Part shown: positions 1 through 64,000 of the stretch, one piece after another | Layout: every line of letters starts with the position of its first letter | Numbering within the stretch: position 1 is the stretch's first letter | Assembly: GCF_014195485.1 (NCBI RefSeq) | Contig: NZ_JACIBU010000002.1 | Span: 1-64,000 of the forward strand | Direction: 5' to 3' | Source of the DNA: Modestobacter versicolor | GTDB lineage: Bacteria; Actinomycetota; Actinomycetes; Mycobacteriales; Geodermatophilaceae | DNA length: 64,000 nt | The notes under the pieces: generated by a model | Databases searched by the model: none | What the model was told of the DNA's origin: nothing | What the model saw: only the letters and a program-made list of their open reading frames with translations | Translations under genes and position numbers: made by a program

Positions 1-1
1 C

Positions 2-145
2 GGCCTGCGCGAGTTCTCCCGGGCCAAGGCCATCACCCGCCAGCGCTTCCCGCTGCCGGTCGACCTGCTCAGCTTCAGCCGCCCCGCCGCCGCCTTCGAC
101 GCGCTGGCCCGGGTCACCGGCCTGCTGCACGGCCGGCACCGGTGA
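2..145 (+). CDS. aldehyde dehydrogenase family protein, C-terminal fragment
   Basis: Only the last 47 residues are inside the window; the gene begins upstream of the left edge. The tail (GLREFSRAKAITRQRFPLP and on to a His/Arg-rich end) resembles the oligomerisation tail of NAD(P)-dependent aldehyde dehydrogenases, but no catalytic residue is visible, so the family call is tentative. The stop codon overlaps the GTG start of the following GMC oxidoreductase gene by 4 bp, so the two were probably translated together. An alcohol/choline-type GMC oxidase next to an aldehyde dehydrogenase is a common pairing for oxidising an alcohol to an acid in two steps, which supports the call by context only. 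Confidence 0.45.
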   Translation, partial: GLREFSRAKAITRQRFPLPVDLLSFSRPAAAFDALARVTGLLHGRHR

Positions 146-1749
146 GCGACGAGTTCGACGTCGTCGTCGTCGGCGCGGGCTCGGCCGGCTGCACGCTGGC
201 CGGCCGGCTGACCGAGGACCCCGCGCTGCGGGTGCTGGTGCTGGAGGCCGGCGGCAGCGACGACGTCCTGGAGGTTACGCAGGTCCCGGCGGCGCTGTAC
301 AAGGTTGGCGCACCGGCGGGACTGGAACTACGCCACCGACCCGCAGCCGGGGCTGGGCGGCCGGGAGCTGTTCTGGCCGCGGGGCAAGCTGCTGGCGGCT
401 CGTCGTCGATCAACGCGATGATCTACGTCCGCGGTGCGGCAGCCGACTACGACGAGTGGGCCGAGCTCACCGGCGACCCCGCGTGGTCCTACGCCGAGGT
501 GCTGCCGCTGTTCCGCCGCGGCGAGGACAACTCCCGCGGCGCCGACGAGTTCCACGGCACCGGTGGCCCGCTGCGGGTGGAGGACCTGCGCTCCCCGCAC
601 CGCTGGACGACCGCCGTCGTCGACTCCGCCGTGGCCGCCGGCCACCCCGCAACCGCGACTTCAACGGGGCACGGCAGGAGGGCGTGGGCACCTACCAGGT
701 CACCCAGAAGCGGGGACGCCGCTGGTCGGCCGCCGACGCCTACCTGAAGCCCGTGCTGGACCGGCCGAACCTCACCGTGCGCACCGGCGCCCAGGTCACC
801 CGGGTGCTGGTCGAGGCCGGCCGGGCGACCGGCGTGGAGTACCTGCACGGCGGACGGCGGCGGACCGCGCACGCCGGCGCCGAGGGTGGTGCTGGCCAGC
901 GGGGCGATCAACTCCCCGCAGCTGCTGATGCTCTCGGGCATCGGGCCGGCCGACCACCTGCGCTCGGTGGGCGTCGACGTCGTCCACGACCTGCCCGGGG
1001 TCGGCGGCGGGCTGCAGGACCACCCGCTGGTGCCCACCATCTGGCACGTCCGGTCGGGGCGGTCGCTGTTCCGGGCAGAGTCGCCGTCGGGGTACGCGCA
1101 GTGGTTCGGCGCCCGCCGCGGGCCGCTGACCTCCAACCTCGCCGAGGCCGGGCTGTTCACCCGCAGCGACGCCTCGCTCGCCGAGCCCGACCTGCAGCAC
1201 CACTTCCTGCCGGTCAAGTTCTGGCGGCAGGCGGAGGTCGACCCCGACGTCGACGCGTTCACCGCCGCGACCGTGCTGGTGCACGTGCACTCCCGCGGCT
1301 CGGTGCGGCTGCGCTCGGCCGACCCGACCTGGGCGCCGTCCATCGACGCCGGCTACCTCACCGACCCCCGCGACCTCGAGGCGCTGGTGACCGGGATGGA
1401 GCGCGCCCGGGACATCGCCTCGGTCGGCCCGCTGGCCCGGGTGCTCGCCGACGAGTGGTCACCGGGCGGCACCGTGCGCGGCCGCGCAGCGCTGGGGGCG
1501 AAGGCCCGGGAGACGCTGGAGTCGCTGTACCACCCGGTCGGCTCCTGCCGGATGGGCACCGACGACCAGGCGGTCGTCGACCCGCAGCTCCGGGTGCACG
1601 GCATCGCAGGGCTGCGGGTCGTCGACGCCTCGGTGATGCCGACGTTGGTGCGGGGCAACACGAACGCCCCGACGATCATGATCGCCGAGCGCGCGTCCGA
1701 CCTGGTCAAGGCCGAGCTCGGCGCCCGGACCACCACCGTCCCGGCCTAG
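142..1749 (+). pseudogene. GMC oxidoreductase (choline dehydrogenase-like), multiple frameshifts
   Basis: Pieced together, the translation is a full-length GMC flavoprotein (about 530 residues) that would oxidise a primary alcohol with FAD. The N-terminal ADP-binding motif VVVGAGSAGCTLAGRL, the GGSSSINAMIYVRG signature, PGVGGGLQDHP, the C-terminal YHPVGSCRMGTDD with the active-site His, and RGNTNAPTIMIAERASD are all recognisable. No single frame contains them. The reading frame changes near 303-320, near 397 (one G missing before the GGSSS motif), near 645-650 (one C missing) and near 870-885 (one base gained), after which it stays open to the stop. All changes are 1-nt steps in G/C runs within the first 900 bp, so either the gene is decaying or this end of the sequence is poor. 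The GTG start overlaps the preceding stop by 4 bp. Confidence 0.8.
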
Positions 1750-1770
1750 CGCGCTCCACCTCCCGCGGCC

Positions 1771-1823
1771 CTGCGCGGTTTCGCGCGTCCAAGCACGCGT
1801 ACTTGTTCGCGCGAAACCGCAGG
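1771..1823. terminator. inverted repeat between convergent genes, likely bidirectional terminator
   Basis: A perfect 13-bp inverted repeat (GCGGTTTCGCGCG at 1775-1787 and its complement at 1808-1820) extends to CCTGC/AGG with a 2-nt bulge. The 20-nt loop holds a smaller CAAG/CTTG stem. It sits between the stop codons of two convergent genes, 22 bp after one and just before the other. There is no T-run, as is usual for actinobacterial terminators. It could alternatively be a member of an extragenic palindrome family. Confidence 0.65.
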
Positions 1824-1831
1824 AGGGGCCG

Positions 1832-3151
1832 TCAGCCGTGGGCCTGGTCGGCGGCGGCGGGGACGGGCTCGACCGGCAACGTGGTCCCGGTGACCGACGC
1901 CGGGGCGCGGCGGATGGAGATGGACAGCGCCGCCGCCACCAGGCACAGCGCCGCGGCGGCGTACCAGGCGCCGTCGTAGGAGCCGGTGACGTCGCGGACC
2001 ACGCCGGCGCCGAACGCGGCGATCGCGGCGCCGACCTGGTGCGCGGCGAACACCCAGCCGAAGACCACCGGCGCCCGCGAGCCGAAGTACTGCCGGCACA
2101 GCGCCAGCGTGGGCGGCACGGTCGCCACCCAGTCCAGGCCGTAGAAGACGATGAACGCGATCATCGACGCCTGCACGTCGGTGCCGAACAGCTGCGGCAG
2201 CAGGAACAGCGACATCCCGCGCAGCCCGTAGTAGGCCAGCAGCAGCAGCCGGGGGTCGACCCGGTCGGTGAGCCAGCCGGAGAAGATCGTGCCGGCGACG
2301 TCGAAGACGCCGACCACGGCGAGCAGCCCAGCGGCGGTGGTCACCGGCATGCCGTGGTCGTGCGCGGCGGGGATGAAGTGCGGCTGCACCAGCCCGTTGG
2401 TCGAGGCCCCGCAGATCAGGAACCCGCCGGCCAGCAGCCAGAACGGCCGGGTCCGCACCGCGTCGGCCAGCCCGCGCAGCGCCGTCCGCGCAGGGTTCCC
2501 GCCGACCGGGTCGACGTCGTCGGCCGCCGTCCCGCCGTAGGGCGCGACCCCGAGGTCGCGCGGCCGGTCGCGGAGCAGCCACACCACGAAGGGCACGACG
2601 GCGAGCGCCGCCGCCGCGGTGCCCAGCGCCGCCGGGCGCCAGCCCCAGCGCTCGTCCACCACCGCCACGACCGGGAGGAACACCAGCTGACCGGTGGCCC
2701 CCGCCGCGGTGAGCACGCCGGAGACCAGCCCGCGCCGCTCGACGAACCAGCGGCCGGTCACCGTCGCGACCAGCGAGAGGGCCATCGAGCCGGTGCCCAG
2801 GCCGACCAGCACGCCCCAGCAGAGGATGAGCTGCCAGCTCGCCGTCATGAACACCGTCGCCCCGCTGCCGGCCGCGACGACCAGCAGCGCTGTCACCACC
2901 ACGCGGCGGATGCCGAACCGGTCCATCAGCGCCGCGGCGAACGGCGCGGTGAGCCCGTAGAGGGCCAGGTTGATCGCGACGGCGGCGGAGATGGTCGACA
3001 GCGACCAGCCGAACTCCTCGTGCAGCGGGTCGATGAGCACCCCGGGCACGGCGCGGAAGGCAGCGGCACCGATCAGCGCCACGAAGGTCACCCCGGCGAC
3101 CCACCAGGCGGGGTGCACCCGGTGGGTGCGGGGCGGCAGGACGGTGGTCAC
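1832..3151 (-). CDS. MFS transporter
   Basis: A 439-residue membrane protein with about twelve hydrophobic helices, typical of major facilitator superfamily secondary transporters. After the first helices it has the loop-2 type pattern ALMDRFGIRR, and a second, degenerate copy (GWLTDRVDPRLLL) follows the central loop, as expected from the two-fold MFS repeat. The substrate cannot be read from sequence. The open frame extends much further upstream, but homology begins at a GTG followed by TTVLPPRTHRVHPAWW, which I take as the start; a GGGAG lies 12 nt upstream. It is divergent from the GlxA/AraC-type regulator gene with a 72-bp gap, so that regulator probably controls this transporter. Confidence 0.85.
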   Translation of the reverse strand: MTTVLPPRTHRVHPAWWVAGVTFVALIGAAAFRAVPGVLIDPLHEEFGWSLSTISAAVAINLALYGLTAPFAAALMDRFGIRRVVVTALLVVAAGSGATVFMTASWQLILCWGVLVGLGTGSMALSLVATVTGRWFVERRGLVSGVLTAAGATGQLVFLPVVAVVDERWGWRPAALGTAAAALAVVPFVVWLLRDRPRDLGVAPYGGTAADDVDPVGGNPARTALRGLADAVRTRPFWLLAGGFLICGASTNGLVQPHFIPAAHDHGMPVTTAAGLLAVVGVFDVAGTIFSGWLTDRVDPRLLLLAYYGLRGMSLFLLPQLFGTDVQASMIAFIVFYGLDWVATVPPTLALCRQYFGSRAPVVFGWVFAAHQVGAAIAAFGAGVVRDVTGSYDGAWYAAAALCLVAAALSISIRRAPASVTGTTLPVEPVPAAADQAHG

Positions 3152-3223
3152 GGCAGGAGATGCTCCCGGCCGGACGACGGCCGAGCCAGTGGCCCGACGG
3201 CCAGCATGTGCAAGGATCCGGCC

Positions 3224-4225
3224 ATGCCCGCGCCGACGCCGCACGAGGTCGCCGTCCTCGCCCTGGAGACCACCGTCGCCTTCGAGCTGGGCCTGCCGCA
3301 CGCCTTCCTCGGCGGCGCGGTCGACGCCGACGGGCACCCCCTGTACCGGGTCCGCGTCGCCTCCGAGGACGGCGCCCCGGTGCGCACGAGCGCCGGCTAC
3401 CTGGTGCAGCCCGACCACGACCTCCGCCTGCTCGAGACGGCGGACACCGTCGTCGTCCCCGGGATCTACGGCGGGCCGCAGTACGACGGCCGCGGCCTCT
3501 CCCCCACCCTCGGCGACGCGCTGACCCGGGCCGCCGGGCACGCCCGGATGGTCTCCATCTGCACCGGCGCGTTCGTGCTGGCCGCCGCCGGGCTGCTCGA
3601 CGGCCGGCCGGCGACCACCCACTGGATGCACGCCGCCGCCTTCACCGGCTTCTTCCCCCAGGTCGACCTGGACGCCGACGTGCTGTTCGTCGACGACGGC
3701 GACGTGCTCACCTCGGCCGGCAACGCCGCGGGAATCGACCTGCTGCTGCACCTGGTGCGGCGCGACCACGGCAGCGACGTGGCCAACAGCGTCGCCCGCC
3801 GCCGGGTGGTCTCGCCGTGGCGGGAGGGCGGCCAGTCGCAGTTCATCGAGCGGCCGCTGCCCGACCCCGCCGACACCGGGACGGCGGACACCCGGGCCTG
3901 GGCGCTCACCCGCCTCGGCGAGCCGCTGACCCTGGCCGAGCTCGCCGGGCACGCGCGGATGAGCGTGCGCACCTTCACCCGCCGGTTCCGCCAGGAGACC
4001 GGGCTCAGCCCGCAGCGGTGGCTGACCCAGCAGCGGGTGGCGCTGGCCCGACGGTTGCTCGAGTCGACCGACACCCCGGTCGAGCGGGTCGCCACCGAGG
4101 CCGGGTTCGGCACCACCGCCTCGCTGCGCCAGCACCTGCACGCGGCCATCGGGGTGGCCCCGCTGACCTACCGGCGCACCTTCCGCGGCTCCGCCCCGGC
4201 CAGCGGGGCGCCCACCCCCATGTGA
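3224..4225 (+). CDS. GlxA family transcriptional regulator (DJ-1/PfpI domain plus AraC HTH)
   Basis: A 333-residue regulator. Residues about 10-185 form a class I glutamine-amidotransferase-like DJ-1/PfpI domain; the nucleophile-elbow region reads MVSICTGAFVLAAAGLLDGR. Residues about 225-325 hold the two helix-turn-helix motifs of AraC/XylS proteins (MSVRTFTRRFRQETGLSPQR and VATEAGFGTTASLRQHLHAA). Known relatives (FtrA, GlxA, ArgR of Pseudomonas) are ligand-dependent activators of catabolic or transport genes. The ATG with AAGGA 8 nt upstream is preferred to an in-frame ATG 18 bp earlier. The divergent MFS gene is the likely target. No cognate operator could be identified in the 72-bp gap. 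Confidence 0.9.
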   Translation: MPAPTPHEVAVLALETTVAFELGLPHAFLGGAVDADGHPLYRVRVASEDGAPVRTSAGYLVQPDHDLRLLETADTVVVPGIYGGPQYDGRGLSPTLGDALTRAAGHARMVSICTGAFVLAAAGLLDGRPATTHWMHAAAFTGFFPQVDLDADVLFVDDGDVLTSAGNAAGIDLLLHLVRRDHGSDVANSVARRRVVSPWREGGQSQFIERPLPDPADTGTADTRAWALTRLGEPLTLAELAGHARMSVRTFTRRFRQETGLSPQRWLTQQRVALARRLLESTDTPVERVATEAGFGTTASLRQHLHAAIGVAPLTYRRTFRGSAPASGAPTPM

Positions 4226-4321
4226 CGAGGGACTCCTCCGCCTCCCCGCGCAGCGGTACCCCGTCTGGCAGAGTGGACATCACCGGCGCCGCCCCCTGCT
4301 CATCCGAGAGCGGGTGGACTC

Positions 4322-4431
4322 GACGTCGGCGCGAGGCTGCGCCACCGAGGCGCGCCGGCGACCCGACGTCCATCCCGGACGAGCGATGCGGCCCCACCGT
4401 GGCGGCCCCGCACCCGGTGGGCCGACGGTGG
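4322..4431 (+). promoter_or_regulatory. structured leader of the DEAD-box helicase gene
   Basis: The 231-bp gap before the helicase start has no plausible gene. It can fold into two stem-loops. One has an 8-bp outer stem (GACGTCGG at 4322-4329 with CCGACGTC at 4363-4370) enclosing a 5-bp GCGCC/GGCGC stem. The other has a 7-bp stem (CCACCGT at 4394-4400 with ACGGTGG at 4425-4431) ending just before the TGAGGAA ribosome-binding region. Long structured leaders are known for cold-shock DEAD-box helicases. That this one is regulatory is inference. Confidence 0.35.
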
Positions 4432-4456
4432 CCACCGGACTGTTGAGGAACCGACC

Positions 4457-6160
4457 GTGACCAGCTCGACCACCCCTGCCCAGAACGACAGCGCTGACCG
4501 CCCGCGCCGTCGCGCCACCCGCCCGGCCGCCGCCCCCACGGGCAGCGCCGGCTCCCCCGCCTTCCGCAGCACGCCCACCGCCGCCACCCCCTCCGGTGAC
4601 GGCGACGCCAACCGCCGCCGTCGCGGTGGCCGCGGCCGCGGCACCGGCCCCCGCCCCGAGGGCCAGCAGTCCGCCCCGCGCACCGACGAGCGCGTGCCGG
4701 TCGCCCCGGTCGTGCCCGTCGGCGACGTCGCCACCGTGCTGCCCACCGACACCACGTTCGAGGCGCTCGGCGTCCCGGCGCCGCTGGTCGAGGTGCTCAC
4801 CGCCAGCGGCATCACCGCCCCGTTCCCGATCCAGGTCGCGACCCTGCCCGACACCCTGGCCGGCCGTGACGTGCTCGGCCGCGGCCGCACCGGCTCGGGC
4901 AAGACGCTGGCCTTCAGCATCCCGCTGGTCGCCCGGCTCGCCACCTCTCCCAGCAAGCGGCAGCCCAAGCGGCCGCGCGCGCTGATCCTGGTGCCGACCC
5001 GCGAGCTGGCCAACCAGGTCGCCGCGGTCGTCGACCCGCTGGCCCGCGCGCTGGGCATGCGGACCGCCGTCGTCTTCGGCGGCGTCGGCCAGAACCCGCA
5101 GGTGCAGGCGCTCGCCGGCGGCATCGACGTGCTCATCGCCTGCCCCGGCCGGCTCGAGGACCTCATCCAGCAGGGCCACGCCGACCTGGGCGCCGTCGAG
5201 ATCACCATCCTCGACGAGGCCGACCACATGGCCGACCTGGGCTTCCTGCCCGGCGTGAAGCGGCTGCTCGACCGCACCCCGAAGGTCGGCCAGCGGCTGT
5301 TGTTCTCCGCCACCCTGGACAACGGCGTCGACGTGCTGGTCAAGCGCTACCTCGACCGGCCCACCACGCACTCGGTCGACCCGGCCGTCGCGCCGGTCTC
5401 GACGATGACCCACCACGTGTTCCGGGTCGACGCGGCCGACAAGGGCCAGATCGTCAAGGAGCTCGCCTCCGGGCTGGGCCGCACGGTGATGTTCACCCGC
5501 ACCAAGCACCAGGCCAAGAAGCTGGCCAAGCAGCTCACCGCCGCCGGGGTGCCGGCCGTCGACCTGCACGGCAACCTCAGCCAGAACGCCCGCGAGCGCA
5601 ACCTCGAGGCGTTCAGCAACGGCGAGACCCGGGTGCTGTGCGCGACCGACATCGCCGCCCGCGGCATCCACGTGGACGACGTCGCGATCGTCGTGCACGT
5701 CGACCCGCCGGCCGAGCACAAGGCGTACCTGCACCGCTCCGGCCGGACGGCGCGCGCCGGTGCCGGCGGCATCGTGGTCACCATCGCCACGCCCGACCAG
5801 GCCGCCGAGGTCCGCACGCTGGCCCGCCAGGCCGGCATCACCCCGGAGGTCTCGGCGATCAAGCCGGGTGCCCGGGAGATCGTCGCGCTGACCGGCCCGG
5901 TCGCCCCCTACGTCGAGCCCGCCCCGGTCGCGGCCCCGCAGCCGCAGGGTGCCGGAGGTGGCGCCAACGGCGGCCGCCGTCGTCGCAGCGGTAGCGGTGG
6001 CGGCGCATCGTCCGGCTCGTCGGGCCAGGCGTCGTCCGGCGGTTCCGGCCGCGGCTCGGGTCGTCCGGCCGGTCCGGCGCGCACCCGCGCCGAGCTCGCC
6101 GCGCGGGCCGGCCAGGCGCCGAGCGGGGCCGGCCGGGGCCGCGGCCGCTCCGGCCGCTGA
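4457..6160 (+). CDS. DEAD-box ATP-dependent RNA helicase
   Basis: A 567-residue RNA-unwinding ATPase of superfamily 2. After a basic, low-complexity N-terminus (about 90 residues) come the Q-motif region (GITAPFPIQ), Walker A RTGSGKT, PTRELANQ (motif Ia), LDEADHMADLGF (motif II), SAT (motif III) and HRSGRTARAG (motif VI), so all catalytic motifs are present. The last 90 residues are Gly/Ser/Arg-rich, like the RNA-binding tails of RhlE/CsdA-type helicases that act in RNA decay and ribosome assembly at low temperature. It starts at a GTG preceded by TGAGGAA and appears to be a single-gene unit, with a strong hairpin right after the stop. Confidence 0.93.
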   Translation: MTSSTTPAQNDSADRPRRRATRPAAAPTGSAGSPAFRSTPTAATPSGDGDANRRRRGGRGRGTGPRPEGQQSAPRTDERVPVAPVVPVGDVATVLPTDTTFEALGVPAPLVEVLTASGITAPFPIQVATLPDTLAGRDVLGRGRTGSGKTLAFSIPLVARLATSPSKRQPKRPRALILVPTRELANQVAAVVDPLARALGMRTAVVFGGVGQNPQVQALAGGIDVLIACPGRLEDLIQQGHADLGAVEITILDEADHMADLGFLPGVKRLLDRTPKVGQRLLFSATLDNGVDVLVKRYLDRPTTHSVDPAVAPVSTMTHHVFRVDAADKGQIVKELASGLGRTVMFTRTKHQAKKLAKQLTAAGVPAVDLHGNLSQNARERNLEAFSNGETRVLCATDIAARGIHVDDVAIVVHVDPPAEHKAYLHRSGRTARAGAGGIVVTIATPDQAAEVRTLARQAGITPEVSAIKPGAREIVALTGPVAPYVEPAPVAAPQPQGAGGGANGGRRRRSGSGGGASSGSSGQASSGGSGRGSGRPAGPARTRAELAARAGQAPSGAGRGRGRSGR

Positions 6161-6176
6161 CCGCTCGCTGATCACC

Positions 6177-6223
6177 ACGCGCTGGTGGTCGTCACCCGCA
6201 TCGGGGGACGACCACCAGCGCGT
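6177..6223. terminator. 17-bp perfect stem-loop after the helicase gene
   Basis: ACGCGCTGGTGGTCGTC (6177-6193) is followed by a 13-nt loop and its exact complement (6207-6223), 16 bp after the helicase stop. It has the strength of an intrinsic terminator without a U-tract. Its length and perfection would also fit an extragenic palindromic repeat. Confidence 0.7.
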
Positions 6224-6350
6224 TCTCGTCGGGCGGGCTCCCGGTCGGGGCCGGGCACTGCACTCGGAGGCGGTGGCCGACGGACCGCAGGCAGTACCCT
6301 CCCGGTCCAGCCGGGGCCCGGCCACCAGGAGGACCGGCGGAGGTCGAGGG

Positions 6351-6623
6351 ATGAGCGAGCAGCGGACGATCGCCTGCGGTGAGCACGGCGCGAGCCCACC
6401 GGCGTTCCTCTGCGGCCACCTGTTCGACTCCGTCTCGCCCGTCGGCGTGGTGACGAGCACGGACGCGGTCGAGCCGGGCGACCGGCCGGGGGCCTGGTGC
6501 GAGTCCTGCGATGCGGCGCTGGTGCAGCAGGGCGAGTGGAACGACGAGTCGGAGCGCGACCTCGATCTGCGCGCCGTGTGCGTCCGGTGCTGGGACGACA
6601 TCGTGGCCCGCAACCAGCGGTGA
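6351..6623 (+). CDS. hypothetical protein with Cys/His pairs
   Basis: A 90-residue soluble acidic protein that I do not recognise. It has cysteine and histidine residues spaced like a zinc-binding fold: CGEH near residue 9, CGH near 20, CESC near 53 and CVRC near 75. Three or four metal-ligand pairs suggest one or two structural zinc sites, but no known zinc-ribbon family is obvious. The ATG is well supported by AGGAGG-like sequence upstream. It lies alone between the helicase and a small membrane-protein gene on the same strand, with 140-190 bp on each side, and is probably transcribed on its own. Confidence 0.7.
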   Translation: MSEQRTIACGEHGASPPAFLCGHLFDSVSPVGVVTSTDAVEPGDRPGAWCESCDAALVQQGEWNDESERDLDLRAVCVRCWDDIVARNQR

Positions 6624-6765
6624 CCACATCCGCCGGCGTCCAGGGCCGCTCCGGCGGGGCCACCCGGCCGGCGGGGAGCCGGCGACCCGACCTCGCGCCC
6701 TGGACGGCGACGGACGAGGATGGTCATTGAGCACTGCACCATCCCCGTCGCCAGTGAGGTACCCC

Positions 6766-7245
6766 ATGCGCCTGCCCATCACCCCCAGCGAGATCGCCCC
6801 GCGGATCGCCACCGGTGCGTTCATCCTGAACTCCGGTCTCGGCAAGCGCGCCGCCGACGAGGGCACCGCGGCCGGTCTGCACGGCTTCGCCGCCGGCACC
6901 TACCCGTTCCTCAAGAACGTCCCGCCGACCACCTTCGCCAAGGCGCTGTCGACCGCCGAGATCACCATCGGCTCGCTGCTGCTCACCCCGTTCGTGCCCA
7001 CCGCCGTCGCCGGCGCGGCGCTCACCGGGTTCTCCGGCGGGCTGCTCGGCCTGTACCTGCGCACCCCGGGCATGACCAAGCCCGGCAAGAGCGTCGCCCC
7101 GACCCAGGACGGGCTGCCGATCGCCAAGGACGTGTGGATGCTCGGCATCGGCATCGGCCTGCTCACCCAGGCGCTCGTCGGCCGCCAGGAGCGGGCCGCG
7201 AAGTCCAGCCGGAAGAGCCGCAAGGCCAAGGCACTGCTCGGCTGA
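6766..7245 (+). CDS. conserved membrane protein of unknown function
   Basis: A 159-residue protein with about four hydrophobic segments (around residues 13-35, 60-85, 85-103 and 123-142) and a strongly basic C-terminus (RAAKSSRKSRKAKALLG). The layout is similar to small DoxX-like proteins, but no catalytic or binding motif is visible and I do not assign a function. The start ATG was chosen because the MRLPITPSEIAPRI beginning is compact and precedes the first hydrophobic stretch; there is only a weak GAGG-like ribosome-binding site. The convergent alpha/beta hydrolase gene ends 12 bp downstream with no room for a separate terminator. Confidence 0.7.
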   Translation: MRLPITPSEIAPRIATGAFILNSGLGKRAADEGTAAGLHGFAAGTYPFLKNVPPTTFAKALSTAEITIGSLLLTPFVPTAVAGAALTGFSGGLLGLYLRTPGMTKPGKSVAPTQDGLPIAKDVWMLGIGIGLLTQALVGRQERAAKSSRKSRKAKALLG

Positions 7246-7257
7246 CGGCGCGGCCCG

Positions 7258-7938
7258 CTACGACAGGGCCGCCAGCACCTCGCGGACCAGCCGGGCGACG
7301 TCGTCCGGCCTGGTCTGCGGGGTCATGTGCGCCGCGCGGGGCAGCTCGACCAGCCGTCCGCGCGGCGCGCAGCCGGCCAGGTGCGCGGCCCAGTCGTGCG
7401 GGCACAGCGCGTCCCGGTCCCCGCGGACGACGACGACCGGCACCGGCACCCGGCGCAGCCGCTCGTCGACCCGGTCACCGGCGACCTGCCGCCACAGCGC
7501 CGTCATCGCCCGCGGCCCGGTGCGCAGCCACTGCGCCAGCACCAGCGGCGCCTGCCACCACGGCTCCCAGACCGCGGTGCGCACCCAGCGGGCCGCGAGC
7601 ACCCGGAGCCGGCGCATCCGCGGGTCGGTGGTCGGGCCGAGCAGCACGACGCCGACGACCCGCGGGTCCCGCTCGGCCGCCGCGACGACGACCTGGCAGC
7701 TCTGCGAGTGCCCCACCAGCACCACGGGGTGTGACGGGAGCGCCGCGAGCAGCTGCGCGGTGAGCTCGTCCAGCGTGCCGACCGGGCGGCGCAGCCCCAT
7801 CCCGGGCAGAATGGCCACCGCCCCGCCGATGCGCTGACGCAGCCGCGCGGAGGACCGCTCGTCCAGGCCCAGCCCGGGGACGAGCACGATCCCGGGAACA
7901 GCCGCGGCCCGCTCAGCGCTGTCCTGGGTGGAGCTCAC
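7258..7938 (-). CDS. alpha/beta hydrolase
   Basis: A 226-residue alpha/beta-hydrolase-fold protein. The nucleophile elbow GHSQS (Ser near residue 82), the acid in VVRGDRDALCP and the terminal His in AAHMTP form the expected catalytic triad, and an oxyanion-type GIVLVPGLGLD strand precedes them. The substrate is unknown. The GTG start is preferred because GGAGG lies 5 nt upstream; a longer version starting 36 bp earlier would lack a ribosome-binding site. The gene is divergent from the NADH dehydrogenase gene, with an AT-rich palindrome in the gap. Confidence 0.85.
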   Translation of the reverse strand: MSSTQDSAERAAAVPGIVLVPGLGLDERSSARLRQRIGGAVAILPGMGLRRPVGTLDELTAQLLAALPSHPVVLVGHSQSCQVVVAAAERDPRVVGVVLLGPTTDPRMRRLRVLAARWVRTAVWEPWWQAPLVLAQWLRTGPRAMTALWRQVAGDRVDERLRRVPVPVVVVRGDRDALCPHDWAAHLAGCAPRGRLVELPRAAHMTPQTRPDDVARLVREVLAALS

Positions 7939-7985
7939 CAGCACCTCCGGGGTGGGGTGAGCGCAAGGACCCACAGTGCGGTGGG

Positions 7986-8000
7986 ATGATGAGTCATCAT
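7986..8000. promoter_or_regulatory. AT-rich palindrome upstream of the NADH dehydrogenase gene, candidate operator
   Basis: ATGATGAGTCATCAT is a perfect 7-1-7 palindrome, ending 21 bp before the GTG start of ndh. In DNA with this GC content such an AT-rich symmetrical sequence stands out and looks like a repressor or activator site. No specific regulator can be named. Confidence 0.45.
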
Positions 8001-8021
8001 GACGACATATCAGGAGGCACC

Positions 8022-9425
8022 GTGACCACCGCGACCCAGCCCACCGGACAGCGACCGAGGGTCGTCATCGTCGGGTCGGGGTTCGGCGGTCTCTTCGCCG
8101 CCCAGCGGCTGAAGAAGGCCCCTGTCGACATCACGCTCATCGGCAAGACCACGCACCACCTCTTCCAGCCGCTGCTCTACCAGGTCGCCACGGGCATCCT
8201 CTCCGAGGGCGAGATCGCCCCGGCCACCCGGGAGATCCTCGCCAAGCAGGACAACGCCCGCGTGGTGCTCGGTGAGGTCACCGACATCGACCTGGTGGCG
8301 CGCACCGTCACCTCCGTCGTCCTCGGCCGCACCACGGTGCACGAGTACGACGAGCTGATCGTCGCCGCCGGCGCCGGCCAGTCGTACTTCGGCAACGACC
8401 AGTTCGCCGAGTTCGCCCCGGGCATGAAGAGCATCGACGACGCCCTCGAGCTGCGCGGCCGGATCTTCGGCGCCTTCGAGCTGGCCGAGCTGGCCACCGA
8501 CCCGGCCGAGATCGACCGGCTGCTCACCTTCGTCGTCGTCGGTGCCGGCCCGACCGGTGTCGAGATGGCCGGCCAGATCGCCGAGCTGGCGCGCCGCACC
8601 CTCAAGCGCGACTTCCGCACGATCGACCCGACCAGCGCCCGGGTGATCCTGCTCGACGCCGCCCCCAAGGTGCTGCCGCCCTTCGCCGACTCCCTCGGGC
8701 AGAACGCGCACAAGCGGCTCAACGAGATCGGCGTCGAGGTCCAGCTCGGCGCGATGGTCACGAACGTCGACGCCGACGGGATCGTGGTCAAGGACGGCGA
8801 CGGCCACGAGCGCCGGATCCACTCCGCCACCAAGATCTGGGCCGCCGGTGTGCAGGCCAGCCCGCTCGGCAAGATGCTGGGCGAGCAGTCCGGTGCCGCC
8901 GTCGACCGTGCCGGCCGGGTCTCGGTCGAGCCCGACCTGACGCTGCCCGGCCACCCCGAGGTGCACGTGGTCGGCGACATGATCTCGCTCAACCGCCTGC
9001 CGGGTGTCGCCCAGGTCGCGATCCAGGGTGGCCGCTTCGCCGCCGACGCCGTCAAGGCGCGCGTCGCCGGCCGGCCCACCAAGCCCGAGTTCCACTACCA
9101 CGACAAGGGCAGCATGGCGACGGTCGCCCGTTTCTCCGCCGTCGCCGACCTGGGCAAGCTGAAGTTCACCGGCTTCATCGCCTGGGTGATGTGGCTGGTC
9201 GTGCACATCTTCTACGTGGTCGGCTTCAAGAGCCGCTTCACCACCGCCCTGGGCTGGGCGGTGAGCTTCCTGGGCCGCGGCCGGGGGCAGCGCACGGCGA
9301 CCCAGCAGCAGGTGTACGGCCGGCTGGCCCTGGAGGAGCTGGGGTCGGCGTTCGAGGTCTCCAAGACCGGCGGCCCGAAGGACGACCTGGTGTCGGTGGA
9401 CGCCACCGGGCGCAAGTCCGCCTGA
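8022..9425 (+). CDS. ndh: type II NADH dehydrogenase (NDH-2)
   Basis: A 467-residue single-subunit, non-proton-pumping NADH:quinone oxidoreductase that passes electrons from NADH through FAD to menaquinone at the inner face of the membrane. The first Rossmann motif is VVIVGSGFGGLFAAQRL and the second, for NADH, is VVVGAGPTGVEMAGQIAEL. KIWAAGVQASPLG and HVVGDMISL belong to the FAD-binding region. The C-terminal helices (GFIAWVMWLVVHIFYVVGFK) are the membrane-binding part usual in actinobacterial NDH-2. The GTG start follows AGGAGGCACC; upstream in-frame ATGs lie in the palindromic promoter element and are rejected. It is monocistronic, ending at a very strong terminator. Confidence 0.93.
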   Translation: MTTATQPTGQRPRVVIVGSGFGGLFAAQRLKKAPVDITLIGKTTHHLFQPLLYQVATGILSEGEIAPATREILAKQDNARVVLGEVTDIDLVARTVTSVVLGRTTVHEYDELIVAAGAGQSYFGNDQFAEFAPGMKSIDDALELRGRIFGAFELAELATDPAEIDRLLTFVVVGAGPTGVEMAGQIAELARRTLKRDFRTIDPTSARVILLDAAPKVLPPFADSLGQNAHKRLNEIGVEVQLGAMVTNVDADGIVVKDGDGHERRIHSATKIWAAGVQASPLGKMLGEQSGAAVDRAGRVSVEPDLTLPGHPEVHVVGDMISLNRLPGVAQVAIQGGRFAADAVKARVAGRPTKPEFHYHDKGSMATVARFSAVADLGKLKFTGFIAWVMWLVVHIFYVVGFKSRFTTALGWAVSFLGRGRGQRTATQQQVYGRLALEELGSAFEVSKTGGPKDDLVSVDATGRKSA

Positions 9426-9434
9426 CGCCCCTGG

Positions 9435-9486
9435 CGACGACGACGGCCCGGCCCCCGCAGCTGCGGGGGCCGGGCCGTCGTCGTCG
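9435..9486. terminator. 52-bp perfect palindrome, bidirectional terminator
   Basis: Two 26-nt arms (9435-9460 and 9461-9486) are exactly complementary with no spacer, between the convergent ndh and aldehyde dehydrogenase genes, 10 bp after one stop and 6 bp before the other. Read in either direction it forms a GC-rich hairpin, so it should end both transcripts. Confidence 0.85.
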
Positions 9487-9491
9487 TGGGG

Positions 9492-10952
9492 TCAGAACGG
9501 GTAGGCCGGCAGGTCACCCCGCAGCGTCACCCACTGCGTCTCGGTGAAGGCCTCGATGTTGGCCTGCGGGCCACCGTGCCGGGAGCCGGTGCCCGAGGCG
9601 CCGACGCCGCCGAACGGGGCGACCGCCTCGTCGTTCACCGTCTGGTCGTTGATGTGCACCAGGCCGGCCGGGATGCGCTCGGCCAGCTGCAGCCCGGCGT
9701 AGACGTCGCGGGTCAGGATCCCCAGCGAGAGCCCGTACTCGGTGCCCGCGGCCAGCGCGGCGACCTCGTCGACCGAGGAGAACGGGGTCACCGGGGCGAC
9801 CGGGCCGAAGATCTCCTGCTGGTAGGCCGGGGCGTGCACCGGGACGTCGCCCAGCACGGTCGGCCGGTAGAACAGCCCCTCGTAGGTGCCGCCGGTGCGC
9901 ACCGTGGCGCCGGCCTCCACGCTGGAGGTGACCAGGCCGTGCACCCGGTCGCGCTGCCCGGCGTCGATGATCGGGCCGAGCGCCGCCTGGTCCCGGAACG
10001 GGTCGCCCACCGGGAGGTCCTTCACCTTGTCGGCGAGCACCTGGGTGTACTCCTCGGCGATCGAGGCGTGCACCAGGTGCCGGCTGGTCGCCATGCAGAT
10101 CTGCCCGGAGTGGGCGAAGGTGCCCCACGCGCCGACCGAGGCGGCCGCGGTGACGTCGACGTCGCCCATCACGATGAGCGCGGAGTTGCCGCCCAGTTCC
10201 AGGTGCGCCCGCTTGAGGTGCTGCCCCGCCAGCGCGCCGACCGCGCGGCCGGCCTTCGTCGAGCCGGTGAAGGCGATGACCCGGACGGTGGGGTCGACGA
10301 CGAGCGCCTCCCCGACGTCGGCGCCACCGGGGAGCACCTGGAACACCCCGGCCGGGACGCCGGCCTCGGCGAACACCCGGGCGAACACCGCGCCACCGGA
10401 GATCGCCGTGCGCGGGTCCGGCTTCAGGATCACCGCGTTCCCCAGCGCCAGCGCCGGGGCGATCGCCCGGATGGCCAGGATGGTGGGCACGTTGAACGGG
10501 GCGATGACACCGACGACGCCGGCCGGCACCCGGCGGGCGAAGGACAGCCGGGGCGATCCGGAGCGCAGCAGCTCACCGTAGGGGTGCGACGGCAGCGCGG
10601 AGGCCTCGTAGCACTCCTGCGCCGAGGTGTGCACCTGGAAGTCGCCGAAGGGCTGGATCGCCCCGGACTCCCGGGCCAGCCAGCCCTTGATCTCCTCGGC
10701 GTTCGCGGTCAGCAGGTCACCGGCCCGGCGGAGCACCGCCGCCCGCTGCTCGAAGGGCAGCGCCGCCCACTCGCGCTGGGCCTGGACCGCCCGGGCGCCG
10801 GCCTTCTCCACGTCGGCCGGGGTGGCCTGACCGACCTCGCCCAGCTGCTCGCCGGTGGCCGGCTCCACCGCGGGGTAGGTGCCGCCGCTGCCGTCCGTCC
10901 ACGCGCCGGTCCAGACCTTGCCCCGCCACGCGCCGTCCTCGAGCAGTGCCAT
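9492..10952 (-). CDS. NAD(P)-dependent aldehyde dehydrogenase, benzaldehyde/vanillin dehydrogenase type
   Basis: A 486-residue aldehyde dehydrogenase that oxidises an aldehyde to the carboxylic acid. The cofactor region has PFNVPTILAIRAIAPALALG, the catalytic Glu is in LELGGNSALIV and the nucleophilic Cys in GQICMATSR; the FGGVGASG stretch near the C-terminus is typical of the family. Overall it is most like the benzaldehyde/vanillin dehydrogenase group, which has the same N-terminal WTGAWTDGSGG and GPIID elements. That substrate assignment rests on resemblance alone. The ATG has a GGGAG ribosome-binding site. It stands alone. Confidence 0.88.
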   Translation of the reverse strand: MALLEDGAWRGKVWTGAWTDGSGGTYPAVEPATGEQLGEVGQATPADVEKAGARAVQAQREWAALPFEQRAAVLRRAGDLLTANAEEIKGWLARESGAIQPFGDFQVHTSAQECYEASALPSHPYGELLRSGSPRLSFARRVPAGVVGVIAPFNVPTILAIRAIAPALALGNAVILKPDPRTAISGGAVFARVFAEAGVPAGVFQVLPGGADVGEALVVDPTVRVIAFTGSTKAGRAVGALAGQHLKRAHLELGGNSALIVMGDVDVTAAASVGAWGTFAHSGQICMATSRHLVHASIAEEYTQVLADKVKDLPVGDPFRDQAALGPIIDAGQRDRVHGLVTSSVEAGATVRTGGTYEGLFYRPTVLGDVPVHAPAYQQEIFGPVAPVTPFSSVDEVAALAAGTEYGLSLGILTRDVYAGLQLAERIPAGLVHINDQTVNDEAVAPFGGVGASGTGSRHGGPQANIEAFTETQWVTLRGDLPAYPF

Positions 10953-11167
10953 GGATCTCCCTCGTCTCGTCGATGAGCAGTACTCCCCGATCGTGCCCCG
11001 GCGGGCGCCGGCAGCAGCGGCGCTTCCACTCGCAGGAAGCGGGGCGACGAGACGTCACCGAGCGCTCACGCGCCGCTCTGACCAGGGCCGTCACCTCACC
11101 CCGACGGGTCGCTGTGATCCACTCTGCGGTGCTGTTCGGCGCTGCACCGGCCGATGCTCGCGGGGAC

Positions 11168-12118
11168 ATGGACGAGGTGACGATGGGCGGCAGGCTGCCG
11201 GCGCGCGTGGCGCTGCTCGCGTTGCTGTGCGGCACCGGCGGGGGCTTCTGCCTCGTCGGCGCCCTCTGGCCGACCAGCCCCGACGCCCCGGTCGTGCTGG
11301 CCGCCACCCTCGGCGTCGTCGGCCTCGGGATGACCGCCGCACTGGTGGTGGCCGGCGACCGGGTGCCCCCGCGGGTCGACCACGGCGTGCTGGCGCTGCT
11401 GTCGCTGCTGGTCGCCCTGCTCGCGGCCCGCTCGGCGACCGCGGCCGGTGTCGTCGGACTCGGGCCGGTGCTCATCAGCATCGGGCTCTACGCCGCCCAC
11501 TTCCTGTCGCTGCCCGCCGCCCGCGCCCACGCGCTGCTGGCCGTCACCGCCGCCAGCGCCGGCGCCCTGGCCGCGGCGCCGGGCCACTTCCTCGTCCCGT
11601 GGCTCATCGCCGTCGTCACGACCGTGGTGCTCACCGAGGCGCACGGCCGGCTCAACGGCCGGCTGCGCACCCAGGCCTCGACCGACCCGCTGACCGGCGT
11701 CGCCAACCGGCGGGCCTGGGAGGTCGAGGCGGGCCGCAGCCTGGCCCGGTCGGCGCGCACCGGTGAGCCGCTGACGGTCGCGATCCTCGACCTCGACGAC
11801 TTCAAGGAGGTCAACGACCGGGACGGGCACGTCGCCGGCGACCGGCTGCTGCGCCAGGTGGCCACCCACTGGCGCGGCCGGCTGCGCGCCTCGGACCTGC
11901 TCGGCCGGCACGGCGGCGACGAGTTCGTGCTGTGCCTGCCCGGCACCGACGGTGCCGCGGCGCGCGAGGTCCTGCAGCGCCTGGAGGGCGGGCTGCCGAT
12001 CGGCTGGTCGGTGGGGACGGCGACCGCCCGGGACGGCGAGTCGCTGGCCGCCCTGCTGCTGCGCGCGGACGCCGAGCTCTACGCGGGCAAGCGCTCCCGG
12101 CGCGACGCCGGCCGCTGA
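11168..12118 (+). CDS. membrane diguanylate cyclase (GGDEF protein)
   Basis: A 316-residue protein that should make cyclic di-GMP from two GTP. Residues about 10-160 contain five or six hydrophobic helices with no recognised sensor motif. The C-terminal GGDEF domain begins with STDPLTGVANRRAWE, has the substrate-binding DLDDFKEVND and an intact GGDEF motif. An RASD sequence five residues before GGDEF matches the inhibitory I-site (RxxD), so product inhibition is expected. The start is either this ATG or one 15 bp later that has a better-placed GAGGTG. No EAL or HD-GYP gene is in the window. Confidence 0.88.
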   Translation: MDEVTMGGRLPARVALLALLCGTGGGFCLVGALWPTSPDAPVVLAATLGVVGLGMTAALVVAGDRVPPRVDHGVLALLSLLVALLAARSATAAGVVGLGPVLISIGLYAAHFLSLPAARAHALLAVTAASAGALAAAPGHFLVPWLIAVVTTVVLTEAHGRLNGRLRTQASTDPLTGVANRRAWEVEAGRSLARSARTGEPLTVAILDLDDFKEVNDRDGHVAGDRLLRQVATHWRGRLRASDLLGRHGGDEFVLCLPGTDGAAAREVLQRLEGGLPIGWSVGTATARDGESLAALLLRADAELYAGKRSRRDAGR

Positions 12119-12122
12119 CCGG

Positions 12123-13040
12123 TCAGCCGCCGGACGCCGCCAGCTCCTCGACCCGCGCGGCGGAGCGGTCCCGGATCGCCGCGGCGGTCGCCGCCCGGCG
12201 GGCGGCGGCGTCCCGGCGCTTCTCGGCCTCGTGCACCGCGCCCACCGCCTCCTTCGCCTCGCGCTCCACCCGGCGCAGCTCCTTCTCCAGCTGCTCGGCC
12301 CGCTCGTGCAGCTGGTCCCGCCGCTCCCCCGCCTCGGTCAGCTCCTGCTCGGCCGCCTGCGCCGACGCCGCCGCGTCGCGAGCCACCGCGGCGGCCTCCT
12401 CGGCGTCCCGGCGGGCCTGCTCCAGCTCCTGCCGGCGGCGTTCCTCGGCCTCCTGGCGCCGCAGCTCGGCGGCGTCCGGGCCCTGCGGGGCCGGCGTCGC
12501 CGCCTTCGCCCGCGGTGCGGCCCCCGAGCGGACCGGCGTCGCCACCGCACCGCTGAGGTCGACCGGACCCAGCCCGCTGTAGGACAGCGCCGTGGTCAGC
12601 CGCCCGCCGGCCAGCGCCTCGCCCGCGTCCGGGTCGACCACCGCCGCGCGCAGCGTGCTCTCCACCTGCTCGGCCACCGCGCTGCTGACGTCGTGCCCCT
12701 CGGCGTGCGCGAGGCCGCGCGCCTGGCGGGCCAGCGCGGCGACCACCTGGTTGCGCTGCCGGCCGAGCTGGCGCAGCTCGTCACCGGACAGGCCGACCTG
12801 CGCCCGGCGGAGCATCTCGCCGATCTCCCGCAGCTGGGCCACCTCGTCGGGCTGCCGGCGGACCAGCAGGTTGCACACCCACGCCGCCGTGGTCGGCTTG
12901 GGCAGCGCGGCGACGGCCTTGGCCAGCTCCTTGTCCGTGGCCTTCGCCCGGTCGCGGGCGGCGGTGCGCGCCTCGACGAACTCCTCGGGCGGCACGCCGT
13001 AGAGCTCCTCGGCGATCTCGTCCAGCTCGTCGTCGTCCAC
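12123..13040 (-). CDS. coiled-coil protein of unknown function
   Basis: A 305-residue cytoplasmic protein I do not recognise beyond similar actinobacterial hypotheticals. Residues 1-150 are helical and moderately conserved-looking (LDEIAEELYGVPPEEFVEAR, LPKPTTAAWVCNLLVRRQPD). A short Ala/Pro linker follows. The last 130 residues are a long charged coiled coil rich in Glu, Arg and Ala. No signal peptide or membrane segment is seen. The GTG giving a VDDDELDEIAEE start was chosen; the open frame continues far upstream on this strand only because the opposite strand is coding and GC-rich. It is divergent from the peptidase-fusion operon. Confidence 0.75.
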   Translation of the reverse strand: MDDDELDEIAEELYGVPPEEFVEARTAARDRAKATDKELAKAVAALPKPTTAAWVCNLLVRRQPDEVAQLREIGEMLRRAQVGLSGDELRQLGRQRNQVVAALARQARGLAHAEGHDVSSAVAEQVESTLRAAVVDPDAGEALAGGRLTTALSYSGLGPVDLSGAVATPVRSGAAPRAKAATPAPQGPDAAELRRQEAEERRRQELEQARRDAEEAAAVARDAAASAQAAEQELTEAGERRDQLHERAEQLEKELRRVEREAKEAVGAVHEAEKRRDAAARRAATAAAIRDRSAARVEELAASGG

Positions 13041-13095
13041 CCGTGCATCGTGCCGGGCGGGCCGCCGCGGTGGCAGGGGCGGTGGCCGGCAGCCA

Positions 13096-13140
13096 CCCGT
13101 TGTGTGCGCGGCCAGTCGGCGGTGGGTCCGTTCGTCGCCG
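13096..13140. promoter_or_regulatory. promoter motifs shared with the second S12 hydrolase locus
   Basis: CCCGTTGT (13096-13103), CGCGGCCAG (13107-13115) and CCGTTCGTCGCCG (13128-13140) occur in this order upstream of the peptidase fusion gene. The same three blocks, in the same order and with similar spacing, lie upstream of the S12 hydrolase gene at 33783. The 9-mer CCGTTCGTC recurs before the PucR-type regulator gene. This looks like a common operator, perhaps for that regulator. Confidence 0.45.
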
Positions 13141-13181
13141 TGCACGATGACCGCCCCGGGGCGGCCCAGCAGGCTCGCGCC

Positions 13182-16100
13182 ATGGGACGACCGCTGGACC
13201 TCGAGGACATCAGTGCCCTGCAGCTGCCGAGCGACCCGGCGATCGCACCGGACGGACGGCGGGTGGTCTACGTCCTGCGCACCACCGACACCGGGGCCGA
13301 CGCCGACCGGACGGCGCTGTGGTCGGTCACCGCGACCGACGACGGCTGGGCCGAGCCGGTCCAGCTGACCCGGGGCACCGCGGACAGCTCGCCCGCCTTC
13401 TCCCCCACCGGAGACCGGGTCGCCTTCCTCCGCGGCGGCGACGGCCCACCGCAGCTGCACCTGCTCGCCGTCTCCGGCGGCGAGGCCGAGCGGGTGACCG
13501 ACCTGCCCGCCGGCGCCGGAGCCCCGGTGTGGAGCCCGGCCGGTGACCGGATCGCGTTCACCGCCGCCGTGCGCGACGCCGACGAGGACGAGCACGCGCC
13601 GATCAGCACCAGCCGGCTCGGCTACAAGGCCGACGGAGCGGGGCTGCTGCGCAGCACCCGGCAGCACGTGCACGTGCTCGACCTGGCCACCGGCGAGGTC
13701 CGGCAGCTGACCTCCGGCGACTGGCACGCCGGCCGGCCGGCCTGGTCTCCCGACGGCGAGCAGCTCGCCCTCGCAGCCGGGCCCGAGCCGGACGCGGACA
13801 CCACCTGGCGCACCCCGGCCCACCTGGTGCCCGCCGCCGGCGGACCGCTCCGCCGGGTCGCCGGTCAGCTGGACGTCGCCGGACCGATCACCTGGACCGC
13901 CGACGGCGCCGCGCTGCTGGTCGCCGGGCAGCAGCGGCTGGCGGTCGGCCACGCCGGGCTCTTCGTCCAGCCGGTCGAGGGCGGGGGCGACCCGGTCGAC
14001 CTCGCCGCCCCGCTGGACCGGAACGTGATGCCCGGCGGGCCGGGCTACCCCGGCGGGCTGCCGCAGCTCACCGCCGACGGCGGCACGGTCGTGTTCTGCG
14101 TCCGGGACCGCGGCTGCTCGCACGTCTACGCCACCGCGGTCGACGGCTCGTCGTCCCCCCGCCCGGTGCTCACCGGGGACGACCTGGTCGTCTCCGGGCT
14201 GTCCGTGGCCGCCGACGCCGACCGCGCCGCCGTGGTGCTCGCCGACCCGGGCACCTACGGCGAGGTCGCGGTGGTCGACCTGACCGACGGGACGACGACC
14301 CGGGTCACCCGGCACACCGCCGCCGGCCTCCCGGACGTCGACCTGCTCGTCCCCGAGCCGCGCACCTTCACCGTGCACGACGGCACCGAGGTGCACGGCT
14401 GGCTGCTGCGCGACCCGGCCGCCCCGGCGCCCGGCCCGCTGCTGGTCGACGTGCACGGCGGGCCGCACAACGCCTGGGCACCGGCGGCCGACGCCGCGCA
14501 CCCCTACCACCAGGCGCTGGCCGCCGCGGGCTGGTCGGTGCTGCTGGTCAACCCGCGCGGCAGCGACGGCTACGGGCTGGAGTTCTTCACCGGCGCGGCC
14601 GGGCGCTGGGGCACCGCCGACGAGCGGGACTTCCTCGACCCGGTCGACCAGCTGGTGGCCGAGGGGGTGGCCGACCCGGACCGGCTCGCGCTCACCGGCT
14701 ACAGCTACGGCGGCTACCTGACCTGCTGGCTCACCGGCCGCACCGACCGGTTCGCCGCGGCGATCGCCGGCGGGGTGGTCAGCGACCTGACCAGCATGCT
14801 CGGCACCAGCGACGCCGGGTACGCGCTGGGCGGGATGGAGTGGCCCGACCCCTGGACGGCGCCCGCCGAGCTGGCCGAGCTCTCCCCGATCAGCCGGGTG
14901 CACCAGGTGCGCACGCCGACGCTCGTGCTGCAGGGGCAGGCCGACGAGCGCTGCCCGGTGGGCCAGGCCGAGCAGTGGTTCGCCGCGCTGCGCACCCGCG
15001 GCGTGCCCACCGAGCTGGTGCTCTACCCCGGCGGCTCGCACCTGTTCATCCTCAGCGGCCGCCCCAGCCACCGGGTCGACTACAGCCGCCGGCTGGTCCG
15101 CTGGGCGCAGCAGCACGTGCCCACGCCGCGCCCGGCCATCGACGCGGCGCACTGGCAGCAGCGCCTCGACGTCCTCGCCGCCCGGCACTCCGTGCCCGGG
15201 GCTGCCCTCGCCGTCCGGCGGGTCGGTGCCGGGCCCGACGAGCTCGTCGAGCTGGCCACCGGCGTCCTCAACCGGTCGACCGGGGTCGCGACGACGACCG
15301 ACTCGGTCTTCCAGATCGGCTCGATCACCAAGGTCTGGACGACGACGCTGGTGATGCAGCTGGTCGACGAGGGCCGGCTGGACCTGGACGCGCCGCTGGC
15401 GGAGGTGCTGCCCGAGCTGCAGCTCGGCGACCCCGACGTCGCCAAGCGGGTGACGATGCGGCACCTGCTCACCCACACCAGCGGCATCGCCGGCGACGTC
15501 TTCACCGACACCGGCCGCGGCGACGACTGCGTCGAGCGCTACGTGGCAGCGCTGGCCGACACGCCGCAGAACCACCCGCTGGGCGCCACCTTCTCCTACT
15601 GCAACTCCGGCTTCACGCTCGCCGGCCGGGTGGTCGAGGTGCTCACCGGGCAGACCTGGGACGCCGCCCTGCGCGAGCGGGTCATCGAACCGCTGGGGCT
15701 CGCGCACACCTCGACGCTGCCCGAGGAGGCGGTCCTGCACCGCGCCGCCGTCGGCCACATCGCCCCCGAGCCCGGCGCCGACCCCGCGCCGGTGCCGGTC
15801 TGGGTGCTGCCCCGCTCGCTCGGCCCGGCCGGGCTGGTCAACGCCACCGCCGCCGACGTCACCGCCTTCGGCGCCCTGCACCTGCGCGGCGGCGTGACGG
15901 CGGACGGGACCCGGGTGCTCTCGGCGGCGTCGACCGAGGCGATGCAGAGCCGGCAGGCCGAGCTGCCGGACCGGTACTCGCTCGGCGACTCGTGGGGCCT
16001 GGGCTGGATCCGGCACGTCTGGGACGGCGAGCTGCTGGTCGGCCACGACGGCGGCACGTACGGGCAGGGCGCGTTCCTGCGGGTGCTGCCCGAGCACGGG

Positions 16101-16517
16101 CTGGTCATCGCGCTGCTCACCAACGGCGGGAAGATGAAGGACCTCTACACCGACGTGATGGGCGAGCTGGTCGGCGAGCTGGCCGGGCTGCAGCTGCCCG
16201 CGCCGCTGGAGCCCCCGGAGCAGGCACCGCAGGTCGAGCTCGCCCGGTACGCCGGCAGCTACGAGCGCAGCTCCGTGGCGACCGAGGTGTTCGAGCGGGA
16301 CGGCGGGCTGGTCATGCGGGAGACGATGTCCGGTGCGGTGGCCGAGGCGGTCGGCCAGCCGGTGCAGGAGCACCCCCTGGTGCCGGTCGCCGAGGGACTG
16401 TTCGCCGTGCGCGCACCGGGTACGGACGGCTGGTCGGCGGTGACGTTCCACTCGCTGCCCGACGGCACCGAGTACCTGCACACCGGAGGCCGCGCCAACC
16501 CCAGGAAGAGCCGATGA
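13182..16517 (+). CDS. fusion of S9 prolyl-oligopeptidase-like and S12 beta-lactamase-like hydrolase
   Basis: A single 1111-residue chain holding two serine hydrolases. Residues 1 to about 648 are an S9-type peptidase: WD40-like beta-propeller repeats, then the catalytic domain with GYSYGGY (Ser508) and a terminal His in GGSHLFI. Residues from about 650 are a complete S12 enzyme (class C beta-lactamase / D-aminopeptidase fold) with SITK (Ser714, Lys717), YCN (Tyr806) and HDG (His955). The join falls at RPAID, the fourth to fifth residue of the separate paralogue at 33783, with no linker. There is no signal peptide, so it should act on imported peptides in the cytoplasm. Its stop overlaps the M20 gene's start (ATGA). 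S12 substrate stereochemistry (D-residues) is inferred from context. Confidence 0.9.
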   Translation: MGRPLDLEDISALQLPSDPAIAPDGRRVVYVLRTTDTGADADRTALWSVTATDDGWAEPVQLTRGTADSSPAFSPTGDRVAFLRGGDGPPQLHLLAVSGGEAERVTDLPAGAGAPVWSPAGDRIAFTAAVRDADEDEHAPISTSRLGYKADGAGLLRSTRQHVHVLDLATGEVRQLTSGDWHAGRPAWSPDGEQLALAAGPEPDADTTWRTPAHLVPAAGGPLRRVAGQLDVAGPITWTADGAALLVAGQQRLAVGHAGLFVQPVEGGGDPVDLAAPLDRNVMPGGPGYPGGLPQLTADGGTVVFCVRDRGCSHVYATAVDGSSSPRPVLTGDDLVVSGLSVAADADRAAVVLADPGTYGEVAVVDLTDGTTTRVTRHTAAGLPDVDLLVPEPRTFTVHDGTEVHGWLLRDPAAPAPGPLLVDVHGGPHNAWAPAADAAHPYHQALAAAGWSVLLVNPRGSDGYGLEFFTGAAGRWGTADERDFLDPVDQLVAEGVADPDRLALTGYSYGGYLTCWLTGRTDRFAAAIAGGVVSDLTSMLGTSDAGYALGGMEWPDPWTAPAELAELSPISRVHQVRTPTLVLQGQADERCPVGQAEQWFAALRTRGVPTELVLYPGGSHLFILSGRPSHRVDYSRRLVRWAQQHVPTPRPAIDAAHWQQRLDVLAARHSVPGAALAVRRVGAGPDELVELATGVLNRSTGVATTTDSVFQIGSITKVWTTTLVMQLVDEGRLDLDAPLAEVLPELQLGDPDVAKRVTMRHLLTHTSGIAGDVFTDTGRGDDCVERYVAALADTPQNHPLGATFSYCNSGFTLAGRVVEVLTGQTWDAALRERVIEPLGLAHTSTLPEEAVLHRAAVGHIAPEPGADPAPVPVWVLPRSLGPAGLVNATAADVTAFGALHLRGGVTADGTRVLSAASTEAMQSRQAELPDRYSLGDSWGLGWIRHVWDGELLVGHDGGTYGQGAFLRVLPEHGLVIALLTNGGKMKDLYTDVMGELVGELAGLQLPAPLEPPEQAPQVELARYAGSYERSSVATEVFERDGGLVMRETMSGAVAEAVGQPVQEHPLVPVAEGLFAVRAPGTDGWSAVTFHSLPDGTEYLHTGGRANPRKSR

Positions 16518-17710
16518 CCGCAGTGACGCTCCCCATCGACGGCTTCGCCGACACCCTCCCGGCGATGCTGGCCGACCTGGCGGCGCTGGTGACCTGCGAG
16601 TCGCCGTCGGCCGACCTGGCCGCGGTCGCCGCCGGCGCCGAGCAGGTCGCCCGGCTGGGCACCCGGTCGCTGGGGACCGAGCCCGAGGTGCTGGTGCTGG
16701 CGGGCTGCACCCACCTGCGGTGGCGGCTGGGCACCGGCCCGCGCCGGCTGCTGCTGCTCTGCCACCAGGACACGGTCTGGCCGCTGGGCACCCTGGCGAC
16801 CATCCCCTGGTCGGTCACCGACGGCGTGGTGCGCGGCCCGGGGTGCTTCGACATGAAGGCCGGCATCGTGCTGGCGTTCACCGTGCTGTCCCGGCTGCAG
16901 GCGGCCGGCACCGACCTGGACGGCGTGACCGTGCTGGTCACCGGCGACGAGGAGATCGGCTCCCCCACCTCCGCCGACCTGATCCGCGCCGAGGCGACCG
17001 GCTGCCGCGCGGTGCTCGTGCTGGAGGCCAGCGCCGACGGCGGTGCGCTGAAGACCGGCCGCAAGGGCGCCTCGCTGTACGAGCTGGCGGTCACCGGCCG
17101 CGCCGCGCACGCCGGGCTGGAGCCGGAGAAGGGCGTGAGCAGCACCATCGAGCTGGCCCACCAGGTCCTCGCGGTCGCCGCGCTCGCCGACCCGGCCCAC
17201 GGGACGACGGTCACCCCCACGGTGCTGACCTCCGGGACGACGACCAACACCGTGCCGGCCGCCGGCACGCTGGGCGTCGACGTCCGGGCGCTGACCGCCG
17301 CCGAGCAGCAGCGGGTCGACGCCGGCATGCGGGCGCTCACCCCGGTGCTGCCCGGTGCCCGGCTCGAGCTGCGCGGTGGCATCAACCGCCCGCCGCTGGA
17401 GGAGGCGTCCTCGGCGGCCCTGTTCGCGCTGGCCGGGACGGTGTCGGCCGGGCTCGGGCTGCCCGCCCCGGTGGGCGTGACCGTCGGCGGCGCCTCGGAC
17501 GGCAACTTCACCGCCGGCATCGGGGTGCCCACCCTCGACGGCCTGGGCGCGGTCGGCGGTGGTGCGCACGCCGCCGGCGAGCACGTCCTCGCCGCCGAGC
17601 TGCCCGGCCGCGCCGCGCTGCTGGCCGGGCTGGTCACCGCGGTGCTGGCCGACGGGGACGGTGCGGGCGTCGGCGTCGGCGTCCCGGACGAAGAGCCCGA
17701 CGGTGAATGA
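16514..17710 (+). CDS. M20 family metallopeptidase / N-acyl amino acid deacylase
   Basis: A 398-residue zinc hydrolase of the carboxypeptidase G2 / ArgE-DapE group. The first metal ligands are in LCHQDTVWP (His84, with Asp86 next to it), the bridging Asp113 is in CFDMKAG, and the catalytic Glu146 and ligand Glu147 are in GDEEIGS. The dimerisation-domain segment GRAAHAGLEPEKG is also present. Family members remove an acyl group or a C-terminal residue. Because the next two genes encode a GNAT transferase and an NSAR-type racemase, the best specific role is hydrolysis of N-succinyl-L-amino acids to free L-amino acids, as in the Geobacillus pathway. That role is inference. Start and preceding stop overlap by 4 bp. 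Confidence 0.87.
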   Translation: MTAVTLPIDGFADTLPAMLADLAALVTCESPSADLAAVAAGAEQVARLGTRSLGTEPEVLVLAGCTHLRWRLGTGPRRLLLLCHQDTVWPLGTLATIPWSVTDGVVRGPGCFDMKAGIVLAFTVLSRLQAAGTDLDGVTVLVTGDEEIGSPTSADLIRAEATGCRAVLVLEASADGGALKTGRKGASLYELAVTGRAAHAGLEPEKGVSSTIELAHQVLAVAALADPAHGTTVTPTVLTSGTTTNTVPAAGTLGVDVRALTAAEQQRVDAGMRALTPVLPGARLELRGGINRPPLEEASSAALFALAGTVSAGLGLPAPVGVTVGGASDGNFTAGIGVPTLDGLGAVGGGAHAAGEHVLAAELPGRAALLAGLVTAVLADGDGAGVGVGVPDEEPDGE

Positions 17711-17750
17711 GGGTGGCGCACCAAGCCCGGCGGGGTCTCCCCGCCCGACG

Positions 17751-18698
17751 ATGGTCCGCGTGACCGACCTCATCGCCGAGACGGCGGCCGTCGCTGCCCG
17801 GCCCCCGTCGACCGCGGCAGCCGCGGCCTGGCTCGCGGCCACCGCGGCCGCCGCCGAGTCGGGGGTGCGCATCGTCGAGCTGGGCGACCTGCACGACCTG
17901 CGCGACGTCCAGGCGCTCTTCGACTCGATCTGGAACCCGGCGCCGGACAACCGGCCGGTCACCATCGAGCTGATGCGGGCGCTGACCAAGGCCGGCAACC
18001 CGCTGACCGGCGCCTACGAGGGCACCCGGCTGGTCGGGGCCTGCGTGGGGTTCTTCGGTGCGCCCGGCGGCACCTCGCTGCACAGCCACGTCACCGGGGT
18101 GGCGCGGACCGCGCAGCGGCGCAGCATCGGCCGGGCGCTCAAGCTGCACCAGCGCGCCTGGGCGCTGGACCGCGGGATCACCCGGATCACCTGGACCTTC
18201 GACCCGCTGGTGCGCCGCAACGCGTGGTTCAACCTGAGCCGGCTGGGCGCCACACCGCTGGAGTACCTGCCCGACTTCTACGGCCGGATGGACGACACCA
18301 TCAACGCCGACGACCAGTCCGACCGGCTGCTCACCGCCTGGGCGCTGGACAGCGACCCGGTGGTGCGGGCCGTCGCCGGCGAGCCGGTGCAGGTCGACCT
18401 GGCCGGCCTGCTGGCCGCCGGTGCGGTCGCCGTCGTCGCCCCCGGGCCCGACGGCGCCCCGGTGGTCTCGCCCGGCGCCACCGGCCACCCCTGGCTGGTG
18501 GCGGTGCCGCCGGACGTGGAGACGCTCCGCGCGCGGGCACCGCAGCTGGCAGCGCAGTGGCGGCTGGCGGTGCGCGAGGCGCTCGGCGGTGCGCTGGACG
18601 CCGGCGCCCGGGTGCACGGGTTCGCCCGCGAGGGCTGGTACGTCGTCGACGGCGTGGCCCCGGCCGGCGCCCCGGAGCCTGGGAGGGCCACCCCGTGA
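17751..18698 (+). CDS. COG3375-type GNAT acyltransferase, probable D-amino acid N-succinyltransferase
   Basis: A 315-residue protein with a GNAT fold in residues about 40-200, including the acyl-CoA-binding-like stretch AQRRSIGRALKLHQRAWAL, and the very characteristic WTFDPLVRRNAWFNLSRLGA and EYLPDFYGRMDDTINADD segments of COG3375 proteins. In Geobacillus kaustophilus a GNAT protein beside an NSAR-type racemase was shown to succinylate D-amino acids using succinyl-CoA. The gene order here (M20, GNAT, NSAR) supports the same reaction. A GTG 48 bp upstream, overlapping the M20 gene, and a GTG 9 bp downstream are alternative starts. Its stop overlaps the next start by 4 bp (GTGA). Confidence 0.85.
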   Translation: MVRVTDLIAETAAVAARPPSTAAAAAWLAATAAAAESGVRIVELGDLHDLRDVQALFDSIWNPAPDNRPVTIELMRALTKAGNPLTGAYEGTRLVGACVGFFGAPGGTSLHSHVTGVARTAQRRSIGRALKLHQRAWALDRGITRITWTFDPLVRRNAWFNLSRLGATPLEYLPDFYGRMDDTINADDQSDRLLTAWALDSDPVVRAVAGEPVQVDLAGLLAAGAVAVVAPGPDGAPVVSPGATGHPWLVAVPPDVETLRARAPQLAAQWRLAVREALGGALDAGARVHGFAREGWYVVDGVAPAGAPEPGRATP

Positions 18699-19801
18699 AG
18701 CTCGAGTCCGTCGAACTGCGGCGCATCGCGATGCCGCTGGTGGCGCCGTTCCGCACCTCCTTCGGCACCCAGACCGCCCGCGACATCCTGCTGGTGCGGG
18801 TGCGCACCGACGTCGGCGAGGGCTGGGGCGAGTGCGCGGCGCTGGCCGACCCGCGCTACTCCGCCGAGTACGTCGACGGTGCGGCCGACGTGCTGCGCCG
18901 CTTCCTGGTGCCCGCCGTCGCCACCGCCGACGACCTCGACGCGTACGCCGTCGGCCGGGTGCTCGAGCCCTTCAGCGGCCACTGGATGGCCAAGGCCGCG
19001 CTGGAGACCGCCGTCCTGGACGCCGAGCTGCGCGCCGCCGGCCGCTCCTTCGGCTCGTTCCTGGGCGCGGCGACCGACCGGGTGCCCTGCGGGGTCTCGG
19101 TCGGGATCATGGACTCCGTCGACGCCCTGCTCGACGCCGTCGGCGGGTACGTCGACGCCGGCTACCTGCGGATCAAGCTGAAGATCGAGCCAGGCTGGGA
19201 CCTCGAGCCGGTGCGCGCCGTGCGCGAGCGGTTCGGCGACATCGCCCTGCAGGTCGACGCCAACACCGCCTACACGGTCTCCGACGCCCGGCACCTGGCG
19301 AAGCTGGACCCCTTCGAGCTGCTGCTCATCGAGCAGCCGCTGCCCGAGGACGACGTGCTCGGCCACGCGCAGCTGGCCCGGTCGGTGCGCACCCCGATCT
19401 GCCTGGACGAGTCGATCACCTCGGCGCGGACCGCCGCGGCCGCGATCACCCTGAGCGCCTGCTCGATCGTCAACGTCAAGCCGGCCCGGGTCGGTGGCTA
19501 CCTGGAGGCCCGCCGGATCCACGACATGTGCGCGGCGCACGGCGTCCCGGTCTGGTGCGGCGGGATGCTGGAGACCGGGCTGGGGCGGGCGGCGAACGTC
19601 GCGCTGGCCGCGCTGCCGAACTTCACGCTGCCCGGCGACACCTCCGCCTCCGACCGCTACTACGCCACCGACATCACCCCGCCGTTCGTGCTCGAGGACG
19701 GGCACCTGCGGGTGCCGACCGGCCCCGGCCTGGGTGTGGAGCCCGACCCGGTGCTGCTCGACGAGGTGACCACCACGGTCGAGGAGCTCTCCCTGCGCTG
19801 A
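18695..19801 (+). CDS. NSAR/OSBS-type enolase-superfamily enzyme, probable N-succinylamino acid racemase
   Basis: A 368-residue member of the muconate-lactonising subgroup. The catalytic KxK pair is Lys161/Lys163, the magnesium ligands are Asp188, Glu213 and Asp238, and the second base is Lys262 in NVKPARVGG. These positions match the Amycolatopsis N-acylamino acid racemase almost exactly. An Arg three residues after the second Lys, reported to favour racemase activity in this subfamily, is present (Arg265). The enzyme could also make o-succinylbenzoate for menaquinone, but no other men gene is nearby, while an N-succinyltransferase and a deacylase are directly upstream. The GTG start has GGGAGG upstream and overlaps the preceding stop. 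Confidence 0.9.
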   Translation: MKLESVELRRIAMPLVAPFRTSFGTQTARDILLVRVRTDVGEGWGECAALADPRYSAEYVDGAADVLRRFLVPAVATADDLDAYAVGRVLEPFSGHWMAKAALETAVLDAELRAAGRSFGSFLGAATDRVPCGVSVGIMDSVDALLDAVGGYVDAGYLRIKLKIEPGWDLEPVRAVRERFGDIALQVDANTAYTVSDARHLAKLDPFELLLIEQPLPEDDVLGHAQLARSVRTPICLDESITSARTAAAAITLSACSIVNVKPARVGGYLEARRIHDMCAAHGVPVWCGGMLETGLGRAANVALAALPNFTLPGDTSASDRYYATDITPPFVLEDGHLRVPTGPGLGVEPDPVLLDEVTTTVEELSLR

Positions 19802-19804
19802 CCG

Positions 19805-19884
19805 CCGTTCGTCCGTCGGCACCAGAGGGCAGCGGTCCAGTGGTGCGACCGGACCACCTGAAGGCCGGGCGGCGGCCCTAGGGT
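19805..19884 (+). promoter_or_regulatory. promoter region of the PucR-type regulator gene
   Basis: This 90-bp gap holds the 9-mer CCGTTCGTC (19805-19813), also found upstream of both S12 hydrolase loci, and an imperfect inverted repeat CAGTGGT-N8-ACCACCTG (19838-19860). TAGGGT at 19879-19884 lies 7 nt before the GTG, the spacing of a leaderless actinobacterial -10 element. Autoregulation is inferred. Confidence 0.45.
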
Positions 19885-19891
19885 CGGCGTC

Positions 19892-21589
19892 GTGAGCCTG
19901 TCTGCGATCACCGCCCCGGGCCTGTCCGCGCTGACCCAGCCGCGGGCGGTGCCCCCGCGCGCCAGCCTCGGCCACCTGCTCGACCACCTCGGGACGACGC
20001 TGCTCGAGGTCGCCGCCGGCGAGCCGACGCTGCCGCTGGCCGAGCAGGGCGTCGGTGGCGTGGTCATCCACGACCCGGTCGACGCCCCGGTGCTGCCCTC
20101 CCGCGCGCTGGTGCTCGGCGTCGGCGTGCACGAGCCCGACGACGTCCTGGCCCTGCTGGAGCAGACCGCCGCCGCCGGCGGGGCCGGGCTGGTCGTGCGG
20201 GCCCCGGCCCCGGCCGACCCGCGGATCACCGCCGTCGCCGAGCGCACCGGCACCGTGCTGCTGGCGCTCACCCGCGGCGCCAGCTGGAACCAGCTGGCCA
20301 CCCTGGTCCGCTCGCTGCTGGGCGAGGGCCAGGTCGGGACGGCGGAGCCGGAGTCGCTGGGCGGGGTGCCGGCCGGCGACCTGTTCGCGCTGGCCAACGC
20401 GATCGGCTCGCTGCTGGACGCGCCGGTGACCATCGAGGACCGCAGCTCCCGGATCCTGGCCTTCTCCGGCCGGCAGGACGAGGCCGACGAGTCCCGGATC
20501 CAGACGATCCTCGGCCGCCAGGTGCCCGACCGGTTCACCCGCGGGCTGGAGGCGCACGGGGTGTTCCGGCAGCTGTACGGCAGCGACCGGCCGGTGTGGA
20601 TGCCGCCGGACGTGCTGTCGATGCCGGAGGTGACGGTCTCCCGGGTGGCGATCGCGGTGCGCGCCGGCGACGAGATCCTCGGGACGATCTGGGCGGCCGT
20701 CGACGCCCCGCTGGACGCCGCCCGCGAGCAGAGCCTGGTCGACTCCGCGAAGCTCGTCGCCCTGCACCTGCTGCGGATGCGGGCCGGCGCGGACGTCGAG
20801 CGCCGGCTGGCCAGCGAGCTGGTCGCCACCGCGCTGGAGGGCGGGCCGGGCACGGTCGACGCGCTGAGCCGGCTGGGGCTGGCCGGCCGCCCGCTGGTCG
20901 TGCTGGCCATGGGGCTCACCGAGGCCGACGCCGAGCCGGGCACGCTGAGCCTGGCCCGGCGGGAGGCCGAGCGGCAGCGCTCCGCCGACGCCCTCGCCGT
21001 CCACCTGTCCGCGCTGCACCCGGGCTCCGTCGTCGCCGTGGTGGGCGGGGTCTGCTACGCCGTCCTGCCGGTGACCGTCGACCCGATCGGCGCCGCCGAC
21101 GAGCGGGCCGCGGCGGTGGCGGCGGAGTTCCTGCAGCGCACCGGGGGCCGGGTGCCCGGCATGATCGGCGTCGGCGTGGTCGCCCCCGACGTCTCCGCGC
21201 TCACCCGTTCCCGGGACAGCGCCGACCGCGCGCTGCGGGTGCTGCGCTCGGGCACCTCCTCGCGGCGGGTCGCCCGGGCCTCCGACGTGCACATCGAGTC
21301 GCTGATGCTGCAGCTGGCCGACCTGGCCGCCGCCGAGGGCCACCAGACGTCCGGCCCGGTGGCCCGGCTGGCCGCCTACGACGCCGCGCACCGCACCCAG
21401 CTGGTCGAGACCCTGCGCGCCTGGCTGGACTCCTTCGGCGACGCCATCGCGGCCAGCGGCCGGGTGCACGTGCACCCCAACACCTTCCGCTACCGGCTGC
21501 GCCGGATCGGCGAGGTGGGCGGCATCGACCTGGACGACGCCGACTCCCGGTTCGCCGCGATGCTGGAGCTGCGCCTGCTCCGCTGGTGA
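19892..21589 (+). CDS. PucR family transcriptional regulator
   Basis: A 565-residue regulator. The N-terminal part (to about residue 130) resembles the PucR purine-catabolism ligand domain, a GAF-like middle part follows (around 165-290, VTIEDRSSRILAFSGRQDEA), and the C-terminal PucR helix-turn-helix has the family signature HVHPNTFRYRLRRIGEVGGI. PucR-type activators usually control nearby catabolic genes in response to a substrate. It lies 90 bp after the racemase gene on the same strand with its own leaderless-type promoter, so it is the natural regulator of the D/L amino-acid operon. That assignment is inferred from position and shared promoter motifs. Confidence 0.88.
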   Translation: MSLSAITAPGLSALTQPRAVPPRASLGHLLDHLGTTLLEVAAGEPTLPLAEQGVGGVVIHDPVDAPVLPSRALVLGVGVHEPDDVLALLEQTAAAGGAGLVVRAPAPADPRITAVAERTGTVLLALTRGASWNQLATLVRSLLGEGQVGTAEPESLGGVPAGDLFALANAIGSLLDAPVTIEDRSSRILAFSGRQDEADESRIQTILGRQVPDRFTRGLEAHGVFRQLYGSDRPVWMPPDVLSMPEVTVSRVAIAVRAGDEILGTIWAAVDAPLDAAREQSLVDSAKLVALHLLRMRAGADVERRLASELVATALEGGPGTVDALSRLGLAGRPLVVLAMGLTEADAEPGTLSLARREAERQRSADALAVHLSALHPGSVVAVVGGVCYAVLPVTVDPIGAADERAAAVAAEFLQRTGGRVPGMIGVGVVAPDVSALTRSRDSADRALRVLRSGTSSRRVARASDVHIESLMLQLADLAAAEGHQTSGPVARLAAYDAAHRTQLVETLRAWLDSFGDAIAASGRVHVHPNTFRYRLRRIGEVGGIDLDDADSRFAAMLELRLLRW

Positions 21590-21631
21590 GCCGCCGCCGG
21601 GCTGTCGGTGGTGCTGGCTACGGTGCCCCGC

Positions 21632-22960
21632 GTGCACCGCGGCATGGTCGTCCTGGTCCTCTGCGCGGTGCAGTTCGTCGACGTGCTGGGCGTGACCAGC
21701 ACGACGACCGCCATCCCGGCGGTGCTCGACGGCCTGGACGCCCCCGGTTCTGCGGCCGGGCCGCTGGCGGTCGCCTACCCGATGTTCTTCGGCGGGCTGC
21801 TGGTCCTCGGCGCCCGGCTGGGTGACCGGTACGGCTCCCGGCGGGTGCTGGCCGGCGGGGTCGTCGTCTTCACCGTCGCGGCAGCCGCGGGTGGCGTCGC
21901 GCAGGACGTCGGCCAGCTGCTCGTCGTCCGGGCGGTGCAGGGCGGCGCGGCCGCCGTCTGCGTGCCCTGCGCGCTGCGGCTGCTGCTGGTCGCCGCCGGC
22001 TCCGGCCGCGACCGGGCCGGCGCGCTGGCGCTGTGGAGCGCCTCGGGAGCGGTGGCCGGCGCCGCCGGGTTCCTGGTCGGCGGCCTGCTCACCGACGTCT
22101 GGGGCTGGCGCTCGGTCTTCTGGGTCAACGTGCCGATCGGGGTGCTGCTGCTCGCCGCGCTGCTCCGGGCGGTCCCGGCACCGCCGCCGGAGGCGCCCGG
22201 CGCGCACCTGGACCTGCCGGGTGCCGGACTGCTGATCGGTGCGGTGATGGCCGTCGTCGCCGGCGCCTCGCTGGTCGAGTCACCGGCGTCCCGGCCGGCG
22301 GGGGTGGCGCTCGCCGTCGCCGGCGCGGGCATCGGGCTGCTCTTCGTCCGCCAGCAGCGGCGCAGCCGCGGGCCGCTCCTGCCCGCCGGGGCGGTGCGCT
22401 CGCCGCAGCTGCGCGCCGGCACTGTCGTCTCCTTCGTCAACACCGCGACGACGAGCTCGGCGGCGGTGCTGGCGACGCTCGTGCTGCAGGACCGGCTGGG
22501 CGCCTCACCGCTGCAGGCCGGGCTCGCGCTGCTGCCGATCAGCGTCGCCGCGGTGGTCGGCTCGGCGGCGACCCGGCCGCTGACCGCCCGCCTGCCGATG
22601 CGGGTCGTCGGAGGTGCCGGGCTGCTGGGCATCTGCGCCGGCAACGTGCTGCTGGCCGCCACCTTCGGCACCGCCTGGGGCGTGGTGGCCGGGGGCGCGG
22701 TGATCGGGCTCGGGCTCGGGGCGGCCTCGGTGGCCGGCAACTCGATCGGCACCGAGGTGGCCCCGGAGCTGGAGGGCAGCGCGTCCGGCGTGCTCAACAC
22801 CGGCGCCCAGCTGGGCACCGCGCTGGGCGTGGCCGCGCTGGTGCTGGTGGCGGCCGGCGACCTCGGCCCGCTGCCGGGCACCGCGCTGGCCTGGGCGGTG
22901 GCGGCGCTGGCGGCGGCGGGCTGCGCGGCGTGGCTGGTGCGGTCACCCGCCCTGCGCTGA
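21632..22960 (+). CDS. MFS transporter, DHA2-like drug or metabolite exporter
   Basis: A 442-residue membrane protein with about fourteen hydrophobic segments, as in the DHA2 family of drug:proton antiporters. GARLGDRYGSRRVL is the conserved loop-2 motif, and GGLLTDVWGWRSVFWVNVPIG is the motif C/D2 region typical of EmrB/QacA relatives. The substrate is unknown. The GTG start was chosen because TACGGT lies 7 nt upstream (leaderless pattern); an in-frame GTG 24 bp earlier has no ribosome-binding site. It ends by overlapping the convergent YafY-type gene by 18 bp. Confidence 0.85.
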   Translation: MHRGMVVLVLCAVQFVDVLGVTSTTTAIPAVLDGLDAPGSAAGPLAVAYPMFFGGLLVLGARLGDRYGSRRVLAGGVVVFTVAAAAGGVAQDVGQLLVVRAVQGGAAAVCVPCALRLLLVAAGSGRDRAGALALWSASGAVAGAAGFLVGGLLTDVWGWRSVFWVNVPIGVLLLAALLRAVPAPPPEAPGAHLDLPGAGLLIGAVMAVVAGASLVESPASRPAGVALAVAGAGIGLLFVRQQRRSRGPLLPAGAVRSPQLRAGTVVSFVNTATTSSAAVLATLVLQDRLGASPLQAGLALLPISVAAVVGSAATRPLTARLPMRVVGGAGLLGICAGNVLLAATFGTAWGVVAGGAVIGLGLGAASVAGNSIGTEVAPELEGSASGVLNTGAQLGTALGVAALVLVAAGDLGPLPGTALAWAVAALAAAGCAAWLVRSPALR

Positions 22961-23938
22961 CCCGCCCTGCACCGACCCGCCCTCGGCCGACCGCTGGAAC
23001 CTGGCCGCCCACTCGGCCAGCCGCTCGCGCAGCTCGGCCGGGGCGACCACGGTGAACTCCGCGCGCACCGCGCCCAGGACCAGCGCTGCCCAGTCGAGCA
23101 CGTCGGTCTCCAGGTGCACCCGGCAGCGGTCCGCGCCGTCGTCCTCGACCCGCACCCACTGGCCGACCCGGTCCCGGACGACGGCCCCCGGGGCCTCGAC
23201 CACGGCCTCCACGACGTGGGCGGAGCGGAACTGGTCGATGCCGGCCCGGACGAACGCCGCCGCGTCGTCGGCCGGCAGCGGGCGAGGCGCGAACCGGGCG
23301 CCGGTACCGCGCACCGCCGTCATCCGGTCCAGCCGGAAGCTGCGCCAGCCGCCGCGCTCCGGGTCGTAGGCGACCAGGTACCACCGCCGGCCGAGCGGGA
23401 CGAGGCGGTGCGGCTCGACCAGCCGCTCGGCGGGCTCGCCCCCGGCCGGGCTGTACCGGAAGCCGAGCCGGCCGGTGTCCCGGCAGGCCTGCGCGACCTC
23501 CACCAGCACCTGCGGGTCGACCGCCGGGCCGCCGTCGGACCAGGCCGGGGCGGGCACGGTCATCGCCCGCAGCGCGTCGACCCGGCGGCGCAGCCGGGCG
23601 GGCAGCACCGGCACGACCTTGGCCAGCGCGCGCACCGACGGCTCGGCCATCCCGGCCACCGCGCTGGACGCCGCAGTCTGCAGCCCGACGGTGAGCGCGA
23701 CCGCCTCGTCGTCGTCCAGCACCAGGGGCGGCAGCGACGCCCCGGCGGCCAGCCGGTAGCCGCCGTCGACGCCGGGCTGGGCCTCCACCGGGTAGCCCAG
23801 CTCCCGCAACCGGTCGACGTCCCGCCGGAGCGTGCGCACCGAGACGCCGAGCCGGTCGGCGAGGTCGGCGCCCGCCCAGTCGCGGCGGCCCTGCAGCAGG
23901 GTCAGCAGCCGCAGCGCCCGGTGCGTGGGGTCGGTCAT
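22943..23938 (-). CDS. YafY/WYL-domain transcriptional regulator
   Basis: A 331-residue regulator with an N-terminal winged helix of the DeoR/HTH_11 type (ADLADRLGVSVRTLRRDVDR, then LGYPVEAQPGVDGGYRL) and a WYL domain near residues 150-220 (VPLGRRWYLVAYDPERGGWR), followed by the WCX C-terminal extension. WYL domains sense nucleic acids or small ligands in several systems. Here the divergent DinB-like gene 95 bp away is the likely target, a common arrangement in actinobacteria. It ends in a short Gly/Ser/Gln repeat that overlaps the end of the convergent transporter gene. Confidence 0.9.
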   Translation of the reverse strand: MTDPTHRALRLLTLLQGRRDWAGADLADRLGVSVRTLRRDVDRLRELGYPVEAQPGVDGGYRLAAGASLPPLVLDDDEAVALTVGLQTAASSAVAGMAEPSVRALAKVVPVLPARLRRRVDALRAMTVPAPAWSDGGPAVDPQVLVEVAQACRDTGRLGFRYSPAGGEPAERLVEPHRLVPLGRRWYLVAYDPERGGWRSFRLDRMTAVRGTGARFAPRPLPADDAAAFVRAGIDQFRSAHVVEAVVEAPGAVVRDRVGQWVRVEDDGADRCRVHLETDVLDWAALVLGAVRAEFTVVAPAELRERLAEWAARFQRSAEGGSVQGGSAQGG

Positions 23939-24033
23939 GTCCTCAGCTTCCCATCAATTGCGGACAGGATCTGGCACCGATCGGCCCTAGCGTCGTCCGT
24001 GACCGTAGGACACCAGGGCGAAGGGGCACTCCG

Positions 24034-24549
24034 ATGACCACCAGCACGCTGACCAGCGAGCGGGCCGACCTGCTCGAGGCGCTGGCCACCCACCGCTTCC
24101 ACCTCACCCACACGGTGCAGGACCTCACCGACGACCAGGCCCGGCTGCGCCCCACGGTCAGCCAGCTGTCGCTGGGGGGGCTGGTCAAGCACGTCGCCGC
24201 CACCGAGCGGGGCTGGATCGACTTCGTGCTGCGGGGTGCGAGCGCCTTCCCCGCGCCCGACGAGGAGCTGTGGGCCGCCCGCGAGCTGGAGTTCACGCTG
24301 CTGCCCGACGAGACCCTGGAGGGCGTGCTGGCGGTCTACGCCGAGGTGGCGGCGCGCACCGACGAGCTGGTCAGGACCCTGCCGAGCCTGGACGTCGCGC
24401 ACCCGCTGCCCGAGGCGCCGTGGTTCGCGCCGGGCGCCTCGTGGTCGGCCCGGCGGGTGCTGGTGCACGTCGTCGCCGAGACCGCCCAGCACGCCGGCCA
24501 CGCCGACATCCTGCGGGAGACGATCGACGGCCAGAAGTCCATGGGCTGA
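24034..24549 (+). CDS. DinB family protein (DUF664-like)
   Basis: A 171-residue four-helix-bundle protein of the DinB/YfiT superfamily, which includes metal-dependent thiol-S-transferases using bacillithiol or mycothiol. Histidines at the expected places can form the metal site: LVKHVAATERGWIDF near residue 52 and VHVVAETAQHAGHADILRE near the C-terminus. The physiological substrate is unknown. It has its own start with weak ribosome-binding sequence and is divergent from the WYL regulator, which probably controls it. A perfect 24-bp palindrome follows the stop. Confidence 0.88.
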   Translation: MTTSTLTSERADLLEALATHRFHLTHTVQDLTDDQARLRPTVSQLSLGGLVKHVAATERGWIDFVLRGASAFPAPDEELWAARELEFTLLPDETLEGVLAVYAEVAARTDELVRTLPSLDVAHPLPEAPWFAPGASWSARRVLVHVVAETAQHAGHADILRETIDGQKSMG

Positions 24550-24557
24550 CCCGCTGA

Positions 24558-24581
24558 CCCCGAAGATGGCCATCTTCGGGG
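24558..24581. repeat. 24-bp perfect palindrome
   Basis: CCCCGAAGATGG joins directly to its complement CCATCTTCGGGG, with no loop, 9 bp after the DinB-like gene. It may terminate transcription, but the zero-spacer symmetry around AGATGGCCATCT looks more like an extragenic palindromic repeat or protein site. No second copy was noticed in the window. Confidence 0.6.
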
Positions 24582-24686
24582 ACGGGGGTGAGCAGGGGTC
24601 CGCCGAGGGCGTAACGGGGGCGCGCCCACGGACGGCGGATCGGGCGTTCACTGATTACTCGTAAGCGAGCGATCAGGGAGGACCCC

Positions 24687-25637
24687 ATGAGCCTGGCGGA
24701 CGAGCACGACACCGAGCCGGCGCTGGACGCCTACTCGCGGGTGGTCACCACGGTGGCCGCGGAGATGGCGCCGCACGTCGCCGCCCTGGAGGTCAGCGGT
24801 CCCGGCGGCCGCGGCGGGGCCGGGTCCGGCGTGGTGGTCAGCGACGACGGGCTGCTGCTCACCAACGCGCACGTGGTCGCCCGCTCGACCGGCGGCCGCG
24901 CGGTGTTCAGCGACGGGTCCGAGGCGCCGGTCGAGGTGGTCGGCGCCGACCCGCTGTCCGACCTCGCCGTCGTCCGGGCCCGCGGTGCCACCCCACCGCC
25001 GGCGGTGCTGGGCGACGCCGCCACGCTGCAGGTCGGCCAGCTGGTGGTCGCCGTCGGCAACCCGTTCGGCCTGGCCGGGTCGGTGACCGCCGGGGTGGTC
25101 AGCGCGCTGGGCCGGTCGCTGCCCACCCGGGACGGGCGGACGGCGCGGGTGGTCGAGGACGTCATCCAGACCGACGCCGCGCTCAACCCGGGCAACTCAG
25201 GCGGCGCGCTGGCCGACGCCCGGAGCCGGGTGGTCGGCATCAACACCGCCGTCGCCGGGTGGGGGCTCGGGCTGGCCGTGCCGATCAACGACACCACCCG
25301 CCGGATCGTGGAGACGCTGCTGCGCGACGGGCGGGTGCGCCGGGCCTACCTCGGGCTGGTGAGCAGCCCGGTCCCGCTGCCGGCCGACCTCGCCGCGCGC
25401 ACCGGCCAGCGGCGCGGGCTGCAGGTGCTCGACGTGATCGCCGGGTCGCCCGCCGACCGCGCCGGGCTCAAGGCCGGCGACCTGGTGCTCGAGGCGGGCC
25501 GGGCGCCGGTGGCGTCGGCGCAGAGCCTGCAGCGGTTGCTGTTCGCCGAGGCGATCGGCGAGCCGCTGCCGGTCACCGTCGTCCGCCGCGGCGCGATGGT
25601 CGACGTGGTCACCGTGCCCAGCGAGCTCACCGGCTGA
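24687..25637 (+). CDS. HtrA/DegP-like trypsin-type serine protease with PDZ domain
   Basis: A 316-residue protease. The chymotrypsin-fold domain carries the triad His (LLLTNAHVV), Asp (DPLSDLAVV) and Ser (NPGNSGGAL); a single PDZ domain covers about residues 225-310 (LQVLDVIAGSPADRAGLKAGD). Most actinobacterial HtrA proteins are exported or membrane-anchored, but this one has no signal peptide or transmembrane helix from the chosen ATG, so it may act in the cytoplasm. The ATG is supported by GGGAGGA. A small CTCGTAAGCGAG hairpin lies just upstream. Confidence 0.9.
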   Translation: MSLADEHDTEPALDAYSRVVTTVAAEMAPHVAALEVSGPGGRGGAGSGVVVSDDGLLLTNAHVVARSTGGRAVFSDGSEAPVEVVGADPLSDLAVVRARGATPPPAVLGDAATLQVGQLVVAVGNPFGLAGSVTAGVVSALGRSLPTRDGRTARVVEDVIQTDAALNPGNSGGALADARSRVVGINTAVAGWGLGLAVPINDTTRRIVETLLRDGRVRRAYLGLVSSPVPLPADLAARTGQRRGLQVLDVIAGSPADRAGLKAGDLVLEAGRAPVASAQSLQRLLFAEAIGEPLPVTVVRRGAMVDVVTVPSELTG

Positions 25638-25641
25638 GCGC

Positions 25642-26379
25642 TCAGCCCAGCGGCACGCAGAACGCGCCCTCGTCGTCCGGGCAGACCACACCGACGGACG
25701 GCGGACCGAGGGTCAGCGGCGTCTCCTCGCCGTCGTCGTCGCGCAGCCGCAGGTCCGAGACCTGCGCCTGCAGGGTGGCGAACACCTCGGTGCGGCCCTG
25801 CGGGGTGGCCGGCCCGACGGCGTCGTCGAGCACCACGTAGCCGGTGACGCTCGTCGTGCCGCGCGCCCAGAAGGTGTCCGTGTCGGGCAGCCGCGGGCCG
25901 TCCGTGCAGTACTCGTCGTTGCCGTAGGACGGCTCGAAGAAGACCCCGACCTCGCCGATGTCGGCCGGCGTCGACGGCCCGGGCGCCACGGTGAGGTGGC
26001 CGGCGAGGCCACCCTCGGCCTGCAGGGTGAACGAGAAGCCGACGGCGACGTACTGCATCGACGGGCCCTCGACCGGGCAGTCCTCGTCGAACTCCGGGAA
26101 CGGCAGCACCAGACCGGTCTGCACCGCCCCGGTGGCCACCCGCAGGGTGCCGATGGACCGGCCGTCGGCGATCAGCGCCGCCTGCGCGACGACGCCGGGC
26201 TCGAACGCCGGAGCCGGCGGAGCCAGCGGCGGCGGGCTGCTCGGCGACGTCGTCGGCGCGCTGGTGGCAGCGGGCTCCCGGGCCTCAGGATCGGCCAGGT
26301 CGTCGAGGAAGCCGCAGCCGGACGACGTCAGCAGCACCCCACCCAGGACGGCGACCACTGCGACCCTGCACCGTGCCAC
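25642..26379 (-). CDS. putative lipoprotein of unknown function
   Basis: A 245-residue secreted protein. The signal peptide (VAVVAVLGGVLLTSSGC) ends in a lipobox-like sequence with the modified Cys near residue 22, followed by a Pro/Ser/Thr-rich linker of about 35 residues. The globular part has four or five Cys (DCPVEGP, EYCTDG, VVCPDDEGAFC) that could form disulfides outside the membrane. No family is recognised. It converges on the HtrA-like gene with only 4 bp between the stops and is divergent from nothing nearby; the Dpp ATPase gene follows downstream on the same strand after 93 bp on its other side. Confidence 0.7.
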   Translation of the reverse strand: MARCRVAVVAVLGGVLLTSSGCGFLDDLADPEAREPAATSAPTTSPSSPPPLAPPAPAFEPGVVAQAALIADGRSIGTLRVATGAVQTGLVLPFPEFDEDCPVEGPSMQYVAVGFSFTLQAEGGLAGHLTVAPGPSTPADIGEVGVFFEPSYGNDEYCTDGPRLPDTDTFWARGTTSVTGYVVLDDAVGPATPQGRTEVFATLQAQVSDLRLRDDDGEETPLTLGPPSVGVVCPDDEGAFCVPLG

Positions 26380-26472
26380 GCCGGCCCCCGTCCTTCGTTG
26401 CGGACCGGCAGCGTCCCATTTCGCGCGACACAGCGGAAGACGCCCCGCCGGGCCGCTGACCAGGCCGGACGG

Positions 26473-27453
26473 TCAGTCGGCGACGCGCAGCAGGGTCCGT
26501 CCGGCCGGGGCGAAGTGGCAGGCCGCCGCGTGCCGGTGGTCCGCCGTCGGCTCGGTGGTGCGGCAGACCTCGCGGTCGGCGTGCACCAGCGGGCCGATCG
26601 GGCAACGCGGATGGTAGCGGCAGCCCGGCGGCGGGGCGTGCGGGTCGGCCGGGTCGGCGGCGGCCACCGCAGCCTGCGCCGGGTCGGCGGCCACCGGGGC
26701 GGACCGGACGGCGTGCGCCGAGTCGGGCACCGCCGCCAGCAGGTCGCGGGTGTAGGGGTGCTGCGGGTCGGCGAGCACCTGCGCCGTCGGCCCGTGCTCG
26801 ACGACCCGGCCCAGGTACATGACCGCGATCTCGCTGGCCACGTACCGGACGACGGCGAGGTTGTGCGAGATGAACAGCATCGAGGTGCCCAGCTCCTGCT
26901 GCAGCCGGCGCACCAGGTTGAGCACCGTGCCCTGGATCGACACGTCGAGCGCGGAGGTGATCTCGTCGGCGATGACGACCGCCGGGCGCGCGGCCAACGC
27001 CCGGGCCAGCGCGACCCGCTGCCGCTGGCCCCCGGACAGCTGGCCCGGGTAGGCACCGGCCCGGCCGGGATCGAGCTCGACCAGCTCGAGCAGCCGCGCG
27101 ACCTCGCTGCGGCGCTCGGCCGACCGGGTGCCGCGCGGGACGGCCTCGGCGATGCTGTCGCCGATGGTCATCCGCGGGTCGAGGGACGAGTAGGGGTCCT
27201 GGAAGACCATCTGCACCGGCCGGGGGCCCGAGCCGTGCCGCACCGGCCGGCCGTCGAGCAGGATCTGGCCGGCCGACAGCGGGGTCAGCCCCACCGCGGC
27301 CCGGGCCAGCGTCGACTTGCCCGACCCGGACTCCCCCACCAGCCCGACGACGGCGCCGTCCGGCACGGTGAGGTCCACCCCGTCGACCGCGGTCATCCCG
27401 CGCCGGCGGGTGCCGTACCGGACGCTCACGCCCTCGAACCGCAGCTCGCTCAT
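26473..27453 (-). CDS. peptide ABC transporter ATP-binding protein, DppF/OppF type
   Basis: A 326-residue ATPase that powers peptide import. It has Walker A GESGSGKST, the family marker VFQDPYSSLDPRM, the signature LSGGQRQRVALARAL, Walker B VVIADEITSALD and the switch His in ISHNLAV. The C-terminal oligopeptide-transporter extension has clustered Cys (GCRYHPRCPIGPL, VCRTTE, ACHF), typical of Opp/Dpp ATPases and proposed to bind an iron-sulfur cluster. The start ATG overlaps the stop of the upstream permease-ATPase gene (ATGA), so the two nucleotide-binding subunits are made together. It is the last gene of the importer operon. Confidence 0.93.
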   Translation of the reverse strand: MSELRFEGVSVRYGTRRRGMTAVDGVDLTVPDGAVVGLVGESGSGKSTLARAAVGLTPLSAGQILLDGRPVRHGSGPRPVQMVFQDPYSSLDPRMTIGDSIAEAVPRGTRSAERRSEVARLLELVELDPGRAGAYPGQLSGGQRQRVALARALAARPAVVIADEITSALDVSIQGTVLNLVRRLQQELGTSMLFISHNLAVVRYVASEIAVMYLGRVVEHGPTAQVLADPQHPYTRDLLAAVPDSAHAVRSAPVAADPAQAAVAAADPADPHAPPPGCRYHPRCPIGPLVHADREVCRTTEPTADHRHAAACHFAPAGRTLLRVAD

Positions 27454-29468
27454 GCCCGCTCCCCGATCGTCAGGACCCCAGCGCCCCGCCCGGTCTCCCC
27501 CGGCGCCAGCTCGCCGGCGTGCCAGCAGGCCACCCGCCGGCCGGAGCCGTCGTCGGCCAGCGCCGGGTCCTCCTCGGTGCAGCGCGCCGACGCCAGCGGG
27601 CAGCGCGCGGCGTAGGCGCAGCCCGGGGGCTGGTGCGCGGGGTCGACCGGCCGGCCGGGGATCACCGGCAGCGGCTGGTCGAGGTCGACGTGCATGTCCG
27701 GGACGGCGGCGACCAGCGCCCGGGTGTACGGGTGGCGGGCGTGCGTGCTCAGCTCGGCGGCGGGCAGGTCCTCCACCACCCGGCCGGCGTACATCACCAG
27801 CACCCGGTCGCACACCTGGCCGACGACGGCGACGTCGTGGCTGATCAGCAGCAGCGCGACGTCGTCGGCGGCCCGGACCGACGCCAGCAGGTCGAGCACC
27901 TGCCGCTGCACGGTGACGTCCAGGGCGGTGGTCGGCTCGTCGGCGACGATCAGCGCCGGCTCGCCCATCAGGCCCATCCCGATCATCGCCCGCTGCCGCA
28001 TGCCGCCGGAGAACTCGTGCGGGTACTGGTGCGCGCGGCGCTCGGCGCCGGGCACCCGCACCGCGCGCAGCCGGTCGACGGCGCGGGCCAGCGCCTGCCG
28101 GCGGTTCATCCCCTGGTGCTGCTCGGCGACCTCGGCGAGCTGCCGGCCGATCCGGCGGGTCGGGTTGAACGAGGTCATCGGGTCCTGGAAGACCATCGCG
28201 AAGGCGGTGCCCAGCAGCCGCCGGTGCGTGCGGTCGCTGCCACCCAGCACGTCGGTGCCGAGGAACTCCAGCCGCTCGGCGCTCACTTCGCCCGGCCGCT
28301 CCACCAGCCGGGCGATCGCCAGCGCGGTCAGCGACTTGCCCGACCCCGACTCGCCCACGACGCCGACCGCCTCGCCCCGGCCGATCCGGAAGCTCACCCC
28401 GCGCACCGGCCGGACCGGGCCGGTGGGACCGGGGAAGGTGACCGAGAGGTCCTGCACGTCGAGCACCGGCCGGTCCGCCGCCGGGCCCGGGTCGGTGGCC
28501 GGCACACCGTCGTCGGTCACCGCCGCGGGCACCGTCTCGGCACGGTCGGTGCGGCCCACCGGGTACGCCCCGCCCATGGCGGTGGTCAGCCCGATGCCCT
28601 TGGCGACCGCCTCACCGAAGAGGTTGAACGCCAGCCCGGCCACGACGATCGCCACGCCGGGCGCCAGCGCTGCCTCCGGGTGGATGTAGATGCCGCTCAG
28701 CCCGTCCTGCAGCAGCCGGCCCCAGTCGTAGCTGGGCGCCTGCACGCCGAGGCCGAGGAAGGACAGGCCGGCGAAGGCCAGCAGCGCACCGCCGGCGCCG
28801 ATGGTCGCGTTCACCACCAGCGGCTCGCCGATGTTGGGCAGCACGTGGCGCACCAGCAGCCGCAGCCGGCCGACCCCGGCGATCCGGGCGGCGGCCACGT
28901 AGTCGCGGTCGGTGATGCCGGCGGCCAGCGTGTGGGTGAGCCGGGCGAAGGCGGGTGCGCCGGCGAAGCCGATGGCCAGCACCGCCCCGGTCATCCCGAC
29001 GCCGAACACGACGGCGAAGAACAGCGCGAGCAGCAGGCCGGGGAACGCGACGGCGATGTCGACCGCCGCGCTGACCAGCCGGCCGGCCCGGCGGCCCAGC
29101 AGCAGCGGCGCGGTGCCCAGCACCAGGCCGACGACGACGGCGATCAGCGTGGCCAGCAGCGCCAGCCCGATCGACAGCCGGGTGGCCACCAGCACGCGGA
29201 AGAAGAGGTCGCGACCCAGGTTGTCGGTGCCGACCCAGTGGTCGGCGGACGCCCCCTCGAGCACCGACGTGATGTCGACGGTGTCGGCGTCGTCGGACCA
29301 CAGCAGCGGCGCGAGCACGGCCAGCACCAGCACCAGCGCGAGCAGCAGGCCGGCGCCGGCGCCCACCGGGGTGCGCAGCACGGCGAGCCAGCGGCCGCGG
29401 ACCGCCGACCGCCGTGACGGCGGGGCCGCGGCGACCAGCGGTGAGGAGCCCATCGGGGACGTCGTCAT
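27450..29468 (-). CDS. peptide ABC transporter permease-ATPase fusion, DppC-DppD type
   Basis: A 672-residue fusion. Residues 1 to about 300 are a DppC-like permease with six hydrophobic helices, the VGTDNLGRDLFFRVL motif before the permease domain and the EAA loop DYVAAARIAGVGRLRLLVRH. After a 40-residue linker, residues about 340-672 are a DppD-like ATPase with GESGSGKSLT, VFQDPMTSFNP, FSGGMRQRAMIGMGL, LIVADEPTTALD and ISHDVAV, and the Cys-rich C-terminal extension (GCAYAARCPLASARC). Such fusions are known in actinobacteria. It joins DppF by a 4-bp overlap and follows DppB by 3 bp. Confidence 0.92.
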   Translation of the reverse strand: MTTSPMGSSPLVAAAPPSRRSAVRGRWLAVLRTPVGAGAGLLLALVLVLAVLAPLLWSDDADTVDITSVLEGASADHWVGTDNLGRDLFFRVLVATRLSIGLALLATLIAVVVGLVLGTAPLLLGRRAGRLVSAAVDIAVAFPGLLLALFFAVVFGVGMTGAVLAIGFAGAPAFARLTHTLAAGITDRDYVAAARIAGVGRLRLLVRHVLPNIGEPLVVNATIGAGGALLAFAGLSFLGLGVQAPSYDWGRLLQDGLSGIYIHPEAALAPGVAIVVAGLAFNLFGEAVAKGIGLTTAMGGAYPVGRTDRAETVPAAVTDDGVPATDPGPAADRPVLDVQDLSVTFPGPTGPVRPVRGVSFRIGRGEAVGVVGESGSGKSLTALAIARLVERPGEVSAERLEFLGTDVLGGSDRTHRRLLGTAFAMVFQDPMTSFNPTRRIGRQLAEVAEQHQGMNRRQALARAVDRLRAVRVPGAERRAHQYPHEFSGGMRQRAMIGMGLMGEPALIVADEPTTALDVTVQRQVLDLLASVRAADDVALLLISHDVAVVGQVCDRVLVMYAGRVVEDLPAAELSTHARHPYTRALVAAVPDMHVDLDQPLPVIPGRPVDPAHQPPGCAYAARCPLASARCTEEDPALADDGSGRRVACWHAGELAPGETGRGAGVLTIGERA

Positions 29469-29471
29469 CGG

Positions 29472-30482
29472 TCAGCTTTCCCGGATCGCCGAGCGCGGGT
29501 CGAGCAGGGCCAGCGTCACGTCGACGGCCAGGTTCACCAGCAGCACCCCGGCGCCGTAGACCAGCACGATGCCCTGCACCACCGGGTAGTCCTTGCCCAG
29601 GATCGAGGAGACGATCGTGGTGCCCAGGCCCGGCCAGGCGAAGACGTTCTCGACCAGCACGGTGCCGGCGACCAGCGCGCTGAGCAGCAGCCCGCCCAGG
29701 GTGATGGTCGAGGTGAGCGCGTTGGGCAGCGCGTGCCGCAGGTAGACCCGCCGCGCCGGCAGCCGCTTGGCGCGGGCGGTGCGCACGTAGTCGGCCTGCA
29801 GCACCGACAGCATCTCCACCCGCATGATCCGGGCGAGCGCCGCGGCCGGGCCGACGGCCAGCGAGAGCACCGGCAGCACGTAGGAGCTCGGCCCGTCCTG
29901 GCCGGCGACCGGGAACCAGCCCAGCTGGACGCCGAACACGTAGACCAGGCCGACGCCGAGCAGAAACTCCGGGATGGCCCCGACGACGACGCTGCCGGTG
30001 GAGAAGGCGAGCTCCCCGCGCCGGCGCCGGCCGCCCCGGGTGAGCACGCCCATCAGCACGCCGAGCGGCACTGCCAGGGCCAGCGCGGTGACGAAGGCGA
30101 GCAGCGCCAGCTGCACGGTGGCCGGCAGCCGCTGGCCGATGGTCTGGGAGACCGGCAGCTGGGTGGCCAGCGAGTTCCCGAGGTCACCGCTGAGCAGGCC
30201 GCGCAGGTAGTCCCAGTACTGCACCACCAGCGGGTCGTTCAGCCCGAGCGACTCCCGGCGGGCGGCGACGAGCGCCGCCGGGGCCGTGGGCCCCAGCGAC
30301 GCCCGCACGGGGTCACCCGGGATCAGGTGGATCATCAGGAACGACGCGGTGACCAGCACCCACAGCGAGACCACCAGCCGGCCGCCCCGCCGTGCGGCGA
30401 ACCGCAGCCAGGGGCTGTCCAGCACCCCGGCCGCTGCGCCGCCGCTGCTCGTCGTGCCGGGTGCCGCCGTCGTGCTGGTCAC
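29472..30482 (-). CDS. peptide ABC transporter permease, DppB type
   Basis: A 336-residue inner-membrane permease with six transmembrane helices. The N-terminal FLMIHLIPGDPVRASLG segment and the EAA loop DYVRTARAKRLPARRVYLRH are diagnostic for DppB/OppB. The N-terminal 25 residues are an unusual Thr/Ser/Ala/Gly-rich extension. It starts at GTG, 46 bp after the binding-protein gene, and is followed after 3 bp by the fusion gene. With the DppC-like domain it should form the translocation channel. Confidence 0.92.
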   Translation of the reverse strand: MTSTTAAPGTTSSGGAAAGVLDSPWLRFAARRGGRLVVSLWVLVTASFLMIHLIPGDPVRASLGPTAPAALVAARRESLGLNDPLVVQYWDYLRGLLSGDLGNSLATQLPVSQTIGQRLPATVQLALLAFVTALALAVPLGVLMGVLTRGGRRRRGELAFSTGSVVVGAIPEFLLGVGLVYVFGVQLGWFPVAGQDGPSSYVLPVLSLAVGPAAALARIMRVEMLSVLQADYVRTARAKRLPARRVYLRHALPNALTSTITLGGLLLSALVAGTVLVENVFAWPGLGTTIVSSILGKDYPVVQGIVLVYGAGVLLVNLAVDVTLALLDPRSAIRES

Positions 30483-30528
30483 CGTCGCCGTCCCCTCGCC
30501 GTCGTCCGGACCGTCCGCGGGTGCAGGG

Positions 30529-32115
30529 TCAGCCGATCATCCGGATGCTGGTCGGCTGCAGGACGTCGATCACCTCGAACTCCGCCCCGCTGCCGAAGAA
30601 GCTGACGTCCTGGTTGGCGAACGGGATCACGTCGGCGTCGCGGACCAGGGCCGACTCCGCCTCCAGCCAGGTGTCGCAGCCCTCGGTGCCGAGCATCGTC
30701 ATCGCCTCGGCGACGCCGCTGTTGTAGTCGGCGTTGTCGATGGAGGCGAAGTTGTTGCCGTCGGGCACGGCCGGGCCGGAGAGGAACGGCACCAGCTGGT
30801 CGGGGCTGCTGACGTTCACCGGCACCCAGGCGTAGTCCCAGTCGCCGCCGCTGAAGATGGTCTCGACCAGCGCCGTCTCGTCCTGCGGGGTGGTGGTGAC
30901 GTCGACCCCGAGGTCGGTCCAGGCCGCGGCGACCAGCTCGGCCGCCGCGGAGCCCGGCGAGCCCAGCCCGGTGTCGTAGAGGAAGGTCAGGGCCAGCGGC
31001 GTGCCGTCCTTGCTGCGGACGCCGCCGGAGCCCTCGGTCCAGCCCGCGTCGTCGAGCGCGGCCGCCGCGGCGTCGACGTCGAACTCCGGCAGCGCGCCGG
31101 AGACCGAGTCACCGGGGCAGGCCGCCGCACCCGAGGCGGCGAAGGAGGTGCCGGGGCCGCCTCGGCCGGAGGCGAGCACCGTCGCGAGCTGGTCCAGGTC
31201 CAGGCCCTGGGTGAGCGCCTTGCGGACCGCCGGGTCCTCGGCGGGCCGGCCGGCGGCCTGGTTGAACCACGCCTGGCCGAGCACCGCGGTGACCACGTAG
31301 GAGAAGAGCCCCTCCTCCTCGAGCCGCTGCGCGTCCGGCCCGAGGATCTGCGAGGCGTTCAGGTCGCCCGACAGCAGCAGGTTCGCCGCGGTCGTCTCGT
31401 TGCTGATGACCTGCACGACGATCTCGTCGGGCATGCCCTTCTCGTCGGTGCTCGCACCGTCGGGGCCCCAGGTGTAGCCCTCGCGCTTGGTGTACGTGTA
31501 GTGGTCGCTGGGGACGGCCTCGGTCAGCTCGTACGGTCCGGTGCCCAGCGTCGACGAGGTGAGGGCGGTGCGGTCAGCCAGGCCGCTGGCGCAGACGATC
31601 GGCACGCCGACCAGCCCCTCGAGCACGAAGGGCGCCGGAGCAGCCAGCGTCATGGTCACCGTGCGGGTCGCGTCGTCACCGGTGGCCTGCACGCCCACCG
31701 GCAGGAACACCCCGAGGAACGGGCTCTGGTTCTCCGGGTCGGCGACGTAGTTGAGGTTGTCCGCGGCGTCGGTGGCGGTGAACGGCGAGCCGTCGGAGCA
31801 GGTGATGCCGTCCTTGAGCGTCAGCGTCACGGTGGTGCCGTCGACCGACCAGTCCTCGGCCAGCCCGGAGACGACCTTGCCCTGGTCGTCGGAGAACAGC
31901 AGCGAGTCGTAGGCGAAGTGGCTCTGCTGGAAGAGGCCGCTGGCCGCCGAGGCCTGCGGGTCCAGGTTCCCCGGGTCGGCCGTGGTCGCCATGGTGAAGG
32001 TGCCGCCCTCGACGACCTCCCCTCCTCCGCCACCCCCGCCGTCGTCGCCCCCGCCGCACCCGGCGAGGAGGGTCGCAGCGGCGCAGACGCCGGCGACGGT
32101 GCGGATCGACCTCAT
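30529..32115 (-). CDS. peptide ABC transporter substrate-binding lipoprotein (SBP family 5)
   Basis: A 528-residue extracellular binding protein. The signal peptide ends in the lipobox LLAGC (Cys near residue 20), followed by a Gly/Asp-rich spacer. The body has family-5 features: TMATTADPGNLDPQASA, VSGLAEDWSVDGTTVTLTLK and TLGTGPYELTEAVP. These proteins bind di- or oligopeptides or other solutes for Opp/Dpp-type importers; the exact ligand is not readable. The ATG has GAGAGGA upstream. It lies 118 bp after the S12 hydrolase gene on the same strand and is the first importer gene, so hydrolase and importer may share a transcript. Confidence 0.92.
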   Translation of the reverse strand: MRSIRTVAGVCAAATLLAGCGGGDDGGGGGGGEVVEGGTFTMATTADPGNLDPQASAASGLFQQSHFAYDSLLFSDDQGKVVSGLAEDWSVDGTTVTLTLKDGITCSDGSPFTATDAADNLNYVADPENQSPFLGVFLPVGVQATGDDATRTVTMTLAAPAPFVLEGLVGVPIVCASGLADRTALTSSTLGTGPYELTEAVPSDHYTYTKREGYTWGPDGASTDEKGMPDEIVVQVISNETTAANLLLSGDLNASQILGPDAQRLEEEGLFSYVVTAVLGQAWFNQAAGRPAEDPAVRKALTQGLDLDQLATVLASGRGGPGTSFAASGAAACPGDSVSGALPEFDVDAAAAALDDAGWTEGSGGVRSKDGTPLALTFLYDTGLGSPGSAAAELVAAAWTDLGVDVTTTPQDETALVETIFSGGDWDYAWVPVNVSSPDQLVPFLSGPAVPDGNNFASIDNADYNSGVAEAMTMLGTEGCDTWLEAESALVRDADVIPFANQDVSFFGSGAEFEVIDVLQPTSIRMIG

Positions 32116-32233
32116 GGTGTGTCCTCTCCCTGGTACGCGAATGCGAGAAGGCTGCCCGCGGACGGGCCCGGGATCTTCGTGCAGCACGACGAGGCGGCCT
32201 GGCCGGCCTCGTCGGCGCTGACGAGCACGGTGG

Positions 32234-33622
32234 TCACCCGACGGCCCGCGGCACGGCCCGGCCGACGTGCACGAACCGCGCGCGGCCCGCGCCGTCGTCA
32301 CCGAGGAAGGCCAGCGGCACGTGCAGGCCCGACTGCGGCTGCACCGGGATGAGGGTGTCCGGCGCGAAGTCGACGAGCTCGCTGCGCTCGGGCGTCTCCC
32401 CGATCTCCAGGGCCAGGCCCTTGGGCCGCATCTCCAGCCAGATCCGGCCGTCGCCGTCCTGGCTGACGACCAGGTCGGCCACCTGGCTGCTGTAGGTGCC
32501 GGCGTACCGGCTGGCGTCGACCGGCTGCGGGTCCGCCGGCGGCACCGGCAGCGGCCGCAGCTCGACGCCGGCCAGCTCGCGCAGCACGTGGCCGACGACG
32601 TCGCGGTACAGCCCGTAGGGGTCGCCGCCGTTGGTGAGCAGCACGACCGCGACGCCGTGCTCGGGCAGCACCCGCAGGAAGGACGCCTGGCCGATCGTGT
32701 TGCCGTCGTGCCCGACCACCGGAGTGCCCATCGTGTCGAACAGCTCCCAGCCCAGGCCCCAGGAGTCGCCCATCACCCGGATGTCGGGCAGCTGCACCTG
32801 CGGCTGCTGCATCGCCGCGACGGTCTCGGCGGCCAGCACCCGGGTGCCGTCGGACGCCGTGCCGCCGTCCAGGTGCGCCCGGGCGAAGGTCAGCAGGTCA
32901 CGCGGGCGCATCGCCAGCATCGACCCGGCCGGGGCGTTGGACGGCGCCATCGCCCACATCGGCGCGGGCACCTGGCCGCCGTCCGGCTCGGGGCTCAGGT
33001 GGCCCACCGCCGTCCGGAAGAGGATCGCCTCGTAGGGGCTGGCGGCGGCGTGGGTGAGGCCCAGCGGGGCGAACAGGTGCTCGGCCAGGCACTCGTCGAA
33101 CGGCCGGCCGCGCAGCACCTCGACCAGCCGGCCGAGCACGCAGTAGCCGGCGTTGTTGTAGGAGAACTGCTCGCCGGGCGGGAAGAGCTGGGGCAGGTCG
33201 GCCAGGCCGTCGACGTAGCGCTCCAGGCGGTCGTCGCCCCGGCCGGTGTCGGTGAAGACGTCGCCCTCGAAGCCGGCGGTGTGCGACAGCAGCTGGCGCA
33301 CCGTCATGGTCGCGGCCGCGGACCCGTCGGCCAGCCGGAACCCGGGGAGGTGCTGCTGCAGCCGGTCGTCCAGCCCGACCAGGCCCTCGTCGACCAGCTG
33401 CAGCACCAGGGTGGCGGTCCACACCTTGGTGATCGAGCCGATCTGGAACAGCGAGTCCGGCGTCGCCTCGACCCCGGTCGCGGTGCTGAGCAGCCCGGCG
33501 GCGGCGTCGACGACCTCACCGCCGGCGAGCACCGCCACCCCGGCCGCGGGCACGTCGTGCTCGGCGAGCAGGGCCGGCAGGTGGTCGGCCAGCCATGTCG
33601 CGACCTCGTCCAGCTTCGTCAT
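32234..33622 (-). CDS. S12 family serine hydrolase (class C beta-lactamase fold)
   Basis: A 462-residue enzyme of the beta-lactamase / D-aminopeptidase group, with SITK (Ser63, Lys66), YNN in FSYNNAGY and HDG in VVGHDGNTIG. A C-terminal lipocalin-like barrel extension covers about the last 110 residues. There is no signal peptide, which argues against a secreted beta-lactamase and for a cytoplasmic peptidase or esterase. It shares clear similarity with, but is the most divergent of, the three S12 domains in the window. TACGGT lies 6 nt before the ATG, a leaderless promoter pattern. The importer genes follow on the same strand. Confidence 0.9.
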   Translation of the reverse strand: MTKLDEVATWLADHLPALLAEHDVPAAGVAVLAGGEVVDAAAGLLSTATGVEATPDSLFQIGSITKVWTATLVLQLVDEGLVGLDDRLQQHLPGFRLADGSAAATMTVRQLLSHTAGFEGDVFTDTGRGDDRLERYVDGLADLPQLFPPGEQFSYNNAGYCVLGRLVEVLRGRPFDECLAEHLFAPLGLTHAAASPYEAILFRTAVGHLSPEPDGGQVPAPMWAMAPSNAPAGSMLAMRPRDLLTFARAHLDGGTASDGTRVLAAETVAAMQQPQVQLPDIRVMGDSWGLGWELFDTMGTPVVGHDGNTIGQASFLRVLPEHGVAVVLLTNGGDPYGLYRDVVGHVLRELAGVELRPLPVPPADPQPVDASRYAGTYSSQVADLVVSQDGDGRIWLEMRPKGLALEIGETPERSELVDFAPDTLIPVQPQSGLHVPLAFLGDDGAGRARFVHVGRAVPRAVG

Positions 33623-33648
33623 GCGGGCACCGTAGGAGCGCAGGCCAG

Positions 33649-33697
33649 CCCGTTGTTCGTGGTCGCGGCCAGCCCTGCCGGGGCCCGTTCGTCGCCG
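33649..33697. promoter_or_regulatory. divergent promoter with motifs shared with the fusion-peptidase promoter
   Basis: CCCGTTGT (33649-33656), CGCGGCCAG (33664-33672) and CCGTTCGTCGCCG (33685-33697) lie between two divergent S12 hydrolase genes. The same blocks occur upstream of the S9-S12 fusion gene. They could be operators of one regulator, or traces of promoter duplication along with the gene. Confidence 0.45.
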
Positions 33698-33782
33698 CCG
33701 ACGAAGATGCGGCCCACCCGCAGCGGCAGGCTGCGCCCGTGGGTCGGACCGGCCCCGGGTGCCCGACCGGACGGAGCAGCAG

Positions 33783-35189
33783 ATGACCACGACCGCACGA
33801 CCTGCGATCGACCAGGCCCACTGGCAGCAGCGGCTGGACGAGCTCGCCCGGGCCCACCAGGTGCCCGGCGCGACCCTCGCCGTCCTGCGGCTCGGGGTGG
33901 ACGGCACCGAGGACGAGCTGGTCGAGGCCGCCACCGGGGTGCTGAACACGGCGACCGGGGTGGAGGCGACCACCGACTCGGTGTTCCAGATCGGCTCGAT
34001 CAGCAAGGTCTGGACGGCGACCCTGGTGATGCAGCTGGTCGACGAGGGGAAGCTGCAGCTCGACGCACCGCTGGCGGAGGTGCTGCCCGACCTGCAGCTC
34101 GGCGACGCCGACGTGGCGGCGAAGGTGACGATGCGGCACCTGCTCACCCACACCAGCGGCATCGACGGCGACATCTTCACCGACACCGGGCGGGGGGACG
34201 ACGTGCTGGAGAAGTACGTCGCGGCGCTGGCCGACGCCCCGCAGAACCACCCGCTGGGCGCGACCTTCTCCTACTGCAACTCCGGGTACTCCCTGGCCGG
34301 CCGGGTGGTCGAGGTGCTCACCGGGCAGAGCTGGGACGCCACCCTGCGCGAGCGGGTGATCGAGCCGCTCGGGCTGACGCACACCTCCACGCTGCCCGAG
34401 GAGGCGATCCTGCACCGCGCCGCCGTCGGGCACGTGAAGGCCGGCCCGGACGAGGAGCTGCAGCCCACGACCACCTGGCTGCTCCCCCGCTCGCTCGGCC
34501 CGGCCGGCCTGATCAACGCCACCGCCCGGGACGTCACCGCCTTCGCCCGGATGCACCTGCGCGACGGCCTCGGCCCGGACGACGGCGTGGTGCTCTCGGC
34601 GGCCTCGACGGCGCAGATGCAGCAGCTGCAGACCGAGCTGCCGGACACGTACTCCCTCGGCGACTCGTGGGGGCTGGGCTGGATCCGCTTCGACTGGCAC
34701 GGGGAGCGGCTCTACGGCCACGACGGGACGACGATCGGGCAGAACGCCTTCCTGCGGGTGCTGCCCGCGCAGGGGCTCGCGGTGGCGCTGCTGACCAACG
34801 GCGGGCACCCGCGCGACCTGTTCAGCGACCTGTACGGCGAGGTCTTCGCCGAGCTCGCCGGGGTGACCGTCGCCGAGCAGCTCGAGCCGCCGGCCCCCGC
34901 ACCCGACGTCGACATCGCCCGCTACGTGGGCACCTACGAGCGCAGCTCGATCACCACCGAGGTGTTCGAGCGCGACGGCCGCCTGGTCATGCGGGTGATC
35001 CCGACCGGGTCGATCGCGGAGTCCACCGGCGCGACCGTGCAGGAGCTGGAGCTGCACCCGGTCGAGCAGGGGCTGTTCGCCACCCGGGCGCCGGGTGAGG
35101 AGACCTGGATGGCGGCGGTCTTCTACTCCCTGCCGGACGGCGCCGAGTACCTGCACTACGGCGTCCGCGCGCAGCCCCGGAAGGCCTGA
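33783..35189 (+). CDS. S12 family serine hydrolase, paralogue of the fusion's C-terminal half
   Basis: A 468-residue S12 enzyme with SISK (Ser72, Lys75), YCN in FSYCNSGYSLAGR and HDG in GHDGTTIGQ, plus the C-terminal barrel. It aligns end to end with residues from about 650 of the S9-S12 fusion, with long near-identical stretches (such as VTMRHLLTHTSGI and SLGDSWGLGWIR), so they are recent duplicates. The ATG was chosen because the paralogy begins right after it; GGAGCAG lies upstream. The stop overlaps the D-glutamate deacylase start by 1 nt (TGATG), pointing to coupled translation and a shared pathway. No signal peptide. Confidence 0.92.
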   Translation: MTTTARPAIDQAHWQQRLDELARAHQVPGATLAVLRLGVDGTEDELVEAATGVLNTATGVEATTDSVFQIGSISKVWTATLVMQLVDEGKLQLDAPLAEVLPDLQLGDADVAAKVTMRHLLTHTSGIDGDIFTDTGRGDDVLEKYVAALADAPQNHPLGATFSYCNSGYSLAGRVVEVLTGQSWDATLRERVIEPLGLTHTSTLPEEAILHRAAVGHVKAGPDEELQPTTTWLLPRSLGPAGLINATARDVTAFARMHLRDGLGPDDGVVLSAASTAQMQQLQTELPDTYSLGDSWGLGWIRFDWHGERLYGHDGTTIGQNAFLRVLPAQGLAVALLTNGGHPRDLFSDLYGEVFAELAGVTVAEQLEPPAPAPDVDIARYVGTYERSSITTEVFERDGRLVMRVIPTGSIAESTGATVQELELHPVEQGLFATRAPGEETWMAAVFYSLPDGAEYLHYGVRAQPRKA

Positions 35190-36685
35190 TGCCGGCGCCG
35201 GTGGCCGACCTCGTGCTGTCCGGCGCCCGGGTCGTCGACCCGGAGACCGGGCTGGACGGGGTGCGCACGGTGGGGATCACCGGCGGCACGATCACCTCGA
35301 TCACCCCCGCGGCCGAGGCGGCGCCGCCGGCCCGGGAGGTCTGGGACGTCGCCGGGCAGGTGCTTGCGCCGGGGTTCATCGACCTGCACAGCCACGCGCA
35401 GAGCCTCACCGGGCTGCGGCTGCAGGCGCTGGACGGCGTCACCACCGCGCTGGAGCTGGAGGCCGGGGTGCTGCCGGTCTCCGGCGCCTACGCCCGGGCG
35501 GAGGCCGAGGGCCGACCGGTGAACTTCGGGTTCTCGGCGTCCTGGACCGACGCGCGGATGCACGTGCTGGACGGCGTCGCGCTGGACCGGGACGCCTCGC
35601 TCGACCTGTTCGCCACCCACCAGGCGCTGCCGAACTGGCGCGGCCCGGCGGGCGACCGCGACGTCGCCCGGGTGCTGGACCTGCTGGAGACGGCGGTCGG
35701 CGAGGGGGCGCTGGGCATCGGCGTGCTGGTCGGCTACGCACCCGACAGCGGCCGGGCCGAGTACTTCCGGCTGGCCGGGCTCGCCGCCCGGCTGGGCGTG
35801 CCGACCTTCACCCACACCCGGTACATCTCCACCGAGGAGCCGGGCACCTCGCTGGAGGGGGCGCTGGAGGTCATCGCCGCGGCCGCCGGCACCGGCGCGG
35901 CCATGCACATGTGCCACGTCAACAGCACCTCGAACCGGATGATCGACGAGGTCGCCGGTGCCGTGGACGCGGCGCGGGGCACCGGTGTGCGGGTGACCAC
36001 GGAGGCCTACCCCTACGGCGCGGGGGCCACGGTCATCGGGGCCTCGTTCCTGGCGCCGGAGGTGCTGCACCGGATGGGCATCGGGCCGCAGCGGCTCACC
36101 TACCTGCCCACCGGCGAGCGGGTCGCCGACCTCGGCCGGCTGGCCGAGCTGCGGGCGTCGGACCCCGGGGCGGAGGTGGTCGTGCACTTCCTCGACGAGG
36201 ACGACCCGGCCGACCTCGCGGTGCTGGAGCGGTCGTTCACCCTCGCCGACACCGCGATCGCCACCGACGCCATGCCCCTGGTGGCGCCCGGTGGCGGGCC
36301 CGCACCCGACGCCTGGCCGCCGGCCCCGGGGCTGGTCACCCACCCGCGGTCGGCCGGCTCCTACGCGCGCACGCTGCGCTGGCTGGTGCGCGAGCGCGGG
36401 CTGCTGACCCTGACCGAGGCGCTGCGGCGGTCCTCGCTGCTGCCGGCGCAGGTGCTCGAGGAGGCGGTGCCGGCGATGCGGCGCAAGGGCCGGGTGCAGG
36501 TGGGCGCCGACGCCGACCTGGTGGTGTTCGACCCGGAGACCGTCACCGACCGCGCCACCTACACCCAGGTCGCGCCGTCCACCGGCTTCCGGCACGTGCT
36601 CGTCGGCGGCACCCCGGTGGTGCGGGACGGCGAGCTGCTCACCTCCGCGCTGCCCGGCCGCGCGGTGCGCTCCGGCGCCCGCTGA
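35189..36685 (+). CDS. N-acyl-D-glutamate deacylase (amidohydrolase family)
   Basis: A 498-residue metal-dependent amidohydrolase. The metal-binding HSH motif (His67, His69) in PGFIDLHSHAQS, the TTALELEAGVLPVSG segment, TEAYPYGAGATVIGASF, HFLDEDDP and ATDAMP, and the C-terminal MRRKGRVQVGADADLVVFDP match the D-glutamate deacylase family (PRK09061-like) along the full length. That family hydrolyses N-acyl-D-glutamate to D-glutamate. Coupling to an S12 hydrolase and proximity to a peptide importer suggest use on D-amino-acid-containing peptides or cell-wall fragments. This broader role is inference. Confidence 0.9.
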   Translation: MPAPVADLVLSGARVVDPETGLDGVRTVGITGGTITSITPAAEAAPPAREVWDVAGQVLAPGFIDLHSHAQSLTGLRLQALDGVTTALELEAGVLPVSGAYARAEAEGRPVNFGFSASWTDARMHVLDGVALDRDASLDLFATHQALPNWRGPAGDRDVARVLDLLETAVGEGALGIGVLVGYAPDSGRAEYFRLAGLAARLGVPTFTHTRYISTEEPGTSLEGALEVIAAAAGTGAAMHMCHVNSTSNRMIDEVAGAVDAARGTGVRVTTEAYPYGAGATVIGASFLAPEVLHRMGIGPQRLTYLPTGERVADLGRLAELRASDPGAEVVVHFLDEDDPADLAVLERSFTLADTAIATDAMPLVAPGGGPAPDAWPPAPGLVTHPRSAGSYARTLRWLVRERGLLTLTEALRRSSLLPAQVLEEAVPAMRRKGRVQVGADADLVVFDPETVTDRATYTQVAPSTGFRHVLVGGTPVVRDGELLTSALPGRAVRSGAR

Positions 36686-36700
36686 CCCCTCGGCCGCCGC

Positions 36701-37291
36701 TCAGCTGCCCAGCGCCGCCTGCGCGACCTCGGGCCGGAGCAGGGTGAACCGCCAGGCCAGCGGCGGGCGCAGCCCGTGCAGCACCACCCGGCAGGCGCCG
36801 AGGTCGCCGACCGCGGCGAAGCCCTCCGGGCGCTGGTGCAGCCAGAGCAGGAACGGGTGCCCGTCGACGTCCATCGTGGTGCGCGTCCAGGTGCCGGTGT
36901 CGTCGAGCCGGGCGGCCACCGCCCGGCCGGTGGCGCCGGCCTGCTCGGTGCAGCGCAGCGTCTCGGCGGCGGGCAGCCCGTAGGGCACGAGCTTGAGCAG
37001 CATGCTGGTCACCGCGGTCTCGGCGACGCCGCGCAGGCTGCCGTCGACGGTCCACCCGCCGTCGCCCCCGGGGCGGCAGCCGCGCCGGGCGATGGTGCGC
37101 ACCGACCACGGCGTCGCGGCGTGCGGGTCGGCGCCCGGCCGCGAGCCCGGGCCGATGCTGACGTCCTCCCAGTAGGTGAGGGTGGTGCCGGCGACGTTGC
37201 CCAGCCCGGTGGCGAGCACGCGCAGGGAGCGGGTCGGCACCCCCGCCGGCACGAGCACCGGCATGTCCAGGCCGGCCAGCGAGATCGTCAT
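36701..37291 (-). CDS. hypothetical protein
   Basis: A 196-residue soluble protein that I do not recognise. It starts MTISLAGLDMPVLVPAGVPT and has recurrent Gly/Trp-rich beta-type stretches (TLTYWEDVSIGPGSRPGAD, HPFLLWLHQRPEGF), suggesting an all-beta fold. No signal peptide, membrane segment or metal motif is seen. The frame is open for another 75 bp upstream, but that would enter the promoter of the divergent VOC gene. It converges on the deacylase gene with 15 bp between stops. Confidence 0.6.
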   Translation of the reverse strand: MTISLAGLDMPVLVPAGVPTRSLRVLATGLGNVAGTTLTYWEDVSIGPGSRPGADPHAATPWSVRTIARRGCRPGGDGGWTVDGSLRGVAETAVTSMLLKLVPYGLPAAETLRCTEQAGATGRAVAARLDDTGTWTRTTMDVDGHPFLLWLHQRPEGFAAVGDLGACRVVLHGLRPPLAWRFTLLRPEVAQAALGS

Positions 37292-37364
37292 CGGGAGTGA
37301 TGTACACCGGCGCGGGGTCCTGAGTCGACACCTCTGCGCACGGCATCTGGTTACGGTCGCCGCC

Positions 37365-37754
37365 ATGGGACCGCTGGCGCTGCACGAGCTGACCCTGGAC
37401 TGCCCCGAGCCGCGCGCGCTCGCCGAGTTCTACCGGCAGGCGCTGGGCTGGGCGTACGCGCCGGGGCACGAGACCACCGACCCGGACGGCGACGAGTGGC
37501 TGGTGCTGCTGCCGCCCGCCGGCGGCACCCGGCTGGCGTTCCAGCGCTCGCCGGCCGCCGTGCCGCCGTGGCCGCAGGGCGCCCGGGTGCACCTGGACGT
37601 CGCCGTCCCCGACCTGGCCGCCGCGCACGAGCACCTGCTCGGCTGCGGTGCCCGGCCGCTGACCGGCTCCCCCGCCGAGGAGGGCCACGCCGAGGACCTC
37701 TTCCGGGTGTACGCCGACCCGGTCGGGCACCCCTTCTGCGCGACCCAGCTCTGA
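37365..37754 (+). CDS. VOC family protein (glyoxalase/bleomycin-resistance fold)
   Basis: A 129-residue protein of the vicinal oxygen chelate superfamily with two beta-alpha-beta-beta-beta modules. The first has HELTLDCPEPRALAEFYRQAL, the second VHLDVAVPDLAAAHEHLLGCG and ends DPVGHPFC. The group includes glyoxalases, dioxygenases and antibiotic-binding proteins; the His and Glu metal ligands are only partly conserved, so activity is uncertain. TACGGT lies 7 nt before the ATG, so the mRNA is probably leaderless. Confidence 0.88.
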   Translation: MGPLALHELTLDCPEPRALAEFYRQALGWAYAPGHETTDPDGDEWLVLLPPAGGTRLAFQRSPAAVPPWPQGARVHLDVAVPDLAAAHEHLLGCGARPLTGSPAEEGHAEDLFRVYADPVGHPFCATQL

Positions 37755-37773
37755 GCACCGCCATGCTGCTGCG

Positions 37774-38766
37774 ATGACCCGTCGCCTGCTCTCCCCGCGC
37801 CGCTGGGCACCGCCGCCCGCCCGGCCCGACACCGGCGGCACCGGCGAGCTGGTGATCAGTCGCCGGCTGCCCACCGGCGGGCACGGCCCCGAGGACGTCG
37901 TCTTCGACGCCGACGGGTCGGTCGTCACCGGCACCCAGGACGGGCGGCTGCTGCGGCTGGACCCGGCCACCGGGGAGACCACGGTCGTCGGCCGCACCGG
38001 CGGGCGGCCGCTCGGCGTGCAGCCGTGCGACGACGGCAGCGTGCTGGTGTGCGACCACGACCGCGGGCTGCTGCGCGTGCGGCCCGACGGCGGCGTCGAG
38101 GTGCTCGTCGACACGGTGGACGGCGAGCCCCTGACCTTCGCCAGCAACGTGGTCGCCGAGCCCGACGGCACCATCTGGTTCACCACCTCGACCAGCCGCT
38201 GGGACGTCGACGACCACCTCGGCGACCTGTTCGAGCACTCCTGCACCGGCCGGCTGGTGCGCCGCGACCCGGACGGCTCGGTGCGCACGGTGCTGCGCGG
38301 GCTGAAGTTCGCCAACGGCCTGGTGCTGGCGCCGGACGGCTCGCACCTGCTGCTCGCCGAGACCAGCGGCTACCGGATCTGGCGCTACTGGCTGGCCGGC
38401 GCCCGCGCCGGGACGGCGGAGCTGCTGGTGGAGGACCTGCCCGGCTTCCCGGACAACATGAGCCTGGGCAGCGACGGCCTGCTCTGGGTGGCGGTCGCCG
38501 CACCCCGCAACGCGCTGCTGGACCGGCTGCTCCCGCTGCCCGGCGTGCTGCGGCAGCTGGTGTGGCTGCTCCCGGAGGCGCTGAAGCCGGCCGCGGTCCC
38601 GGTCGCCTGGGTGCTGGCGTTCGAGCTCGACGGGAGGCTGGTGCACGACCTGCGGCTGGCCGACGGCTCCTACGGCTTCGTCACCGCGGTCGCCGAGCGC
38701 GACGGCGTGCTGGTGCTCAGCAGCCTGCACGAGACCGACGTCGTCGTGGTCCAGCCGCCCGGCTGA
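37774..38766 (+). CDS. SMP-30/strictosidine-synthase-like beta-propeller protein
   Basis: A 330-residue six-bladed propeller protein related to SMP-30/gluconolactonase and strictosidine synthase-like enzymes. Characteristic stretches are GPEDVVFDADGSVVTGTQDG, FASNVVAEPDGTIWFTT, LKFANGLVLAPDGSHLLLAE and GFPDNMSLGSDGLLWVAV. These supply the Glu, Asn and Asp ligands of a calcium or zinc ion in the centre of the propeller. Likely reactions are lactone or ester hydrolysis; the substrate is unknown. It is 19 bp after the VOC gene and probably cotranscribed with it. Confidence 0.85.
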   Translation: MTRRLLSPRRWAPPPARPDTGGTGELVISRRLPTGGHGPEDVVFDADGSVVTGTQDGRLLRLDPATGETTVVGRTGGRPLGVQPCDDGSVLVCDHDRGLLRVRPDGGVEVLVDTVDGEPLTFASNVVAEPDGTIWFTTSTSRWDVDDHLGDLFEHSCTGRLVRRDPDGSVRTVLRGLKFANGLVLAPDGSHLLLAETSGYRIWRYWLAGARAGTAELLVEDLPGFPDNMSLGSDGLLWVAVAAPRNALLDRLLPLPGVLRQLVWLLPEALKPAAVPVAWVLAFELDGRLVHDLRLADGSYGFVTAVAERDGVLVLSSLHETDVVVVQPPG

Positions 38767-38773
38767 GGCCCGG

Positions 38774-39607
38774 TCAGCGCGCGGGGACCGTCTCCCGCTG
38801 GGCCAGCAGCTCCGGCGGCGGGTCGTACCCGCGCAGCACGGTCAGGTCGGCTGCGCTGCCGTACAGCCGGCCCTCGCGGGCCTTGACCGCGGTGACCAGC
38901 ACGATGCTGACCACGACCAGCAGCGACCACGACCCGAGCTTGGCCGCGTGCACCAGCGTCCACACCGACTCCTGCGAGGGGTACTGCCAGGCCCGCAGCA
39001 GCGTGGCGGCGTTCTCGGCGACCCAGAGGAAGAAGCCGATGAGGACGAAGGAGAGCGCCAGCGGCATCGCGTAGCGGCGCCGGCCGACCGTGTAGTGCAC
39101 CCAGGTGCGCCGGGTGACGACCAGCAGCGCCAGCGCCAGCGGCAGCCGCACGTCCCAGGTGACGTGCGAGGTGAAGAAGTTGAGGTAGACGAGGAAGGCG
39201 ACGGCCGCCGTCCGGCGCGCCCGGTAGCCGGTGATCCGCAGGTCGAACCGGCGCCAGGCCTGGCAGACGTAGCTGCCGACGGCGGCGTACATGAACCCGC
39301 TGTACAGCGGCACCCCGCCGATCGTGGCCAGGCCGGTGTCCGGGTAGGACCACGAGCCCTGCCAGACCTTGAACAGCTCGAGCACCAGGCCGACCAGGTG
39401 GAACCCGAATATCACCGCGACCTCGCGGCCGGTCTCCCAGCGGACCAGCCACAGCACCAGGGTCACGGCCAGGCACCACAGCAGCAGCGCGTCGGCGGGG
39501 TCGCCCGGCAGCGGCACGACCCGGACCAGCCCGAGACCGAGGAAGAACAGGACGGCGAACAGGCAGCACTGTGCCTCGGTCCAGGCGAACCGCAGCAGCT
39601 GCCTCAC
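38774..39607 (-). CDS. DUF817 family integral membrane protein
   Basis: A 277-residue protein with eight or so hydrophobic helices. The DUF817 signature region SWSYPDTGLATIGGVPLYSG followed by FMYAAVGSYVCQAWRRFDL is clear, as is YLNFFTSHVTWDVRLPLA. The function of the family is unknown. The GTG start is preceded by TAGCCT at a 7-nt distance, a leaderless promoter pattern. It converges on the SMP-30-like gene with 7 bp between the stops. Confidence 0.88.
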   Translation of the reverse strand: MRQLLRFAWTEAQCCLFAVLFFLGLGLVRVVPLPGDPADALLLWCLAVTLVLWLVRWETGREVAVIFGFHLVGLVLELFKVWQGSWSYPDTGLATIGGVPLYSGFMYAAVGSYVCQAWRRFDLRITGYRARRTAAVAFLVYLNFFTSHVTWDVRLPLALALLVVTRRTWVHYTVGRRRYAMPLALSFVLIGFFLWVAENAATLLRAWQYPSQESVWTLVHAAKLGSWSLLVVVSIVLVTAVKAREGRLYGSAADLTVLRGYDPPPELLAQRETVPAR

Positions 39608-39660
39608 GTCCCCGAGGCTAGGTCAGCTCCTCGCGCGTGCCCGGTGCCGCGCCGGGCGGG

Positions 39661-40524
39661 TCACCGGCGCAGCTCCGCCTCCTTCTCCAGCCAGCCCAGC
39701 TTCTCCGGGTTCCGGATGGCGTAGAGCGCGGTGATCCGGCCGTCCTCGACCACCATGCTGACCGCGGTGGCCTCGCCGGCGACGTCGACCCGGATGCCCG
39801 GCGTCCCGTTGAACGAGGCCAGGGTGGCGACCATCCCGGGCAGCTGCACGGCGTGGGACAGGAACGCCGCCACCTTGCGGGCGCCCACGATCGGCCGCAG
39901 GGCCGCCCGGGCCAGGCCGCCGCCGTCGGCGGTCAGCACGACGTCGGGGGCGAGCACCGCGAGCAGGGCCGGCACGTCGCCGGTGGAGACGGCGGCCATG
40001 AACCGTTCGACGACCGTCCGCTGCTCGGCCGGGTCGACCCGCACCCGCGGCCGACGCGCGGCCACGTGCTCGCGGGCGCGGTGGGCGATCTGCCGCACCG
40101 CGGCCGGCGTCTTGCCGACCGCCGCGGCGACCTCGTCGTAGGGCACCTCGAACACCTCGTGCAGCACGAACACCGCCCGCTCGGCCGGGCCGAGGGTCTC
40201 CAGCACGGTGAGCATCGCGATCGAGACGCTCTCGGCCAGCTCGACGTCCTCGGCCAGGTCGGGGCCGGTGGCCAGCGGCTCGGGCAGCCACTCCCCCACG
40301 TAGTCCTCCCGGCGGCGGGCCACCGAGCGGAGCCGGTTGAGCGCCTGCCGGGTCACCACCCGCACCAGGTAGGCCCGCGGCTCCCGGACCCCGGCCTGGT
40401 CGACCCCGGCCCACCGCAGCCAGGTCTCCTGCACGACGTCCTCGGCGTCGGCGGCGGAGCCGAGCAGCTCGTAGGCGACGGTGAAGAGCAGGCTGCGGTG
40501 GGTCAGGAACGGGTCGTCGGTCAT
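39661..40524 (-). CDS. ECF sigma factor, SigJ type with SnoaL-like C-terminal domain
   Basis: A 287-residue extracytoplasmic-function sigma factor. Region 2 reads AYELLGSAADAEDVVQETWL and region 4 EVFEVPYDEVAAAVGKTPAA then VRQIAHRAREHV. The last 120 residues form a SnoaL/NTF2-like domain (VERFMAAVSTGDVPALLAVL), as in Mycobacterium SigJ, where it acts as a built-in regulator. No separate anti-sigma factor is present. The ATG overlaps the stop of the AhpD-like gene by 4 bp, a pairing seen often in actinobacteria, which suggests a response to oxidative stress. Confidence 0.92.
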   Translation of the reverse strand: MTDDPFLTHRSLLFTVAYELLGSAADAEDVVQETWLRWAGVDQAGVREPRAYLVRVVTRQALNRLRSVARRREDYVGEWLPEPLATGPDLAEDVELAESVSIAMLTVLETLGPAERAVFVLHEVFEVPYDEVAAAVGKTPAAVRQIAHRAREHVAARRPRVRVDPAEQRTVVERFMAAVSTGDVPALLAVLAPDVVLTADGGGLARAALRPIVGARKVAAFLSHAVQLPGMVATLASFNGTPGIRVDVAGEATAVSMVVEDGRITALYAIRNPEKLGWLEKEAELRR

Positions 40525-41099
40525 CGCGGTGACGGCGCTGCCAGCGGCTCGAGGTCGCACGACGCGGCGAAGCCCTGCGACTCGATGCCGAGTGCGGCGT
40601 TGTTGCGGGTGTAGAAGTTGGCCAGCGCGACGAACGCGGTCAGCTCCACCATCGCCGGCGCGCCCAGCTGGTCGAGCAGCCGCGCGGCCATCTCGTCGGT
40701 GACCGTCGGCGGGGTGGCGGTCATCGCCTCGGCGTACCCCATGACCTCGCGCTCCAGCGGTGTGAAGACGTCGGACTCCCGCCAGCGTGGCACCTCGCGG
40801 GCCTTGGTGAGGTCCAGACCCTCGTTGGCCGCCTGGAAGTAGCCGAGGTCCAGGCACCAGCTGCAGCCGACCAGGCTGGCCACCGCCATGTGCGCGAAGG
40901 ACTTCAGGCTCTCGTCGCACCGGTGCCACTTCTGGCTCTGCCGCCCGATGGTGAAGCTCGAGGTGAGCACTGCGCGGTTGTGCCAGGCGACCTCCGCCGG
41001 CTCGGCCACCGCGCCGAGCATCCGGCGGCTCATCCGCGTCACCACCGCGCCGTAGACGCCGGTCAGCTGTGCCTTCGGGACCCTCGTGCTGCTGCTCAT
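40521..41099 (-). CDS. carboxymuconolactone decarboxylase / AhpD-like protein
   Basis: A 192-residue all-helical protein with the redox motif CSWC in ASLVGCSWCLDLG, typical of AhpD-like alkylhydroperoxidases and related CMD proteins. Such proteins reduce peroxides or act as thiol oxidoreductases. The full CxxC and a following aspartate are present, but the proton-relay His of true AhpD is replaced by other residues, so activity is uncertain. It is the first gene of a two-gene operon with the SigJ-type sigma factor. The ATG has GGAGCAG upstream. Confidence 0.88.
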   Translation of the reverse strand: MSSSTRVPKAQLTGVYGAVVTRMSRRMLGAVAEPAEVAWHNRAVLTSSFTIGRQSQKWHRCDESLKSFAHMAVASLVGCSWCLDLGYFQAANEGLDLTKAREVPRWRESDVFTPLEREVMGYAEAMTATPPTVTDEMAARLLDQLGAPAMVELTAFVALANFYTRNNAALGIESQGFAASCDLEPLAAPSPR

Positions 41100-41159
41100 G
41101 GCTGCTCCTCCTGCTCCGGGTACGTGCTGTCGGGCATGCAGACACCGGCCGCGCCCGGG

Positions 41160-41578
41160 ATGTGACAGCGGTGGACCGGAGTTGCGGCGGTCGTGCTGCT
41201 GGCCGGGTGCGGCAGCGCCGCGGTGGAGGGCCCGACCGCCGCGGCGTCGTCCACCGCGTCGAGCGGTCTCCCCGCCGGGACGCCTTCTGCGCCGGCCACC
41301 TGGACCGGACCGACGGCGACGGCAGCAGACCCCGGCTGCTGGAGGCGGCCACCCTTCTCGCGCTGTCCCCGGACCAGCCGACGGGGGCGCGTCCCACCGA
41401 GACGACGTGCTCGGGGACCCGGGCGGTGGTCGGCGTCACCGGTCCGGGTCAGGCGCAGGACGTCCTGCTCTTCGGGTACGTCGACGGGCAGTGGCAGCCG
41501 GTGGACGAGGCCGAGGCGTGCGCCGCCGGGGACAGCCTCCCGGCCGCCGTCGTCCAGTCCGTCTGCGACGCGGGGTGA
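41160..41578 (+). pseudogene. decayed lipoprotein gene
   Basis: One frame encodes a typical lipoprotein signal (RWTGVAAVVLLAGCGS, with a perfect LLAGC lipobox) followed by a Thr/Ser/Ala/Pro-rich linker, but the only suitable start is ATG followed at once by TGA. Near 41280-41310 the coding signal moves to another frame (RPRLLEAATLLALSPDQPTG and on to QPVDEAEACAAGD) and ends at a normal stop. So the gene has both a stop at codon 2 and a frameshift. Sequencing error could explain one lesion; two lesions favour a pseudogene. The mature protein would be small, Cys-containing and of unknown function. Confidence 0.6.
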
Positions 41579-41618
41579 GGGCGCCCCGCCGCGGCTGAGT
41601 CGTTCCCCGGAAAGGGCA

Positions 41619-41651
41619 CCGGCCCGGTCCTGCTGAGCAGGACCGGGCCGG
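41619..41651. terminator. 16-bp stem hairpin between convergent genes
   Basis: CCGGCCCGGTCCTGCT (41619-41634) pairs exactly with 41636-41651. It lies between the decayed lipoprotein gene and the convergent nrdJ gene, 23 bp from the nrdJ stop, and should end the nrdR-nrdJ transcript. Confidence 0.8.
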
Positions 41652-41674
41652 GTGTCATCGGAGCTGGCTGGTGA

Positions 41675-44563
<2,889 letters not shown>

Positions 44564-44674
44564 AGCGTGCTCCCGTGGTGAGGGGTCTGCGGGTGTGCAG
44601 GGCGGTGGCTGGGGAAGGTCGGCGGACGCCGAGAGCCGGGGTGCCGGGCGGCCCGGGGTCGGGCGCGGGGCGGA

Positions 44675-45178
44675 CTAGCGGGGTGGGGCAGTGCCGGCGT
44701 CGTCGCCGGGGGGACCTGCGTCGGCGGGGTCGGGGCGCAGCCGCTTGAGCTCGGCGATCTCCTTCTCGAAGTCGGCTGCGGAGGAGAAGGAGCGGTACAC
44801 GCTGGCGAACCGCAGGTAGGCGACCTCGTCGAGGTAGCGCAGCGGGCCGAGGATCGCCAGGCCCACCTCGTTGCTGGGGACCTCGGCGGACCCGGTGGCC
44901 CGGACGGCGTCCTCCACCTTGGCGGCGAGGACGGCGAGCTGGGCCTCGTCGACCGGGCGGCCCTGGCACGCCCGGCGGACGCCCGCGATGACCTTGTTGC
45001 GGTCGAAGGGCTCGCTGACGCCGCTGCGCTTGACGACGGCGAGCACGGGCTCCTCGACCGTCGTGAACCGGCGACCGCACACGGGGCACGAGCGACGGCG
45101 CCGGGTGGTGGCGCCCTCGTCGGTCTCCCGGGAGTCGATGACCCGGCTGTCAGGGCTGTGGCAGAACGGGCAACGCAC
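44675..45178 (-). CDS. nrdR: transcriptional repressor NrdR
   Basis: A 167-residue repressor of ribonucleotide reductase genes. The N-terminal zinc ribbon has [16 protein letters not shown] and SCPVCGRRF; the ATP-cone domain that senses ATP/dATP follows ([20 protein letters not shown]). I chose the second of two nearby GTG codons, giving [13 protein letters not shown], because it matches the usual NrdR start and puts GAGGAGG 6-8 nt upstream; the first GTG would abut that ribosome-binding site. It precedes nrdJ in the same direction. A candidate binding palindrome is in its promoter. Confidence 0.95.
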
Positions 45179-45296
45179 CGGGGGCACCTCCTCGATCGGC
45201 CGCTCGGAGCGGCTGCCGCGGCGCTTCCTGTGGACCCGCCGGGGGACATCCGGTGGATGCCCTGGGGGTGACCTGGGGAAGCGCCTGTGGACGGAA

Positions 45297-45350
45297 CTAC
45301 ATCTCTGTCACTACAAGATGTAGGGGTGAGGTTAGCCCCGTACCCCTACA
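45297..45350. promoter_or_regulatory. candidate NrdR-binding region upstream of nrdR
   Basis: The promoter contains the palindrome CTACAAGATGTAG (45311-45323) and, 14 bp to its left, a partial copy CTACATCTCTGTC. A 9-bp inverted repeat TGTAGGGGT (45319-45327) / ACCCCTACA (45342-45350) overlaps it. CTACA/TGTAG elements of this kind resemble NrdR boxes, which come in tandem. The spacing is not the classical 31-32 bp, so the assignment is tentative. No B12 riboswitch was found here. Confidence 0.5.
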
Positions 45351-45448
45351 GATACGCAACCCCAACCGGGCGTGTCGTGTTCCTCCGTCGCGCAGGCCCC
45401 GCCCGCACCACCCGTGGGCCCCGTGGGCAGCGGCCCGGCGGGGCGTCG

Positions 45449-45976
45449 TCACGGCAGCTGCAGGACCTGGCCGGGCACCAGCTCGACCGCGTCGAGGTCG
45501 TTGGCGTCGACCAGGGCGTCGACGACGGCGCGCCGGTCCTCCTCGGGGGCGACCTCGCCGGCGATCGACCACAGGGTGTCGCCGGGCTGCACGACGACCG
45601 TCGACGAGCCGGCCAGCTCCAGGCCCCCGTCGGCCTGGCCCAGCTCCACCGCGACGGTGGCCACCGCGATGGAGAGGCCGATCGCGATGGACAGCCCGGA
45701 CAGGGCCCGGCGGCCCCGGCGGGTCAACCGCAGCGGGCCGGGGGCAGCTGCGCGGGGGTGGGCGGCCGGGCGCGGGAGGGCCGCCGGCTCGACCGCGCAG
45801 CCGCCGCGCACCGACCGGCCACCCCCCAGCCCGTCGAACCGGGCCGGCCGCGCGCCGGGGCGGACCGCGTCGCGCCGCACGGGCGGGGCCACCGACTGCG
45901 GCCCACGGCCGGCCGGCGCGACACCCCGCGCGGGGACGGGAGAGGAGGCGGGGACGCTGCGCTGGGGGCTGGCCAT
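45449..45976 (-). CDS. LysM-domain protein, SOS-linked (Rv2719c/YneA-like)
   Basis: A 175-residue protein. The first 85 residues are a low-complexity Pro/Arg/Ala-rich cytoplasmic segment, followed by one transmembrane helix (SGLSIAIGLSIAVATVAVEL) and a C-terminal LysM domain (STVVVQPGDTLWSIAGEVAP) outside the membrane that binds peptidoglycan. The gene is divergent from lexA with three LexA boxes between them, and nrdR follows downstream, exactly the order of Rv2718c-Rv2719c-lexA in Mycobacterium tuberculosis. Rv2719c and YneA/DivS proteins delay cell division after DNA damage; the same role is likely here. Confidence 0.88.
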   Translation of the reverse strand: MASPQRSVPASSPVPARGVAPAGRGPQSVAPPVRRDAVRPGARPARFDGLGGGRSVRGGCAVEPAALPRPAAHPRAAAPGPLRLTRRGRRALSGLSIAIGLSIAVATVAVELGQADGGLELAGSSTVVVQPGDTLWSIAGEVAPEEDRRAVVDALVDANDLDAVELVPGQVLQLP

Positions 45977-46047
45977 CGGGGGACGCTCCTGGGTGTGACG
46001 GTGCCGGGCGGGACGACGGGCGGCCGACCAGGCATCGAGCACCGTGC

Positions 46048-46063
46048 TCGAACGCCTGTTCGA
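46048..46063. promoter_or_regulatory. LexA box 1
   Basis: TCGAACGCCTGTTCGA has both perfect half-sites of the actinobacterial SOS box (TCGAAC-N4-GTTCGA). It lies 71 bp from the LysM gene start and should control that gene and lexA. Confidence 0.93.
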
Positions 46064-46064
46064 T

Positions 46065-46080
46065 TCGAACGCCTGTGCGA
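46065..46080. promoter_or_regulatory. LexA box 2
   Basis: TCGAACGCCTGTGCGA follows the first box with a single base between, with one mismatch in the right half-site. The tandem spacing of 17 bp suggests cooperative LexA binding. Confidence 0.85.
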
Positions 46081-46127
46081 TGTCTACCGCACGGGTCCGA
46101 CAAGTTCACCCCCGACACGGCACTTCT

Positions 46128-46143
46128 TCGAACACCTGTTTGA
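46128..46143. promoter_or_regulatory. LexA box 3
   Basis: TCGAACACCTGTTTGA has an intact left half-site and one mismatch in the right. It is nearest to lexA and lies just upstream of a TACCGT -10-like element, fitting lexA autorepression. Confidence 0.85.
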
Positions 46144-46283
46144 ACTACACGGGTGTGACCCGCTACCGTGCTCCTGCGATCGAGACCCGGTCCGCCCGTC
46201 CCCGGCCCCGCCGGGGCCGCGGCGGGGCACCGGTGACCGACGCACCGGGAACGCTGCCCCTGGCAGCCGGACGAGGAGGACAC

Positions 46284-47096
46284 ATGGCGGCCGACGGCCC
46301 GACGGCAGGCAGCGGCAAGGCCCCCTCCCGGCGCAGCCGCGCCGGTGCGGACACCGCGGAGGGCGCCGGCACGGGAGCGGCGATCCGCGAGTTCCCCGAC
46401 CGCGGTGAGGCCGGCGACGGGCTGACCCAGCGCCAGCGCCGGGTCCTGGAGGTCATCCGCGACTCCATCGAGCGCCGCGGGTACCCGCCGTCGGTCCGCG
46501 AGATCGGCGAGGCGGTCGGGCTCTCCTCCGCCTCCTCCGTGGCCCACCAGCTCTCGGTGCTGCAGCGCAAGGGCTGGCTCCGGCGCGACCCCAACCGCCC
46601 GCGCGCCCTCGACGTGCGCCTCCCCGGTGAGGCCGCCGCGGCCGCGGCGAGCGCCGAGGCCTCCGCCGAGGCGCTGGCCGCCGCGGGTGGCGCCAGCGGC
46701 GTCGACGAGGCGTCCGCCCCGCGTCCCACCTACGTGCCGCTCGTCGGCCGGATCGCCGCCGGTGGCCCGGTGCTGGCCGAGCAGGCCGTCGAGGACGTCT
46801 TCCCGCTCCCCCGCGAGCTGGTCGGCGAGGGCACGCTGTTCATGCTCAAGGTGGCCGGTGACTCGATGGTCGACGCGGCCATCTGCGACGGCGACTGGGT
46901 CGTCGTCCGCCAGCAGCCGACCGCGGAGAACGGCGAGATCGTCGCGGCGATGATCGACGGCGAGGCGACGGTGAAGACCTACAAGCGCCGCGACGGGCAC
47001 GTCTGGCTGATGCCGCACAACGAGGCGTACGAGCCGATCCCCGGCGACGACGCCACGGTGCTGGGCCGGGTCGTCACCGTCCTGCGCCGGGTGTGA
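46284..47096 (+). CDS. lexA: SOS repressor LexA
   Basis: A 270-residue repressor-protease. After about 45 extra N-terminal residues comes the winged helix ([20 protein letters not shown], then [20 protein letters not shown]). An Ala/Ser/Glu-rich linker leads to the self-cleavage domain with the Ala-Gly cleavage site in VGRIAAGGP, the catalytic Ser in VAGDSMVD and the Lys in EATVKTYKR. The ATG with GAGGAGGA upstream is preferred to a GTG 51 bp earlier. Three LexA boxes lie between it and the divergent LysM gene. A terminator follows directly. Confidence 0.96.
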
Positions 47097-47099
47097 GGA

Positions 47100-47126
47100 C
47101 GCCCCCTCCCGGACGGGGAGGGGGCG
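47100..47126 (+). terminator. lexA terminator hairpin
   Basis: CGCCCCCTCCC (47100-47110) pairs with GGGAGGGGGCG (47116-47126) around a 5-nt loop, 4 bp after the lexA stop. Confidence 0.8.
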
Positions 47127-47152
47127 ACACCCGCCCATCGGGTGGGCAGTGG

Positions 47153-48232
47153 TCAGCCGGCGCTGCGGCGACGGCGCAGCTTGCCGCCGATCCACACCAG
47201 CCCGGTGGCCACCAGTGCGGCGATCAGCCCGGCGGTCAGCGGCGTGACCTCGTGGGTCAGCGTGGCCGCCGCGGACTCCTCGTCCGCCGGTCCGGTGGAC
47301 GCTGCCGGCGCCAGCTCGCCAGCCGCCGGCAGGAGCGTCACCACGGCGGGGAGCCCCTCACCCGACACCAGCAGGTCGCGGTCGTTGGCCGCGAAGGCGA
47401 TCGCCTCCCCCTGCGGTGACTCGGGCAGGGGCACCCGCACCGGCGGCAGCGCCAGTGCACCGGCGACGTCGGAACCGCTGAGCGGCCAGACGTAGGCGTC
47501 GGTGTAGGTGCGCAGCGCGATCCGCTGGCCGTCGGCGGAGACCGCGCCGCCGGTCACCATCAGCTCGCCGGCCCGCCCGACCGGGCCACCGGGGGTGCCG
47601 GTGAGGGTGAAGCCGAGCTCGAGCACCCGCGACATGGGCACGGTGGCCCCGTCGGCCAGCGGTGCGTCGGGGCGGTAGACCGAGCTGGCCCCGAGCACCT
47701 CCTTGGTGACCAGGTACGGCGTGCCGTCGGGTGCCAGCAGGAGCGCCTCGGCGTCGTGCGCCCCGTCGGGGTAGGTCAGCCGGGTGAGCGTGCTGCTGCC
47801 GTCGGCCCGCAGGCCGATGAGCGCCACGGTCTCCCGGGTCTGGGTGTTGTCCCCGGTGTCGGCCAGCCAGATGGTGCCGTCGACGCCGAGCGCCATGTCC
47901 TCGGGGTCGTAGGGGTCGACGTCGGCCGAGCGCACGTCGCCGACGGCGCACGAGCCGTCGAGCACGTAGACCTCGGCACGGTCGCCGCCGTCGTTCAGGG
48001 CGAGCATGGCGTCCCCCGCGCTGACCAGACCGGAGAGCTCCGGCAGTCGCGGGTCGGCGATCTCGCAGCGGGTGGCGGCGGTCCCGAAGGCAGCGGGCTC
48101 GGCGCCCTCGGCGGCGGCGGGGCCGGCCGTCAGCACGGTCAGCAGCAGCCCCAGGGGTGCGCAGAGGGCCGCGCCCCCCGCCCAGGTGCGGCGGCCGGCG
48201 CGGTCAGGCGTGCGATCGGCCCGCTCTGGCAC
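47153..48232 (-). CDS. secreted, membrane-anchored protein of unknown function
   Basis: A 359-residue exported protein. The GTG start overlaps the end of the PAP2 gene by 29 bp. A basic N-terminus and hydrophobic stretch (ALCAPLGLLLTVLTAGPAAA) form a signal peptide with an AxA cleavage site. The body looks like a beta-propeller or esterase-type repeat protein (MALGVDGTIWLADTGDN, AEALLLAPDGTPYLVTKE, GEAIAFAANDRDLLVSGEG). The C-terminus has a membrane helix (LTAGLIAALVATGLVWIGG) and a basic tail, so it should sit on the outer face of the membrane. It is probably cotranscribed with the phosphatase gene. Confidence 0.8.
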   Translation of the reverse strand: MPERADRTPDRAGRRTWAGGAALCAPLGLLLTVLTAGPAAAEGAEPAAFGTAATRCEIADPRLPELSGLVSAGDAMLALNDGGDRAEVYVLDGSCAVGDVRSADVDPYDPEDMALGVDGTIWLADTGDNTQTRETVALIGLRADGSSTLTRLTYPDGAHDAEALLLAPDGTPYLVTKEVLGASSVYRPDAPLADGATVPMSRVLELGFTLTGTPGGPVGRAGELMVTGGAVSADGQRIALRTYTDAYVWPLSGSDVAGALALPPVRVPLPESPQGEAIAFAANDRDLLVSGEGLPAVVTLLPAAGELAPAASTGPADEESAAATLTHEVTPLTAGLIAALVATGLVWIGGKLRRRRSAG

Positions 48233-48944
48233 GGACCCAGCGTGACACCAGCAGCGTGTCCAGTGCATGAACCACGCCCAACAACAGCAGGCCCACGGCC
48301 AGCCCGACCACGGCATCGGTGACCCAGTGGAAGTCCAGCGCCACCATGGCCACACCCGTTGACAGCGGCCCCAGCACGCTGAGCAGCCAGGCGGTGCGCT
48401 GCGCCCACGCGGGCAGCCCGAACTCGACGGCCTGCCAGCGGGCGACACCCCACATCAGCACGGCGTTCGCAACGTGGCCCGAGGGGTAGCTGGCGCCGTC
48501 GCGGTGGAAGTAGGACCCCGGGTAGGCCGGAGCGGTGCGGCCGGCGCCGTACTTGAACGCGTAGACCACCGCGGTCAGCAGCGCCAGGGCCACCACCACC
48601 CGGATGAGCGGTACGAGCGTGCGCTGCCGGACGGCGAGCCACCCCACCAGCCCGGCCAGCACGATGAGGATGAAGCCCCGGCCACCGGCCTGGGTGAACA
48701 CCCAGACGAACCAGTACGCGCCCGAGTCGCGGAGACCCCAGCCCTTGACGACGTCGGAGACCTCGACGTCCAGCTTCTCCAGCCAGCCGCCGCTGAGCAG
48801 GTCGACGGTCACCCCGAGAGTCACCAGCACCGACAGTGCGAGCACCCACCACGGCGGCCGGCCGACGCCGATGACGCCGCCCGGTCGGCCGGCGGGCGAG
48901 CCACCGGCGGAGCCCGCCGACGGCTGCACGTGGCTCCTGGTCAC
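48204..48944 (-). CDS. PAP2 superfamily phosphatase
   Basis: A 246-residue integral membrane phosphatase of the type 2 phosphatidic acid phosphatase family. The three active-site motifs are KYGAGRTAP, YPSGHVANA with the catalytic His, and the late GVAMVALDFHWVTD with the nucleophilic His. About five or six membrane helices surround them. It likely removes phosphate from a lipid phosphate such as undecaprenyl pyrophosphate or phosphatidic acid on the outer face. TACCGT is 6 nt before the GTG, a leaderless pattern. The next gene overlaps its end. Confidence 0.88.
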   Translation of the reverse strand: MTRSHVQPSAGSAGGSPAGRPGGVIGVGRPPWWVLALSVLVTLGVTVDLLSGGWLEKLDVEVSDVVKGWGLRDSGAYWFVWVFTQAGGRGFILIVLAGLVGWLAVRQRTLVPLIRVVVALALLTAVVYAFKYGAGRTAPAYPGSYFHRDGASYPSGHVANAVLMWGVARWQAVEFGLPAWAQRTAWLLSVLGPLSTGVAMVALDFHWVTDAVVGLAVGLLLLGVVHALDTLLVSRWVRARAGRSHA

Positions 48945-48981
48945 CGCGTCACGGTACCGGGGCCGTGACCTCCCCGTGACC

Positions 48982-49019
48982 CTCCCGGTGGTGGGCCGGG
49001 CGCGGCGCACCACCGGGAG
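48982..49019 (-). terminator. hflX terminator hairpin
   Basis: CTCCCGGTGGTG (48982-48993) pairs exactly with CACCACCGGGAG (49008-49019) around a 14-nt loop, 6 bp after the hflX stop and upstream of the phosphatase promoter. Confidence 0.78.
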
Positions 49020-49025
49020 CAGGGT

Positions 49026-50524
49026 CTAGACGCCCGCGACGGGGACGGCGTAGTCCACGAGCAGCGCCGCGAGGTCGGGCTCGACCCGGGCGGTGAGCCG
49101 CGTGCCGGTGGCCTCGTGCCGCTCCTCGACGACCTCGCCGTCGCGGTGCACCCGGGCCACCAGGTCACCCCGGTCGTAGGGCACCAGGACGTCCACGTCG
49201 ACGTGCGGGTGCGGCAGCCGCGCGGCGATGACGTCGCGCAGCGCCTCGATGCCCTCGCCGGTGCGGGCGGAGACCCACGCGGCACCGGGCAGCGCCTGGC
49301 GCAGCGCCAGCACGTCGTCCTGCGACATCGCGTCGACCTTGTTGACCACGATGAGCTCGGGGACCTTGGTCGCGTCGATCTCGTTGAGGACGACCCGCAC
49401 CGCGTCGATCTGGCCCAGCGGGTCGGGGTCGGCGCCGTCGACCACGTGCACCAGCAGGTCGGCGGCCGCCACCTCCTCCAGGGTCGACCGGAAGGCGTCG
49501 ACCAGCTGGTGGGGCAGGTGGCGCACGAAGCCGACGGTGTCGGTCATCGTGAACTCGCGGCCGTCGGGGGTCTGCGCGCGGCGGACCGTGGGGTCCAGCG
49601 TGGCGAAGAGCTGGTCCTGCACCAGCACCCCGGCGTCGGTGAGCCGGTTGAGCAGGCTGGACTTCCCGGCGTTGGTGTACCCGGCGATCGCCACGCTGGG
49701 CGTGGAGTTGCGGTCGCGGGAGTTGCGCTGCGTGGTGCGGGCGGTCGCCATGCCGGCGATCTCCTTGCGCAGCTTGCTCACCCGGGCGCGGATCCGGCGA
49801 CGGTCGGTCTCGATCTTCGTCTCACCCGGGCCGCGGGTACCGATGCCGCCACCACCGGCGACCCGGCCACCGGCCTGCCGGCTCAGCGACTCACCCCAGC
49901 CGCGCAGCCGCGGCAGCATGTACTGCATCTGGGCGAGCTCGACCTGGGCCTTGCCCTCCCGGCTGGTGGCGTGCTGGGCGAAGATGTCCAGGTCAGCGCG
50001 GTCCGGTCGACCACCTTGACCTTGAGGATCTTCTCCAGCTGGTTGAGCTGGCCCGGCGCCAGCTCCCCGTCGCAGATCACGGTGTCGGCGCCGCTGGCGG
50101 CGACCACGTCGCGCAGCTCGGCGGCCTTGCCCGAGCCGACGTAGGTGGCCGGGTCGGGCTTGTCGCGGCGCTGCATCAGCGCGTCGAGGACCTGGGAACC
50201 GGCGGTCTCGGCGAGGGCGGCGAGCTCGGCCAGCGAGCGCTGGGCGTCGGCCGCGGTGCCCTCGGTCCAGACGCCGACGAGGACGACGCGCTCCAGGCGG
50301 AGCTGCCGGTACTCGACCTCGGTGACGTCGGTGAGCTCGGTGGAGAGCCCGGCGACCCGGCGCAGGGCGCCGCGCTCCTCCTTGATGTAGGAGCCGGTGG
50401 TGTCGTCGGGGGCGTCCCACTGGTCGGCCGGGGCGGGCCGGGCACCGGCGGCGCGGGCACGCGCGGCCTTGTCGACCCGGGCCTCGGCCTCGTCGAGGAT
50501 CGCGCGGTTCTGGGCTGTCGTCAT
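49026..50524 (-). pseudogene. hflX: GTPase HflX, interrupted by a 1-nt frameshift
   Basis: HflX is a ribosome-binding GTPase that splits stalled ribosomes. The N-terminal domain (ERVVLVGVWTEG, PATYVGSGKAAELRDVV, DGELAPGQLNQLEKILKVKV) and the GTPase domain (GYTNAGKSSLLNRLTDAG, DTVGFVRHLPHQLVDAFRST, VVNKVDA) are complete. They are in different frames: at about 49995 one base is missing, so VVDRTAL is followed by an out-of-frame TWTSS instead of the expected ILDIF, and DIFAQHATSREGKAQVE continues in the next frame. Repairing one base gives about 500 residues. Because all else is conserved, a sequencing error is as likely as a real mutation. Order next to dapF-miaA is conserved. Confidence 0.85.
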
Positions 50525-50603
50525 CGGCTCCAGCGTGGCACGCCCTGGCGTGGAGGGCGACTGACTTGTGGTTCGAGCTGTTGTCATCGCCGGGTACAAC
50601 ACC

Positions 50604-51143
50604 TCAGACCTCCGGGTGCATCCCGAGGTAGACCGACCACTTCTCGCCGTCCGGGTCGGCCGGCCGGCGGGCGAACTCGTCGAGCACCTCGTGCAGCCGC
50701 CGGCCCAGCTCGGCCTTCTCCGCGGCGGACAGCCGCAGCCCCAGCCGGTTGCTCTCCAGCCGGTGCTCCCCCACCGCGGCGACCTCCTCGAGGAACGCCG
50801 CCAGCGAGGGGTCACGGCCGGCCGCCGGCCCGCCTGCGCCGTCCATCAGCCAGCTCTTGCCGGTCGCCCGGTAGGGCACCTCCCGGGCGCCGCGGGCGCC
50901 CCGGCGGGCCTCCTCGGCGACCAGGAAGCCGGTCTCGACCAGGGTGCGCACGTGGTGCAGCACCGTCGCGGGGTTGCGCCCCAGCCGCGCGGCCAGCTCC
51001 TTGTTGGTCAGCGGCTCGTCCAGGCAGAGCCGCAGGATCCGCAGCCGGACGGCGGAGGCCAGCGCGCGGGCCTCGGCGTCGGTGGCCGGGCGGCGCTCCC
51101 CGACGACCCGTGGCACCCCGCGCGCCCTGCCCGGCTCGGTCAC
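50604..51143 (-). CDS. ArsR-like winged-helix transcriptional regulator
   Basis: A 179-residue regulator. The winged helix is in residues about 25-90, with LRLCLDEPLTNKELAARLG and RNPATVLHHVRTLVETGFL as the recognition part. The C-terminal part (VGEHRLESNRLGLRLSAAEK) matches the helical extension of similar ArsR/PadR-like regulators. No metal-binding Cys motif is present, so it probably senses something other than metals. It is divergent from an MFS gene, with a perfect inverted repeat in the 70-bp gap, and almost certainly regulates that transporter. Confidence 0.87.
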   Translation of the reverse strand: MTEPGRARGVPRVVGERRPATDAEARALASAVRLRILRLCLDEPLTNKELAARLGRNPATVLHHVRTLVETGFLVAEEARRGARGAREVPYRATGKSWLMDGAGGPAAGRDPSLAAFLEEVAAVGEHRLESNRLGLRLSAAEKAELGRRLHEVLDEFARRPADPDGEKWSVYLGMHPEV

Positions 51144-51172
51144 GACGGCAGCCTAGATCGACACGCCCGCGA

Positions 51173-51196
51173 AGTGATTGACACTCCCCAATCACT
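51173..51196. promoter_or_regulatory. operator between the ArsR-like regulator and MFS genes
   Basis: AGTGATTG (51173-51180) and CAATCACT (51189-51196) form a perfect 8-bp inverted repeat with an 8-bp spacer, 17 bp before the MFS start. The AT-rich arms stand out in this GC-rich DNA and have the size of a winged-helix dimer site. Confidence 0.7.
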
Positions 51197-51213
51197 GAGC
51201 CCAGGCTGCACCG

Positions 51214-52494
51214 GTGACCGCGGACCGCAGCCTGCTCCGACACCGCGACTTCCGGCACCTGTGGGCGGCGGAGACGGTGAGCCAGGTCGGCACCCAGGTG
51301 ACCATGCTGGCGCTGCCGGTCGTCGCCGTGACGCTGCTGGACGCGACCCCGTGGCAGATGGGCGTCCTCACCGCCCTGGAGACGGCCGCCTTCCTGCTCA
51401 TCGGGCTGCCGGCCGGGGCGTGGGTGGACCGCTGGCGGCGCAAGCGCGTCCTGGTGGTCGCCGACCTGGTGCGCGCGGTCGTGCTGGGCACGCTGCCGCT
51501 GGCCTACCTGCTCGACGTGCTGACCCTCGGCCAGCTCTTCGTCGTCGCCGCGGTGACCGGCACCGCGACGGTCTTCTTCGACGTCGCGTACCAGAGCTAC
51601 CTGCCCGCGCTGGTCGACCGCGACCAGCTCGTCGACGGCAACGGCAAGCTCGAGGCCAGCCGGGCGGTCGCCCAGGTGGCCGGCCCCGGGCTGACCGGTG
51701 TGCTGCTGCGGCTGGTGGGCGCGCCGGTGCTGGTGCTCGTCGACGCGGCGTCCTTCCTGCTCTCCGCGCTCTTCCTGGGCAGCATCCGGCAGCCGGACAC
51801 CGTCCCGGACCGCGCCGACCGCCGCCCGCTGCGCACCGAGATCGGTGAGGGGCTGTCCTTCGTCGTCCGGCACCCGCTGCTGCGCCGCATCGTGGCCTGC
51901 ACCGGGACGGCGAACCTGTTCGGCTCGATGACCAACGCCCTGCTGGTGCTCTACGTGATCCGCGAGCTGGGGTTGTCCGAGGCGACGCTGGGGCTGGTCT
52001 TCTCCGTCGGGGCGGTCGGCGGGCTGCTGGGCGCCGGTACGGCGGCCTGGTACACCCGCCGGGTCGGCGAGGGCCGGGCGATCCCGCTGTCCGCGGTGGT
52101 CTTCGCCGCCGCGGGCACGTCCCTGCCCCTGGCGGCGGTGGGCGCACCGGTGGTCTGGCTGGTCACCGGCTGGTTCGTGCTCAGCTGGTCGACCGTCGTC
52201 TACAACGTCACGCAGGTGAGCTTCCGGCAGCGGCTGTGCCCGCCGCGGCTGCTCGGCCGGATGAACGCCTCGGTGCGGTTCATCGTCTACGGCTCGATGC
52301 CGCTCGGCGGCCTCGCCGGCGGCGTCCTGGGCGAGTGGCTCGGCGTCGTCCCGGCGCTCTGGGTCGCCGCCGCCGGCGGCTTCGCGGCCTGCCTGCCGGT
52401 GGTGCTCAGCCCGCTGCTGACCATGGGCGACCTGCCCGACGAGCTCGACGCCACCACCGGGCCCGCGCCGGTTGCGCCGGCGGACGCCGGGTAG
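51214..52494 (+). CDS. MFS transporter, MFS_3/macrolide-efflux type
   Basis: A 426-residue membrane protein with about twelve helices. The N-terminal LLRHRDFRHLWAAETVSQVG and GLPAGAWVDRWRRKRVLVVA are typical of the MFS_3 group that includes MefA macrolide exporters and EntS enterobactin exporters. The second half repeats the pattern (FRQRLCPPRLLGRMNASVRF). The substrate is unknown, but the group mostly exports hydrophobic compounds or siderophores. It starts at GTG and is controlled by the divergent ArsR-like gene. Location between hflX and dapF, genes that are neighbours in relatives, suggests insertion of this pair. Confidence 0.88.
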   Translation: MTADRSLLRHRDFRHLWAAETVSQVGTQVTMLALPVVAVTLLDATPWQMGVLTALETAAFLLIGLPAGAWVDRWRRKRVLVVADLVRAVVLGTLPLAYLLDVLTLGQLFVVAAVTGTATVFFDVAYQSYLPALVDRDQLVDGNGKLEASRAVAQVAGPGLTGVLLRLVGAPVLVLVDAASFLLSALFLGSIRQPDTVPDRADRRPLRTEIGEGLSFVVRHPLLRRIVACTGTANLFGSMTNALLVLYVIRELGLSEATLGLVFSVGAVGGLLGAGTAAWYTRRVGEGRAIPLSAVVFAAAGTSLPLAAVGAPVVWLVTGWFVLSWSTVVYNVTQVSFRQRLCPPRLLGRMNASVRFIVYGSMPLGGLAGGVLGEWLGVVPALWVAAAGGFAACLPVVLSPLLTMGDLPDELDATTGPAPVAPADAG

Positions 52495-52530
52495 GGCGAC
52501 GGGGACGCACCCACCGCAGGGAGGACGACG

Positions 52531-52719
52531 ATGACCAGCCCGACCACGAACTCCGACGGCGAGCTCGACGACCCGGGCCGCGACCCGGTCGGCCTCGAGG
52601 TGCCGCGCAACCCGCTCGGCGGCGCCGACCAGGACACCGGCCGGGGCACGCCACGGGGCGACGACGGTGACGCCCCCGGGGACCACGACGCGGCAGCGGG
52701 CGGACCGGCCCAGCCCTGA
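52531..52719 (+). CDS. small acidic hypothetical protein
   Basis: A 62-residue, highly hydrophilic protein rich in Gly, Asp and Pro (GELDDPGRDPVGLEVPRNPL), probably disordered. It has no Cys, membrane segment or recognised motif. The ATG is preceded by GGGAGGACGACG, a good ribosome-binding site, which is the main support that it is real. It is 36 bp after the MFS gene. An imperfect CTGAGCCTCAG/CTGAGGTTCAG hairpin follows its stop. Confidence 0.55.
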   Translation: MTSPTTNSDGELDDPGRDPVGLEVPRNPLGGADQDTGRGTPRGDDGDAPGDHDAAAGGPAQP

Positions 52720-52736
52720 GCCTCAGGCGCTGAGGT

Positions 52737-53636
52737 TCAGACCCCGAGCCACTCCGGGGTGAGGACGCCGGAGGCGACGACGACCGCAGGGCCGGACAGC
52801 ACCGTCGTCGTCCCGTCGAACTCCACCGACAGCCGGCCGCCCGGGACGTCCACCGCGACGGTCCCGGCGGACCGGCCGCCGGCCTCGAGCGCCGCGTACG
52901 CCGCGGCGCAGGCGCCGGTGCCGCAGGACCGGGTCTCCCCCACCCCGCGCTCGAACACCCGCAGCCGGACGTGCGCCGAGACGCCGTCGGCCGCGTCCTC
53001 CGCGGCGAGCACGTTGACCACCTCGACGTTGACGCCGTCGGGAAACATCGCCGGGTCGACGCCGGGCAGCACCGAGAGGTCCAGCGTGTCGACCTCCACG
53101 TCGGTGAGGCAGGCCAGGTGCGGGTTGCCCATCGAGACGCCGAGACCGGGGTACGCGACGCCGGAGATGCGGGCCTCCCCCCGGCCCAGCGGCACGGCCG
53201 GGCCCATGTCGACCCAGTAGCCGCCGTCCGGGCGCGCACCGACGCGACGCGGGCCGCCCCGGGTGCCGACCAGGACGCCGGCCTCGGCCGCCGACCGGTC
53301 CAGCAGCCCCTCGGCCAGCAGCACGTGCAGGTAGAGCCGGATGCCGTTGCCGCACATCTCCGCGAAGGAGCCGTCGGCGTTGCGGTGGTCCATGAACCAC
53401 TCGCACTGCGGCAGCGCCGCACCGAGGACGGCGGCCGCGTCGGGGACGTGCCGGCTGCGGACGACGCGGAGCACGCCGTCGCCGCCCAGCCCACCCCGGC
53501 GGTCGCAGAGCCGGCGGACCAGGTCGGCGTCCAGCCGGGTCTCCGGCCACACCTCCCCGTCGGGGTCGGGCAGGACGACGAAGTCGTTCTCCGTGCCGTG
53601 GCCCAGGAGCACCCGCGGGCTCGCGCTGTCGATCAC
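52737..53636 (-). CDS. dapF: diaminopimelate epimerase
   Basis: A 299-residue PLP-independent epimerase that converts LL- to meso-diaminopimelate for lysine and peptidoglycan synthesis. The two catalytic cysteines are in EMCGNGIRLYLHV and GETRSCGTGACAAAYAAL, and substrate-binding GTENDFVVL and DHRNADGSFAE are present. The GTG start overlaps the miaA stop by 4 bp, so the gene is translated with miaA. The miaA-dapF-hflX order is conserved in Mycobacterium and Streptomyces; here an ArsR/MFS pair and a small gene separate dapF from hflX. Confidence 0.95.
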   Translation of the reverse strand: MIDSASPRVLLGHGTENDFVVLPDPDGEVWPETRLDADLVRRLCDRRGGLGGDGVLRVVRSRHVPDAAAVLGAALPQCEWFMDHRNADGSFAEMCGNGIRLYLHVLLAEGLLDRSAAEAGVLVGTRGGPRRVGARPDGGYWVDMGPAVPLGRGEARISGVAYPGLGVSMGNPHLACLTDVEVDTLDLSVLPGVDPAMFPDGVNVEVVNVLAAEDAADGVSAHVRLRVFERGVGETRSCGTGACAAAYAALEAGGRSAGTVAVDVPGGRLSVEFDGTTTVLSGPAVVVASGVLTPEWLGV

Positions 53637-54556
53637 CGCCCGATCGTACGGTCGGCGATCTCGGCGAGGACGGCGTCGGCCAGGTCGGCGCGGCCGGCGT
53701 CGAACCAGCTGGTGGCGGCGTCCCGGCGGAACCAGGACCGCTGGCGGCGGACGAACCGCCGGGTGGTGGCGACCGTGCGCTCGCGGGCCTCGGCCGGGGT
53801 CAGCGTGCCGTCGAACTGCTGCAGCACCTGCGCGTAGCCCAACGCGCGCGAGGCGGTCGGGCCCTCGCGCAGCCCCGCGGCCTCCAGCGCCGCGACCTCG
53901 TCGACGAAGCCGGCGGCCCACATCGCGTCGACCCGCCGGGCGACCCGCTCGTCGAGCTCCTCGGCCGCCCGGTCCAGGCCGATGGTGACCGCCGGGTAGT
54001 GCGCCCGGGGCTCGGGCAGCCGGGCGGTGAACGGCCGGCCGGTGAGCTCGATGACCTCCAGCGCCCGCACCACCCGGCGCCCGTTGCTGGGCAGGATCGC
54101 CGCGGCGGCCGCCGGGTCCAGCGCGGCCAGCCGGTCGTGCAGGGCGGCTGGGCCTGCGGTGTCCAGCTCTGCGGTCAGCCGGGCGCGGACCTCGGCGTCG
54201 GTGCCCGGGAAGTCCAGCTCGTCCAGGACGGCGCGCACGTACAGCCCGGAGCCGCCGACCAGCAGCGGGACGACGCCGTCCGCGCGCAGCCGGTCCACCT
54301 CCGCGCGGGCCTGCTGCCGGTACTCGGCCACCGAGGCGGGCTCCCGGACGTCCCACAGGTCGAGCAGGTGGTGCGGCACGCCGTCCTGCTCGGCCGCGGT
54401 GGGCTTGGCGGTGCCGATGTCCATGCCGCGGTAGAGCTGCATCGAGTCGGCGTTGACGACCTGGCCCCCGGTGCGGTGGGCCAGCGCGACGGCCAGCGCG
54501 GTCTTGCCGGTGGCGGTGGGGCCCACCACGGCCACGACCGGCGGCAGCGCGGTCAC
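53633..54556 (-). CDS. miaA: tRNA dimethylallyltransferase
   Basis: A 307-residue enzyme that adds a dimethylallyl group to A37 of tRNAs reading UNN codons, the step before MiaB. The P-loop VVGPTATGKTALAVALA, the substrate region NADSMQLYRGMDIGTAKPT and VGGSGLYVRAVLD are clear, and the C-terminal ATTRRFVRRQRSWFRRD binds RNA. It starts at a GTG that overlaps the preceding gene's stop and itself overlaps dapF, forming a three-gene coupled operon. Confidence 0.95.
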   Translation of the reverse strand: MTALPPVVAVVGPTATGKTALAVALAHRTGGQVVNADSMQLYRGMDIGTAKPTAAEQDGVPHHLLDLWDVREPASVAEYRQQARAEVDRLRADGVVPLLVGGSGLYVRAVLDELDFPGTDAEVRARLTAELDTAGPAALHDRLAALDPAAAAAILPSNGRRVVRALEVIELTGRPFTARLPEPRAHYPAVTIGLDRAAEELDERVARRVDAMWAAGFVDEVAALEAAGLREGPTASRALGYAQVLQQFDGTLTPAEARERTVATTRRFVRRQRSWFRRDAATSWFDAGRADLADAVLAEIADRTIGR

Positions 54557-55245
54557 CGGGTCCGCCAGGTGCCGACGAGGTAGCCGACGCCGAAGGGCGC
54601 GTCGTCGGCGAGCAGCCGCGCCTCGACCGGCCGACCGGCGAGGGCGGCACCCACCGCCCGCCACACCGGCACGCCGGCGGCCAGCAGCCGCGCCCCCTCG
54701 CCCGGGTCCAGCGCGGCCAGCGCCCCGGCGTCGCCGGCGGCCAGGGCGCGGGCGACCTCGGCGTCGAAGGGCCCGGCAGCGGGGTCGAGCGCACCGGGGG
54801 CCTTCTCGCTGCGCCGCGCCGAACCGTCGCCCATCGCGAGCACGCCGACCGGCCCGGGGACGTCGGTCAGGGCGCTCGCCAGGTCCTCAGGGCCCACGCC
54901 GAGCCGGGTCCCGATGTGCCCCGCGTGGTCCAGCAGCCAGGCGCCGACCAGGTGCGGGAGGGGCACCCGCCGCCCACCCGGGCGCACCCGGCCGGCGAAC
55001 GGCAGCTCCAGGTCCACCCCGTATCCACGCAGGTCACCGGCGTCCCCGGGGCCGAACCGGACGCCGTCCGCGCCGTCGCCGACCACCACGACCACCTCGG
55101 GCCGGTCCTCCAGGACGGTCTGCACCGCGGCGTCGACCGCGGCCCACACCAGCGACAGGGCGGTGCTGGGCACCCCGGCCACCGCGGGCAGCAGGAGGGG
55201 CGGCTGCGGGCAGAAGGCCACCGTGACCGGCCGGGGAGGTCTCAC
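54553..55245 (-). CDS. Rv2728c-like protein, class III extradiol dioxygenase fold
   Basis: A 230-residue protein conserved next to miaA in actinobacteria. The first part (VTVAFCPQPPLLLPAVAG) and later VVVVGDGADG and PVGVLAMGDGSARRSEKAP resemble the catalytic subunit B fold of class III extradiol dioxygenases (LigB/MEMO-like). The expected metal His ligands are not clearly present, so it may not be a dioxygenase. The GTG start was chosen because similarity begins there; the frame stays open much further only by composition. Its stop overlaps miaA. Function unknown. Confidence 0.78.
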   Translation of the reverse strand: MRPPRPVTVAFCPQPPLLLPAVAGVPSTALSLVWAAVDAAVQTVLEDRPEVVVVVGDGADGVRFGPGDAGDLRGYGVDLELPFAGRVRPGGRRVPLPHLVGAWLLDHAGHIGTRLGVGPEDLASALTDVPGPVGVLAMGDGSARRSEKAPGALDPAAGPFDAEVARALAAGDAGALAALDPGEGARLLAAGVPVWRAVGAALAGRPVEARLLADDAPFGVGYLVGTWRTR

Positions 55246-55285
55246 GCGGGGCAGTGTCGCCGATGGCGCGTGGGAGACTGCTGGC

Positions 55286-57259
55286 GTGTCGAGCACGGAG
55301 AACACCGGAGACCGGACGCAGCAGGCCGCCACCACCCCCGAGGAGGACCAGCCGCAGGGGGTGACCAGCGGTGCTCCGACGGCGGAGGGCGGGGACGCGA
55401 CGACGTCGGACGCCACCGCGGGAACGGGGTCGGCGCCGCCAGCCACGCCCCAGGAGGCCGCCGCGCTGGCGGCCGCCGCGGCGTCGGGCGACTTCTCCGG
55501 CCTGACGTCCGGCGACGCCACGACCGCGGCGGCGGCGGCATCCGGCGACGTGCCGACCGAGGACGCACCGACGCCTCCCGACGCGACCGGCGACACCACC
55601 ACCGACACCACCACCGAGGCCACCACCGAGGCCGCGCCGAGCGAGGTCGTCACCGACCCGACCACGGACGCGGCGACCGTCGTCGACACCGGGGTGCTGG
55701 CCGCCGAGTCGGCCACCGCCCCGACCACCGAGACCACCCCCGAGGCCACCCCCGAGGCCACCCTCGAGGCGGCTCCCGAGGCCACGCCGAGCGAGGTCGT
55801 CACCGACCCGACCACGGACGCGGCGACCGTCGTCGACACCGGGGTGCTGGCCGCCGAGTCGGCCACCGCCCCGGCGCAGGACGACCCGACGCCCGCGGCG
55901 CTGACCGACACGGTCCCCGAGTCCGTCGGCGAGCTCACCGCGGTCCCGACCCCGCGCCCCCGCCCGTCGAAGCCGCGCAAGGCCCCGGCAGCTCCGGCCG
56001 TCCCGGCCGACCCGCAGCCGGGCGCGACCGACGCCGTCCCGGTCGTGCCGGCCTCCGACCCCACCGCCTGGGGCCGGGTCGACGACGAGGGCACCGTCTA
56101 CGTCCGCACCGCCGCCGGCGAGCGCCCGGTCGGGTCGTGGCAGGCCGGCGAGCCCGCCGAGGGGCTGGCCCACTACGGTCGCCGCTTCGACGACCTCGCC
56201 ACCGAGGTCGCGCTGCTCGAGGCACGGCTGGCCGCGCACACCGGCAACCCGGGCGAGATCAAGACCAAGGCCGAGGAGCTCGCCGAGCAGATCCTCACCG
56301 CGTCGGCGGTCGGCGACCTCGACCACCTGGCGCTGCGCGCCCGCGCGATGGTCAGCATGGCCGAGACCGCGGTCGCCGCGAACCGGGCGGAGAAGGCCAA
56401 GGCCCGGGCCGCGCAGGTCGCCCGCAAGGAGGCGCTCGCCGCCGAGGCCGAGCAGATCGCCGCCGACTCCACGCAGTGGAAGGCCGCCGGCGACCGGCTC
56501 AAGGCGATCGTCGAGGAGTGGAAGACGATCAAGGGCATCGACCGAAAGACCGACGAGGCGCTCTGGCAGCGCTTCGCCGCCGCCCGGGACGCCTTCGGCC
56601 GCCGTCGCGGCGCGCACTTCGCCGAGCTGGACAAGCAGCGCTCGGAGGCCCGCGCGGCCAAGAGCGAGCTGATCGCCGAGGCCGAGCGGCTGTCCTCCTC
56701 CACGGAGTGGGGCCCGACCAGTGCCGCGATGCGGACGCTGATGGACCGCTGGAAGGCCGTGCCGCGGGTCGGCCGAGACACCGACGACGACCTGTGGAAG
56801 AAGTTCCGCGCCGCGCAGGACGTCTTCTTCGCCGCCCGCACCGCCTCCGACCAGGCGCGCAGCAGCGACGAGCTGGCCAACCAGAAGGCCAAGGAGGAGC
56901 TGCTGGCCGAGGCCGAGAAGCTCGACCCGGCCAACAAGGGCCACCAGGGCCAGCTGCGCAAGCTCCAGGAGCGCTACGACGCCATCGGGCACGTGCCCCG
57001 CGGCGCCATGCGCGACCTGGAGGACCGGATGCGCGCCGTCGAGGAGAAGTTCCGCGGCGCCGCCGAGTCCTCCCGCCCGCGGGTGCAGGCGGAGAACCCG
57101 CTGCTCACCTCCATGCGGGCCGCGGTGACCAAGGCCGAGGAGCAGCTGGCCAAGGCCCAGGCCGCCGGCAACGCCAAGCGGATCAGTGAGGCCGAGGCCA
57201 ACCTGGCCACCCGCAAGGAGTGGCTGGCCGAGGCGGAGAAGTCCTCCTCCCGCCGCTGA
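55286..57259 (+). CDS. DUF349 domain protein with long disordered N-terminus
   Basis: A 657-residue protein. Residues 1 to about 250 are low-complexity, rich in Thr, Ala, Pro, Glu and Asp, with an almost exact internal duplication of 30 residues. Residues about 265-657 are helical and contain three DUF349 repeats with the W-x5-7-P pattern: IVEEWKTIKGIDRKTDEALW, LMDRWKAVPRVGRDTDDDLW and LQERYDAIGHVPRGAMRDLE. The family is of unknown function; the position matches Rv2731 of Mycobacterium tuberculosis. GAGACT lies 6 nt before the GTG, a possible leaderless -10 element. A strong terminator follows. Confidence 0.85.
   Translation: MSSTENTGDRTQQAATTPEEDQPQGVTSGAPTAEGGDATTSDATAGTGSAPPATPQEAAALAAAAASGDFSGLTSGDATTAAAAASGDVPTEDAPTPPDATGDTTTDTTTEATTEAAPSEVVTDPTTDAATVVDTGVLAAESATAPTTETTPEATPEATLEAAPEATPSEVVTDPTTDAATVVDTGVLAAESATAPAQDDPTPAALTDTVPESVGELTAVPTPRPRPSKPRKAPAAPAVPADPQPGATDAVPVVPASDPTAWGRVDDEGTVYVRTAAGERPVGSWQAGEPAEGLAHYGRRFDDLATEVALLEARLAAHTGNPGEIKTKAEELAEQILTASAVGDLDHLALRARAMVSMAETAVAANRAEKAKARAAQVARKEALAAEAEQIAADSTQWKAAGDRLKAIVEEWKTIKGIDRKTDEALWQRFAAARDAFGRRRGAHFAELDKQRSEARAAKSELIAEAERLSSSTEWGPTSAAMRTLMDRWKAVPRVGRDTDDDLWKKFRAAQDVFFAARTASDQARSSDELANQKAKEELLAEAEKLDPANKGHQGQLRKLQERYDAIGHVPRGAMRDLEDRMRAVEEKFRGAAESSRPRVQAENPLLTSMRAAVTKAEEQLAKAQAAGNAKRISEAEANLATRKEWLAEAEKSSSRR
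55635..55873 (+). repeat. 89-bp perfect direct repeat inside the DUF349 gene
   Basis: Bases 55635-55723 are repeated exactly at 55785-55873, a 150-bp (50-codon) period that keeps the frame. The segment between is a degenerate run of Thr/Glu/Ala/Pro codons. The identity at third positions shows a recent duplication or conversion, and the repeat could recombine to delete or add 50 codons. Confidence 0.92.
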
Positions 57260-57265
57260 GCTGAC

Positions 57266-57304
57266 CGACGAGGGCCCCGACCGCTGCGGTCGGGGCCCTC
57301 GTCG
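57266..57304. terminator. 18-bp stem terminator between convergent genes
   Basis: CGACGAGGGCCCCGACCG (57266-57283) pairs exactly with 57287-57304 around a 3-nt loop, 6 bp after the DUF349 stop and 9 bp from the stop of the convergent small gene, so it should work in both directions. Confidence 0.85.
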
Positions 57305-57313
57305 TCCGGTGGG

Positions 57314-57661
57314 TCAGCGCAGCACCCGGTCCGCCGGTGGCATCGGCAGCGGTTCGTCACCGAACCCGTACACCTCCAGGCCGGTCAGCCGGCCGCCCGC
57401 CACGAACAGCAGCAGCCCGCCGACGACCCGGCCGTCCTGGTCGACCACGGTCGCCTCCACCGGGTCGCGTTCCGCCGTTGCGGCCAGCGGCGCGACTGGG
57501 TCCACGGCCAGGTCGATCGTCCCGCAGCCGCAGGAGCAGCCGCGAGTGGCCAGCACCGTGCTCGCCTGCACCCGCAGCGTCGCGACGTCCGGGACGTCGT
57601 CAGCGAGCAGGGCGTCCAGGACGGCGCGCTCGTCGCGGGTCAGCGGCCGGCCGACGCTCAT
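57314..57661 (-). CDS. hypothetical protein with Cys-rich motif
   Basis: A 115-residue protein conserved in location beside miaB but of unknown function. The notable feature is three Cys in TRGCSCGCGTIDLAV near residue 45, which could bind a metal ion. The remainder is a beta-rich domain (VEATVVDQDGRVVGGLLLFV). It starts at ATG, 11 bp after the miaB stop, and is probably cotranscribed with miaB. Confidence 0.72.
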   Translation of the reverse strand: MSVGRPLTRDERAVLDALLADDVPDVATLRVQASTVLATRGCSCGCGTIDLAVDPVAPLAATAERDPVEATVVDQDGRVVGGLLLFVAGGRLTGLEVYGFGDEPLPMPPADRVLR

Positions 57662-57672
57662 CGCGCGCCGGG

Positions 57673-59133
57673 TCAGGCGCAGGCGGGGGCGGGCGCCAGC
57701 GGCGCGGGGACGCCGATCTGCGGCATGCCCAGCGAGACGCCCGGGGTGGTCGGCCGGGTGCCGGCCTCGGCGGCGTCGCCGGCCCGGGTCCGCCGGTGGG
57801 AGACCAGCTCGCCGTCGGCGACCAGGAAGTGCGGCTTCGCCGCCGTCACGATCGTCTCGACCACGTCGCCGGCCCGGACGCCGTCCGCCGCGGTGAAGTG
57901 CACCAGCCGGCCGTCGCGGGCCCGGCCGGAGAGCCGCCCGCGGGCGGCGTCCTTGCTGCCCTCCCCCGCCGCGACGAGCAGCTCGACCCGGTGGCCGACC
58001 AGCGCGGTGTTCTCCGCCCAGCTGATCTCGTCCTGCAGCGCGGTCAGCCGCAGGTACCGCTCCTGCACGACCTCCTTGGGCAGCTGGCCGTCCATCTCGG
58101 CGGCCGGCGTGCCGGGGCGCTTGGAGTACTGGAAGGTGAAGGCGCTGGAGAACCGGGCCTGCCGGACGACGTCGAGGGTGTCCTCGAAGTCCGCCTCGGT
58201 CTCGCCGGGGAAGCCCACGATGATGTCCGTGGTGATCGCGGCGTCGGGCATCGCGGCCCGGACCCGGTCGATGATCCCCAGGTAGCGGTCCCGGCGGTAC
58301 CCGCGCCGCATCCGGCGCAGCACGTCGTCCGACCCCGACTGCAGCGGCATGTGCAGCTGGTGGCAGACCGCCGGGGTCTCGGCCATCGCGTCGATGACGT
58401 CGTCGGTGAACTCCCGCGGGTGCGGGCTGGTGAACCGGATGCGCTCCAGGCCGTCGATGCGGCCCGCGGCGCGCAGCAGGTCGGCGAAGGCGCCGCGCTC
58501 GCGGAACTCGACGCCGTAGGCGTTCACGTTCTGCCCGAGCAGGGTCACCTCGAGCACGCCCTGGTCGACCAGCGCCTGCACCTCGGCCAGGATCTCGCCG
58601 GGGCGGCGGTCCTTCTCCTTGCCGCGCAGCGCCGGGACGATGCAGAACGTGCAGGTGTTGTTGCACCCGACGCTGATGGAGACCCAGCCGGAGTGCGCGG
58701 AGTCTCGCTTGGCCGGCAGCGTGGAGGGGAAGACCTCCAGCGACTCGACGATCTCCACCTGGGCCTCGGCGTTGTGCCGCGCCCGCTCCAGCAGCACCGG
58801 CAGCGAGCCGACGTTGTGGGTGCCGAAGACGACGTCGACCCACGGCGCGCGCTTCACGATCTCGCCGCGGTCCTTCTGCGCCAGGCAGCCACCGACCGCG
58901 ATCTGCATGCCGGGGTGGGCGTCCTTGACCGGGCGCAGGTGACCCAGGTTGCCGTAGAGCCGGTTGTCGGCGTTCTCCCGGACGGCGCAGGTGTTGAGCA
59001 CGACGACGTCGGCGTCGGTGCCCTCGGGGGCGGCCGTGTAGCCGGCGGACTCCAGCAGCCCGGAGAGGCGCTCGGAGTCGTGGACGTTCATCTGGCAGCC
59101 GTACGTGCGCACGAGGTAGGTCTTGCCGTTCAC
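57673..59133 (-). CDS. miaB: tRNA-2-methylthio-N6-dimethylallyladenosine synthase
   Basis: A 486-residue radical-SAM methylthiotransferase that completes ms2i6A at tRNA position 37 after MiaA. The N-terminal UPF0004 domain has Cys at [16 protein letters not shown] and VGGCLAQKD for the auxiliary iron-sulfur cluster; the radical-SAM cluster is CNNTCTFC; a TRAM domain ([13 protein letters not shown]) follows, and the C-terminus has a short Pro-rich extension. Of two adjacent GTG codons I chose the second, 6 nt after TACGAT, a leaderless pattern. The order miaB-recX with gluABCD between is as in Streptomyces. Confidence 0.95.
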
Positions 59134-59186
59134 CACCGCATCGTACGGACCCGACCGACGACGCCGGACCGGTCGCCCACCGCGAG

Positions 59187-59285
59187 GTGATCGTGACCCG
59201 ATCGACACGCGCACCAGGAACCCACAGCGTCGTTACAGCTTCGTGATCGCAGAGTGATCGGTCGGTGCGGTACGCCCTCTAGGGT
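59187..59285 (+). promoter_or_regulatory. gluA promoter with GTGATCG repeats
   Basis: The gap between miaB and gluA holds three copies of GTGATCG, at 59187-59193, 59243-59249 and 59254-59260; the last two are 11 bp apart, one helical turn. TAGGGT at 59280-59285 lies 8 nt before the gluA GTG and is the probable -10 element of a leaderless transcript. The heptamers may be activator sites; no regulator is assigned. Confidence 0.45.
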
Positions 59286-59293
59286 CACCCGCT

Positions 59294-60037
<744 letters not shown>

Positions 60038-60066
60038 CCCACCGCACACCCACGAGAGGACCCCTC

Positions 60067-60954
60067 ATGCGCATCACCCGATACGCCGCCGCCCTCGCGG
60101 CCGCCGGCGTCGTGCTGGCCGGCTGCTCCAGCGACGCCGGCGAGACGGCCGAGGAGGCCGACACCACCGCCGCGGTCGAGACCGACGTCGAGTTCGAGCC
60201 GGGCAGCACGATGGCCGCCATCGTCGAGGCCGGCGAGCTGCGCGTCGGCACCAAGATCGACCAGCCCGGCTTCGGCCTGGCCAACACCGCCGGTGACCCC
60301 GAGGGCTTCGACGTGGAGATGGCCAAGCTGGTCGCCGCCAAGATGGGGCTGACCGAGGACCAGATCACCTTCACCGAGACGGTGTCGGCGAACCGCGAGC
60401 CCTTCCTGCAGAACGGCCAGGTCGACATGGTGGTGGCCACGTACACCATCAACGACAAGCGCAAGGAGGTCATCGACTTCGCCGGGCCGTACTACGAGGC
60501 CGGGCAGGACATCATGGTCGCCGCCGGCAACCCCGAGGACATCCAGGGGCCGGACGACCTGGCCGGCAAGACCGTCTGCTCGGTCGAGGGCTCGACGCCC
60601 GCGGAGAACATCCGCACCAACTACCCCGAGGCCAGCCTGGTCCTCTACGACGTGTACTCCAAGTGCGCCGACGACCTGCGCAACGGCAACGTCCAGGCGG
60701 TGACCACCGACAACGTGATCCTCACCGGTCTGGTCGCCGGCTCGCCCGAGGAGCTCGAGCTGGTGGGCAACCCGTTCACCGAGGAGCCCTACGGCATCGG
60801 CGTCCCCAAGGGCCAGGACGACTTCCGCGACTTCATCAACGACGTCCTCGAGGAGTCGTTCGAGGACGGCAGCTGGGCCGAGGCCTGGGACCGCACGGCC
60901 GGTGCCATCACCGGCACCGAGGCCCCCGAGCCGCCGGCGGTCGACCGCTACTGA
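60067..60954 (+). CDS. gluB: glutamate ABC transporter substrate-binding lipoprotein
   Basis: A 295-residue binding protein with a signal peptide ending in VLAGCS (lipidated Cys near residue 20), an acidic linker and an SBP family 3 domain: LRVGTKIDQPGFGL, GFDVEMAKLVAAKMGL and DDLAGKTVCSVEGSTP. It captures glutamate outside the cell. It is 29 bp after gluA with GAGAGGA before the ATG. A strong hairpin follows and probably protects or boosts this part of the message. Confidence 0.93.
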   Translation: MRITRYAAALAAAGVVLAGCSSDAGETAEEADTTAAVETDVEFEPGSTMAAIVEAGELRVGTKIDQPGFGLANTAGDPEGFDVEMAKLVAAKMGLTEDQITFTETVSANREPFLQNGQVDMVVATYTINDKRKEVIDFAGPYYEAGQDIMVAAGNPEDIQGPDDLAGKTVCSVEGSTPAENIRTNYPEASLVLYDVYSKCADDLRNGNVQAVTTDNVILTGLVAGSPEELELVGNPFTEEPYGIGVPKGQDDFRDFINDVLEESFEDGSWAEAWDRTAGAITGTEAPEPPAVDRY

Positions 60955-60967
60955 CCCGCACGTCTCC

Positions 60968-60999
60968 CCCGCCGGCGCCCGTCCCCGGGCGCCGGCGGG
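60968..60999 (+). terminator. intercistronic hairpin between gluB and gluC
   Basis: CCCGCCGGCGCCCG (60968-60981) pairs exactly with CGGGCGCCGGCGGG (60986-60999). Inside an operon, such a hairpin after the binding-protein gene usually acts as a partial terminator or mRNA stabiliser, giving more binding protein than permease. Confidence 0.7.
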
Positions 61000-61065
61000 T
61001 GGCGTGAGCTGACCCCGGCACCACTCCCGGCCCCACCCCGACCCGACCTCACGAGAGGAGGCCCG

Positions 61066-61716
61066 ATGTCGTTCCTGGCCGACAACTTCGACCTGCTGCG
61101 CGACGCCTTCCTGACCACGCTCAGCCTGGCCGTCGTCAGCGGCATCGTCGCGCTGGTGCTCGGCACCGTGCTCGCCGCGATGCGGGTGAGCCCCATCCCG
61201 GCCCTGCGCGCGCTGGCCACCTTCTACGTCGAGACCTTCCGCAACACCCCGCTGACGGTGGTCTTCTTCTTCCTGGCGTTCGGGATCGTCTACATCGACC
61301 TGCAGTTCCCGACCCGGTTCCTCACCGCCGTCGCCGCCCTGTCGCTGTACACCGCCGCCTTCGTCTGCGAGGCGGTGCGCTCGGGCATCAACGCCGTCCC
61401 GTCGGGGCAGGCGGAGGCGGCCCGGGCACTGGGCCTGGACTTCCGGCAGTCGCTGTCGACGGTGGTCCTCCCCCAGGCCTTCCGCACCGTCGTCCCGCCG
61501 CTGGGCAACGTGTGGATCGCGCTGGCGAAGAACACCTCGATCGCCGCAGGGTTCGCCGTCACCGACCTGACCGCCGTGCTGCAGCGCCTGGCGAACGCCA
61601 ACGCCGACCAGCTGGCCATGGTCTTCGCCGCCGTGGTGCTGGCCTACCTGGTGATCACGCTGTCCTCGGCGTGGGTCATCGGCATCCTCGAGCGACGTCT
61701 GGCGATAACCCGATGA
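61066..61716 (+). CDS. gluC: glutamate ABC transporter permease
   Basis: A 216-residue inner-membrane permease of the HisMQ type with five helices. The polar amino-acid signature FYVETFRNTPLTVVFFFLAF and the EAA loop GQAEAARALGLDFRQSLSTV are present. The ATG has GAGAGGAGG upstream, and its stop overlaps the gluD start by 4 bp (ATGA), so the two permease subunits are made in equal amounts. Confidence 0.93.
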   Translation: MSFLADNFDLLRDAFLTTLSLAVVSGIVALVLGTVLAAMRVSPIPALRALATFYVETFRNTPLTVVFFFLAFGIVYIDLQFPTRFLTAVAALSLYTAAFVCEAVRSGINAVPSGQAEAARALGLDFRQSLSTVVLPQAFRTVVPPLGNVWIALAKNTSIAAGFAVTDLTAVLQRLANANADQLAMVFAAVVLAYLVITLSSAWVIGILERRLAITR

Positions 61717-62621
61717 CCGGGCCCCGGGTCCTCTTCGACCTCCCCGGCCCCCGCGCCCGCCGCCGCCAGCGGATCGGGAGCGCACTGGGCATCGTCCTGG
61801 TGCTGCTGCTGGTCGGCCTGGCCCTGTGGCGGCTGGGCGCCAACGGGCAGCTCGAGGGCGAGCGGTGGGCGATCCTCTTCGACCCCGCCACCAACGTCCC
61901 CCAGCGGCTGCTCGAGGCGCTGGTGAACACCCTCCAGGTCGCCGCCGTCGGCATGGTGGCAGCGACCGTGCTGGGGGCGCTGCTGGCCGTCGGCCGGCTC
62001 TCCGAGCACGCCTGGCTGCGCATCCCGGTCGTCGCGGTCGTGGAGTTCTTCCGCGCCGTGCCGCTGCTGGTGCTGATCCTGTTCTGCTTCCTCTTCCTGC
62101 CCCAGGTCGGTCTCTCGCTCAGCGCGTTCGGTGCGCTGGCGCTCGGGCTGACGCTCTACAACATGGCCGTGCTCGCCGAGATCATCCGGGCCGGCATCCT
62201 GTCGGTCGACCGGGGGCAGAGCGAGTCGGCCTACGCGCTGGGCATGCGCAAGTGGCAGGTCATGAGCTTCGTGCTCGTGCCGCAGGCCGTGCGCCGGATG
62301 CTGCCGGTGCTGGTGGCCCAGCTGGTCGTGCTGCTCAAGGACAGCTCGCTGGGCTTCATCGTCGGCTACATGGAGCTGCTGCGGACCTCCCGGAGCCTGG
62401 TGGAGACGCTGAACTTCAGCTTCGGGCCGCGGTACACCTTCCAGCTCTACGTCGCGGCCGGGCTGATCTACATCCTGGTCAACGTGCTGCTGTCCCAGCT
62501 GGCGAAGTACATCGAGCGTCGGACCAGCCAGAACGCCAAGACGGCGGGCACCCACGGAGTGGCGGTGGCGGCCGACATCCCGCTCGCCACCGGTGAGGCC
62601 GTCGGCCAGGCCCGGGTCTGA
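61713..62621 (+). CDS. gluD: glutamate ABC transporter permease
   Basis: A 302-residue partner permease with a longer N-terminus. VVAVVEFFRAVPLLVLILF and the EAA loop GQSESAYALGMRKWQVMSFV are the family signatures. The C-terminal 35 residues after the last helix are hydrophilic and poorly conserved. It is the last gene of gluABCD and is followed by a strong terminator. Confidence 0.93.
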   Translation: MTGPRVLFDLPGPRARRRQRIGSALGIVLVLLLVGLALWRLGANGQLEGERWAILFDPATNVPQRLLEALVNTLQVAAVGMVAATVLGALLAVGRLSEHAWLRIPVVAVVEFFRAVPLLVLILFCFLFLPQVGLSLSAFGALALGLTLYNMAVLAEIIRAGILSVDRGQSESAYALGMRKWQVMSFVLVPQAVRRMLPVLVAQLVVLLKDSSLGFIVGYMELLRTSRSLVETLNFSFGPRYTFQLYVAAGLIYILVNVLLSQLAKYIERRTSQNAKTAGTHGVAVAADIPLATGEAVGQARV

Positions 62622-62635
62622 CCGGTCCCGCACGA

Positions 62636-62670
62636 CGAGGCCCCGGCGTCCGACGGACGCCGGGGCCTCG
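62636..62670 (+). terminator. gluABCD terminator
   Basis: CGAGGCCCCGGCGTCCG (62636-62652) pairs exactly with 62654-62670, allowing a 15-bp stem with a 5-nt loop, 14 bp after the gluD stop. Confidence 0.85.
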
Positions 62671-62865
62671 CTGCGTCCGGACCCGTACGCGCGGCCATCG
62701 TGACGCGGCTCACCGCCGCCGCGCGTGACGGGTGAGGTCCACCCTGTCCCGGTCGTCACACCCGGCTCAGCGTCACCGGTCGGCGAGCGGACTGCCCGAG
62801 TCCACCCTCGGGCTTGGCACATTGCGCCGGTGACCAGACCGGGCGTCCCTGCCGAGAGTGGAGGC

Positions 62866-63276
62866 GTGACCTCGACTGCCGCCGCGCCGCGCCACATGCA
62901 CCTGGACCTCGACGACGACAACGACCTGGAGACGACGACCCAGATCTTCGTCGGCAAGCTGCGGGCCAGCGCCCGCCGCTTCGCCACCGCCGCCGGCGCC
63001 GACTCGGCGATCGTGCGGGAGGCCGTGCCGCCGGCCCGCCACCGCCGCGCCCGCTGTCGCGTGGTGCTGCTGTACCCGAACGGCCAGGAGGCCGACGTGA
63101 CCTTCCTCGGCCCGGCCAGCTCGATCGCCGGCAAGGAGATCACCATGTCGCAGTTCGACACGGCCATCGAGCTGTGGCTGGGCGCCGGCCAGGAGCGCAG
63201 CCGCCGCTGGCTCACCCCGGACGAGGAGGCCGCCGGGGGCGTGGCCATCGACGTCACCGCCTGGCTCAACCGCTGA
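62866..63276 (+). CDS. hypothetical protein
   Basis: A 136-residue soluble protein that I do not recognise. It opens with an acidic patch (MHLDLDDDNDLETTTQIFVG), has an Arg/Ala-rich helical middle (ASARRFATAAGADSAIVREA) and a beta-type region (ARCRVVLLYPNGQEADVTFL), and ends IDVTAWLNR. No signal peptide or membrane segment. The start is uncertain: this GTG follows a Gly/Ala/Gly-rich purine tract, while a GTG 36 bp upstream has CACATT 6 nt before it and could be a leaderless start. It lies between gluD and recX. Confidence 0.6.
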   Translation: MTSTAAAPRHMHLDLDDDNDLETTTQIFVGKLRASARRFATAAGADSAIVREAVPPARHRRARCRVVLLYPNGQEADVTFLGPASSIAGKEITMSQFDTAIELWLGAGQERSRRWLTPDEEAAGGVAIDVTAWLNR

Positions 63277-63401
63277 GCCCTCGCGAGGCCGCCCCACCCT
63301 GCTGACGCCGAGGTCACCGACCGCCGGCACACCGGCGGCACACCGGCACCGAGCACGACCGGCACCGAGCTCGACCAGCAGCCCGCACCCCGGACGGCCG
63401 T

Positions 63402-63478
63402 GCCGCCGCCCCGACGGGGCGGCGGCGCAGTCACCCCTGAACGCGGTCAGCCGATGCGACGACCGTCGCATCGGCTGA
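63402..63478. terminator. two hairpins between convergent genes
   Basis: GCCGCCGCCCCG (63402-63413) pairs with 63415-63426, and TCAGCCGATGCGAC (63447-63460) pairs exactly with GTCGCATCGGCTGA (63465-63478) around a GACC loop. They lie in the 244-bp gap between the hypothetical gene and convergent recX. Either may terminate one strand. The rest of the gap shows only ACCGGC-type short repeats. Confidence 0.7.
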
Positions 63479-63520
63479 TCTGCTCTCCGGGGGCTGGTGG
63501 GTGCCCACCCCGGCGCGGGG

Positions 63521-64000
63521 CTAGGGCAGGTCGTCGACCCAGACGTGCGGCGGGGCCTGCCGCCCGCCGCCGATCGGCCGTGCCCGACCCTCGCCCACCT
63601 CGACGGCCACCCCGGCGTCGTCGACCTCGTCGGCAGCGGCCGCGGTGGACCGGGCGGCTGCACGGGCCGCGGAACGCGCGGCGGTCCACACCGGTGCGTC
63701 CTCGGGCGGGCCGGCGTCGAGCGTCGCGTCGTCGGCCTCGTCGGCGGCGTCCTCGGCGTGGGCGAGGCCGTCGAGGGCCTCCCGGACGACGTAGCCGGCC
63801 AGCCCACCGCCGTAGCCCTTGCGGGCGAGCATGCCCATCAGGCGGCGCTCGGCGGTGACCCGGTCCAGCCGCTGCATCGACGGCATCTTGCGCTCGATCA
63901 GCCGCCGGGCGGAGTCCCACTCGTCCTGCGGGTCGACCTCGGCCACGGCGGCCGCGGCCACCTCGCCGTCGACGCCCTTGGCCCGCAGCTCGGACGCGAG
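63521..64000 (-). CDS. recX: regulatory protein RecX, N-terminus outside the window
   Basis: The visible 160 residues run off the right edge. Conserved RecX features are ELRAKGVDGEVAAAAVAE, DEWDSARRLIERKMPSM and TAERRLMGMLARKGYGGGLA, which form the three-helix repeats that bind RecA filaments and inhibit them. After these, the last 85 residues are an Ala/Asp-rich extension without recognisable repeats, ending HVWVDDLP. recA is expected just upstream outside the window, as in other actinobacteria. Confidence 0.88.
   Translation of the reverse strand, partial: LASELRAKGVDGEVAAAAVAEVDPQDEWDSARRLIERKMPSMQRLDRVTAERRLMGMLARKGYGGGLAGYVVREALDGLAHAEDAADEADDATLDAGPPEDAPVWTAARSAARAAARSTAAAADEVDDAGVAVEVGEGRARPIGGGRQAPPHVWVDDLP

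Follow-up and report, generated by a model that had tools for sequence, protein, structure and literature searches.

A pathway converting D- to L-amino acids was reportedly described in Geobacillus kaustophilus by Sakai et al. in 2006. In that pathway, adjacent genes encode a GNAT acyltransferase, an N-succinylamino acid racemase (NSAR) and an M20 hydrolase. The same three gene classes lie side by side in the DNA analysed here, a 64,000-nucleotide stretch of Modestobacter versicolor (the window; contig NZ_JACIBU010000002.1, positions 1 to 64,000), and in the order that a first-pass annotation of this DNA had claimed. The window adds a PucR regulator and a conserved S9::S12 serine peptidase, which a peptide ABC transporter often accompanies.

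A second likeness is to regions of the B. subtilis ykfB and E. coli ycjG type, near which a dpp transporter presumably lies. According to the accessible part of one account (PMC5808125), these regions place peptidases next to an L-Ala-D/L-Glu epimerase; as in the window, peptidases thus adjoin an enolase-superfamily epimerase or racemase, and D-residues from peptides would be made usable. Going by the same part of that account, the dipeptide itself is epimerised there, whereas the window enzymes would act on a free D-amino acid, first N-acylating it, then racemising and finally deacylating the product; the window peptidases, unlike those of the ykfB/ycjG regions, are S9 and S12 enzymes. In the accessible part of the open-access literature, outside which key subscription papers lie, we found no description of a peptidase link to the GNAT-NSAR-M20 pathway.

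Gene content of the operon and its surroundings

Between 13182 and 21589, all on the forward strand, the window carries the five genes that the first-pass annotation had placed there. The first (13182..16517) is a single ORF of 1111 aa encoding an S9::S12 dual serine peptidase, recognised by Pfam domain matches and motifs. Its stop is overlapped by the ATG of the second gene (16514..17710), which encodes a carboxypeptidase G2-like M20-family metallohydrolase, assigned by profile search and metal-site motifs. The third gene, whose start at 17751 is our choice, begins 40 nt past the M20 gene and encodes a GNAT-fold acyltransferase (17751..18698; Pfam and an AlphaFold2 model). The start of the fourth overlaps the stop of the GNAT gene; it encodes an NSAR of the enolase superfamily (18695..19801), identified by TIGR01928 and by identity to the Amycolatopsis NSAR/o-succinylbenzoate synthase (OSBS; 1sja). 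The fifth encodes a PucR/CdaR-type regulator (19892..21589; GGDEF_2 and HTH_30). A pattern search at the locus found no sigma-70-type promoter or terminator pattern. In calling the operon complete, the annotation was right about the gene set and too narrow in its range, which ends before a transporter and hydrolase cluster at 26473-36685; the operon is part of a larger system.

The transporter genes (26473-32115) form a separate cluster 4.9 kb from the PucR gene. On the reverse strand, they encode a DppF-like ABC ATPase (26473..27453; ABC_tran and oligo_HPY; start provisional, the ORF extending to 27813), a DppC-DppD permease/ATPase in one ORF (27450..29468; BPD_transp_1, ABC_tran and oligo_HPY), a DppB-like permease (29472..30482; domain match) and a peptide-type solute-binding lipoprotein (SBP; 30529..32115; SBP_bac_5). 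Two stand-alone S12 serine hydrolase genes lie beyond them. The protein encoded at 32234..33622 (reverse strand) belongs to a branch that adjoins the SBP gene in several relatives, and that encoded at 33801..35188 (forward strand) shares 71% identity with the S12 domain of the fusion and groups with Modestobacter fusions in a tree. Inspection by eye revealed no signal sequence in either S12 protein, whereas the SBP has an LLAGC lipobox. The last gene (35189..36685, forward strand) encodes a protein of the Amidohydro_3 family whose relatives include N-acyl-D-glutamate deacylase and D-aminoacylase (PRK09061, 624 bits against a cut-off of 340).

The GNAT protein matches Pfam Acetyltransf_1 at 22.9 bits, barely above the cut-off of 20.7, and its AlphaFold2 model (pLDDT 91) matches GNAT structures with target TM values of 0.60-0.86 among the 50 matches listed. 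We propose it as a candidate succinyl-CoA:D-amino acid N-succinyltransferase. The M20 protein contains the metal-site motifs HQDTVWP (84), GPGCFDMK (108), TGDEEIGS (143), VLEAS (169) and GGGAHA (348), all conserved in at least 98% of the 86 sequences aligned. Its nearest solved relative is carboxypeptidase G2, and among the 25 matches listed it falls below the NCBIfam cut-offs, desuccinylase models included. We propose that it may be an L-specific N-succinylamino acid hydrolase.

The S9::S12 fusion

The fusion matches Pfam Peptidase_S9 (162.8 bits; about residues 9-645) and Beta-lactamase/S12 (221.2 bits; about residues 655-1110). Its S9 half has the beta-propeller and the hydrolase domain with a Ser-Asp-His triad (S508, D588, H620) of S9 prolyl oligopeptidases. 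In the fold model, this half aligns with the S9 carboxypeptidase of Geobacillus stearothermophilus (8wt1) over 670 columns, with a target TM of 0.89 and 32% identity, and it also resembles the S9 peptidase of Deinococcus (5yzm). The match extends over almost all of the solved chain, which has no S12 part. The S12 half contains the SxxK and YxN motifs of S12 serine hydrolases (S714-x-x-K717, Y806-x-N808) and H955-x-G957 as its third motif. Because the model has low confidence in stretches of this half (775-805, 874-883) and all 50 fold matches listed are S9 enzymes, the S12 fold assignment rests on sequence. The S9 triad and the named residues of the three S12 motifs are unchanged in 39/39 fusions (40 minus two cut by locus ends, plus that of the window). 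No N-terminal signal sequence is visible by eye in the fusion.

Solved relatives of the S12 half include the S12-family alkaline D-peptidase (4y7p), R61 DD-peptidase (1cef) and a D-amino acid amidase (2dns), as well as ClbP; the alignment with 4y7p has SxxK and YxN in common. The D-stereospecific S12 enzymes are nevertheless distant (E 9e-26 or weaker), and the fusion differs from them in being apparently cytoplasmic and joined to an S9 domain. Nearest among solved proteins are 'IS11', an alpha/beta hydrolase and a peptide cyclase, each of which likewise has H-x-G at the third motif. Since these three share H-x-G and the match list also includes carboxylesterases, the motif is no proof of D-peptidase action. 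We do not favour a beta-lactamase: every class C model among the 25 matches listed scores far below its cut-off, and where class C lactamases have KTG as their third motif, this half has H-x-G. Should the fusion combine an L-type with a D-type peptidase, we know of no other enzyme that does so.

A further match to the fusion in the genome (G000:C1:745-3735) is not a paralogue. C1:1-16000 is 99.96% identical to window positions 1266-17258 reversed, so this copy is the overlap of contig ends and not a second operon. Its S9 part aligns in several frames, while the window copy is open throughout; the two therefore differ by small indels.

Recurrence and proposed role of the locus

Of 160 further loci, nearly all of them picked as NSAR loci, 40 carry the S9::S12 fusion; the 160 include L130-L132, which, like L128, contributed nothing to the argument, and seven places are present twice, leaving at most 153 distinct, with no fusion in the seven pairs. 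A profile search of genome contigs with NSAR returned 80 loci, all actinobacterial. Two samples below are non-random: 80 named loci, which lean to close relatives because they were chosen as the best matches to the NSAR alignment, and 60 class loci, mostly the top-ranked of 137 listed places. M20 and GNAT are both matched at 57/80 of these named, 28/60 of these class and 15/16 family NSAR loci, and at none of 20 control loci (arbitrary 17-kb stretches from 12 genomes), which exceeds chance; the remaining family locus (L036, 42% identity) has neither. M20 lies directly 3' of the fusion in 36/40 loci, with a median of 28.5 nt between the matched parts, and one locus (L151) has fusion, GNAT and NSAR without an M20 match. 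Transporter parts B, C, D and F are all matched at 43/80 named, 14/60 class and 12/16 family loci (controls, 0/20), and relatives of PucR at 54/80 named and 25/60 class loci. The first-pass annotation had proposed that a peptidase feeds the pathway, and the link proves firmer than it had put it, recurring in many actinobacterial genera, usually together with a peptide transporter. An MFS transporter gene (21608..22960, forward strand) is probably outside the system despite lying 18 nt 3' of the PucR gene, because its relatives are matched at only 2/80 named and 0/60 class loci; we therefore rejected it as a conserved part.

Plasmids carry the same parts in other arrangements. On one Streptomyces plasmid, ten annotated genes form a single run, S12-SBP-DppB-DppCD-DppF-fusion-M20-GNAT-'menC'-HTH, whose parts were confirmed by tblastn. 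Another, H1, has the order amidohydrolase-M20-GNAT-NSAR-HTH-S12-serine hydrolase-SBP-Dpp-fusion; it is not a case of a fusion without NSAR, since there is an NSAR gene 10.5 kb away, 5' of the fusion and on its strand. We picked seven plasmid loci outside the actinobacteria from the 64 records that gave a match: a peptide transporter is encoded at two, an amino-acid-type transporter or binding protein at two others, and neither kind at the remaining three. A Deinococcus ficus plasmid reads NSAR-GNAT-permease-permease-SBP_bac_5-S12-Amidohydro_3-membrane dipeptidase, and Lysinibacillus fusiformis has POT peptide transporter-M20-GNAT-NSAR. Together with H1, these two loci add slightly to the case for the reading proposed next.

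The locus is a linked set of genes with intact active-site residues and conserved order, two of whose products are modelled with GNAT and S9 folds. We consider it fairly likely to form the core of a system by which the cell uses peptides that contain D-residues, in which we infer the regulation and cellular role as well as the substrates, stereochemistry and acyl group. The peptide-type ABC transporter would bring in oligopeptides, and cytoplasmic serine peptidases, chiefly the fusion, would hydrolyse them; the fusion and the stand-alone S12 peptidases are placed after uptake because no signal sequence is seen by eye. The S9 half may cleave ordinary bonds, perhaps C-terminal ones, and the S12 half those at D-residues. 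The GNAT enzyme would then N-acylate free D-amino acids, probably from succinyl-CoA, NSAR would racemise the N-acyl-D-amino acid, and the M20 enzyme would deacylate only the L form and so draw the reaction towards L-amino acids, with PucR as the putative regulator of the operon.

More tentatively, Actinobacteria may possess a dedicated form of D-peptide utilisation, with an importer, a conserved S9::S12 peptidase whose two active sites would break down mixed L/D peptides (from peptidoglycan or nonribosomal synthesis) to amino acids inside the cytoplasm, and N-acylation, racemisation and deacylation to the L form. The fusion would then join an L-type to a D-type peptidase, the role of Amycolatopsis-type NSAR would be peptide catabolism, and Deinococcus and Bacillota would have a looser form. 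If so, soil bacteria would have a route to feed on D-residue peptides, e.g., peptidoglycan fragments or peptide antibiotics, and a two-headed peptidase would become available for study.

A different reading, which we consider rather unlikely, is that free D-amino acids (or N-acyl-amino acids) are what the core turns into the L form, and that the peptidases and transporter serve general peptide use, happen to be co-regulated and do not act specially on D-residues. NSAR, GNAT and M20 do occur at many loci without peptidases or transporter, and NSAR loci often lack both S9 and S12 (38/60 class, 29/80 named). In Sulfitobacter and D. radiodurans, NSAR genes adjoin amino-acid-type transporter parts, and the S9 half of the fusion is closest to general S9 carboxypeptidases. 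The D-aminoacylase-like gene at 35189-36685 also fits this reading, as full-length relatives occur at 15 distinct NSAR loci, and five Amycolatopsis have one immediately 5' of M20. However, among the 394 class genomes, in each of which the two top candidates were scored, there are 27 full-length fusions (window included). Of these, 26 lie 1.9-7.5 kb upstream of an NSAR gene and on its strand, and the 27th (G170) lies 5' of M20 and part of GNAT, where the contig ends. This tie to NSAR operons, together with the kept SxxK, YxN and HxG motifs, exceeds what loose co-regulation predicts.

It is improbable that the locus serves in defence against, or processing of, D-residue peptide antibiotics, with amino-acid inversion secondary. 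The accessible part of one report describes hydrolysis of such antibiotics by D-stereospecific peptidases (PMC9541196), and the S12 matches include ClbP and a PBP-type peptide cyclase. The apparent lack of signal sequences by eye instead suggests that the peptidases act after uptake, and because a full conversion line is present with an importer, we favour nutrition over defence.

The NSAR-type enzyme and menaquinone biosynthesis

The NSAR-type enzyme is 72.9% identical to the Amycolatopsis NSAR (1sja) over 361 residues and has catalytic residues in common with the Amycolatopsis NSAR-OSBS (1sja, 4a6g, 7s8w). All NSAR residues named in the first-pass annotation are present: the catalytic lysines and the three acidic metal ligands of the NSAR/OSBS family in the MLE subgroup (K161, K163, D188, E213, D238, K262), together with R265, are invariant in 16 aligned sequences (window plus 15 relatives). 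R265, which is reported to favour racemisation, aligns with R266 of the Amycolatopsis enzyme. Over 24 positions compared, the two enzymes differ at four (M50L, L54R, G265A and I293L in Amycolatopsis numbering). The window enzyme scores below the cut-offs of the L-Ala-D/L-Glu epimerase models NF041118 (74.4 bits, cut-off 500) and NF011708 (59.9 bits, cut-off 343). Its predicted activity is racemisation of N-succinylamino acids.

Automated annotation has the enzyme as an OSBS for menaquinone, since it matches TIGR01928 (menC) at 298.3 bits against a cut-off of 200.65 and most annotated plasmid relatives are named menC; the accessible part of a review likewise says that OSBS was regarded as the biological role of the Amycolatopsis enzyme (PMC4215206). 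A main OSBS role is, however, highly improbable, because a dedicated MenC is encoded elsewhere in the genome (G000:C1:3832604-3833524; 434.3 bits, cut-off 288); the usual neighbours of the NSAR-type gene (M20, GNAT and peptidases) and the invariance of R265 also argue against it. Production of o-succinylbenzoate only, the case that the earlier proposal had named against itself, is unlikely on the same ground, a dedicated MenC above the curated cut-off being present in 25/27 class genomes with a full-length fusion (that of the window and 24/26 others). The two exceptions, G458 and G320, may use another menaquinone route.

Actinobacterial NSAR/OSBS enzymes serve as biocatalysts, and it is disputed whether OSBS or racemase is their native role; an operon with peptidases and an importer offers a concrete candidate role. 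Automated annotation hides the system: on annotated Streptomyces plasmids, the racemase is named menC and the fusion 'serine hydrolase'.

Gene layout and the enzymes of the core

We examined the five plus-strand genes between 13182 and 21589, which encode an S9::S12 fusion, an M20 enzyme, a GNAT protein, an N-succinylamino acid racemase (NSAR) and a PucR regulator. They are coupled as the first-pass annotation had claimed, with overlaps of 4 nt at the fusion/M20 and GNAT/NSAR junctions and gaps of 40 nt between M20 and GNAT and 90 nt between NSAR and PucR. Scanning 12900-23100 found neither a promoter pattern of the sigma-70 type nor a simple terminator pattern, which is weakly informative at this G+C content. 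A DHA2-type MFS transporter gene (21608-22960) lies 18 nt 3' of PucR and is not conserved at other NSAR loci. In the two-contig assembly of 4.59 Mb, the window opens contig C2, and the contig ends overlap: G000:C1:1-16000 (locus L127) matches window 1266-17258 in reverse at 99.96% identity. The fusion gene is open in the window, and its C1 copy aligns in several frames, indicating small indels relative to the window copy.

Using phmmer against solved structures, we found that the top match of the window racemase is the Amycolatopsis NSAR (582.3 bits), with 263 of 361 aligned residues identical (72.9%). The NSAR catalytic residues and Arg265, previously read from the window alone, show no variation across 16 sequences, namely that of the window and those of 15 relatives with identities as low as 42%. 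Since o-succinylbenzoate synthase (MenC) is encoded separately in the window genome (434.3 bits, cut-off 288), and is over the cut-off in 25 of the 27 fusion-bearing genomes, window genome counted, a menaquinone role for this enzyme is unlikely. Public annotation gives menC for most NSAR genes at loci L234 and L241 and among the plasmid matches, even inside an M20-GNAT run; this label is likely a systematic misannotation.

The GNAT protein is just over the Pfam threshold (22.9 bits, cut-off 20.7), and sequence search returned no convincing solved relative, with one match at E 0.068. Its AlphaFold2 model (31-sequence alignment, pLDDT 91) matched many GNAT structures. The closest solved relative of the window M20 enzyme is carboxypeptidase G2, which removes L-glutamate from its acyl partner, and the M20 metal-site motif residues show at least 98% conservation in 86 aligned sequences. 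A predicted role as an L-specific N-acylamino acid hydrolase fits, although desuccinylation is not thereby proven. Four loci (L151, L093, L195 and L198) carry S12, GNAT and NSAR genes without an M20 match; there, either another hydrolase acts or M20 is encoded elsewhere.

The S9::S12 fusion and its history

The S9::S12 fusion is real and conserved. In an ORF survey of 160 further loci (16 family, 60 class, 80 named and 4 further stretches; at most 153 distinct places), S9 and S12 share one ORF at 40 (3 family, 14 class, 22 named and locus L129). We aligned 39 fusions, comprising the 40 fused loci minus two cut by locus ends, plus the window; the S9 triad (S508, D588, H620) and the S12 residues S714, K717, Y806, N808, H955 and G957 are invariant. 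The S9 half of the structural model matched S9 carboxypeptidases (target TM 0.89). Because all 50 fold matches listed for the fusion model are S9 enzymes and its S12 half contains low-confidence stretches, the S12 assignment rests on sequence. Sequence matches of the S12 half include a protein called IS11, an alpha/beta hydrolase and a peptide cyclase, and also the alkaline D-peptidase and the R61 DD-peptidase; the first three share H-x-G at the third motif, which is thus not diagnostic of peptidases.

In a tree of S12 domains (82 rows), the 40 fused rows fall into one group of 45 with support 94/84, just below the tool's mark, and five stand-alone S12 proteins sit among them. The window S12 gene at 33801-35188 clusters with Modestobacter fusions (support 100/100) and therefore looks like a duplicated, split-off domain. 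At L026, a locus from the window's genus, the S9 gene ends in the last 64 residues of S12 (L026:12217-12402) with the rest missing, indicating loss of the S12 core from a formerly fused gene. At two Streptomyces loci (L201 and L208), S9 and S12 are adjoining ORFs in different frames and the S12 branches outside the fused group, an arrangement that perhaps represents the state before fusion; L196, near L208, retains only the last 55 residues of S9. The simplest reading would be one fusion followed by several losses, with the tree root unsure.

Linkage to peptide transport

NSAR matches at E 1e-80 occur in 115 of 394 class genomes and the full-length fusion in at least 27 of the 394, a lower bound with the two best candidates per genome scored. 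In 26 of these genomes an NSAR gene on the same strand is located 1.9-7.5 kb downstream of the fusion; the 27th (G170) has the transporter, fusion, M20 and a partial GNAT, then the contig end. M20 comes directly after the fusion in 36 of 40 fused loci; the exceptions are a wider gap in three loci of one genus and L151 without an M20 match. On plasmids, a match to 80% or more of the fusion is present in ten records, with identity reaching 57.6%, and the gene order was read in two of them. One Streptomyces plasmid (H5) carries a single run of S12-SBP-DppB-DppCD-DppF-fusion-M20-GNAT-NSAR ('menC')-HTH. On another (H1), the transporter has the NSAR core on its 5' side and the fusion on the other; 10.5 kb separate the fusion from NSAR, and an IS3 transposase comes after the fusion. 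Similar gene order occurs in Amycolatopsis (L170, L172, L197).

In the window, the Dpp-type transporter cluster (26473-32115, minus strand) stands apart from the core operon, and S12 genes are at 32234-33622 and 33801-35188. Klenkia-type relatives have one run, S12-SBP-Dpp-M20-GNAT-NSAR-PucR. Counting matches longer than 100 residues at E 1e-20 and leaving out family locus L036, where a separate survey found no DppB, DppC, DppD or DppF, we found all four together at 43/80 named, 14/60 class and 12/16 family loci and 0/20 controls. S9 or S12 with transporter, M20 and GNAT occurs at 30/80, 11/60, 11/16 and 0/20, respectively. Neither S9 nor S12 is present at 38/60 class and 29/80 named loci, which counts against a peptide-system reading and shows that the racemase core is often alone.

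Directly after the second S12 gene is a D-aminoacylase-like or N-acyl-D-glutamate deacylase-like gene (35189-36685). Its full-length relatives (at least 49% identity) occur at 15 distinct NSAR loci of 156 searched and at 0/20 controls, suggesting N-acyl-D-amino acids as a further input to the predicted pathway. In five Amycolatopsis they are directly 5' of M20.

Proposed pathway, precedents and other phyla

In the most likely scheme, oligopeptides would be taken up and hydrolysed intracellularly by the fusion together with the stand-alone S12 enzymes. GNAT would N-acylate the D-amino acids, NSAR would racemise the products and M20 would take the acyl group off the L form, with PucR as controller. 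The analysis directly supports the genes with their order and linkage, the motifs and, through models, two of the folds; everything on substrates we infer. The three-enzyme line is the one known from G. kaustophilus, reportedly described by Sakai and colleagues in 2006.

Peptidases adjoin an enolase-superfamily epimerase in the YkfB and YcjG regions, according to PMC5808125. Passages of reviews on amino-acid cascades (PMC7431475), racemases (PMC8142540), N-acyl amino acids (PMC8762209) and enzyme evolution (PMC4215206) do not mention an operon with peptidases. The peptidase link had been thought undescribed, and our searches of open-access literature likewise turned up no description of the gene set.

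A plasmid search with NSAR gave 64 records, and the neighbours in seven non-actinobacterial ones show that the peptide link extends beyond actinobacteria, yet is not general. The Nitratireductor record showed no related neighbour in the PLSDB gene tables, which are incomplete and make such absences weak. Cytobacillus has M20-NSAR, Priestia amidohydrolase-GNAT-NSAR, Sulfitobacter amino acid ABC transporter-NSAR-GNAT and D. radiodurans NSAR-substrate-binding proteins-GNAT. Lysinibacillus fusiformis has POT peptide transporter-M20-GNAT-NSAR. The Deinococcus ficus plasmid (L240:7995-17092) carries NSAR-GNAT-two permeases-SBP_bac_5-S12-Amidohydro_3-membrane dipeptidase, which are components of the same types, here in another phylum.
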